Below, one piece after another: positions 1 to 33,336 of a stretch of 33,336 nt of DNA (position 1 is its first letter; each line of letters starts with the position of its first letter). The position numbers and the translations under genes were made by a program. This DNA comes from Gemmata massiliana (GTDB taxonomy: Bacteria; Planctomycetota; Planctomycetia; Gemmatales; Gemmataceae). The DNA lies in NCBI GenBank assembly GCA_000531095.1, contig HG799467.1, positions 532,346 through 565,681 of the forward strand, in the 5' to 3' direction. Below the pieces are notes generated by a model. That model was not told where the DNA came from. It saw only the letters and a program-made list of their open reading frames with translations, and searched no databases.

Positions 1-118
1 CCGCCGCCCCTTGCACGCCCAGGCGCTTGAACTCCGTGCCGACCTCGGGGCCGATGTCTTGCAACCGCGCGGCCGCGGTCTCGAGCGCCTTGTTCAACCA
101 GTCCGCTACTTTCGCCAT
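1..118 (-). CDS. Start of an unknown gene, cut by the window edge
   Basis: Only the first 39 codons are present; the protein begins MAKVADWLNKALETAAARLQ and runs off the left edge. The start is well supported: ATG at 118-116 lies three bases after the stop of the coupling protein gene, and the GGAGGTGA sequence that contains that stop is a good ribosome binding site. It is therefore very likely the next gene of the same minus-strand operon (SprT-like, ParB-like, coupling protein, this gene). The visible part is an amphipathic helix-like segment without a recognisable motif. I do not recognise the family; a conjugation accessory role is only a guess from position. Confidence 0.6.
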   Translation of the reverse strand, partial: MAKVADWLNKALETAAARLQDIGPEVGTEFKRLGVQGAA

Positions 119-121
119 GAG

Positions 122-1984
122 TCACCTCCGCTTCGGTACAGGGGGGAACGAATCGACGTCCCGGGTTCCGGGGAACCCGTTCGGGGCCACCGGGCCGCTT
201 GGCCCGAATTCCGTAGCCTTCCGCTGCTCGCTCACCGCGACCTCGGCCGCCAGGGCGAACAGGATCGTCAGAGTGAGTATGACCAGGGCACGGATCAGTG
301 TTTGGAGCGCGGCCATCGTCCGCCTCACAAACCCGGGCGAGCGCCCCAGGAACCGCTCTTCGTAGTAGCGCAACAGCCGGGTCATGATCGGGGGCACGCC
401 CGGGGCAAAGGTGATCGCCGTGCGCGGGTCCAAATTCAGCACCTCGTCCGGCTTGAGCAGGCGCCGCCCGACCTGGGACCAGTTGTCGTTGTGCCCCGAC
501 GAGGAGCCCCTCGTGTGCTGGCCCGGACCGGTCCCGCCGGACGAGTACGAGTGCGAGGAGCCGGTGTTGGACCCGCCGCTTGTGACCACGATCGTGGACT
601 CCCCGAGCCGGGAGCTCACGTACTCGGCCGTGGGCACATCGTTGACCCCGAAGAACACCTGGGTCGCGTTCGACAGCAGCGTCTGGCCCTGGTCCTCGGG
701 CCAGCACAGCTTGAGTTGGCCCATACTCTGGTAGTAAAATTGGCACCTGATGCCGTAGCCGCGGTACTTGTCCACGGCGTCGGCCAGCGCGTTCATCCCG
801 TGCCCGAGGGTGGCGGCCTCGTCGAGCAGAAAGTGCACCTTATTGGCCTCCTGCAGACCCCCGCGCACGACCGCCCGCATGAGGGCCCCGACCCACAACC
901 GTAGCAACCCCATACACGCCCGCATGTGCTCGGGCGGGAGCACCAGGTACACGGTCATCTTCCCGCCGCGGAGCCCGGTCGGGTCGAAGCTCGAGGTCCG
1001 GGTGCTGGCCGCGATCGCGGGCGTGTCCAGGAACCGCAGGAACCGGTTCGTCGTGGTGAGCACACTGGACAGCTCCTTGTCCTTGAACTGGGTCAACTGG
1101 TGGCCCATGCGGGCCAGGTACTCGTCCTCCGAGACGCACAGGAGTTGCACCGCGGTGCCCATTTCCTTCGGGTCCGTCAGCAACCGGCGCACGGTTTGTA
1201 GGGACCGGTCGTCCCCGGGCGCGTGCCGGGCCACGCACGCGGTGAGTGCCGAGATCTAGCTCTCGGCGGAGTCGCACCAGTGGGGCTCCTTTTCCTGGCC
1301 CGTGCGGACCACCAGGGCCTCCGCGAGGGTACGGATGTCGTCGAGCGCGTCGGATACCTCCTTCGCAATGGGGTCGAGCGGGTTCAGGCTGTCGGGCCGG
1401 TCGGTGGTGACCCGGAACGGGTCGAGGACCACGACCCGGTGCCCGAACGCGCGGCGCCGGTGGGCGGCCGTGAGCTGCGCGTTTTCGCCCTTAAAATCAA
1501 TGACCACGCACGCATCGGGGCACTCGAGCAGGAAGGGCAAGATGCACGAGACGCCCTTACCCGCGCCGGTCGGCGCGAACACGGTCGTGTGAACGCTATT
1601 GCGAAGGCGCACGAGTTCCCCGCCCGGGGGCCGGCCCCGGAGGGCCCGCAGGAACTGCTCGCACGCGGCCCGGGCCGGGACGCGCCGGTCGAACAGGGCC
1701 CGGAGAGCCGGGACGAGGGGCCGGACCGGGGGAGGGAGGCGCCCGAGGACGAACCCGCTCCGCGCATCGAGCATGCCTACGGCTCGCACGTCGTTCGCGT
1801 CCGCCAGGCGCGCGGTCCCGTGGGCGGTGAGCGGCGGGTGCCGGGCGCGTCGGGCGAGTTGTAACATCACCACGAGCCCGAGTAGGATTACCGAGCCCGG
1901 GGCGGTGAGCACGACCAGAACAGTGCACCCGTAGAGCACGGCCCCGACGCTCGTGACCAGGGCGAGGCGCGAGAGCTTATACAC
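122..1984 (-). pseudogene. VirD4/TraG-type conjugative coupling protein, interrupted by one in-frame TAG
   Basis: Coupling proteins are inner-membrane ATPases that bring the relaxase-DNA complex to the type IV secretion channel. The reading frame runs from GTG 1984 to TGA 122 and would give about 620 aa, a normal family length, but codon 243 (1258-1256) is TAG. Upstream of it are two hydrophobic segments (about 6-44), Walker A PTGAGKG at 138-144 and VVIDFKGE at 161-167. Downstream in the same frame are Walker B-like FLLDEAATLG, a Ser/Gly-rich linker and a hydrophobic helix near the C terminus. The junction HWCDSAES-stop-ISALTA falls in a region normally continuous in this family, so no frame is lost, only one codon. 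The GTG start overlaps the ParB-like stop by 8 bases (GTGTATAA), implying coupled translation. It may be a real pseudogene, an amber read-through gene or a base error. Family call sure; functional state unsure. Confidence 0.85.
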
Positions 1985-2801
1985 GGTCGCCCTCCGCGCG
2001 GGCCTTGGACCGGTCCGCCATCATCCGCTGCCACGTCTTGACGTCGAACCGGGCTTCGGTCGCCTTGCGGGCCTCCTTGAGAGTGTCGGCGAGTATTTGG
2101 ACCACGTCCTCCATCGCCAGCTCGGCCCCCGAGATGCTCACGGCCGCGCCGCCCGGCAGGGCCAACTTCACCCGCGCGAGGCGCACCGCGGGTGCAGACG
2201 CGAGAGCCGGGGCCGGTTTGCGGAAGTGCTCCTCGAACTCGGCGCGGGACGTGGTGCGGGCGACCCCGGCCAGTTCGATCTGCTTGGCCGGATCGGGCTC
2301 CTGGGTGATCAGGTATGCCTTCGAGGCGTCGAGTTCGCCTTCGTTGACCAGGCGCTGGACCTCCGGGGGCAACCCGAGCAGGGCCAACGTGCGACTGATC
2401 TGGGCCTCGCTCACGCGGACCGATTCGGCCAGTTGCCGGGCGGTCCACCGGTTCTCGTCGAGGATCGTGCGGAACAGGTTGGCCCGGTCGATCGGGGGCA
2501 GGTTCTGGCGGTGCTGGTCGATCGACGCCTGGGTCAGGAGCAATTCGGAGCGAGTCGGCTCTTTGCCCAGGTCGAGGGCGAGCACCTCGGGGAGCCCCAC
2601 CAGGCGTGCGCCCTCGAGCCGGCACCCGCCGTCGCAAATGACGAACCGGGTGCCGTCGGTGTACCCGATGACGGGCACCTTCTGGCCGTGGAGCCGCATG
2701 CTCTCCCCGAGCCGCCGGCAGTACTCGGGATCGAGCTTGGAGCGCGGTTGCGACGGGTAGACGCACGAACTGACCAGCACGTTCTTCAGGAGCGCGGTCA
2801 T
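1977..2801 (-). CDS. ParB/RepB/Spo0J-family protein without a ParA partner
   Basis: A 274-aa ParB-like DNA-binding protein. ParB proteins bind centromere-like sites and, with ParA, segregate plasmids or chromosomes; distant members act as regulators. Residues 5-110 form the N-terminal ParB/Srx-like domain: KVPVIGY, then CDGGCRLEGA at 56-65 where canonical proteins have the GERRxRA nucleotide-binding box, so this box is clearly degenerate, then DQHRQNLPP at 95-103. A helix-turn-helix follows at about 119-143 (TARQLAESVRVSEAQISRTL). I start it at ATG 2801 because AAAGGA lies just upstream; an in-frame extension to 2873 is poorly protein-like. The stop overlaps the coupling protein start by 8 bases. 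No ParA ATPase gene is visible nearby, which is unusual for a partition system and leaves a transcriptional role open. Confidence 0.85.
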   Translation of the reverse strand: MTALLKNVLVSSCVYPSQPRSKLDPEYCRRLGESMRLHGQKVPVIGYTDGTRFVICDGGCRLEGARLVGLPEVLALDLGKEPTRSELLLTQASIDQHRQNLPPIDRANLFRTILDENRWTARQLAESVRVSEAQISRTLALLGLPPEVQRLVNEGELDASKAYLITQEPDPAKQIELAGVARTTSRAEFEEHFRKPAPALASAPAVRLARVKLALPGGAAVSISGAELAMEDVVQILADTLKEARKATEARFDVKTWQRMMADRSKARAEGDRV

Positions 2802-3211
2802 GCACGGATCCTTTCTTGGAAAACGGGGGCGCGGGATCGGTAGGAATGGGCGAGGGGGGACACTCAAGATCAACGGTTCAACAGGGCCGATTTCTGAACG
2901 AGCCTGTTCCGGTGGGCCCAGAGCAAAGTTTGTAACGTGCCGCGTAGGGGCGGGGTTCCCGTGGGAACGACCGGGCCCCGAGCGAGCGGGCGACTCGCCG
3001 GACCGGACTCGCGTTTGAAACCAACAGGGACAGAACCGTCGGTCCGGACGAACCCGCTACCATCGCCGGGTTCGTGGGTGTGGCAAGGGCGGTTCGGGGG
3101 CCGGAACCCCGAAATCAGAGCACGGCTAAATCCGTTTTCTGATTGTGCGGTTCGGGCCCGCGGTGGAACTAGGGTGGATTTGGAACGCGGGGCGCCGGGT
3201 GGCGCACAACT
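2802..3211. other. Intergenic gap with two inverted repeats, no gene
   Basis: I see no convincing gene in these 410 bases. Two inverted repeats stand out. GTTCCC-GT-GGGAAC at 2955-2968 is a perfect 6+6 palindrome with a 2-base centre, upstream of the ParB-like gene, and could be its operator or centromere site. It matches the canonical parS 14-mer core at only 8 of 14 positions. AATCAGA at 3113-3119 and TCTGATT at 3138-3144 form a 7-bp stem after the end of the SprT-like gene, which might help end its transcript, but no T-run follows on that strand. Confidence 0.35.
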
Positions 3212-4258
3212 TCAGGCTTGGTCCGGGGTGCCCAAGAGGCGGAGCACCCAACAGTTCGCGGTGTGCTCCGTGTGAGCACGGCAGTGGTTCAGGATCAGGT
3301 CGCTGTCGCACCCGGCGTCCTGGAGCGCGTCGGCCAGAATCGGCATGCCGTCGAACGCCCGGCGGGCACCGATGCCCTCGGCAATAGCCCGGACGCACCC
3401 CCCGTTCCACGTCACCCAACCCGGGTCGGCCGGCGGCACCGGCAGCGCGCGACCGCTCGCGTCCTGCGGGCCGCGTTCGGCCGCGGCGAGGCCCGGGACG
3501 CGGGCCACCTTGGCCGCGTCCACCTCGCGCCCGAGGACCTCCAAGAGCCGCGCGTGCCGCCCGGTCGCGGCCAGGAAGTGCAGGTACTCGTACACACCGG
3601 GCACGACGGACCGGCGGTCCCGTGTGCCGGTCCGGACCCGGCCGCGCCGCCACAAGTGATCGAGCGTCACGTGCCCCGCGTAAAAACCGTCGGGGCGGAA
3701 CAAGTGGGGCCACGAAGCGGCCACGGGTGCCCCGGCCAAGCGGAACGCGCGGCGCCGCGGGTGGACCTCGGGCAGTTCCGCGGCCGGATCCGCTCGGCCC
3801 ATCTGGGCGCCGATCCGGGTGGCCTCGCGGGCGTAGAGTGGGCCGTACCCGTCCCAGCCCTCTTCGAGTGACCCGTGGACCTCCATGACGAACTGCTTGA
3901 CCATTTCGCCCAGGAGCCGGTCGTCGATGAGTCGGATCACACCGCGGGCGTCGGGATCGTCCGTGCGGACCAGGCGCCGGTCGGTGCCGAACATCAGGCC
4001 CGGGGAGAACATGATGTTGGTCCGGGCTCCGTAATCCGTGTTGATTCGCGTTTCGCTCAGCCGGCGCGGGTGGACCGGGGCGATGCTGAACCGCGGGACG
4101 ATCAACCGGTTCTCGAAATAGAGCGCGTTGAACTCGTGCCAGCGCGGCACGAGGTGACCGAACCGGTGCCGGTAGGGCTCGGCCGCCTGATGCCGTGAGT
4201 AATCCTCACGCGAGCTTCGCTCCGCTTCGTCGGGGTCTGTCGGTTTGCTTTCTGACAC
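3212..4258 (-). CDS. SprT-like protein with lost zinc ligands plus a planctomycete-type C-terminal domain
   Basis: A 348-aa protein. Residues about 40-155 follow the SprT metalloprotease pattern: FNALYFENRL at 43-52, then LLGEMVKQF at 115-123 and GWDGYGPLYAREATRIGAQMG at 134-154. In active SprT-like proteins the helix reads HExxH and the third histidine lies in a G-H-G-P motif. Here these positions are G117, K121 and Y138; only the glutamate E118 remains. It should therefore not bind catalytic zinc in the normal way. Residues 283-348 carry a second domain (RAFDGMPILADALQDAGC, then HCRAH and CWVLRLL) that I associate with many Gemmata-type proteins. The GTG start at 4258 is preceded by GGAGG at a 6-base spacing. 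It heads the minus-strand set with the ParB-like and coupling genes, so a plasmid-linked accessory role is likely. Confidence 0.6.
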   Translation of the reverse strand: MSESKPTDPDEAERSSREDYSRHQAAEPYRHRFGHLVPRWHEFNALYFENRLIVPRFSIAPVHPRRLSETRINTDYGARTNIMFSPGLMFGTDRRLVRTDDPDARGVIRLIDDRLLGEMVKQFVMEVHGSLEEGWDGYGPLYAREATRIGAQMGRADPAAELPEVHPRRRAFRLAGAPVAASWPHLFRPDGFYAGHVTLDHLWRRGRVRTGTRDRRSVVPGVYEYLHFLAATGRHARLLEVLGREVDAAKVARVPGLAAAERGPQDASGRALPVPPADPGWVTWNGGCVRAIAEGIGARRAFDGMPILADALQDAGCDSDLILNHCRAHTEHTANCWVLRLLGTPDQA

Positions 4259-4757
4259 ATTCCGCCTCCGTCGTATGAGTCAGTGATCGACACCGGATCC
4301 GCTCCTCGGGTTGATCAGAAGTGGCCAAGCGCTATTGACGAGCCGGTCGGGCCGCGGCAAATTGGTATTGCCTTCGCCTCCCTGTCGCGAACGGCTTACG
4401 GGGCGCGGCGGCGGGCCGGCACAACGCACGGTGAGAACAACATCCCCGTGCGATTTCGCCTTTCGGTTCTTGAGCGGCGTGCCCTTCCGTTGCCGGATGA
4501 TGACCGCATCGGCTTCGGGCACTGGGCACGTCTGTCGGACCTCAACCCTTGATGCCGATCTTGGTCCCGCTTTTCTCACCGCCGTTGCGGATCACCCGGT
4601 TTTTCGCAAGAACGGACGAGAAACGGGGCAGACGCTAATTCCCGTACCCGCTCGGAACGCGCTGAGAGTCGAGCCGCCGTTCCGATTCAACAGGTCTTCA
4701 TAATTATATTTAAATAAATATATTTTTATTTGATTATTTATATTTTTACGTATATGC
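4259..4757. other. Divergent intergenic region containing an AT-rich block
   Basis: This gap separates the minus-strand conjugation-type genes from the plus-strand gene at 4758. Open frames exist on both strands up to about 4580, but their composition looks like GC-driven noise and none has a recognisable motif. The notable part is the A+T block at 4700-4748, listed separately. Promoters for both directions should lie here, but I cannot place them with confidence. Confidence 0.4.
4700..4748. promoter_or_regulatory. 49-bp block of nearly pure A+T
   Basis: Forty-eight of 49 bases are A or T (the only G is 4732), inside DNA that is otherwise strongly GC-rich. It contains the palindrome TATTTAAATA (4708-4717) and repeated TATTTTTA/TTTATTT words. 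It ends 9 bases before the ATG of the next gene. Such a block would melt easily and would be a natural upstream promoter element, a site for an H-NS-like or Lsr2-like protein, or the unwinding element of a replication origin. With a ParB-like gene nearby an origin is possible, but no replication initiator gene or iterons are visible. Confidence 0.5.
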
Positions 4758-5276
4758 ATGATGCCTATGATGAATGATCATGTCCTTCTCGCCACGGGAA
4801 CACGAGTCCCCCTCGAGATCGTTTCCGGGGTACTGTTCCTGTTAGAACGCCTGCTCGATGGCGAAGCGAGGGACCGTGCATTCGTCGTTCATTTGCGCGA
4901 GGCCGCTCTCGCGGATGGTCGGGTCGCGCCCGGCTTCGAGCGGGAAACGGTCGACTACGGGTTGACCGTCGCCGACGGGCGGGTCGACCCCGTGGTCCGA
5001 GAGGTCGTACGCGCGGCGGTTCGGGGAGAGGGGAACGACTTGCACCTCGTCTCGCCGTTTACCGTTGCATGGGACCGGGGCCGGTCCGATTTTCTCATCG
5101 GCTTGGACAAAATGCGGGCGGTACTCTCGCCAGATCAGATCGAGACCGTAATGCGCGGGCCCGTGGATCCCGGTGGGGGGAGTTCGAGCGCCCCACCAGG
5201 TGCGGGGAGTTGGTTGGATTACGTGCGGCGCCGGCACCAGGGCGGCACCGGCTTTCCCCCGCCGTCAGCGAACTAG
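4758..5276 (+). CDS. Hypothetical protein, 172 aa
   Basis: The frame starts MMPMMNDHVLLATGTRVPLE and ends with a proline/serine/glycine-rich tail (VDPGGGSSSAPPG...). I recognise no family. The first 130 residues have the alternation of hydrophobic and charged residues of a folded soluble protein (IVSGVLFLLERLL, DRAFVVHLREAAL, SPDQIETVM). There is no signal peptide or membrane segment. Start choice is uncertain: four Met codons fall in the first five positions and none has a clear ribosome binding site because the upstream DNA is the A+T block. An antisense frame covers 4842-5237 but looks less protein-like. It stands alone, 264 bases before the sigma factor gene. Confidence 0.5.
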   Translation: MMPMMNDHVLLATGTRVPLEIVSGVLFLLERLLDGEARDRAFVVHLREAALADGRVAPGFERETVDYGLTVADGRVDPVVREVVRAAVRGEGNDLHLVSPFTVAWDRGRSDFLIGLDKMRAVLSPDQIETVMRGPVDPGGGSSSAPPGAGSWLDYVRRRHQGGTGFPPPSAN

Positions 5277-5539
5277 CTCCGATCCGCTTAAACGTTACCC
5301 GAAGCCCGCCACCCCGAGAGCGCGCGTGGCCGGGATCCCGGTGGGCCGACGGATGATCCCGTTGTGTCCAGCGGAATGGTGCCGCCGGTTCAGGTACTTT
5401 CGGTCGTCACACATTTTCGAAAAAAATACGCCGGCGGTGAGAAACTGCACCCAGAACTCGGCTTCACTGTGTAGAACCGCAACTTCGGTTCACGGCAACT
5501 GCCCATTTCCCTACCGCGGACCGGAAAGGATGGCGCCCG
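5277..5539. other. Gap upstream of the sigma factor gene
   Basis: About 260 bases without a gene. It presumably holds the promoter of the sigma factor gene. The stretch 5408-5430 is locally A-rich (TTTTCGAAAAAAAT). I see no confident -35/-10 pair and no terminator for the gene before it. Confidence 0.35.
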
Positions 5540-6463
5540 ATGCCCCCCGAGGAGATCCCGATCCGACGCGGTGTGGGTGACGCGCTAACCTCGCGCGGGC
5601 CGGGGGGACTTTCCTTGGACCAGCTTTTTGTCCGTTACCGAGCGTCCGCGCTCCTCAGAGCGGATTGGGCGCCGATCCTGGACGTGTTTCCCGATCTGCT
5701 CGAGCGGGCAGAAGCGCGGTGCCGTGACCGTGCGGCCCGCACCTTGTGCAGCCTTGAGGGCGCCCTGGCGCGGCACGCGGTCGAACCGAAGCGCCCCAAC
5801 GGGTCCGGTGCCCAGTCGGAGGCTGTCATCCGGGCGCTTCATATCGTTCTGGGACAAACGGGTGTGGTCTTGAAAATGGAAGACGCAATTGGCGGGTCAC
5901 TCGGCCACCTGAGGCGGATGATCCGCTCCCGTATGCGACGTTTCAGTTATCGGACCGACGACAGGGACGACCTCGATGACGTGGTGGCGGACGCCACCGT
6001 ACGGTTCCTCGAAGACCCGTTTCCGGCGCTACGCCGGCTGTCGGAACTCGGGAATCAAAAGTGGTGGGTAACGAACGAAGGGGTCAACGCGTTCAAGCGG
6101 AAACTAACCGCACAACGAAGATTTGCCCAAACCAAGGGAACTCCGGTTCCAGACGACTCCGCAGCGAGGAAAGATCAAGGGCCGGCCGAAGTTGCCGAAC
6201 TTCGGGACGAAGTCGAAGCGTTTGAGCGCGGCCTGGATGACCGACAGCGTGCGCTGTTGCGTTGCCTCCAAGATGAGCTCCCCATGAGTGAAGTGGTCTC
6301 TCGCTTCGGGGTCTCCAACGCAACGGCTTACAGGTGGGTCCGTGACTTGCGGGCCCGAACTAAGTCGTTCTTCGGGCGCGTCGTAACTCCTGTTGATACC
6401 GCGCCGGGAATGGACCCGGCAGCAGAAACGGCCCCACAGAATACTGGAACCGAACAGGGGTGA
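5540..6463 (+). CDS. ECF-like RNA polymerase sigma factor with long N-terminal extension
   Basis: A 307-aa protein whose second half looks like a sigma-70 family factor of the extracytoplasmic-function class, which directs RNA polymerase to specific promoters. Residues about 123-190 resemble region 2 (HLRRMIRSRMRRF, then DDLDDVVADATVRFLED and WWVTNEGVNAFKRKL). Residues 228-275 resemble region 4, with a helix-turn-helix PMSEVVSRFGVSNATAYRWV at 248-267. About 120 residues precede region 2, which is more than in a minimal ECF factor. The start at ATG 5540 has AAAGGA nine bases upstream. The next gene starts only a few bases after its stop, and a membrane Ser/Thr kinase follows after an inserted IS. 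In planctomycetes ECF factors are often encoded next to Ser/Thr kinases, so kinase control of this factor is a reasonable inference. Confidence 0.75.
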   Translation: MPPEEIPIRRGVGDALTSRGPGGLSLDQLFVRYRASALLRADWAPILDVFPDLLERAEARCRDRAARTLCSLEGALARHAVEPKRPNGSGAQSEAVIRALHIVLGQTGVVLKMEDAIGGSLGHLRRMIRSRMRRFSYRTDDRDDLDDVVADATVRFLEDPFPALRRLSELGNQKWWVTNEGVNAFKRKLTAQRRFAQTKGTPVPDDSAARKDQGPAEVAELRDEVEAFERGLDDRQRALLRCLQDELPMSEVVSRFGVSNATAYRWVRDLRARTKSFFGRVVTPVDTAPGMDPAAETAPQNTGTEQG

Positions 6464-6468
6464 CTCTC

Positions 6469-7209
6469 ATGACTCCCGAAACCGCCTTTCCCGAAATCGT
6501 GTCCCTTATCCGGCTCGCGCGACGACCGGGCGACTTCGACAACGTCTCGCGACTGGCTTCAAAACTAACGGCCAACGAGATCCTGGCGCTCCGAACCGGC
6601 TTGGAAATTGTGCTCACCGACCAGCACGCGTTCGACGAACTGTTCGACCTCTTTCTGCGCCTTCCGGGCGAACCCGACGCGTGCGAACCGGAGTTCGACC
6701 GGAACCTCAAACAGCGGATCCTCGATCGGGGAGTGGGGGACCTGCGGGTCGACCAACTGGTCCAATTGACGGCCACCCCGGAGTGGCTGGCCGAACTAAG
6801 GGACGCGCTGTCCGAACCGATCCCGCACCCGTACTGGGCCGCGGTCGCGGCGGCTCACCGGACCCAACCGGCGAACGCGAGCGGCGGGCCAACGGGCGAG
6901 CGGATCCGGGCCGAGGTCGCTTCGGCCCTGGACCTGCTCGGGCACCCGCTCGGCTTGAACCCGCGAAAGGTCGTTGACTGGGTGTACGCGCGGCTCACCA
7001 CGGGTCGGCGACCGGACGCCCCTGGTACCGCCCGGCGCGTGTTGACCCAAGTGGCCGAGGCGATTCGGGACACCCGGGCGCCGGGTCGGGCCGTACTCGC
7101 GCCCGACGGCTCGACCCTCCAGCGCTGGGCCGACGCTCGTTCGGTTGTGGACTGGGCCACGGGGGCGGCCCACTGGCAACCGCCGTTGCGGCCGCCAGCC
7201 GCGGCCTAA
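6469..7209 (+). CDS. Hypothetical protein coupled to the sigma factor gene
   Basis: A 246-aa soluble-looking protein of unknown family. It is mostly helical by composition (FPEIVSLIRLARRPGDFDNV, FDELFDLFLRLPGEPDAC, NPRKVVDWVYARLTTGRR). I start it at ATG 6469, with AGGGGTGA ending five bases upstream; a GTG at 6460 overlaps the sigma stop by four bases and is the alternative. Tight spacing means co-expression with the sigma factor, so an anti-sigma or signalling partner role is possible, though no anti-sigma motif is visible. The last codons (HWQPPLRPPAAA) are low-complexity, while another frame beyond them continues as good protein (see 7161-7457). I suspect the true protein is about 80 residues longer and that a frame shift near the G5 run at 7161-7165 cuts it short. 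Confidence 0.6.
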   Translation: MTPETAFPEIVSLIRLARRPGDFDNVSRLASKLTANEILALRTGLEIVLTDQHAFDELFDLFLRLPGEPDACEPEFDRNLKQRILDRGVGDLRVDQLVQLTATPEWLAELRDALSEPIPHPYWAAVAAAHRTQPANASGGPTGERIRAEVASALDLLGHPLGLNPRKVVDWVYARLTTGRRPDAPGTARRVLTQVAEAIRDTRAPGRAVLAPDGSTLQRWADARSVVDWATGAAHWQPPLRPPAAA

Positions 7210-7457
7210 GTGACGACGACGATCCGGACGCGAGCGACCTGTTCGTCCTGGCCGTATACGCGGGGCGAACCGACGCCGAACTGGCCGATTTGTTCTGTAC
7301 CGACGCGGCGACGATCGCGGGAACGCGCGAGGGGGTGGTGGAAATCGTTCGGGCCGAGGTCCAGCGGGCTCTCGGCGCGCACCTCGACCCGTCGGGCGAC
7401 GCCCTGGTCCCGCCAGGAGGTGCGGTACCCACAGCGGGTCACCGGCTCCAAAAATAG
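7161..7457 (+). pseudogene. Out-of-frame C-terminal tail of the preceding gene
   Basis: In the frame with codons starting at multiples of three, the DNA reads LSDDDDPDASDLFVLAVYAG, then RTDAELADLFCTDAATIAGT and REGVVEIVRAEVQRALG, up to TAG 7455-7457. This is far more protein-like than the annotated-frame alternative over the same bases, which is rich in Arg, Ser and Trp. No ATG, GTG or TTG with a ribosome binding site starts this frame. One extra base in the G5 run at 7161-7165 would join it to the 6469 gene. The RTDAELADLF...IAGTREGV segment has the spacing of a helix-turn-helix, as in sigma region 4, but this is weak. The IS begins 62 bases after the stop. Confidence 0.45.
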
Positions 7458-7518
7458 CGGACGTGTTTCGGGGAACCATCGGGGCGCCACATTCGCTCGT
7501 TCCGGGCCGCTGATGATA

Positions 7519-8425
7519 AGCTGTGCCACAACCTACCGGCACGGCGATTGCGCTTTGGTTGCGTAGCCCGCCTTTGTGGAGGCCGCAGCCGTGGCGAGTG
7601 CGCAGATGCCGGACGAGTTTTTTGAGCTGGTCGCTCACCACCTGCCGCCCGAGCCGCCGGGGGTCGGCCCCAAGGGCGGCCGGCCATGGATCGGCCACCG
7701 GGCGGTCGTCCGGGTCATCTGGTACGTCCTGACCAGCGGCGTCCGGTGGGCGGACGTGCGCGCCGAACTGGGGTGCTCCGGGCGGACCGCCCACCGACGG
7801 CTCCGCGCCTGGGAGGAGCGCGGGATCTGGGACCGGCTCCACGCCGATCTGCTCCGGCTGCTCCGCCGGGCCGACAAGCTGGACACCGACGTGGTCATCG
7901 TGGACGGGGTGTACGTGCGGGCGTTCGGCGGCGGGGAGCAAACCGGCCCGAGCCCCGTGGACCGCCGCAAGCTGGGGACCAAGCACACTCTGATGGTCAG
8001 CCGGTCGGGGGTGCCGCTGGCGATCCGCACGGCCGTGGCGAATGCCCGCGACCACCGCCAGATCCTGCCGCTGGTGCTGCTCGACTTCCCCCGAGTCGGG
8101 GGGAAGCCGGGGCGGCCGCGGGAGAAGCCTGCGGAAGTGTACGCCGACCGTGGGTACGACAGCGCGTCTACCCGGCGGCTTCTGCGGTGGCTGGGGATCG
8201 AGCCGAAGATCGCCAAGCGGAGGACCGAACACGGGAGCCGGCTGGGTAAGGTCCGGTGGGTGGTCGAGCGGACCATCGCCTGGGTCAAGGGGCTGCGGCG
8301 GATGCGCGTCCGGTACGACCGCCTCGGGGTGATTCGGGACGCCTTCACCACCCTCGCCGCCAGCGTGGTTTGCTTCCGCATCCTCCACGATGGCACCTTG
8401 TAACCCCGATGGTTGTGGCACAGCT
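7519..8425 (+). mobile_element. IS5-family insertion sequence, complete, about 907 bp
   Basis: The element is bounded by perfect 15-bp terminal inverted repeats: AGCTGTGCCACAACC at 7519-7533 and its reverse complement at 8411-8425. It encodes one transposase in the usual single-frame layout. Flanking bases are GATA on the left and GAGG on the right, so I see no clear target duplication of 2-4 bases. Either the duplication has decayed or a rearrangement took place. The insertion sits between the sigma-factor pair and the Ser/Thr kinase gene, which in related arrangements would be neighbours. The intact ends and open transposase suggest recent arrival. Confidence 0.85.
7591..8403 (+). CDS. IS5-family DDE transposase
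   Basis: A 270-aa transposase that cuts and joins the IS ends. Near the N terminus is the DUF4096-type helix-turn-helix domain of the IS5 group (WIGHRAVVRVIWYVLTSGVR, then CSGRTAHRRLRAWEERGIW). The catalytic triad is visible as VIVDGVYVRA (first Asp), VYADRGYDSAS (second Asp) and VERTIAWVKGLRRMRVRYDR (Glu). I place the start at GTG 7591 because GGAGG lies eight bases upstream; GTG 7576 and ATG 7606 are alternatives. The frame is intact and ends 7 bases before the right terminal repeat. Catalytic residues are all present, so the enzyme is probably active. Confidence 0.9.
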   Translation: MASAQMPDEFFELVAHHLPPEPPGVGPKGGRPWIGHRAVVRVIWYVLTSGVRWADVRAELGCSGRTAHRRLRAWEERGIWDRLHADLLRLLRRADKLDTDVVIVDGVYVRAFGGGEQTGPSPVDRRKLGTKHTLMVSRSGVPLAIRTAVANARDHRQILPLVLLDFPRVGGKPGRPREKPAEVYADRGYDSASTRRLLRWLGIEPKIAKRRTEHGSRLGKVRWVVERTIAWVKGLRRMRVRYDRLGVIRDAFTTLAASVVCFRILHDGTL

Positions 8426-8686
8426 GAGGGCGCAACCGGGTCGAACGGATCATAACCGCACACCGGGACGCGATCCGTTCCCGCTCGGGACTCCGCGCCT
8501 CGTCCACGTGTTCCACTCCGGGGCGGGTGCCGAACTTATGTCAGACTCTCGATCCGTTCCGGGTTCCGTGTCACCCCTGCTCATTTCCTGGTGGCGCCCG
8601 CAACGGCCGCTTGCGGACCGACTCGCACCCTCGGACCGGGGGCGTCATTGTTTTGAACGGGGACACTGTAACAAAAGGAGCCCGAG
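8426..8686. other. Gap between the IS and the kinase gene
   Basis: About 260 bases without a convincing gene. It ends in the kinase ribosome binding site. If the kinase gene once formed one operon with the sigma pair, this stretch plus 7458-7518 is what remains of the original spacer. I see no clear promoter motif. Confidence 0.3.
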
Positions 8687-11600
8687 ATGGGCGACCGAAC
8701 TCCCATCGATGATCCGTTCCGCAAGCTCTTCCGGGGCGCGGTCAAGGAGTACCTGGCACGTTTCCCGCTCGGCGGAGGGCCCGCGCCGGACGATTGGGCA
8801 ACGAACTGGTGCGATCGTTACCCGCCCGAGCTCTCCCGGGACCTGAACGGGTACCACGAGGGCCGAAAAGAGGCGCGGGCGCGGGCCGATCGAGGGGAGG
8901 CCGAGGCGATCCCCGCGCCCGCCGGTACGCTGGCCGACGTGGAGTTCAGCGGGGATCAGAAGGAAGGGGCGATGGGTGTCGTGTTCCGCGGGCGGGACCG
9001 GTTCCTGAACCGAACGGTTTGTGTCAAGCGACCGAAAGGCGAGTTCGCGACCGACCGGTGGTACCAGTGGCGCAGCTACCGGGAGGCCCAAATCCTCGGC
9101 AGCCTGCAGCACCCGAACATCCCCCCGGTCTACCGGTTCGGCCGGGACGCCGACGGCACCCCGTTCTTCGTCATGAAGTGGGTCGAGGGCACCACACTCG
9201 CGGACCGAGCCGAAGGGGCCCGCGGTCGCGAGCGTTTCGGCCGGTTGGTTGACATCTTCTTGCAGGTGTGCCGGGCGGTCGGGTACGCCCACACGGCCGG
9301 GGTCCTCCACCGGGACCTGAAACCGACGAACGTGATGGTGGAACCGGACGACGCGGTGTACGTCGTGGACTGGGGCATCGGGACGCTGATCGACGCGGAA
9401 GCGGGGGGCACGGCCGCGGGCCCAACTGCGCCTTCGCGAAGCGACTCGGGCCCGTCCGGGACCCCGGCGTTCCGGGCACCGGAGCAAGAGGCCGCCCGGG
9501 CGGCCCTCCTGCCCGCGGCCGACGTGTTCGGGTTGGGCGGGATCCTGTGTCACATCATGACCGGGCACGCGCCGGGGTGGGCCGGGGGGGAGCGGGGACT
9601 GACCGACGGTAGGGCCAGTCCGGTGCGGACGCAACTGGCGGCCCACGAGCGCGAGCACCCGGAACTGGTGGCCCTCGCGCTGGCGTGTTTAGCGAAGGAA
9701 CCGGGCCGCCGCCCCGCCGACGGGAACGCGGTCGCCCGGGCCGTGCAGGACTACTTGAACGGGATCACGGAGCGGCTCATTCGGGCGAACGCGGAAGCCG
9801 CCCAGCGGGTCGTGGACGCGCACAAGGCGGCGGCTCGTCGCCGGGTGCGGAACGTGCTGATCGTTTCCGCGTTCCTCATCGCGGGCGGCGCGGGGTACGG
9901 TGCTTTGGCCCGGGGCGAGCGACGCGCGCGCAACGGGGACGCGGTGGGGAATCTCGTCGCACACGCCGAACAATCGATCGGGAACGGCGACCCGGCCACG
10001 TGCGAGGTCGACCTGGCCGAGATCGACCGGCGCCTCCCCGAGGGCGGGGCCGACGCGCACCGGGACCGAGTCGAACGGTGCCGGACGAACCTGGCCCTCG
10101 TGCGTGGCCTGAACCGCGTCGATACGGTCCGGTGGATGCCCGTGGACGGGCATTATCCCACGGCGGGGGCGGTTGCGGCGCAGTGGGAGGGCGCCTGCCG
10201 AAGGTTCGGGATCGAGCCGGGAAAGAACCCGGCACGGGAGGACGCGCAGCGTGTCACCACGTCCCTGGCGCAGAACCGGCTCCTGGGCGCGCTGGACCTG
10301 TGGCTGGTGAACGAACCGACGGCGGGATTGCGGGACGTATTAAGTGCGGCCGATCCGGACACATACCGGGGGGCGGTGCGCGCCGCGGTTCTGGCCGAGC
10401 ACGGGAGCGAACTCGCGCACCTGGCGGGCCGGCGCGAAGCCCTGGAGCAACCGCCCTGGTTCGCGGCCGTGCTCGGCCAGATCCCGGCGATTGACCGGGT
10501 CCGGAGGAGAGAAATATTGGAACTGGCCCTCCGAAACGCGCCCGGTGACCTGAACTTGTTGATGGCCCTCGGGGAGACGTACCCGATCAACCAGCGAGCG
10601 GGGGCGGAGCACCGGGTCCGGTGGGCGCAGGCGGTGGTGGCGGCGAACCCGGGGAGCGTCGCGGCCCGTAACGCCTTGGGAATCGCACTGAGAGATTCCG
10701 GGGACCTCGACGGGGCCATCCGGGAGTGTGCCATTGCCACCAAGCTCGACCCGAAGTACGCGGTCCCGCACCACAACCTGGGGGCCGCGTTGTTCGCCAA
10801 ATCGCAACGGAACGCGGGAACTGAATTCGCCAAACCGTTACGGACCGCGGCCACGGCCGCGTACGAAGAGGCTCTCCGGCTCGAACCCCGGTTCCCCCAG
10901 GCGCGGAACGGGTTGGGGAACGTTCATAAGGAAAACAACGATCCCGACGGGGCCGTCCGCGAGTACGCGGCCGCCATCGCACTCGACCCGAAATACGCCC
11001 ACCCGCACTACGGCCTCGGGGACGTTCTGAAAGAAAGGGGCGAGTTCGCCGGGGCCATCGACGAGTACGAGATCGCCATCGCGCTCGCCCCCGACTTCGC
11101 TCCCCTTTACGTCGCTCTGGGGGACGTACTGGCCGCTTGTGGCGATCTCGACCGGGCCGTTGAGGAGTACCGGGCGGCCGTCAAACTCGCCCCGGAGAAC
11201 GCCGGGTTCCGCAACAACTTGGGAAACGCTTTGGGGGCTGCGAATGACCCCGATGGGGCGATCGGGGAGTACCGGGCCGCGGTCGAACTCGCCCCGGAGA
11301 ACGCCGGGTACCGGAACAACTTGGGCAACGCACTCAAGAGCCAGAACGAACTCGCCGGGGCCGTTCGGGAGTACACCGCGGCCATCAAACTCGATCCGCA
11401 TTACGCCGACCCGTACCACGGATTGGGGAACGCCCTGTTCGAGAAGGGGAACCGCGTCGGTGCGCGGCTCGCGTATGAACAGGCCGCTCGGCTCAAGAGT
11501 CGTATCTCGGCCACGTACACGAACTTGGCCATCATACTGACCGAGGACGAGAGCCCGTACGCTGCGCGTCAGGTGCTCCTCGCGGGCCTCCAAGTGGATC

Positions 11601-11959
11601 CCCGGTTCCGCGCAGCTTTCCGTTACGATTTGGCCTGTATCACGTGTTTGGTTGCGAGCGGGCGTGTCAAGGACGCGCCGGAACAGATCGATCCGCGCGC
11701 GTTGCGCCGGGAGGTTCTGACGCTGTTAACGGACGAATTGGCGTTCCAGGAGCAATTCGCAGCACAACCGGTGAACCGGTCACTCGTCCAGCAAACCGTA
11801 TCGCAATGGTTGCGCGATGGGGACCTGATGCCGGTCCGAGATATCGAAGCGCTTCCGGCCGACGAGCGGCCCCCCTGGGATCAATTTTGGTCGCGCGTGC
11901 GCGCCCTCCAGAAGGCGACCGCGCCGGCCGTTGCTCCGGCGCCGCGTCTCGTGAAATGA
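8687..11959 (+). CDS. Membrane Ser/Thr protein kinase with C-terminal TPR repeats
   Basis: A 1090-aa Hanks-type kinase. Order: an N-terminal region (1-84); kinase domain about 85-355 with a glycine loop (KEGAMGVVF), catalytic Lys K114 in CVKRP, catalytic loop HRDLKPTN starting at H208, metal-binding D228 in VVDWG (DWG replaces DFG, common in this group) and APE at 264-266; one transmembrane helix at about 387-406 (VLIVSAFLIAGGAGYGAL); a linker; then TPR repeats from about 640 to 990 for protein binding. All catalytic residues are present. The kinase should sit in the cytoplasm with the TPR part on the other side of the membrane. The start has AAAGGAG seven bases upstream, and a terminator follows the stop. 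It probably belongs functionally with the ECF sigma factor at 5540, although an IS now lies between. Confidence 0.9.
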   Translation: MGDRTPIDDPFRKLFRGAVKEYLARFPLGGGPAPDDWATNWCDRYPPELSRDLNGYHEGRKEARARADRGEAEAIPAPAGTLADVEFSGDQKEGAMGVVFRGRDRFLNRTVCVKRPKGEFATDRWYQWRSYREAQILGSLQHPNIPPVYRFGRDADGTPFFVMKWVEGTTLADRAEGARGRERFGRLVDIFLQVCRAVGYAHTAGVLHRDLKPTNVMVEPDDAVYVVDWGIGTLIDAEAGGTAAGPTAPSRSDSGPSGTPAFRAPEQEAARAALLPAADVFGLGGILCHIMTGHAPGWAGGERGLTDGRASPVRTQLAAHEREHPELVALALACLAKEPGRRPADGNAVARAVQDYLNGITERLIRANAEAAQRVVDAHKAAARRRVRNVLIVSAFLIAGGAGYGALARGERRARNGDAVGNLVAHAEQSIGNGDPATCEVDLAEIDRRLPEGGADAHRDRVERCRTNLALVRGLNRVDTVRWMPVDGHYPTAGAVAAQWEGACRRFGIEPGKNPAREDAQRVTTSLAQNRLLGALDLWLVNEPTAGLRDVLSAADPDTYRGAVRAAVLAEHGSELAHLAGRREALEQPPWFAAVLGQIPAIDRVRRREILELALRNAPGDLNLLMALGETYPINQRAGAEHRVRWAQAVVAANPGSVAARNALGIALRDSGDLDGAIRECAIATKLDPKYAVPHHNLGAALFAKSQRNAGTEFAKPLRTAATAAYEEALRLEPRFPQARNGLGNVHKENNDPDGAVREYAAAIALDPKYAHPHYGLGDVLKERGEFAGAIDEYEIAIALAPDFAPLYVALGDVLAACGDLDRAVEEYRAAVKLAPENAGFRNNLGNALGAANDPDGAIGEYRAAVELAPENAGYRNNLGNALKSQNELAGAVREYTAAIKLDPHYADPYHGLGNALFEKGNRVGARLAYEQAARLKSRISATYTNLAIILTEDESPYAARQVLLAGLQVDPRFRAAFRYDLACITCLVASGRVKDAPEQIDPRALRREVLTLLTDELAFQEQFAAQPVNRSLVQQTVSQWLRDGDLMPVRDIEALPADERPPWDQFWSRVRALQKATAPAVAPAPRLVK
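11164..11367 (+). repeat. Two near-identical 102-bp tandem TPR units in the kinase gene
   Basis: Two consecutive 102-bp (34-codon) units, 11164-11265 and 11266-11367, encode almost the same TPR: EYRAAVKLAPENAGFRNNLG and EYRAAVELAPENAGYRNNLG. Identity extends to most synonymous sites in the first 65 bases, so this looks like a recent tandem duplication in an older TPR array. The register continues more loosely into the next unit at 11368. Confidence 0.8.
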
Positions 11960-11988
11960 TCCCGGCCGGAAGCAAGGATAAGACTGAT

Positions 11989-12029
11989 CGAACCGGACCG
12001 AGCACGTCTCCGTCCGGTTCGTGTTTTTT
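11989..12029 (+). terminator. Rho-independent terminator of the kinase gene
   Basis: CGAACCGGAC (11989-11998) pairs perfectly with GTCCGGTTCG (12012-12021) across a 13-base loop and is followed by TGTTTTTT. It begins 29 bases after the kinase stop codon. Stem, spacing and T-run are all typical. Confidence 0.9.
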
Positions 12030-12076
12030 GCCTCGGGCGAGTGGGAGTGAGCTTCTGCAATAAGCGTAGTTGACGG

Positions 12077-12100
12077 CCCGTCCCGAGATCGCGGGTCGGG
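12077..12100. terminator. Possible hairpin between convergent genes
   Basis: CCCGTCCCG and CGGGTCGGG (9-base arms, one mismatch, 6-base loop) form a GC-rich hairpin between the kinase terminator and the end of the minus-strand gene at 12191. On the plus strand it is followed by TTCATTT. It could serve as a second or minus-strand terminator, but the T-run is poor. Confidence 0.35.
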
Positions 12101-12190
12101 TTCATTTAGATTGAACGCTTTGGGCCTTATTTTTCGGCGCCATATCGACCGTTGACGATGGGTTCCGAGTCCGAGCGAAGGCGGTTTCCG

Positions 12191-12721
12191 CTATTCGCTC
12201 GGGCGGAGAAATATCGGTGCGATCGTCTCAAGCCACTCACGCAATCCTTCGTGCTCGTCGAATTCGCCCACTTCAATACCGTCGATCGTCGGCTCGTTCC
12301 TCGGCGCCCGGCGCAGTTCGTCTTCGTCCATTTCGCGGACCCATAACACCCGGTGCCGCTGGATCCCGCGGTCGGTCAGGTTGACGGCACCTTGGTTCAC
12401 GAACGCGTCGAGATTGCTGCCCCGGATCAGTACCAAGTTTACCGTATCTCCCGTGAATTTGAGTAGAATTCCAACGGACGGGTTGTACTTGCACGGGCCG
12501 AGCAGGCTGTACGGGTACCACTCGCGGTTCCCGTTGCGGAACCGGAGTTCCAGCATCAGCGCCTTGTCGCGCGTTCCCCGAACGAAGCCAAAAGCGGGAC
12601 ACGCTTCCTCATCGCTTCCCTCTGATTCGATTTCTTTGAGTAGCGCTCGCGGGCGCTTGTCGGCAAGATTTTCCAGCAGGGCGTGGGGATCGAACCCGCG
12701 CGTCCCGGTCTTATCGCTCAT
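12191..12721 (-). CDS. Hypothetical protein encoded with the relaxase
   Basis: A 176-aa soluble protein starting MSDKTGTRGFDPHALLENLA. The middle is rich in beta-type patterns (KALMLELRFRNGNREWYPYS, VGILLKFTGDTVNLVLIRGS) and the C terminus is acidic. I do not recognise the family. The start ATG 12721 lies inside the relaxase gene: the two overlap by 11 bases (ATGAGCGATAA), and GGGAGG sits six bases before the ATG. Translation is therefore probably coupled to the relaxase, and a role in DNA processing or mobilisation is likely from context only. The upstream in-frame extension to 12754 has no comparable signal. Confidence 0.7.
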   Translation of the reverse strand: MSDKTGTRGFDPHALLENLADKRPRALLKEIESEGSDEEACPAFGFVRGTRDKALMLELRFRNGNREWYPYSLLGPCKYNPSVGILLKFTGDTVNLVLIRGSNLDAFVNQGAVNLTDRGIQRHRVLWVREMDEDELRRAPRNEPTIDGIEVGEFDEHEGLREWLETIAPIFLRPSE

Positions 12722-15407
12722 GTCGAGCCTCCCACAGCGGTTCGGTTCGCTCACGATCTGCCGAATGCGGTGCGTGAATCCGGTTGAACGTCAACTGCCG
12801 GCGCAGGTACGTCAGGTGCCGGTTGAGGCGCTGCCTGAAGGGACTCCACCGGTTCCGCCCGTGCACAAGGTCCACGGCCGAGAGCGGATCGTCGGGCTTC
12901 TGGGCAATTGTTGCGAGTTCCTTTTTGCTATCGGTAAAGAGCACAACCTCGTCGCGGCCGCGTGTCGCAGCCACGTACAAGGAGCGCTGGCTCATCGCGG
13001 GTAATGATTGGCTCGACAACCCGACGAACACCTTGTCGACGGTCTTACCTTGGGCTGCATGGCTCGTAACTGCATACCCGTGCGTCAAATGTACGCCGTT
13101 GTTCGCTCCGATCACCCAACCGTGATCGATCACGACATCGCCCTTCGGGGTGAATCCCCGAACCGTGTAGAGTGCACCATTATCGAGTCGGTGTTTCCCG
13201 TCCCGGGTGCGGCAGTTGGACGTTACCCGCACGCGGTCCCCGACTGCAACCGTGAGGGTGGTGGGGCGGAACACTTCAAACCGGTCGGCGTAGGTGGTCG
13301 GCACACTTGCCCCCTCTGTGACCACGACGCGAGAACCGTTCGTAATTCCCGGGGCGTTCTGGTGGTAGAGGAGCAAGTCGCCGGCTTCGTAGTTCGACCC
13401 GTCGCGCTTTTGGGCATCGGTGAAATGCGCCGGGATCCAAGCGGCAAGCGTGCGTTCCTCACCCAGTTTGCCCTGGGCCTTAAGTGCATTGCGAACACCC
13501 TGAGTGATCAGCGATAGCTCGGCGTGGGTCGGCGCGACGATGAGGGCCGATTTGTTCCCGCCGCCGCGTTTCTTCTCCTGCACCGCGGCCAAATACGCCT
13601 CGGCCAGCGCCTGATACCGCTCGGTATCGGGCACCTCACGTATCCAGCCAAGTCGGTCGAGCATGGCGAGCCCTTCCGCTGTCTTGCCTTCGCTCAGCGC
13701 CGCTGCAATCTTGCGGTAGTCTTTTTTCTGGCGGACGATTTCGGTGACTTCGGCGACGGGCAACCCGGCTTTCTCTTCCAAAAGCTTGAGCAACTGGCCA
13801 CGGCTTACGCTCCGGTGCTGGCGGGAATCCCCAAGAATGACGATACGCGCATCTTGTTCTTTCGCGATGTTAAACAAGGCCAGGGCGTCTTTTGCGCCGA
13901 GTAAGCTGGCTTCGTCGAGCAAAATGACGCCGGACCGCGCCCGCTGCTGCATCGCTTGATCCTTAAGGAACCGGGCTACCGTGTCCGCACCCGTGAAACC
14001 CGCTTCTTCACGCAGTACGCCGCGGCTGGCGCCGGCAGACGGGGCGAGGGCCACGCACGGCTTGCCCAGTTCGCTCAGGGCGTCGCCGAGTTCTTGTTCG
14101 AGCGTTGTTTTACCCGTGCCGGCTGCCCCGCGCACGAGGATAAGGCGGTCGCGTGAGCCGAGAATGTGGCAAACCGCGGCCTGCTGCCCATCATTGAGCC
14201 AGGTCCGCTTCACGGCACGATCGGAAGCGCCAAGCGGCCGAAACTTACCCCGTCCCCGGCGCGCGAAATCGATGACCCGCTGCTCCTCGGCCAGAACCGA
14301 CGCCGTAGTGGCAAGGTCCCGCCCGTCCCGCCGGTCGCGGATCAATGGCCGGTTGGCGAGTTCGGCCTGCACGCCCTCGATCGTGACATGTCCTAACCCG
14401 TATTTCAGGGCCTCGGTCACGAGATCGCGTTCTGTGGCGACGGACTTGCGCGCGAAGACGTGCTCCAGTGCGTAATCAACCGCACCCCGCTCGTCGCGCT
14501 GAGGGCGGGGCGTGGGCACAGTGCGGCTCTGTACACGTTTGAGGGACTCTCGCTCGGCCGGGCTCAACCGATCAGCCCACAACTTCTGGAGTTCGGCCCA
14601 GGTGAACGTGTGATCTTTCTTCTCGCGTGTAGCCGCCCCGAGTTTGTCCTTGATCTTGGGGTTAGTGATGCCCAGTTCCGCGGCCTTGTCTTCGATCTCT
14701 TTCGTTCGGCGTGAGAAGCGCTTGAGGGTCGCAGTCGAAAGGCCCGTGAGCTCGAAATCGTCCCGCTTGCGCTCGATCGCGTATCCCAGGTCCTGGAGTT
14801 TGTTCGCCAGTCGCGCCCGAAACACCGCTTGGTGATACGGGGCGCTGGCTTTCAACTCGCGGAACTGGCCCGCCTTCCACTGCCGTTCTTCATCATCCCA
14901 AGTCGAATTAAATACGAAGCAGTGTGCGTGAAGTTGCGGGTCCGGGACACCGTCGACCGGCCGCGACGTGGTGTGGACGAACTCGGCCCAAACCATGTTG
15001 CCCGTCGCGCGCTCCGCGTCCTGCCCTCGCTTGCGCACCCGGGTCTTCATCTCGCGTTCGATGTCGTGCATGGTCTCGTCGACCGCCGCCCGAAACGCAG
15101 TGGCGATGTCGGCATCGCCGGCGAGTGCGTAAATAAGCGAGACGCTCTTGGGGACGCTGAACGTGAAGTCGTACCCGACCGTGCGATCGGTGCGGGTACG
15201 GGCGGTGAGTTGCTTCCCGGTGGCCGGGTCGAGGTTATCACACAGGTGGTCGAAGGCGTGTTGATCGACCGTTCCTTGCAAGCCCAACCGGCGCGCACCG
15301 TCGCCGCCCCACAGACCGACGGTTTCCAGTCCCTCGGTGTAGTAATCGGCGCGCGTATAATACGTCTTGGCGCCTTCGGCGCTGGTTTGTTGGGTGATCC
15401 GGAGCAT
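12711..15407 (-). CDS. MobF-family conjugative relaxase-helicase (TrwC/TraA type)
   Basis: An 898-aa protein that nicks oriT, stays bound to the 5' end and unwinds the transferred strand. Relaxase domain about 1-280: paired tyrosines Y16-Y17 and Y22-Y23 in KTYYTRADYY, and the three-histidine site formed by H145 with H160 and H162 in DPQLHAHCFVFN. Helicase domain: Walker A GAAGTGKT at 427-434, VILLDEAS at 494-501, GDSRQHRSVSRG from 526, and near the C terminus TSHAAQGKT and YVAATRGRDEVVLF. Length is typical of compact MobF proteins. All catalytic residues are kept and the frame is intact, so it should be functional. The start ATG 15407 lacks a strong ribosome binding site. Its usual partner, the coupling protein, lies 10 kb away on the same strand and is broken. 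Confidence 0.93.
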   Translation of the reverse strand: MLRITQQTSAEGAKTYYTRADYYTEGLETVGLWGGDGARRLGLQGTVDQHAFDHLCDNLDPATGKQLTARTRTDRTVGYDFTFSVPKSVSLIYALAGDADIATAFRAAVDETMHDIEREMKTRVRKRGQDAERATGNMVWAEFVHTTSRPVDGVPDPQLHAHCFVFNSTWDDEERQWKAGQFRELKASAPYHQAVFRARLANKLQDLGYAIERKRDDFELTGLSTATLKRFSRRTKEIEDKAAELGITNPKIKDKLGAATREKKDHTFTWAELQKLWADRLSPAERESLKRVQSRTVPTPRPQRDERGAVDYALEHVFARKSVATERDLVTEALKYGLGHVTIEGVQAELANRPLIRDRRDGRDLATTASVLAEEQRVIDFARRGRGKFRPLGASDRAVKRTWLNDGQQAAVCHILGSRDRLILVRGAAGTGKTTLEQELGDALSELGKPCVALAPSAGASRGVLREEAGFTGADTVARFLKDQAMQQRARSGVILLDEASLLGAKDALALFNIAKEQDARIVILGDSRQHRSVSRGQLLKLLEEKAGLPVAEVTEIVRQKKDYRKIAAALSEGKTAEGLAMLDRLGWIREVPDTERYQALAEAYLAAVQEKKRGGGNKSALIVAPTHAELSLITQGVRNALKAQGKLGEERTLAAWIPAHFTDAQKRDGSNYEAGDLLLYHQNAPGITNGSRVVVTEGASVPTTYADRFEVFRPTTLTVAVGDRVRVTSNCRTRDGKHRLDNGALYTVRGFTPKGDVVIDHGWVIGANNGVHLTHGYAVTSHAAQGKTVDKVFVGLSSQSLPAMSQRSLYVAATRGRDEVVLFTDSKKELATIAQKPDDPLSAVDLVHGRNRWSPFRQRLNRHLTYLRRQLTFNRIHAPHSADRERTEPLWEARHER

Positions 15408-16384
15408 GCGCCATCATAAGCACCCGGACCGGGGAGTAAATCATTTCGTGCAGGACGAGGAAAATCAGTGACTTTCACAACCGGGACGGGTTGTCGCGAG
15501 TGGTGTGGCGGTACGCTACATCAGGTCATTGGCCCGGAAATTCCGCGCCCGCACAAAGGGATCGAAGGAGCGGGCGACATGGGGAGTGGTCGGCTCGGGC
15601 CGTTTGGTCGAACGAGATTTCACTGGGTGGACACATCCGAACTCAGCGTGATTCCCAAATCGGTTTTAATCGGGCGGAACCGAGGGAGCGGTCAGGCCCA
15701 CGGTACCTCGACCCGCCGTGAGTCGGCAGGTCGCCTGGTCGGGCAGATGACATGTCTCCCCGCCCGCTCCATTCCTGCACCTCACGATTCCAAGGACGGA
15801 GCCGAACTCGCACGCATGCGATGACCCAGTACGCACATTCTGAGGTTATTAACGCTATTCCTGGATTGGTGTTACGGTCGAGTTGTAGACAGCAACGTAA
15901 CAAGGGGACACGACCGAATTGCAGCGGATCGCGGACCCGGAAACGGTGGCCGTGATCCGGGAACTGGACCGGCAGAACCGGCGCACGATGGAACAGGAGA
16001 TCTGGGCTTGACTCGTCGAGACGCCAACTCATACAAGGGGCAATTGCTTGCCCAGCTTTCCCGGGAGTGAGCCAAGCACCTTGCGCAGTTTGGGAAATTG
16101 TCGGATAGCACCATCGGAATCCGGGCCGAGCACGAGGCTCGGTGGTGACTGTGCTCGTCTCGTGCGGGGTAGCCAAGCCGTTTTTGGTCGAGCCCGAGCC
16201 CGACACGCCGGCCCTGCACTCGCTCCTATTGGCCCCTGAACTTATCGCACTCGACAACACCTCAGCCATCACCCGCAACGTGCGCAACTGCGAACTGCGC
16301 CGCCTCACCGCTGAACGAGAGCTGAGTTCGTGGTGGATGTTCTTGCACCTGGGAATTTGCGCCGGACTGCGAACCGCATTTCTC
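15408..16384. other. Gene-poor region upstream of the relaxase, possible oriT location
   Basis: No convincing gene in almost 1 kb. Long open frames occur on both strands but read like noise. For MobF systems oriT usually lies near the relaxase gene, so this is the place to look. A small inverted repeat ACAACC-GGGACG-GGTTGT at 15477-15494, 70 bases upstream of the relaxase start, is a weak candidate for an oriT hairpin. At 15919-16011 a 30-codon stretch from TTG reads LQRIADPETVAVIRELDRQN then RRTMEQEIWA and stops; it is protein-like and may be the tail of a lost gene. Confidence 0.35.
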
Positions 16385-16434
16385 CGGACACGTGCCCCAC
16401 GCCCGTATTCCCACGGGCGTGGGGCACGTGTCCG
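16385..16434. repeat. Perfect long hairpin (21-bp arms, 6-base loop)
   Basis: Bases 16386-16406 and 16413-16433 are perfect reverse complements, separated by the loop ATTCCC. One more C-G pair (16385/16434) extends the stem to 22. The arms contain CACGTG and CCCCACGCCCG. No T-run follows on either side, so it is not a standard terminator. It lies close to the point where the GC-rich plasmid-like DNA gives way to the AT-richer cluster. Cruciform, recombination site, repetitive hairpin element or RNA structure are all possible. Confidence 0.9.
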
Positions 16435-17606
16435 AATACCCGGCAATACGAAGGTATTGATGGTTGGCAACGGAGCGTAACTATCACTCGTCCAGACCGC
16501 CATGACTATCATTCATCCCCTGCTTCTGCAGACGGCTGATGCAGCCACAGCAGACGGATTCACACAACAACGGCCTTCGGTTGGCCGCTGTGCGCTCGGA
16601 ATCGACGGAGACGAACTATCTTCCAGTCCGTGTCGGGATCAACAGAAGCATCGCGAGGCGGGCCGTGGAGGTGTGCGGGGTGTATCACGTTTCAGACCGC
16701 GGGCAAAGTGCCCTTGCTCCACTGCCAGACGCGATCTTGTGCGTCCGAGTCACCGTATGGGTATGAATATGGTTCGCAATTGCAATTCGAGCGGGTACAC
16801 GCTGGCAACCTTCGCGTCAGCAAACCGCCACCTCGTCGCCGGACTGCACGTTGTGCGAAGTCGTGTTGAACGAAGACTCGATATTAGCGATGCGAAGGGC
16901 AACGACAAATGATGTGCGGAAGCAAGGAAACGTTGCAAGTCGGTCGCTCACAAGCGCCTACAAAAAAACACCTGCAAATTTCGTGAACCAGATTGACAGG
17001 GCCTAGTTGGCGAGAGATTATACCACCCTACAATGCAGGCCTAGCAACGAAAGTCGACGCTTGCAAGCTCATGACCGTGTAGGTTATCAAAAATAAGGAA
17101 CTGTAATTAAGATGTTTGCTAAAGCGTAATGCCGATTCGCTGTCTCCTTCATAATCTCTTTCGAGACACTCTGAAGTGAGTTCCGATTAAACGCCGGCGG
17201 TAGAGCCGTGGCCCGGCTACAGTCGGTAATGCGTTCCCACCGGACGTGCGAGGCGGCCGTGAAGTTGTTCCTCTCGATTTAGGACCCAATGCACCACGCA
17301 CAGCGTGCCGTACCCGAGTCGTGGATCTCTGTTATCGTCCCAGTAATCCGCGGGGCCAGCCTGCTGCCTTGCGCGCTCGCCTTGGTCTGGGATCGGGAGT
17401 CGCGGGCGAGTGATGGGCGTGGCGAGGGGGCTGGTTCTGGAAATTCATATGGCTTTGCGGAACGGGGCCGGGCGCGCCCCGTAGCTTGGTCGCATGATGC
17501 TTAGGAAATTGCTGAGACTACAGCTAGGCCAAAGGCCTATGAGAAGGAAGCGTAAATGCTCCCTTTAAGTGGCAAGCACCGGAAGGAATATTTGCACAAC
17601 GCGAAT
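16435..17606. other. Gene-poor stretch at the junction of two compositional regions
   Basis: About 1.2 kb without a gene I can support. Several open frames overlap between 16500 and 16910 but none shows a motif or a ribosome binding site. At 17205-17282 a short frame reads VARLQSVMRSHRTCEAAVKL before a stop and may be a decayed coding fragment. Small inverted repeats are present: ACGGGGC and GCCCCGT at 17462-17468 and 17476-17482, and TAGGCC-AAA-GGCCTA at 17525-17539. GC content falls over this interval. Confidence 0.4.
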
Positions 17607-17636
17607 TTGACATCACTGTTCTTAAATAGTGATAAT
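17607..17636 (+). promoter_or_regulatory. Strong sigma-70-type promoter with an inverted repeat between the boxes
   Basis: A perfect -35 box TTGACA (17607-17612) is followed after 18 bases by GATAAT (17631-17636), five of six matches to the -10 consensus; TGATAA at 17-base spacing is the alternative. Between them ATCACT (17612-17617) and AGTGAT (17628-17633) are perfect inverted repeats ten bases apart, overlapping the -10 box, as expected for a repressor operator. Transcription would start near 17643 and lead into the small cysteine-rich gene at 17703. Confidence 0.65.
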
Positions 17637-17639
17637 AAT

Positions 17640-17682
17640 TCTAGCCCGCGCCCGGCTGATGGTCGGCGGGGCATGGGTTAGA
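17640..17682 (+). promoter_or_regulatory. Leader hairpin before the cysteine-rich gene
   Basis: TCTAGCCC (17640-17647) pairs with GGGTTAGA (17675-17682), with one G-U pair, enclosing a GC-rich partly self-complementary segment (CGCCCGGC...GTCGGCGGGGC). It would form right at the 5' end of the transcript from the promoter above and ends 20 bases before the start codon. It could stabilise the mRNA or act in control of translation. Confidence 0.45.
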
Positions 17683-17702
17683 GAGTTCCAGCGAGGTGTT
17701 TT

Positions 17703-18041
17703 ATGAGCAAGTGCTTCGGTTTCGGTATGTTACTCACAGTGTGCCTAGCGATGTCGTACATGGGGTATGTTAGGGCGAACACTCCAACCCCGAAATGGGA
17801 CTGTAGGGGGAATTGGGATTGCAGGACCGCCAACCCCAAAGTCCAAAACGACGCAAACGGCCAAGCGTGCGACCTGAGTAAGACTCCAGGGGGATTGAAC
17901 CCCGGCAATGTTCCAGTGTGCGACTACACAGGAAACAATCTCGACGCCTGCATAATCGGTGGATTCAAGCCATACGCCTGCCCGTGTACTCTTGTGGCTA
18001 CAGGAGCAGGCAGCTGGGTGAACTTCCTCGGTTGTAAGTAA
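17703..18041 (+). CDS. Small secreted protein with eight cysteines
   Basis: A 112-aa protein with a clear Sec signal peptide (MSKCFGFGMLLTVCLAMSYM, cleavage probably near GYVRA-NTPTP). The mature part of about 87 residues has eight cysteines, in WDC-RGN-WDC, QAC, PVC, DAC, YACPC and the C-terminal GCK, so four disulfides are possible after export. Charge is low and Gly, Pro, Asn and Trp are common. I recognise no family; a secreted peptide, toxin, bacteriocin-like product or surface structural protein would all fit. The start ATG 17703 has GCGAGGTG upstream. It is the first gene after the strong promoter, and LolA-like, DUF1573 and pseudopilin genes follow, so those may serve its export or folding. 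Confidence 0.65.
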   Translation: MSKCFGFGMLLTVCLAMSYMGYVRANTPTPKWDCRGNWDCRTANPKVQNDANGQACDLSKTPGGLNPGNVPVCDYTGNNLDACIIGGFKPYACPCTLVATGAGSWVNFLGCK

Positions 18042-18093
18042 GCAACAAAGCCGTGTGCGGCGTCTGCTTGTGCGGTCGCAGCACGCGGCTATT

Positions 18094-18163
18094 AAGTGGC
18101 TCGGGCGTAACCTCCAAAAACCTTTGAAAAGCGAGGTTTTCAGAGGTTGTGTCCGAGCCTCTT
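18094..18163 (+). ncRNA. 70-base two-part hairpin between the cysteine-rich gene and the LolA-like gene
   Basis: Bases 18094-18114 and 18143-18163 are inverted repeats: 17 of 21 match as DNA and 20 of 21 pair as RNA when G-U is allowed. Inside, AAAACCT and AGGTTTT form a second perfect 7-bp stem. A preceding pair (AGCCGTGTGC at 18051-18060 and GCACGCGGCT at 18081-18090, one mismatch) adds a further stem. The G-U changes that keep pairing favour an RNA function: partial terminator, attenuator or processing site that would let the first gene be expressed more than the rest. Confidence 0.55.
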
Positions 18164-18228
18164 AAAGATACATCTTTGACGATCATTGCGCCTGCCGAGT
18201 CTGCTAACTACAGGAAGGGTGATGCGAC

Positions 18229-19296
18229 ATGCGATCAAATGGGTATAAATGTTTGGCGGCAAGCTCTTTAATCGTTATCGCCGCGAGTGGTGGTGCGTAC
18301 GGTGATGTAAGCAAGTCCGAGCGAACTTTGCTAGAGCGGACGATGCGAGACTACCAATCGGCAGTTGAGACTATTCGCACCTTACATTGTCGTGTCAAAG
18401 AGGAAGCAACGACTCCACAGGGCCAAACTCGCACCGAAATCGAATTTGATAAAGACTTGAATGAGTTGGCAGCCACTGTCCGAGTAGGAGACACTCGGGT
18501 TAAATCCTTGTTTAAAAATGGAAGAAATATCACGGCAACGATCGCGGGTCCCAGTCTCAAAACAAGTCAAATTACAGGTGAAATTGATCCGACGGGCAGT
18601 CCTGAGCAATTTCCTGCATGGCGAATGATTCTTCCTCCAGCTGTCTATGTAAAGGCAAATGAGCAACTCGCCTTTGCTGAAGCGATTGGTCGCGAACCGG
18701 CAATAGTTCAACATGTTAAAGAATTGGACGACGGCGTTGAGGTCGATCTTGATGATGCGTATGGGCGTCGGGCGGTACTGTTTAGTAAAAAATATAATTA
18801 CATGATTAGTAAGGTGACTTTTACTTCCAAGGATGCGGGTACTGTCGCAGTTTCAGAGTATAAGATGCGGGAGTATTTGCCGGGGGTGCATTTTATTGAA
18901 CAGGGGACGACGCGGATGGCTGTAAAAGGGAAGCAAATTAGCGAAACAATCTACCAAATCAGCAACGTCAAAATAAACGAGCGCGTTCCGCGGGACGTGT
19001 TTAGCGTCAAGTTTCACCCGGGAAGCGGAGTGCGAGACAGGACACAGGACAAAGTGCTCAAGGTATTAGCCGATGGGAGCCTTGGAAGTGAGCACCCGGA
19101 CATTCATCTCTCAACAGGTCAGCCGTTGGAGGCTCGTGACCCAATCGAAGTTACTACAGATGAGCCGCCCTCTTCGTATCGGTGGGTAATAGCGGCAGCG
19201 AGCGCGATTCTCTTTTCGGCTGGCGTCCTATGGATAATTCGCCGGCGCCATTCTCGTGAAAAACAAAATTCTGAGTCAGCATCTGGAGTAAAATAA
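18229..19296 (+). CDS. LolA-like periplasmic protein anchored by a C-terminal helix
   Basis: A 355-aa protein. Residues 1-25 are a signal peptide (LAASSLIVIAASGGAYG). The body has the run of short beta strands of the LolA/lipoprotein-carrier fold and ends with NERVPRDVFSVKFHPGSGVR, a pattern I know from planctomycete members of this superfamily. A transmembrane helix follows at about 318-338 (WVIAAASAILFSAGVLWII) with a basic cytoplasmic tail (RRRHSREK). It would face the periplasm and bind a lipid or acylated ligand, but the ligand is unknown. AGGAAGGGTG precedes ATG 18229. Its TAA overlaps the next ATG by one base (TAATG), so it is translated together with the DUF1573 gene. A second member of the family is at 21478. 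Confidence 0.6.
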   Translation: MRSNGYKCLAASSLIVIAASGGAYGDVSKSERTLLERTMRDYQSAVETIRTLHCRVKEEATTPQGQTRTEIEFDKDLNELAATVRVGDTRVKSLFKNGRNITATIAGPSLKTSQITGEIDPTGSPEQFPAWRMILPPAVYVKANEQLAFAEAIGREPAIVQHVKELDDGVEVDLDDAYGRRAVLFSKKYNYMISKVTFTSKDAGTVAVSEYKMREYLPGVHFIEQGTTRMAVKGKQISETIYQISNVKINERVPRDVFSVKFHPGSGVRDRTQDKVLKVLADGSLGSEHPDIHLSTGQPLEARDPIEVTTDEPPSSYRWVIAAASAILFSAGVLWIIRRRHSREKQNSESASGVK

Positions 19297-20408
19297 TGGT
19301 AGGAAATACAAGAGGGCGATTAACAATCTGCCTGGTTGGCGTACTTGCTATTGGGCTGACTGTATCTGCATGGTGGCAGAACGAGATCAAAAAAATTTGG
19401 GCGCTAGCAACTAAATCGACCCCCGTGTATGAGGGGCCATCGTACGTTGACTTAGGGTCACATGAAGAGGGGCAAATCGCAGAAACCAGCTTCTGGGTAG
19501 CAAATCGTGGCGGCGGACAATTAATTATAGATCATATCCAGAGCAGTTGTTCGTGTGCCGGCCTAGAATGGGAGATTGATGCTCAACGTCATAGAGCCGA
19601 AACCATCACACTTAACTCTGGCGAAAAAGTGAAGTTTTTTGCTAGAGTGTCGGTTCGAGGGCCAGTAAATCAGCCTTTCCGAAACAGCATACACTTCCGT
19701 ACCAATGACCCGCTTGTGCCTGAGGGAATGATCGAGTTGCTGGTGCCGAATATTACGGGAGGGGCGTCTGTGCATCCATCAGGAATTGCTTTTGGACAAG
19801 TGCCAGTTGGAGCACACGAGATTCGACTGATTGATGTACTTGACCGACGATCGCCGCCGCGATCCATAACAAAAATATCAACAACCAATGATAAAATAAT
19901 ATCTACGCGAGTCTTGCCCGTGGCAGATAAGAATTCTACGATCGAGGCTGGCGCTCGACTCATTGGAAAGATAGAAGTTAGTATCAAGTGCGATTCGTCT
20001 CGCGTAGTCCAGGAAAAAGTGTATGTGACGATTGATCAGGATGCTCGCCCACTTGAAGTGCCTGTTTCGGGCGAGGTGCAGCCGCCTGTAGAAGTGTACC
20101 CTAAGTCTCTGACGTTGCCGCGATCTGCATCTGGAGGTCTCATCTATCACTCGCAATGCTTATGTCGCTCTGTGGCTGGGACGCCATTAGATCTGACAGT
20201 TGAGTCGGCCCCCTTGGGGCTCGTAGTCCGGATCGAGGAATCGAAGGATTCGCCCGCTGAGCGATTAGTGCGGATTGAGTGGGATCAATCAAAAGATGAG
20301 CCTGGGGTGCCTGAAGTACGTGAAGTTCGACTGGTGGCGAAGTGGGCTGATAAGCAAGCGAAGCTAGTGATACCAGTCGACTGTCGTATACCTGGAGGGG
20401 CGAAATGA
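19296..20408 (+). CDS. DUF1573 protein, membrane-anchored, with SCSCA motif
   Basis: A 370-aa protein with an N-terminal membrane helix (ICLVGVLAIGLTVSAWW) and an exported body. The DUF1573 signature is clear: FWVANRGGGQLIIDHIQSSC followed by SCAG, with C85 and C87 in the CxC pair. The rest consists of Ig-like beta repeats (ASVHPSGIAFGQVPVGAHEI; VEVYPKSLTLPRSASGG). DUF1573 is widespread in planctomycetes and Bacteroidetes and has no settled function; the vicinal cysteines and frequent neighbourhood to MauE/DoxX proteins hint at redox or surface assembly. It overlaps the previous gene by 1 base and the next by 4 (ATGA), so this is a tight operon. Confidence 0.75.
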   Translation: MVGNTRGRLTICLVGVLAIGLTVSAWWQNEIKKIWALATKSTPVYEGPSYVDLGSHEEGQIAETSFWVANRGGGQLIIDHIQSSCSCAGLEWEIDAQRHRAETITLNSGEKVKFFARVSVRGPVNQPFRNSIHFRTNDPLVPEGMIELLVPNITGGASVHPSGIAFGQVPVGAHEIRLIDVLDRRSPPRSITKISTTNDKIISTRVLPVADKNSTIEAGARLIGKIEVSIKCDSSRVVQEKVYVTIDQDARPLEVPVSGEVQPPVEVYPKSLTLPRSASGGLIYHSQCLCRSVAGTPLDLTVESAPLGLVVRIEESKDSPAERLVRIEWDQSKDEPGVPEVREVRLVAKWADKQAKLVIPVDCRIPGGAK

Positions 20409-21292
20409 GAGCGTCTCCACGATATGGGGTCAGTCTTGTTGAGATACTAGTTGTTCTGGGACTAATGGGTTTACTCATAGGACTATTGATGCCGGCCGTC
20501 CAGGCGGTCCGCGGCCGCGCGAAACAGGTCGAATGTCAGAATAATTTGCGGCAATTAGGTTTGGCGTTACACAATTACCATTCCGCGCAAGGTCGCTTTC
20601 CAACGCTGCCGGGCCAATGGCAGCCACAGGACCCAAATAGGCGTTTCAGCTGGATGGTACATATTCTCCCACACATTGAACAGGAGACTCTGTGGCAGAG
20701 CTCAGTAACAGCGTTGGCAACAGAGCCGTCCTGTTGGGTCAACCCGCCACATGTGGGATATTCGACAGTAATTAAGACTTACGTGTGTTCTGCCGATTCT
20801 CGCCTGCTCACGCCTCAGCCTATTGGTGATGGGCTGACAGCTGCGTATGCGTCTTACATTGGCGTCTGCGGCAACGCGAGTACGACCAACGGTGTACTGG
20901 GTTTATCTGGACCTGGTGTGCGACTCGAGGACATTACCGACGGCGCGAGCCAGACGGTCATGGCGGGGGAGCGCCCTCCGCCTGATTCGCTGCAGGCGGG
21001 GAGATGGTACTCATCTGACTCCCCATATATTACTTCAATGCCACCGGGGCCTGATGACGGATTGTCTATACCGGGGGTGTTGTTTCCAAATGATATATGT
21101 CATGGGAGTTTAGATTTTAGGCCGGGGCGACTTAGTAATCCCTGCGACCGATATCATTTTTGGAGCTTGCACTCTGGAGGAGCGAATTGGCTTAGAGCGG
21201 ATGGTGGGGTCTTGTTCATTACCTATGCAAATTCATCAATAATGCCAGCTCTTGCGACTCGTGCTGGAGGAGAGAGTGTCAATTTGCCGTAG
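20405..21292 (+). CDS. DUF1559 pseudopilin-like protein
   Basis: A 295-aa protein with a type IV pilin-like N terminus: short basic leader, then GVSLVEILVVLGLMGLLIGL and LMPAVQAVR, the place where prepilin peptidase cuts after Gly and methylates the new N terminus. The DUF1559 body follows (CQNNLRQLGLALHNYHSAQG) with the family H-X9-DG motif near the C terminus, HSGGANWLRADG. The family is greatly expanded in planctomycetes and works at the cell surface or in a type II secretion/type IV pilus-like machine. The leader has Val-Ser where most members have Phe-Thr. ATGA overlap with the DUF1573 gene shows co-translation. The length, near 300 aa, is normal. Confidence 0.9.
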   Translation: MRASPRYGVSLVEILVVLGLMGLLIGLLMPAVQAVRGRAKQVECQNNLRQLGLALHNYHSAQGRFPTLPGQWQPQDPNRRFSWMVHILPHIEQETLWQSSVTALATEPSCWVNPPHVGYSTVIKTYVCSADSRLLTPQPIGDGLTAAYASYIGVCGNASTTNGVLGLSGPGVRLEDITDGASQTVMAGERPPPDSLQAGRWYSSDSPYITSMPPGPDDGLSIPGVLFPNDICHGSLDFRPGRLSNPCDRYHFWSLHSGGANWLRADGGVLFITYANSSIMPALATRAGGESVNLP

Positions 21293-21477
21293 TGTTGACT
21301 CGGATCGATCGGCTTATTAGGGCAAGCTAACGAGGCGAAATTGCACGCATAAGGTGCCTCGGAATTGGGTCACCGCAGGCAGTATCTGATCCGCGCAACA
21401 TTCTTGATGTCTTTGGTGTGGTGCAAAAGAAAGTCTAGATTTGTTCGCCCGTCTCACCAACGCTATTTCAGTGGATT
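21293..21477. other. Spacer within the cluster
   Basis: 185 bases without a supported gene. The frame 21365-21562 overlaps the start of the next gene and reads poorly. I see no terminator, so read-through from the operon above into the next gene is possible. Confidence 0.3.
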
Positions 21478-22446
21478 ATGTGCATATTTTATCTGGTACT
21501 GTTTGCATCAATTGCCTGCGTCTTTCCGAATTCCAAATGTCACGAATTGCCTCGGGTGGTAAGTAATCATCGATCGACTGTAGCGTCTATTGAGAATGTT
21601 CTGTGTTCATTTGAAATAGAAGAGTATCGCCCAGATGGTGTATTGGTTTTTAGAGGCGATTACGCTAAATCTGACGGAGCGGTCAGGGTGCGTTACATAA
21701 AGGGCAATGTACGGGTTGAGCAGTATGTGAATGAGAACAGGCTGGTGGTCACCAGAAAATGTATTTATCCGATGGGTGTCCAGCCAAAAGTTGAGATTCT
21801 GCGATACGATGATGCGCCACTTGAATTGGGCGATATCTGGATGCTCGGCCTTCTAAAATTCACCGCCCCAGACGGTGCGTCACTTGTGCCACTCGATAGA
21901 TTGTGGAGCTTAGGAACAAAGGTTCTGTCTTGTGATTGGATAAAAAACGACGGAAAGATCGCTTTTCAGGTTGAGGCGGCGCACAAGGCGGCGCACATGC
22001 AATTTTGGCTTGATCCTGACAATGGCCTAATGGTTAATAAGCATGTTGTGCGTAGCACTGATAATGTGCTAGGGATCCATAGTGAGTTTGAGATCCGGAA
22101 GTTTCAGAAATTTGCACAAGGCATTAGTTTTCCTAGGGTTGCTACGGTAAAAAATTATCAATATAATAAGATGATACACTCGCAGATCATTAAAGTTTTT
22201 GACATAAAAGTTAATACTATGAATCCGCCAAGTGCAAAGTCGCTGGAGATCGGCCTGCCACGAGGAGCTATTGTAGTCGATAAAATTCACAACGCTACCT
22301 ATGCCACAAGTGGAAGCGAGTATAGCGAAATTTCAGAATCGCCTGGAGTTCTGGTGCGTCAGATTGTATTTGTAATATTGACGATTGTTGCAATTTTTGC
22401 CACCTTGGTCGCCTATCGTGCTAGTCAGCTCAGGTTGACCTCTTGA
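21478..22446 (+). CDS. Second LolA-like membrane-anchored protein
   Basis: A 322-aa protein built like the one at 18229: an N-terminal signal (MCIFYLVLFASIACVF), a beta-rich body, a terminal pattern KSLEIGLPRGAIVVDKIHNA that matches the C-terminal strand of the LolA-like family, and a C-terminal transmembrane helix (VLVRQIVFVILTIVAIFATL). Overall sequence similarity to the first copy is low, so they are old paralogues or separate recruits. There is a possible lipid-attachment or signal cleavage site near FPNSKC, but no canonical lipobox. The start ATG 21478 has no strong ribosome binding site. Function in the cluster is inferred only: periplasmic carrier or sensor. Confidence 0.5.
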   Translation: MCIFYLVLFASIACVFPNSKCHELPRVVSNHRSTVASIENVLCSFEIEEYRPDGVLVFRGDYAKSDGAVRVRYIKGNVRVEQYVNENRLVVTRKCIYPMGVQPKVEILRYDDAPLELGDIWMLGLLKFTAPDGASLVPLDRLWSLGTKVLSCDWIKNDGKIAFQVEAAHKAAHMQFWLDPDNGLMVNKHVVRSTDNVLGIHSEFEIRKFQKFAQGISFPRVATVKNYQYNKMIHSQIIKVFDIKVNTMNPPSAKSLEIGLPRGAIVVDKIHNATYATSGSEYSEISESPGVLVRQIVFVILTIVAIFATLVAYRASQLRLTS

Positions 22447-22806
22447 GTGGCTGGCTGGCTTATTGCGACTATTAACTTTATCCGCGCCTGCGTGTGACTC
22501 TTATTTTGTGAAATATTTGCCTTGTGCTGGCTGTCTATTAGGGCGCCCGGTCGGCCTATGATTGATGCAATATTTCGTTGTAGATGGTGTCCGCAAAGGA
22601 AGTGGAGAAGCAGTAGAAAGTGGCATTCTTTCGGAACGGTGTCTGTGAGTATTGGTGTTATCCGAGGCTTCTTCTTTATCTATACGCCGTACAAGGCATA
22701 AGTAATATCGTTTCGTAATTTTCCGGATTGTCAATCGTGATTTTATACGTAGAGATTGTGTCGATTGTGACACAGGTATAGTGGGGCTTATTTGGTGATT
22801 GCGAAT
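22447..22806. other. Spacer before the first GT-C gene
   Basis: About 360 bases of moderate AT content without a clear gene. A 47-codon frame at 22558-22701 (MIDAIFRCRWCPQRKWRSS...) is strongly basic and has no good ribosome binding site, so I do not call it. A transcription start for the following glycosyltransferase may lie here, for example around TTGTCA at 22729, but no convincing -10 partner was found. Confidence 0.3.
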
Positions 22807-24642
22807 ATGCAAACTCAGCGTGGTATAGTATCTTTGCTTGCTAAATGGCCATTTGTGTTCTTGCTTTTTTTTCAAACTTGCCTTCTTGGTTGGGCCTCAA
22901 CGCGGCACAGTCCAGGTATCGATGAAGTTGGACATCTGGCGGCAGGATTGCACCACTGGGAGACAGGCCGGTTCGATCTTTACCGAGTCAACCCTCCCTT
23001 GGTAAGGGTGGTTGCAACCGCTCCGCTCCGGGTGATAGGAGTGAGTGTTCCCGAAATTGAATTTGATAGTCGACCGCCTAAGCGTCCGGAATTTGACCTT
23101 GGTCGAGCTCTTGTGAGTCGCGATGGTGAGCGGTCATTTTGGTATTTTACAATGGCTCGGTGGTCGTGCCTCCCCTTTAGTTGGCTAGTAACATATGTGA
23201 TCTATCGCTGGGGACGAGATCTTTACGGTCGTCATGCTGGGTTGTTTTCTGCAAGCCTATGGACGATCTGCCCGACAGCCATCGCTAATGCTCAAATGAT
23301 AACGCCTGATACTGGAGCATGCGCTTTCGGTGTTGCGGCGTGTTATCTCTTTTGGCGATGGCTTCGCGCTCCGAGTTGGATATCTGCCTTTGCGGCCGGC
23401 CTATTACTTGGGATCTGCGAGTTGTGCAAGACAACTTGGCTGATTCTCTTTGCGGTTTGGCCGGCCGTGTGGATCTTGTACTATCTCAGTGATAAACGAA
23501 ATTGGACAGAGTGGCGGAGTGGTCTCGCTCAACTAGCTTCGGCGTTCTTTTTGGCGGTATGTTTACTGGATCTCGGATACGGCTTCGAGGCTCTCGGATG
23601 TCGCCTTGGTGAATTTTCTTTTACTAGTAATGCCCTGACCACAGAAGTTGAACCGGGGACACGTATCAATCGCTTCTCCGGAAGCGTCATAGGCGATTTG
23701 CCTGTCCCCCTTCCGCAAAATTATATCCTGGGTATCGACGTTCAGAAAAGAGATTTTGAATTGCGTATGTGGTCGTATCTTCGCGGCGAGTGGAGAACCG
23801 AGGGGTGGTGGTACTATTACCTGTATGGCCTCCTCGTAAAAACTCCCATCGGTACACTTGTCCTGGCGGGGTGTTCGGTCATTGTCTGGCCTTTTATACG
23901 AAACCCAATGGCCAACTGGCGAGACGAATGCGTCCTCCTTGCTCCAGGGCTCGCAATTATTGGATTTGTAAGTTCCCAGACTGGCTTCAATCACCATCTA
24001 CGGTACGTGCTCCCCGCACTACCCTTTATCTTTGTCAGCATTGGCCGTCTGTGGGTCTATCGAGGGCGATTCTTTCTCGCATTGCGGCTCTTTGTTGTTG
24101 CAATGGCATGCCTAGCAGCAATTAGTAGCCTGCGTGTATATCCGCACTCAATGTCGTATTTTAATGAAGTCGCTGGTGGGCCATTGAATGGTGGAGATCA
24201 TTTGATTGATAGTAGCTTAGATTGGGGGCAAGACTTGCTATATTTGAAATCTTGGTACGACAAGCACCCAGAGGCCCGGCCATTCGGCTTGGCATATTTC
24301 GGCTTTGTTGACCCGCAGGCCGCAGGTATCGCATTCCAGTTGCCCCCACCAGGCCCAGACGAATCAAGGGACTTCCTAGCACCCGAAGCTACTGCCCGGC
24401 TTGGTCCTCAGCCAGGGTGGTACGCAGTCAGTGTCACCCTTTTACGAGGTTACCGATATCGTGCCCCTGATGGACAAGGTGGAATGAGACACGTCGGAAA
24501 GCCCGATTACGACTATTTTCTCCGATTCAAGCCTGTCGACACCGCTGGTTATTCAATTTGGATCTATCACATAACTGAGGAAGAGTGCGCTCGGGTTCGA
24601 GCCTTAATGGGCATGCCTCAAACTAATTCCGTCAATGAATGA
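22807..24642 (+). CDS. GT-C glycosyltransferase of the ArnT/PMT (GT39/83-like) type
   Basis: A membrane protein of about 611 aa with roughly ten hydrophobic segments (FVFLLFFQTCLLGW; FAAGLLLGICELCKTTWLIL; IGTLVLAGCSVIVWPFI; LRLFVVAMACLAAISSL). The first outer loop has the acidic motif expected in GT-C enzymes, SPGIDEVGHLAAGLHHW, followed by RVNPPLV. Such enzymes take sugar from a polyprenyl-phosphate donor and place it on a lipid or protein outside the membrane. A soluble C-terminal part of about 150 residues contains DSSLDWGQDLLYLKSWY. I choose ATG 22807 because GGTGA lies eight bases upstream; TTG 22792 and GTG 22795 are in-frame alternatives. It fits with the second GT-C gene (25381) and the GT2 gene (27093), which could make the lipid-linked sugar. 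Confidence 0.75.
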   Translation: MQTQRGIVSLLAKWPFVFLLFFQTCLLGWASTRHSPGIDEVGHLAAGLHHWETGRFDLYRVNPPLVRVVATAPLRVIGVSVPEIEFDSRPPKRPEFDLGRALVSRDGERSFWYFTMARWSCLPFSWLVTYVIYRWGRDLYGRHAGLFSASLWTICPTAIANAQMITPDTGACAFGVAACYLFWRWLRAPSWISAFAAGLLLGICELCKTTWLILFAVWPAVWILYYLSDKRNWTEWRSGLAQLASAFFLAVCLLDLGYGFEALGCRLGEFSFTSNALTTEVEPGTRINRFSGSVIGDLPVPLPQNYILGIDVQKRDFELRMWSYLRGEWRTEGWWYYYLYGLLVKTPIGTLVLAGCSVIVWPFIRNPMANWRDECVLLAPGLAIIGFVSSQTGFNHHLRYVLPALPFIFVSIGRLWVYRGRFFLALRLFVVAMACLAAISSLRVYPHSMSYFNEVAGGPLNGGDHLIDSSLDWGQDLLYLKSWYDKHPEARPFGLAYFGFVDPQAAGIAFQLPPPGPDESRDFLAPEATARLGPQPGWYAVSVTLLRGYRYRAPDGQGGMRHVGKPDYDYFLRFKPVDTAGYSIWIYHITEEECARVRALMGMPQTNSVNE

Positions 24643-24680
24643 TATGATTGGGTTTCGATTGGCTACTTAGGAGGAATGCC

Positions 24681-25361
24681 ATGCTGCGCAACAGTTATCA
24701 GCAGCGTCCGCTTCATCGTCTTGCTCTCGGTTTACCTTTTGGATTTGCTTTGATGACAATCGCCCTTGCCGGATGCTCACGGCCGAGCGATGGAGATCGG
24801 TTCGAGCGAATGGCTAAATGGGTCCGTGTTGGTCATGGGGACACAATCGATGCCACTCGGACTCCAGGTGTAACTGATTTCGATTTGTCAAAAGCCGCCG
24901 ATCTTCCTGGACTTCGTCACTTGATACTGGACGGTTGCCACATTACCGACTCGGGCCTTGCTCAGCTTGGCTCGCTCCCGGCTTTAGAGTCCTTGTCTTT
25001 GTCTGACACGAAAATAACCGACGCCGGCCTTGGGCAGCTTTTGCGGATGCCACGCCTTCGCTTTCTTCGCCTTGATCGATGCTTCATCACCGATGCTGGG
25101 TTAGCGTCTGTCGGGCAACTCCAAGATCTTCGTACGCTGTCTCTCTGGAAGACCAAGGTGACCGGCCGTGGCTTAGGTGAATTATCTCGTCTTCCGCATT
25201 TGTGTATCCTAAGTCTTGATGAAACCCAAGTAGCTGGTCACGATATAGAAGTGTTTAAAAAATCAAACTCGCTTCTTTATTTATCTGCTTGGTGGACTGA
25301 TGTGTCTCAATCTGATGCTCATCGATTGGAGACGGATTCACGTCTCCGTGTTAACTATTGA
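24681..25361 (+). CDS. Leucine-rich-repeat lipoprotein
   Basis: A 226-aa protein with a lipoprotein signal: hydrophobic stretch, then IALAGCSRPS, lipobox Cys at residue 32. After residue 75 come five or six short LRRs of about 24 residues with the planctomycete-type pattern (SLSLSDTKITDAGLGQLLRM; FLRLDRCFITDAGLASVGQL; TLSLWKTKVTGRGLGELSRL). It should be lipid-anchored and bind another protein. The start at ATG 24681 is chosen because GGAGG is six bases upstream; the in-frame TTG at 24648 lacks such a signal. It lies 38 bases after the GT-C gene and 19 bases before the next one, so the three are likely one operon. Confidence 0.75.
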   Translation: MLRNSYQQRPLHRLALGLPFGFALMTIALAGCSRPSDGDRFERMAKWVRVGHGDTIDATRTPGVTDFDLSKAADLPGLRHLILDGCHITDSGLAQLGSLPALESLSLSDTKITDAGLGQLLRMPRLRFLRLDRCFITDAGLASVGQLQDLRTLSLWKTKVTGRGLGELSRLPHLCILSLDETQVAGHDIEVFKKSNSLLYLSAWWTDVSQSDAHRLETDSRLRVNY

Positions 25362-25380
25362 GCGAGGCTTGTTTTATCTA

Positions 25381-26925
25381 ATGCGCATTCAATCTTCTAT
25401 GCTCGTTCTTGGCACCGTTACCCTGTTGGCTGCCTTGCTTCGGCTATACGGGTTGGGCGATCGTTGCCTATGGCTGGATGAAACTTTTGCTTGGCGGGCT
25501 ACACAGTTCACTATGGGAGAGATGCTCAGCCGGTGGAGTAACCCTTTTGTTGCAGAGAATCCGCCTCTCTTTCCCATGTTGCTCAACGGATGGGTTCGAT
25601 TTTTTGGGGATACAGAGTTCTCGATTCGCTTTCCTTCTGCCCTGGCCGGAGTCCTTACCGTCCCGGCGGCTTTTCTCTTGGTTCGGCAGTTGCTGCAGAA
25701 CGGTGTGGGAGAGGTTCGCGGGAACTGGCTTGGACTTATCTCAGCTGGCTTGATTGCCGTAAGCGAATTGCATGTTCACGAGGCGCGGCAAGCCCGGATG
25801 TACACCTTCGGCACCCTTTTTCTTTTGCTATCTGGATGGACATTGCTACGTGCATTGCGCCCCTCGGCCTCGAATTATTACTGGATTATGTTTTGTTTTT
25901 TTACAGTGCTTTTTTTATACACCCACAATCTATCATTGTTTAGCTGTTTGGGATATATCTTGTTCGGATCGGTGTTTCTAGGTCTTAAGTGGCTGCGAGC
26001 GATGGATGGACAGTCGCGGGCGATGATCAGCCGCAAGATTCTCGGGTTTACCGCAGCGATTGTCGCCATCGCGGTGTTGTACATGCCGGCCGGGGTCGTG
26101 CTCATTGAGCGATCCTCGGAGACAACACGCGAAAATTCTTGGCTAGGCCCTATCACAGTTCGGCAAGCTGAGAAGTCGTTGGCCGAGGCTGTTTTGTCAT
26201 CGACTGCCTCGACGCGCCTGGATTCTGCTGGGTTAGGGATGGCCGGATTCATCGGGGTTTTTATGATTTTCGGATTTGCTATTAGACGAGGATGGGCGGG
26301 ATTATTTGTCGGATTGGCTGCAATTGTGCCGGTCGCCATGATGCTTTTTTACTCAATTGCATCAGGGACAAGTCTTTTTCTTCCTCGATATCTTACTTTC
26401 GCTCAGACTGCCTGTTTAGTTGCCATACCTGTAGCGCTACAAGCGGCACCTCGCCTTGTATCGCTTTTGGTCGCTACTTTTGTCTTTGGATTGGTAATCT
26501 GGAGCGGGATGCCATCCTATGAAGCGATTATAGATCGATCGGCCAAGCCTGGTATGCGCGCTGCGGCGGAATACATTCTGGAGCATCGAATGGCTAGAGA
26601 TGTCATTGCCACTCAGTCCGTATTCACTCAGACTAAATTATCGTATCACTCTCGCAACTTGTTTAGATCGCATTTAATAGCGGTAATCCCCAGTCGCCAT
26701 TTACACGGTGCGATCTTACTGAAGGACGATGAGGTTGCTTCTCCGGATGGCGTCTTTTCTCGTGATCTTTCAGGTTTTTGGTTTGTCTCCCTATCTGGTT
26801 ATGGTGACTCGGATAAAATTGGCTTCCCCGTCCCAGGTCGATGGCGGAACGTGGAGACTATTCGCTTCGCGCAGGACTACTGGTGGGAGGGTGAAGTCGT
26901 ATTGGATCATTACGTTCCAGAATGA
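25381..26925 (+). CDS. Second GT-C glycosyltransferase (PMT/GT39-like)
   Basis: A 514-aa membrane protein. The catalytic acidic motif in the first loop is plain: RCLWLDETFAWRATQF, followed by ENPPLFPMLLNGWVRFFG, the usual layout of prokaryotic GT39-like enzymes. About ten to twelve hydrophobic helices follow (MFCFFTVLFLYTHNLSLFS; LGFTAAIVAIAVLYMPAGVV; MAGFIGVFMIFGFAI; LVSLLVATFVFGLVIW) and then a soluble C-terminal part. The start ATG 25381 lies 19 bases after the LRR stop; an ATG at 25300 in the same frame would overlap the LRR gene by 62 bases and adds residues without family look. Two GT-C genes with an LRR lipoprotein between them suggests surface glycosylation. The substrate cannot be read from sequence. 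Confidence 0.75.
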   Translation: MRIQSSMLVLGTVTLLAALLRLYGLGDRCLWLDETFAWRATQFTMGEMLSRWSNPFVAENPPLFPMLLNGWVRFFGDTEFSIRFPSALAGVLTVPAAFLLVRQLLQNGVGEVRGNWLGLISAGLIAVSELHVHEARQARMYTFGTLFLLLSGWTLLRALRPSASNYYWIMFCFFTVLFLYTHNLSLFSCLGYILFGSVFLGLKWLRAMDGQSRAMISRKILGFTAAIVAIAVLYMPAGVVLIERSSETTRENSWLGPITVRQAEKSLAEAVLSSTASTRLDSAGLGMAGFIGVFMIFGFAIRRGWAGLFVGLAAIVPVAMMLFYSIASGTSLFLPRYLTFAQTACLVAIPVALQAAPRLVSLLVATFVFGLVIWSGMPSYEAIIDRSAKPGMRAAAEYILEHRMARDVIATQSVFTQTKLSYHSRNLFRSHLIAVIPSRHLHGAILLKDDEVASPDGVFSRDLSGFWFVSLSGYGDSDKIGFPVPGRWRNVETIRFAQDYWWEGEVVLDHYVPE

Positions 26926-26937
26926 TTTGCATTAACG

Positions 26938-27060
26938 GTGTCAGATTTCAATGCAGCTGATCAGGCGATTGCGGATCGCCCATCATCTTGGTTAATCGCA
27001 GCCCATGGCTTTCCATCGAGTGGAGAAGTGATTCCCTTCTCGGATTTTGTCGGTGGCTAG
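26938..27060 (+). CDS. Possible 40-aa small protein
   Basis: From GTG 26938 the DNA reads VSDFNAADQAIADRPSSWLI then AAHGFPSSGEVIPFSDFVGG and stops at TAG 27058. The composition is that of a real protein rather than noise and there is no competing frame. The GTG lies 12 bases after the stop of the GT-C gene but I see no good ribosome binding site. It may be a small gene, or the detached C-terminal end of a longer protein. No family is recognised. Confidence 0.3.
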   Translation: MSDFNAADQAIADRPSSWLIAAHGFPSSGEVIPFSDFVGG

Positions 27061-27092
27061 CCGTTTGAGATGTTAAGTCGAAGGACAAGCCC

Positions 27093-27791
27093 ATGCTGGA
27101 AAATCAATCCGTGACGCGGCCGGTGTTGTCAATTATTGTCCCTGTGTATAACGAAGCTCGATATATTGAGGCTACCTTGGAACGATTGGTGGATAGGCCA
27201 TACCCTGGCGCCAATCAGGAAGTGATTGTCATTGATGATGGCAGTTCCGACAATACGCCATTGCTTCTCAATCGGTGGTCTGCTCGTCCTGGATTCCGCG
27301 TTCTTACTCACCAGTCTAACCGTGGTAAAGGCGCGGCGATTCGCACGGGCTTGGCCCATGTCACTGGTAAGATAGTAGCAATTCAGGACGCTGATCTCGA
27401 ATACGATCCTGATGATCTTATGGCTCTTATTGCGCCGATCGTCCGAGGCGAGGCTCGTGCTGTGTACGGGTCTCGATACCTCAATCTCACAAATCATCTG
27501 CCCTGGACTAAATATCGGGTGGCCGTGCATGTAATGAATGCTCTTACTCGCCTGCTTTATGGTATTCGCTTGACAGATGTGAACACTTGCTATAAAATCT
27601 TAAGCTCTGAGTTATACCTAAATCTTGATTTGCGATCAGAACGTTTTAATTTCTGCGCCGAAGTGACCGCCAAGCTGGCGCGGAACGGCGTTTGCATTCA
27701 TGAAGTGCCGATTCGTTATCACCCTCGCGGAAAAAAAGAGGAAAAAAAATTGGTTGGCGTGATGCGAAACAGTTTGCTACTGCTCTTTTAG
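27093..27791 (+). CDS. GT2 polyprenol-phosphate glycosyltransferase (DPM1-like), C terminus frameshifted
   Basis: A GT-A glycosyltransferase that would load a sugar onto polyprenyl phosphate at the cytoplasmic face. Motifs: LSIIVPVYNEARYIEATLER, IDDGSSDNT with D48-D49, SNRGKGAAIRTGL, and the metal-binding IQDADLEYDPDD with D99 and D101. NTCYKIL and FNFCAEVTAKLAR fit DPM1-like enzymes. In the direct frame it ends at 27791 as KKLVGVMRNSLLLLF. One base shift in the A8 run at 27742-27749 gives KKIGWRDAKQFATALLVWRF, which is the expected family C terminus, and ends at TAA 27836-27838. So the functional protein is probably about 247 aa, made by slippage or hidden by one missing A. It supplies a logical donor for the two GT-C enzymes upstream. 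Confidence 0.8.
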   Translation: MLENQSVTRPVLSIIVPVYNEARYIEATLERLVDRPYPGANQEVIVIDDGSSDNTPLLLNRWSARPGFRVLTHQSNRGKGAAIRTGLAHVTGKIVAIQDADLEYDPDDLMALIAPIVRGEARAVYGSRYLNLTNHLPWTKYRVAVHVMNALTRLLYGIRLTDVNTCYKILSSELYLNLDLRSERFNFCAEVTAKLARNGVCIHEVPIRYHPRGKKEEKKLVGVMRNSLLLLF

Positions 27792-27838
27792 TTTGGCGAT
27801 TTTGGCCTGTTCCATCACTACCTGGTTTTCAGAGCTAA

Positions 27839-28215
27839 GACGATCTCCCTACTTGCGTCAAGTTGCATCTTTTTATTACAAATTCTTGCTTGATGATTGC
27901 TGATTTGCCGGAAGACGAATTTGACTTCGACTTGACTGGGAGAATTGCTTCGCCGCGAGATTTCCTAGTTTGAATGGCCGCGGCCATGATGCCATTGCAT
28001 AGGCAGGCTCCCTCGTTGTCATCGTTTTCTGTACGGGTCGAGGCTTTTAGCTTAGTGGCTCTCGGAGCGGCTCGCTGTCTGGCTACTGGATGTGATCTTG
28101 GTTCTCGTTTCAGTTGCTCGTTGTTCGTTCCGTTAGGCCTATTTGTTGAACTTGCTTAACAGTATAGCGTGAGTATTCCTGCTTTCCGCAAGTTGAGTCG
28201 TCGGGAGGGCTACCG
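27839..28215. other. Gap between the GT2 gene and the transposase remnant
   Basis: About 375 bases with no supported gene. A 26-codon frame near 27892-27972 reads MIADLPEDEFDFDLTGRIAS and PRDFLV before TGA, acidic and protein-like but without a start signal. I leave it uncalled. The region carries no clear repeat. Confidence 0.3.
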
Positions 28216-28753
28216 ATGGCGGCGCCGGAAGTCATGGCCCTCGGGCTAGCGCTCGCGCCCTACCTTCGACGGTTCCGAGGCATTTTCGTCCAGGACCGAA
28301 CGGCCGCCCCCTTCGATACGTATTGTTGCGGGTCGCTATCGGATCTGGCACCTAAGCGCTTCGAGCCCATCGCGCTCGAAGCCGGGACCGCGGTACAGGC
28401 CCTCCCAGGAGTTCCTGGTCACCGCCCGGTGGGATCACACCGCGGCCCACGAAGTCTTTCAGAAACACATCGGTGCAATCGTCGCGGGCCTCTTCCGACC
28501 GACGCTCCGGGCCTCGTTCTGGTGGGCAACGGCCACAACGGTATGGGTGGCGGACCTGGAGCACGCCTTGGTCGCCGCCGTCAACGAAACGACGGGAGAG
28601 GTCAAATACGTCCTAACCAGCGCGACCATGGCCCCGTTGGCCCGGGTACTGGGCACGGCATTCCGCCGGCGGGTCGTGGAGCATGTTATCGCCTCTGGAA
28701 GTAAGACGCGGGGCTCATGGGTTCATATGGGCGCTGACAAAACCCGTGATTGA
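28216..28753 (+). pseudogene. Degraded IS701/DDE_5-type transposase
   Basis: Fragments of one transposase in two frames. 28216-28403 gives LAPYLRRFRGIFVQDRTAAP then LSDLAPKRFEPIALEAG, the N-terminal pattern of IS701-type transposases. After an apparent extra C in CCC (28404-28406) the frame changes and reads QEFLVTARWDHTAAHEVFQK, then directly NETTGEVKYVLTSATMAPLA and RVLGTAFRRRVVEHVI, which belongs to the C-terminal third of the family. The whole catalytic middle, normally about 200 residues, is missing. The element is dead. It sits in the GC-poorer cluster but is itself GC-rich, like the flanking DNA, so it entered from the host or another GC-rich source. Confidence 0.75.
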
Positions 28754-28789
28754 GACAGTTTTCAAGGCGTCTTCGAGTTTTTGTCAGCG
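28732..28789. repeat. 11-bp inverted repeats after the transposase remnant
   Basis: CGCTGACAAAA (28732-28742) and TTTTGTCAGCG (28779-28789) are perfect reverse complements with 36 bases between. AAGACGC (28703-28709) and GCGTCTT (28767-28773) form a second, interlaced pair, so the order is A, B, A', B'. The site lies just where the transposase similarity ends and may hold one end of the dead IS or two facing ends. No second copy of this repeat was found upstream of 28216. Confidence 0.45.
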
Positions 28790-28924
28790 TCTGTAAAGCG
28801 TCACACAGAACATTCCCATCCGAGTGGAGCCGCGGCATGAGCTGTGTCCTCGCTCTGGGGCGAGTCCTGTACTCGATGATATGTCGCATCAATACGCGCA
28901 TTTGCAATGTTGGAGATAAGCGAA

Positions 28925-29521
28925 ATGTTATACGTGACCTTATTATCTCGTTGTGTGCCTAGAATTATTTTTGTTGCATGCGGTCTTTTCTTACTCCTTG
29001 CGGCAGTACTTAAGACCGCACAGGTTGGTTCCGGCGTAGGCTCGGGGAACGATCTTATTACTTACCGACCTGCTTTCATCACGCTGGTGGTGTTCGAATT
29101 TGCTTTGGGTGCCTGGCTTGTCTGCGGGATCTATCCGCATACAGCACGAACCGTTGCAATCCTTTGTTTTTCTATCTTTACACTTGCCTCTGTATACCAA
29201 GCTGCTCTTGGACGGGTTTCGTGTGGGTGCTTTGGTCATTTTGAGGTTGCGCCATGGATCACGGTTCTTGCCGACACCATTGCAACCGTACTGTTGTCGC
29301 AACTCCCCCCCCACCCGGCGTACGCTGGAATCGCACAACAGCTTGCATCGCCGGGGCAATCGGCTTTTTTGCCATTGTTCTGCTCTGGCGGGCGCTTTCG
29401 CCACCGTCAGAATTATCTCGCATCGTGGTCACTCCTGCGACCATTAACCTTGGAATCATTCGTGCCGGCCAACGCGCGGACGCGAGCTTCGAGTTGGCCA
29501 ACCGAACGGGCCATGATGTAA
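28925..29521 (+). CDS. MauE/DoxX-type redox-associated membrane protein, probably fused to the following DUF1573
   Basis: Four membrane helices are visible in the first 130 residues (IIFVACGLFLLLAAVLK; AFITLVVFEFALGAWLVC; TVAILCFSIFTLASVY; WITVLADTIATVLLSQ) with the family signature GRVSCGCFGHF, whose cysteines pass electrons in related proteins. This is the MauE/DoxX family, which works in disulfide chemistry outside the membrane. I start it at ATG 28925 with GGAGA eight bases upstream; ATG 28907 is in frame but weaker. Beyond about residue 127 the frame (PAYAGIAQQLASPGQSAF...) loses protein character, while another frame carries a DUF1573 domain. The change falls at a C8 run (29305-29312), and one extra C would give a single MauE-DUF1573 protein of about 266 aa. 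I think the fusion is the true gene. Confidence 0.7.
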   Translation: MLYVTLLSRCVPRIIFVACGLFLLLAAVLKTAQVGSGVGSGNDLITYRPAFITLVVFEFALGAWLVCGIYPHTARTVAILCFSIFTLASVYQAALGRVSCGCFGHFEVAPWITVLADTIATVLLSQLPPHPAYAGIAQQLASPGQSAFLPLFCSGGRFRHRQNYLASWSLLRPLTLESFVPANARTRASSWPTERAMM

Positions 29522-29733
29522 AAATTGAATCGGTCGAATCGACCTGCCCTTGCCTATCAGTCCGACACGAGACTGATGCAATTGGACCTGGAAGGGCAAT
29601 TCGGGCCACTGTTGTGCTTGACTTGTCGACAGAGCCAGGCTTCACGGGATCTCTCGGCATAACATTAACAGCAAGGTCAGCTAATAATGATGTTGTATAC
29701 GTCATATTAATAACTGTAGACGTTACTCTATAA
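29254..29733 (+). CDS. DUF1573 domain, in a frame overlapping the MauE-like gene
   Basis: From about 29330 the frame reads CIAGAIGFFAIVLLWRAL, a membrane helix, then VVTPATINLGIIRAGQRADA, SFELANRTGHDVKIESVEST and CPCLSV, the DUF1573 signature with a CxC pair. It ends TVDVTL at 29733. The first 20 codons from ATG 29254 (MDHGSCRHHCNRTVVATPPP) are only a shadow of the MauE helix, so 29254 is probably not a true start, although GAGG stands nine bases before it. Either the domain starts internally without a clear signal or, more likely, it is the C-terminal half of the MauE-like protein with one base missing in the C8 run. Its pairing with MauE fits the redox theme of the cluster. Confidence 0.65.
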   Translation: MDHGSCRHHCNRTVVATPPPPGVRWNRTTACIAGAIGFFAIVLLWRALSPPSELSRIVVTPATINLGIIRAGQRADASFELANRTGHDVKIESVESTCPCLSVRHETDAIGPGRAIRATVVLDLSTEPGFTGSLGITLTARSANNDVVYVILITVDVTL

Positions 29734-29973
29734 TATATTGTTCTCAAAATTGTGTTTTTCTGAAATGATCTGTATCGACGCAGGTTGCAAATGAATAGGT
29801 GTGTTAAGTATTATTATTTATGTACGTTTCTATATGTCATGCTGTCAATTTGAACATATGTTCGCTGTCGCATGCATCCCTGTTCGGTCGCCCCGGTATC
29901 TAGATTACCGCCGCCATGCTCGCCGCTTATCCGCATGGCTCGGTTACCGCGCCTCGTCATCCCATGGGCTTGA
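29734..29973. other. AT-rich end of the cluster
   Basis: About 240 bases without a gene. The first 100 bases are AT-rich (TAATATATTG, then TATTATTTATG around 29813); after about 29880 the DNA becomes GC-rich again. This marks the right-hand compositional border of the cluster. Confidence 0.4.
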
Positions 29974-30165
29974 CGTACGCTCCGTCGGCATCACCCACTC
30001 CGGTTTCCCCGGTGCCCGAGTGACGACACCGCCCACCTGTCAGTACGGGACGCGCGGTGGGCCGTGTGGTCGCGTTGTACGGAGTTCTCGCACTTCCTTC
30101 GAGAGCTGGATGGTCCGAGAGAATCGCCTCTCGAGCGCGACTACGCAAACCGATTGCTCGCCTGA
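29974..30165 (+). pseudogene. Coding remnant, C-terminal piece of an unknown protein
   Basis: Between TGA 29971-29973 and TGA 30163-30165 one frame reads TAHLSVRDARWAVWSRCTEF then SHFLRELDGPRESPLERDYA and NRLLA. It is clearly protein-like but has no start codon with a ribosome binding site, so it looks like the end of a decayed or truncated gene. I do not recognise the family. Confidence 0.35.
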
Positions 30166-30201
30166 TGCCTCACAGAATCCTGGAAACTACTTTTAATGTG
30201 A

Positions 30202-30280
30202 GCTTTACGCGTCGTAAAGCCGGCTGGCTGACATGCCAGCTCGCAATACAGTCAGCCGGCTTGCAAGCCGACCGTTTTTT
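30202..30280 (+). terminator. Cluster of inverted repeats ending in T6
   Basis: Three overlapping structures: GCTTTACG-CGT-CGTAAAGC at 30202-30220 (perfect 8-bp arms), AAGCCGGCTG at 30217-30226 with CAGCCGGCTT at 30253-30262 (perfect 10-bp arms), and the palindrome CGGCTTGCAAGCCG at 30257-30270, followed after ACCG by TTTTTT. The stems compete with each other, which resembles an attenuator, but a plain terminator upstream of the toxin-antitoxin pair is the simplest reading. It lies about 165 bases before the antitoxin start. Confidence 0.5.
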
Positions 30281-30446
30281 CTACCTGATCGTTGTGACTG
30301 ATAAAGGACGTTATCGTTCTCGAGTTAATATTCGGCAGGGTTGATGGCGTGCCGCTCATTCGCCGGACGGGGCGCGAAAGTGCTTGACGGGTTCGGGCTT
30401 TTTGTGCCAATCTGATTCTCGTCACGTCAACGGATTCGGTACGCCC

Positions 30447-30698
30447 ATGACCCACTACACCCACACCCGCCTCGGCGAGGACCGCCGCGTCACCATCCCA
30501 GCGAAAGTCTGCAGCCGGCTCGGCCTCGCCGCGGGCGAACCCCTCGTCTGGAAAGAGGAGGGCGACACACTCCGTCTGATCCCGTGCAACCACCTGCTAC
30601 GTGACGTTCAAGCCGCGTTCGCCCCGTACCACGCCCCGGGCGAGAGCCTCGTCGACGAACTGATCGCTGAGCGCCGGGTCGAGGCCGCTCGTGAGTAG
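30447..30698 (+). CDS. AbrB/MazE-fold antitoxin (VapB-like)
   Basis: An 83-aa protein whose first 50 residues form a SpoVT-AbrB swapped-hairpin DNA-binding domain: LGEDRRVTIPAKVCSRLGLA, AGEPLVWKEEGDTLRLIP. The C-terminal 35 residues (PGESLVDELIAERRVEAARE) form the usual acidic toxin-binding tail. It should neutralise the PIN-domain toxin encoded next and repress its own operon. I choose ATG 30447; an in-frame start at 30384 adds residues without domain similarity. The stop TAG overlaps the toxin GTG by 8 bases, typical of this gene pair. Confidence 0.85.
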   Translation: MTHYTHTRLGEDRRVTIPAKVCSRLGLAAGEPLVWKEEGDTLRLIPCNHLLRDVQAAFAPYHAPGESLVDELIAERRVEAARE

Positions 30699-31074
30699 CT
30701 GCGTCCTCGACGCTTCAGCGCTAATCGCGTTCCTGTTCGGGGAACCCGGGGCCGATGTCGTGGCCGCGCGCATTCCCGGGGGCCTTGTTTCGGCCGTCAA
30801 CCTATCGGAAGTCGCAGCCCGGGCCCTCGAGAAAGGGATGCCCCTGGACCGGTTCGATTACGAACTCGGGCGCCTGCCCCTGACCGTCGTCCCGTTTGAC
30901 ACGACCCTCGCCAAAGTGGCGGCCACGCTTCGGGTTCCGACCCGTCCTCTCGGGCTCTCGTTCGCGGACCGCGCGTGCCTGGCCCTGTGCCTGGACCGCG
31001 GGCTCCCGGCCGTCACTGGGGACCGGGACTGGACCAAAGTGAACGTCGGAGTAGAAATCGTCGTGTTCCGATGA
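30691..31074 (+). CDS. PIN-domain toxin (VapC-like ribonuclease)
   Basis: A 127-aa PIN-domain protein. The four conserved acidic residues are present: D7 in VLDASALIAF, E40 in NLSEVAARAL, D93 in SFADRACLAL and D111 in VTGDRDW, so an active magnesium-dependent RNase is expected. VapC toxins cut tRNA or rRNA when the antitoxin is lost. It starts with GTG at 30691 inside the end of the antitoxin gene (GTGAGTAG), and its own stop overlaps the ATG of a recombinase fragment by 4 bases (ATGA). This links a stability module with a DNA integration gene. Confidence 0.88.
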   Translation: MSSCVLDASALIAFLFGEPGADVVAARIPGGLVSAVNLSEVAARALEKGMPLDRFDYELGRLPLTVVPFDTTLAKVAATLRVPTRPLGLSFADRACLALCLDRGLPAVTGDRDWTKVNVGVEIVVFR

Positions 31075-31328
31075 GCGATCTCGTCCCGCCCACACCTCGT
31101 TCTCACCTGACTGCACCCGGCGAAATGGTGCTGCCAGCGTGCGTCACCGAGGCCGGGCCCAACGCATGGTTCGCCTGGGAAGAGTTCTTTTGTGGTGTTT
31201 TCGCCAACCCGCACATCCGGCGCGCGTACACCCGGGCCGCGCGCGACTCCTTCGCCTGGCTCGCCCCGACCGGTCCCGGCACCTGGTCGGCGCCTGTCGC
31301 CGATCGGCCACCGGTCGACTCAGCATAG
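31071..31328 (+). pseudogene. N-terminal fragment of a tyrosine recombinase
   Basis: An 85-codon frame starting ATGA over the toxin stop. Residues 29-67 (GPNAWFAWEEFFCGVFANPH, then IRRAYTRAARDSFAWLAP) have the look of the N-terminal core-binding (SAM-like) domain of phage-type integrases, where an aromatic-rich helix is followed by R-x-Y-x-R-A-x-x-x-F. The next residues (GTWSAPVADRPPVDSA) no longer fit and the frame stops; the catalytic domain is missing. A C-terminal integrase piece of compatible type lies at 33043-33174 on the same strand. The two may be halves of one gene split by inserted DNA. Confidence 0.55.
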
Positions 31329-31383
31329 CAACTCTTCCTCTCGGCTACATCCTCGTCGGTCGCGACTGCTGTGTCCTATGACC

Positions 31384-31405
31384 GGTGTGGCCAACGGGCC
31401 ACACC
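31384..31405. repeat. Small perfect hairpin
   Basis: GGTGTGGCC (31384-31392) and GGCCACACC (31397-31405) pair perfectly around the loop AACG. It lies between the integrase fragment and the complete recombinase. No T-run follows, so a terminator role is weak. Confidence 0.5.
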
Positions 31406-31459
31406 AGCGAACAATTCGTCCCCTCGAGTTAACATTCTTCTTGACCCACTTCCACGCAC

Positions 31460-31499
31460 CCGCATAGTTCGTCTAACCCACTTTAGATGAACTATGCGG
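31460..31499. repeat. 17-bp inverted repeat with 6-base centre over the recombinase start codon
   Basis: The arms are 31460-31476 and 31483-31499, matching at 16 of 17 positions; the centre is CCCACT. The ATG of the recombinase (31487-31489) lies inside the right arm. Arm-6-arm geometry resembles a tyrosine recombinase core site such as dif. A self-regulatory operator or an mRNA hairpin that hides the start codon are other options. Confidence 0.8.
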
Positions 31500-32509
31500 T
31501 GAACCAGCCCCTCTTCGACCTTCTCCCCGCTGCTCGGACCCGATCGTTACCCGTTCTTAACGAATCCATGACGGGAGCGGCCCCCGACCCCGCGGAACAA
31601 TTCCGAGAGGCGTGTCGGGCGTGGTTGAGCAAATCGCCCTCGCGTGACACGCGCGTGAACTACGCACACGACTTGAACGAGTTCCTCGCATTCATGGGTC
31701 TTGATGGGGACCACCCGGAGCGGCTCGTCGCTGTTCGACCGCACCACGTCGCCGCGTGGCGCGACCGGCTCCGCGAGGGCGGGCTCACCAGCAGCTCGAT
31801 CCGCCGCAAGATGACCGTCTTGCGCTCCTTGTTCAGTTACCTCCAGACGTACGGGTACATGGGCGTGAACCCGGCGCACTCGGACTTCGTCGCGGCCCCG
31901 GCGGTCCCCCGTGACGGGAAGACCGTGGGCCTGTCACCCGAGGACTGTCGTCGGCTTCTCGACGCCCCGCCGTCGGACCCAACCGGGATCCGCGACCGGG
32001 CCCTGCTCGCGGTCCTCGCGTACACCGGGTGCCGGGTCGGGGAGCTGACCCGGCTGACCGTCGGTGGGTACAAGCAGACCGGCACGCACCGGGTGCTGGA
32101 AGTATTCGGGAAGGGGGGCAAGGAACGACAAGTGCCCTTACACCCGGAGGCCGTTGAGCGGGTCGAGGAATGGATCGATGCGGCCCACATCCGGGGCGAA
32201 CTGCGGGGGCCCCTGTTCCGCCCGTCGAGGAGCGCGCGGGGCGGCGGGCGCGACGGGTTCGCGCCGCGGCCGATGACACGACGGGCCGTGCAGCGGCTGA
32301 CCGAGGGGTACGTCCGGCGGCTGAACCTGGACCCGAACGTGACGGTGCATTCGCTCCGCGTGACGGCCCTGACGACGGCCCGGGAACGGGGCAGCGACAT
32401 CATCGATCTGCAGGAGTTCGCGGGCCACGCGGACCCGCGAACGACCCTCACGTACATCCGCTCCCGGGACCGGCTCTCGAAGTCACCGGCTTACGTCCTG
32501 CGGTACTGA
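31487..32509 (+). CDS. Tyrosine recombinase (XerC/XerD-like integrase), complete
   Basis: A 340-aa site-specific recombinase. The N-terminal core-binding domain spans about 35-135 (SRDTRVNYAHDLNEFLAFMG; SSSIRRKMTVLRSLFSYLQT). The catalytic domain, about 145-335, has every key residue: R183 in TGCRVGEL, K212 in GKGGKERQVP, H288 and R291 in HSLRVTAL, H314 in GHADPRTT and nucleophile Y323 in LTYIRSRD. It should be active. The ATG at 31487 lies inside a long inverted repeat and lacks a ribosome binding site; the next in-frame Met is at 31568. It is oriented like the integrase fragments on both sides but the protein is not the same type in its C-terminal tail (KSPAYVLRY). It may mobilise the local segment. 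Confidence 0.88.
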   Translation: MNYAVNQPLFDLLPAARTRSLPVLNESMTGAAPDPAEQFREACRAWLSKSPSRDTRVNYAHDLNEFLAFMGLDGDHPERLVAVRPHHVAAWRDRLREGGLTSSSIRRKMTVLRSLFSYLQTYGYMGVNPAHSDFVAAPAVPRDGKTVGLSPEDCRRLLDAPPSDPTGIRDRALLAVLAYTGCRVGELTRLTVGGYKQTGTHRVLEVFGKGGKERQVPLHPEAVERVEEWIDAAHIRGELRGPLFRPSRSARGGGRDGFAPRPMTRRAVQRLTEGYVRRLNLDPNVTVHSLRVTALTTARERGSDIIDLQEFAGHADPRTTLTYIRSRDRLSKSPAYVLRY

Positions 32510-32549
32510 TCGGGGGGAGGCTTCGGGGTCGTCAGTTCGGCCGGGGGAC

Positions 32550-32765
32550 TCACCCACGAGCCCCGTTGCGTGCCCGCCAGTCGCCGCAACCGAGTTCGAC
32601 CGCACGGTCCGCGAGGGCGTACTGGCGGTCGGTCGATTCCCGGTTCGTGGCGACCTGGTGGGCCGTGGACTGGCGCACGTAGACGACGGCCCAACGGTCC
32701 AGGTGGCGCGGGCAGATCTTGTGTGAACGGTTCGGGGTGCGGGGCGCGGAGGTGTTACCGGTCAT
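32550..32765 (-). pseudogene. N-terminal fragment of a large serine recombinase
   Basis: The first 71 codons of a serine recombinase: after a 25-residue leader comes RWAVVYVRQSTAHQVATNRE, then STDRQYALADRAVELGC, the beta strand with the nucleophile serine (VRQST) and the RESTxRQYxL helix characteristic of planctomycete resolvase-like enzymes. After that the sequence loses similarity (GDWRARNGARG) and stops at 32550. The remainder of the catalytic domain and the large C-terminal DNA-binding part are absent; the tyrosine recombinase gene ends only 40 bases further left. Its ATG overlaps the preceding small gene by 11 bases (ATGACCGGTAA). This is a truncated, inactive gene. Confidence 0.75.
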
Positions 32766-32933
32766 TGGTCACCTCCGTCGGCTGGGACGATTGGAGCGAC
32801 CGGGCGAGGAGTTGCCCGAAGAGCCGGGCGAGTTGAAGTCGCTGATCCGGTGTCAGCTGCTCCCATCGGGGTGGGACCGGCTTCGACCGGTTCAGGTGCG
32901 GGGGGGAGCAGAAGTCAGGGTGTGTTGTCGCAT
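32755..32933 (-). CDS. Small partner gene of the serine recombinase, frameshifted
   Basis: A small gene of about 60 codons of the kind found just before serine recombinase genes in planctomycetes. The ATG at 32933 has an excellent AGGAGG seven bases upstream and reads MRQHTLTSAPP, but then meets TGA after RT. In the neighbouring frame the text continues as HLNRSKPVPPRWEQLTPDQR, then LQLARLFGQLLARSLQSSQP and TEVTNDR, ending at TAA 32755. The switch falls at a C7 run (G7 at 32900-32906 on the plus strand), and one added base would restore a single frame. The role is unknown; position suggests control or assistance of the recombinase. Confidence 0.55.
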
Positions 32934-33042
32934 GCGGATCCTCCTGAGGAAGCCGTCTGCTGCTGACACCAGCGGGCCAGTGCCAGCAACCCGGCAAGTC
33001 CGATTGTAGGCGACGAGCCCGAGGCGGGACAGCACCCTACCT

Positions 33043-33174
33043 GAGGTGCAGCGTGTAGAGGCTTTGGAGGACGTGCAGTACCTGGTCGGGCACGCCGACC
33101 CGCGCACCACCCGCCTGTACGACCGGCGCCAGCAAAAAGTGTCGCGCAACATTGTCGAGCGGATCTCCATCTGA
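33043..33174 (+). pseudogene. C-terminal fragment of a tyrosine recombinase
   Basis: The frame reads EVQRVEALEDVQYLVGHADP, then RTTRLYDRRQQKVSRNIVER and ISI before TGA 33172. GHADPRTT carries the histidine, and RLYDRR the tyrosine nucleophile, of the last part of a phage-type integrase. Upstream of 33043 the frame is not protein-like and a stop occurs at 33007. It cannot be an enzyme by itself. The LYDRR...VERI ending differs from the complete recombinase at 31487, so it is not a duplicate of that gene; it could be the missing end of the fragment at 31071. Confidence 0.7.
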
Positions 33175-33336
33175 GTCACGGGTGCTTCGCCTCTCGTCCT
33201 TCGCATTCTTCGGCGAGAGACCGGTGGCACAATGGGGTAGCGGGTCCGATCGACCACCGAACTCGGCTAGTCTCGTTTCGGTTTCCTTGTAGCGGGCCGC
33301 GACTTGCAGAGCGTGAAAGGCGCTCCCGCTTCCTGG
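33175..33336. other. Right edge, no certain gene
   Basis: On the minus strand a frame open from the window edge reads SAFHALQVAARYKETETRLA then EFGGRSDPLPHCATGLSPKN, which is protein-like, and continues antisense to the integrase fragment until a stop at 33037. It may be the end of a gene lying to the right, but both strands are open here and I cannot decide from this window. Confidence 0.2.

What the first reader, a model, noticed from the sequence alone, without database searches (positions are those of the whole stretch)
17607..29733. A GC-poor planctomycete cluster built around a secreted eight-cysteine protein
Seen: a strong promoter, a small exported protein with eight cysteines, then LolA-like, DUF1573 (CxC), DUF1559 pseudopilin with 1- and 4-base overlaps, a second LolA-like protein, GT-C, LRR lipoprotein, GT-C, DPM1-like GT2, and MauE plus a second DUF1573. 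Known: MauE/DoxX proteins act in disulfide chemistry, DPM1-like enzymes make polyprenyl-linked sugars for GT-C enzymes, pseudopilins drive export. Inference: one pathway that exports, oxidises and glycosylates a surface or secreted product. I know of no described system with this composition.
Basis: partly seen in the sequence, partly recalled or inferred. Interest (0 to 1): 0.8.

Follow-up and report, generated by a model that had tools for sequence, protein, structure and literature searches.

The report
Planctomycete cassette for cysteine-rich exported proteins
The small cysteine-rich exported protein is the variable first gene of a gene cassette that recurs in many planctomycete bacteria, probably to mature and deliver a disulfide-rich protein, while the sugar-transfer genes beside it here are mostly not part of that cassette.

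Summary
The observation largely holds: a 112-aa exported protein with 8 mature cysteines, then a LolA-fold protein, a DUF1573 protein with CxC and a DUF1559 pseudopilin (1- and 4-base overlaps). A rule without sequence (small, signal-like, at least 7 Cys) finds 24 ORFs in 69 loci; 21 lie just upstream of a LolA-like gene (2.2% expected) and three elsewhere in cassettes. Loci of other families, chosen only for a LolA-like gene, give 6 in 4 of 15; 24 arbitrary 20-kb stretches give none. The Gemmataceae small proteins share one divergent Cys scaffold without Pfam, NCBIfam or PDB match. The small gene tracks DUF1573 (Fisher p 7e-6), not DUF1559 (p 0.46). The window's genome holds two further, more divergent cassettes.

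Corrections: 'MauE plus a second DUF1573' is one gene in relatives, split here at a poly-C run; only one other fetched cassette carries it. The glycosyltransferases and LRR protein show no consistent link, although one GT-C type lies beside three loci of other families.

Best mechanism (inferred, about 0.4): extracytoplasmic maturation of a disulfide-rich exported protein, with DUF1573's CxC as thiol partner and the LolA-fold protein as membrane-anchored holder. Function is untested; my paper searches found no description.

The parts
17607..17636 (+). promoter-like site (TTGACA-18-GATAAT)
   Evidence: 11 of 12 matches; 5 promoter-like sites in the region against 6.9 expected, so suggestive only
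17703..18041 (+). small exported Cys-rich protein (112 aa, 8 Cys in the mature part); variable first gene of the cassette
   Evidence: no Pfam or NCBIfam and no PDB sequence match
18098..18159 (+). strong RNA hairpin between the small gene and the LolA-like gene; possible attenuator or processing site
   Evidence: first 149 nt of the gap z -8.9; not shared (nine other gaps folded, best z -2.9)
18229..19296 (+). LolA-fold protein with signal peptide, C-terminal helix and basic tail
   Evidence: Foldseek best E 1.3e-8, LolA3; Z up to 16.1
19296..20408 (+). membrane-anchored (N-terminal helix, by eye) DUF1573 protein with CxC (residues 85 and 87)
   Evidence: E 8e-9; both Cys invariant in 23 of 23
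20405..21292 (+). DUF1559 (SBP_bac_10) pseudopilin
   Evidence: E 1e-31; N_methyl E 0.0045
21478..22446 (+). second LolA-like paralogue of the same family
   Evidence: (matches the family profile, E 1e-76, after joining it in iteration)
22792..24642 (+). PMT-type GT-C; optional neighbour, homologues about 38-41% identical beside cassettes in other families
24648..25361 (+). LRR protein with lipobox; neighbour, not shown to belong to the cassette
25300..26925 (+). second GT-C; neighbour, not conserved
27093..27791 (+). GT2, polyprenyl-phosphate-sugar synthase-like; neighbour, not consistently conserved
28907..29733 (+). one MauE-DUF1573 fusion gene in relatives, read here as two overlapping ORFs (28907-29521 and 29254-29733), frame change at the C run 29305-29312

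Best explanation
A dedicated cassette for maturing and delivering a hypervariable, disulfide-rich exported protein. Shown: recurrent gene order and association; a common Cys scaffold in the Gemmataceae members; purifying selection on the small gene; predicted LolA/LolB fold of the second protein; an invariant CxC in the third. Inferred: the small protein is exported by Sec, cut by signal peptidase I and acquires its disulfides outside the cytoplasmic membrane. The membrane-anchored DUF1573 protein uses its CxC as thiol partner (oxidant or isomerase). The LolA-fold protein, held by its C-terminal helix, binds or carries the product. The DUF1559 pseudopilin, where present, carries it outward through the cell's shared type II/IV pilus machinery. 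The MauE-DUF1573 fusion, where present, would recycle the electrons. Some cassettes add a C39 peptidase that would trim the product.
For:: 21 of 24 Cys-rich secreted ORFs lie just upstream of a LolA-like gene; the other three also lie in cassettes; 6 such ORFs, in 4 of 15 LolA-only loci of other families, against 0 in 480 kb of control (P 4e-4); with DUF1573 next to LolA 22 of 31 have the small gene, without it 7 of 41 (p 7e-6); no such link to DUF1559 (p 0.46); even mature Cys count in 27 of 32. CxC in 23 of 23 cassette DUF1573 proteins; selenoprotein DUF1573 with UGC. MauE joined to DUF1573 in one protein in L052 and in the window's own genome. LolA/LolB fold; dN/dS 0.13-0.28 for four small-gene pairs (one saturated in synonymous sites). 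C39 domain in three cassettes. T2SSF in 95 of 95 family genomes.
Against: No biochemical data. The small protein could not be modelled (pLDDT 54.5). Nine LolA-like genes with DUF1573 have no intact small gene just upstream: none seen at L043, L057, L064, L132; broken or signal-less at L052, L056, L058, L067; L070 has it before a first, tandem LolA-like copy. Sixteen LolA-like genes with DUF1559 score as having neither small gene nor DUF1573 (one of them, L195, has both in another order), so LolA-like plus DUF1559 must have other uses. MauE is at only two cassettes. CxC could bind metal. T2SSF is universal in the family, so it does not test dependence. Loci are not phylogenetically independent, and the Cys-rich rule was set after seeing the first examples.
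Confidence: 0.4

Rival explanations
1. The small protein is an antimicrobial or bacteriocin-like effector. LolA-like and DUF1573 serve its export or immunity, and C39 cuts a leader in some cassettes.
For: Hypervariable product with more constant partners; tandem copies (L044, L054, L242); broken copies; lower GC than flanks in 45 of 48 LolA-like loci, with or without the small gene; Peptidase_C39 in three cassettes and none in 545 kb of control; a GG just before the first Cys in both L140 products (read by eye); an ABC exporter in L050.
Against: No toxin or bacteriocin family match. Small-gene pairs show purifying, not diversifying, selection. The LolA-like and DUF1573 proteins do not look like immunity proteins. 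In the C39 cassettes L194 and L242 the motif before the Cys core is not a clean GG.
Confidence: 0.2
2. The product is a structural surface part, such as the tip of a DUF1559 pilus-like fibre or a disulfide-linked wall component.
For: DUF1559 follows 18 of the 22 LolA-like genes that have both small gene and DUF1573. Planctomycete walls contain Cys-rich YTV proteins, and SBP_bac_10/N_methyl proteins are found in the detergent-soluble cell fractions and are often flanked by genes for secreted proteins (PMC8567305, section 18 read, passages of other sections).
Against: The small gene does not track DUF1559 overall (20 of 45 with it, 9 of 27 without, p 0.46); the small-bearing LolA-like genes of L050, L125, L140, L238, L242 and L243 have no DUF1559 directly downstream. 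No wall domain match.
Confidence: 0.2
3. Metal cassette: the Cys-rich protein and the CxC of DUF1573 bind a soft metal such as copper or zinc.
For: High Cys content and CxC.
Against: Mostly even Cys numbers in exported proteins favour disulfides. Of the flank families shared by at least 3 of 32 loci, the ones that Pfam names are kinases, GT2, ABC-transporter ATPases and YDG/FG-GAP proteins, none a known metal transporter; rarer neighbours were not checked.
Confidence: 0.1
4. Chance neighbourhood: the genes are unrelated and merely adjacent.
For: GT, LRR and MauE neighbours do vary.
Against: 21 of 24 placement against 2.2% expected; 0 Cys-rich ORFs in 480 kb of control.
Confidence: 0.03

Closest known systems
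MauE/MauD maturation of methylamine dehydrogenase small subunit
   Same: Dedicated accessory genes for a small exported protein rich in disulfides; a MauE domain is near the cassette in the window and in L052. MauE has been speculated to help form disulfides (passage in PMC7794033; the rest recalled).
   Different: Here the product has no family match and is hypervariable, the main partner is DUF1573 with CxC, and MauE is at only two cassettes.
DUF1573 / OS_HP2 (seleno)protein family
   Same: DUF1573 domain with CxC; selenoprotein members have UGC (table passages in PMC9312934 and PMC13188914; NCBIfam NF041425 weak match).
   Different: Score far below the NCBIfam cut-off (29.6 against 100); here it is part of a recurring cassette with a Cys-rich product.
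LolA/LolB/RseB superfamily
   Same: Predicted fold, VIA Z up to 16.1.
   Different: Membrane-anchored by a C-terminal helix; the small protein of the cassette has no lipobox (by eye).
Planctomycete DUF1559 (SBP_bac_10) pseudopilins
   Same: The fourth gene is a member; such genes are often flanked by genes with signal peptides (PMC8567305 section 18).
   Different: That section names no Cys-rich, LolA-like or DUF1573 partner.
Double-glycine bacteriocin systems with C39 peptidases (recalled)
   Same: Three cassettes carry a C39 domain; products are small and Cys-rich.
   Different: C39 is not fused to an ABC transporter in these three; products start with signal-like N-termini; in the 85 loci searched only three C39 proteins were found.

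Membership tests
DUF1559 pseudopilin (PF07596) | domain match above gathering score | tested here: met
   111 bits against 23.3
DUF1559 pseudopilin (PF07596) | N-terminal methylation motif (PF07963) | tested here: inconclusive
   N_methyl E 0.0045, 16.9 bits against 21.2
DUF1573 (PF07610) | domain match above gathering score | tested here: met
   35.8 bits against 26.1; CxC invariant in 23 of 23
LolA-like (PF17131) by sequence | score above gathering cut-off | tested here: not met
   14.4 bits against 30; no LolA family in any of 28 members at E 0.01
LolA/LolB superfamily by fold | LolA beta-barrel fold | tested here: met
   model pLDDT 86; Foldseek best E 1.3e-8; Z 16.1 over 219 residues at 5.0 A, Z 14.6 over 196 at 3.4 A
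LolA lipoprotein chaperone by function | carries lipoproteins between membranes | not testable with these tools
   no lipobox seen in the small proteins, by eye
MauE (PF07291) | domain match above gathering score | tested here: met
   35.9 bits against 27; gene split here; the L052 copy is slightly below the cut-off (25.3)
OS_HP2 (seleno)protein NF041425 | score above curated cut-off of 100 bits | tested here: not met
   29.6 and 20.3 bits
Known family for the small protein | match in Pfam, NCBIfam or PDB sequences | tested here: not met
   of 16 members one matches at E 0.044 (NCBIfam) and one at 0.078 (Pfam), none better; no PDB sequence at E 1
Own small-protein family (alignments A3 and A5) | shared Cys scaffold beyond composition | tested here: met
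   21 of 22 held-out members beat all 50 composition shuffles, 16 of 22 beat all 50 shuffles with Cys fixed
Double-glycine bacteriocin | GG leader and C39 peptidase | tested here: not met
   window: no C39 protein found and no GG before the Cys core; three other cassettes have a C39 domain

The most novel reading that the evidence does not exclude
An extracytoplasmic CxC relay, comparable in logic to Mia40 (CPC) acting on small Cys-rich proteins in mitochondria (recalled), built from DUF1573 domains and in places joined to a MauE membrane redox module. It would be dedicated, one cassette at a time, to a fast-evolving family of disulfide-rich exported planctomycete proteins that act on or bind other cells.
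Probability: 0.2. Interest if true: 0.85.

Novelty: new variant of a known kind. Interest (0 to 1): 0.62.

Why it matters
Planctomycetes carry tens of DUF1559 proteins per genome (74 in R. baltica, passage in PMC2754498; 91 with both pilin motif and SBP_bac_10 in T. immobilis, PMC8567305 section 18), and ten DUF1573 matches lie in the window's genome, without a known role. This ties some of them to a defined, exported, Cys-rich product and gives DUF1573 a testable function through its CxC. It also describes a hypervariable protein family that escapes family databases and single-sequence searches, so it can now be sought by gene context and assayed in cultured relatives.

Tried and rejected
Single-sequence search with the window protein found only itself strongly, plus one weak match with stops, in 95 family genomes, and nothing in viral contigs. 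The small-protein model was too poor to search with. The selenocysteine idea for stops just after the signal region (L056 TAA, L058 TGA) was dropped because one of them is TAA. A hairpin as a general feature was rejected: of ten gaps folded only the window's is extreme. Direct repeats of 18 bases or more as island ends: none in 15500-33336. Rfam and tRNA: nothing in the window. Pseudopilin as the gene that the small one follows: no (p 0.46).

Results against the reading. Of 15 LolA-only loci in other families, 11 have no Cys-rich ORF. LolA-like genes at L180-L185, L189 and L191 have neither DUF1573, DUF1559 nor small gene; at L181 the gene upstream is a WD40-repeat protein. Six weak profile matches (E 0.01-0.09) are not shown to be members: four were fetched (L137, L138, L142, L143) and have no LolA-like gene, two were not fetched. 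The LolA profile hits only 14 of 392 phylum genomes and the small profile 3 of 392, with few candidates scored per genome (5 and 11). The hhalign match of the G466 product to the family is only 60% probable.

Limits of the counts. The Cys-rich rule was set after the first examples were seen; the control and the LolA-only loci are the fairer test. One search used an upper length of 180 aa and missed the 186-aa L194 product; searches used 200. The rule also misses L048 and L136, which the profile finds. L253 was left out of the LolA-only count because the small profile chose it. Six LolA-like genes at contig edges were left out of the Fisher table. L195 counts there as 'without', because its order differs. 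Remote LolA-like genes in L253 (hhalign 80%) and L238 (43%) are not counted.

Considered and rejected: chance neighbours; a general protein-glycosylation operon. Paper searches without a description of such a cassette: (hyphen spelling, no paper); only open-licence papers are held.
Full report
WHAT IS THERE. The window lies at the end of a contig of a 9.27-Mb genome. The stretch 17-30 kb is GC-poor and lies between a TrwC-type relaxase gene and a tyrosine recombinase gene.

A search with the small protein alone found itself and one weak match containing stops (2 of 95 family genomes at E 0.01). The LolA-like protein hit 13 of 95 and the DUF1573 protein 16 of 95 genomes; 11 of the 15 LolA-like places lie beside a DUF1573 place. 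In fetched regions LolA-like, DUF1573 and DUF1559 mostly stand in one order. A small exported Cys-rich ORF, 101-152 aa with 8-12 Cys, stands just upstream of the LolA-like gene in many of them, although its sequence is nearly unrecognisable.

IS IT MORE THAN CHANCE. I then defined the small ORF without its sequence: 80-180 aa, a hydrophobic stretch in the first 32 residues, at least 7 Cys beyond residue 26, little Arg and His. In 69 loci (923 kb, 59 LolA-like ORFs) 24 such ORFs occur; 21 lie within 700 bp upstream of a LolA-like gene on the same strand. Such positions make up 2.2% of the strand-bases searched, binomial 4e-32. The other three are also in cassettes: two in L140 and one between LolA-like and DUF1559 in the window's own genome (L195, G000:C10). 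The rule was set after seeing the first examples, so two fairer tests matter more. In 24 arbitrary 20-kb stretches (480 kb, 20 from family genomes and four from other families) there is none. In 15 loci of other families fetched only for their LolA-like gene there are 6, in 4 of the 15 (6 against 0, P 4e-4). The window's genome holds two further cassettes: C3 (L194; same order, a product with 14 mature Cys) and C10 (L195; DUF1573, LolA-like, Cys-rich, DUF1559).

ONE FAMILY. Aligned, 23 small proteins (22 from Gemmataceae or G385, one partial) keep a Cys scaffold; six Cys columns are invariant and one nearly so. In leave-one-out tests 21 of 22 held-out members score above all 50 composition shuffles and 16 of 22 above all 50 shuffles that keep the Cys in place. 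In the family-wide profile search 18 places score below 1e-10 and all 18 stand beside a LolA-like gene; sixteen of these built the profile, one is a near copy, and G046:C485 was new. Six weaker matches are not shown to be members. A search of 392 phylum genomes gave three: the window's own, G385 (already in the profile) and G466. In G466 the hit (E 2.4e-5; hhalign 60%) is followed by a LolA-like protein (hhalign probability 80%) and a DUF1573 protein. Products in L140, L194, L195, L238 and L241-L243 share only the Cys-rich exported character; common descent is not shown. Four pairs of small genes show dN/dS 0.13-0.28, so the gene is kept by selection; one pair is saturated, and in the G045/G046 pair both dN (0.31 against 0.09) and dS (1.1 against 0.46) exceed those of the neighbouring LolA-like gene.

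WHAT THE SMALL GENE GOES WITH. Among 72 LolA-like genes not at a contig edge (85 loci), the small gene is upstream in 22 of 31 when DUF1573 is adjacent and in 7 of 41 when it is not (Fisher p 7e-6). For DUF1559 the figures are 20 of 45 and 9 of 27 (p 0.46). Of the nine with DUF1573 but no intact small gene, four have broken or signal-less remnants (L052, L056, L058, L067) and one (L070) has the small gene before a first, tandem LolA-like copy. So the tie is to the CxC protein rather than to the pseudopilin. The loci are related, so these p-values are too generous.

THE PARTNERS. The LolA-like protein has a signal peptide, a well-modelled domain and a C-terminal helix with a basic tail. Its predicted fold is that of LolA/LolB (Foldseek best E 1.3e-8; VIA Z 16.1 for LolB of P. 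gingivalis, 15.1 for a DUF1329 protein, 14.6 for LolA3, about 10 for RseB). Sequence libraries miss it. DUF1573 proteins of the cassettes keep CxC in 23 of 23. Two reviews list a selenoprotein DUF1573 with UGC at the motif (table passages only), which points to redox use. MauE and DUF1573 are joined in one protein in L052, directly downstream of its cassette, and in G000:C8; in the window the same gene is split. MauE occurs in 60 of 95 family genomes, and of the places listed only the window's lies near a LolA-like place (by eye; the L052 copy falls below that search's threshold). Mature Cys counts are even in 27 of 32 products (p 6e-5; cleavage sites are rough estimates).

EXTRAS. Three cassettes carry a Peptidase_C39 domain: joined to DUF1573 in the window's own genome (L194), between LolA-like and DUF1573 in L140, and after a Cys-rich ORF in L242; none is in 545 kb of control. 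Short DUF1573 relatives of the window's second DUF1573 lie just upstream of the small gene in L053 and L194. The PMT-type GT-C of the window has homologues 38-41% identical beside cassettes in L125 (two) and L243 and a fragment in L238, all outside the family; one control stretch has partial matches at about 30%. GT2 (3 of 84 loci), the second GT-C (2 of 84) and the LRR protein (1 of 84) show no consistent link. LolA-like loci have lower GC than their flanks in 45 of 48, which fits recent exchange but does not prove it.

MECHANISM. Shown: association, order, Cys scaffold, predicted fold, invariant CxC, selection. Inferred: Sec export, disulfide formation with the CxC of DUF1573, holding by the LolA-fold protein, delivery by the pseudopilin where present. 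All 95 family genomes have T2SSF, so shared machinery is available, but this does not test dependence. Rivals are an antimicrobial, a surface part and a metal protein; the C39 finding keeps the first alive.

NOVELTY. No Pfam, NCBIfam or PDB sequence match for the product. Paper searches gave no description of such a cassette in the open-licence library, by titles, abstracts and the passages read; no held paper contains both DUF1559 and DUF1573. The nearest statement is that DUF1559/N_methyl genes in Tuwongella are often flanked by genes with signal peptides (PMC8567305, section 18 read whole, other passages seen). I call it a new variant of a known kind, since dedicated maturation of disulfide-rich exported proteins is a known kind, while this composition is not one I could find.

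Noticed in passing
window 29305-29312: Run of eight C inside the MauE-DUF1573 gene at which the reading frame changes; phase-variable tract, decay or assembly error.
   Followed up: partly
window 18049-18159: Two stable hairpins between the small gene and the LolA-like gene (z -8.9), extreme only in this one of ten gaps folded; may set unequal expression.
   Followed up: partly
window 12711-15407 and 31487-32509: TrwC-type relaxase with helicase (minus strand) and a tyrosine recombinase flank the GC-poor stretch; it may be or have been on a mobile element.
   Followed up: partly
L194:4156-5919 (G000:C3), L140:7352-7903, L242:4438-5277: Peptidase_C39 domains in or beside Cys-rich cassettes, once joined to DUF1573; apparently exported or membrane-anchored (by eye), unlike the usual ABC-transporter-linked form.
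   Followed up: partly
L140:4988-5470 and 5516-6013: Two Cys-rich exported products with GG directly before the first Cys (IGGATGC, TGGDNAC) in a cassette with C39.
   Followed up: no
L056 upstream of 1605 and L058 upstream of 4079 (minus strand): Cys-rich small genes each with one in-frame stop just after the signal region (TAA, TGA) while the downstream genes are intact; L062 and L067 hold more decayed copies.
   Followed up: partly
L211:6837-7676 and L212:5495-6331 (G000): In one genome MauE is followed in the same protein once by a CxxC, thioredoxin-like-looking tail (by eye; Pfam found only MauE) and once by DUF1573, which suggests that DUF1573 can stand in for a redox domain.
   Followed up: partly
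L125:9069-13076, L243:8280-10097, L238 about 8591-8749: PMT-type GT-C genes (or a fragment) homologous to window 22792-24642 directly beside cassettes in other planctomycete families.
   Followed up: partly
L180-L185, L189, L191: A second group of LolA-like genes without DUF1559, DUF1573 or small Cys-rich gene; in L181 the gene upstream is a WD40-repeat protein, in L183 a similar one by eye.
   Followed up: partly
L050:2985-4616: An ABC exporter gene on the same strand downstream of a cassette whose usual DUF1559 is missing.
   Followed up: no
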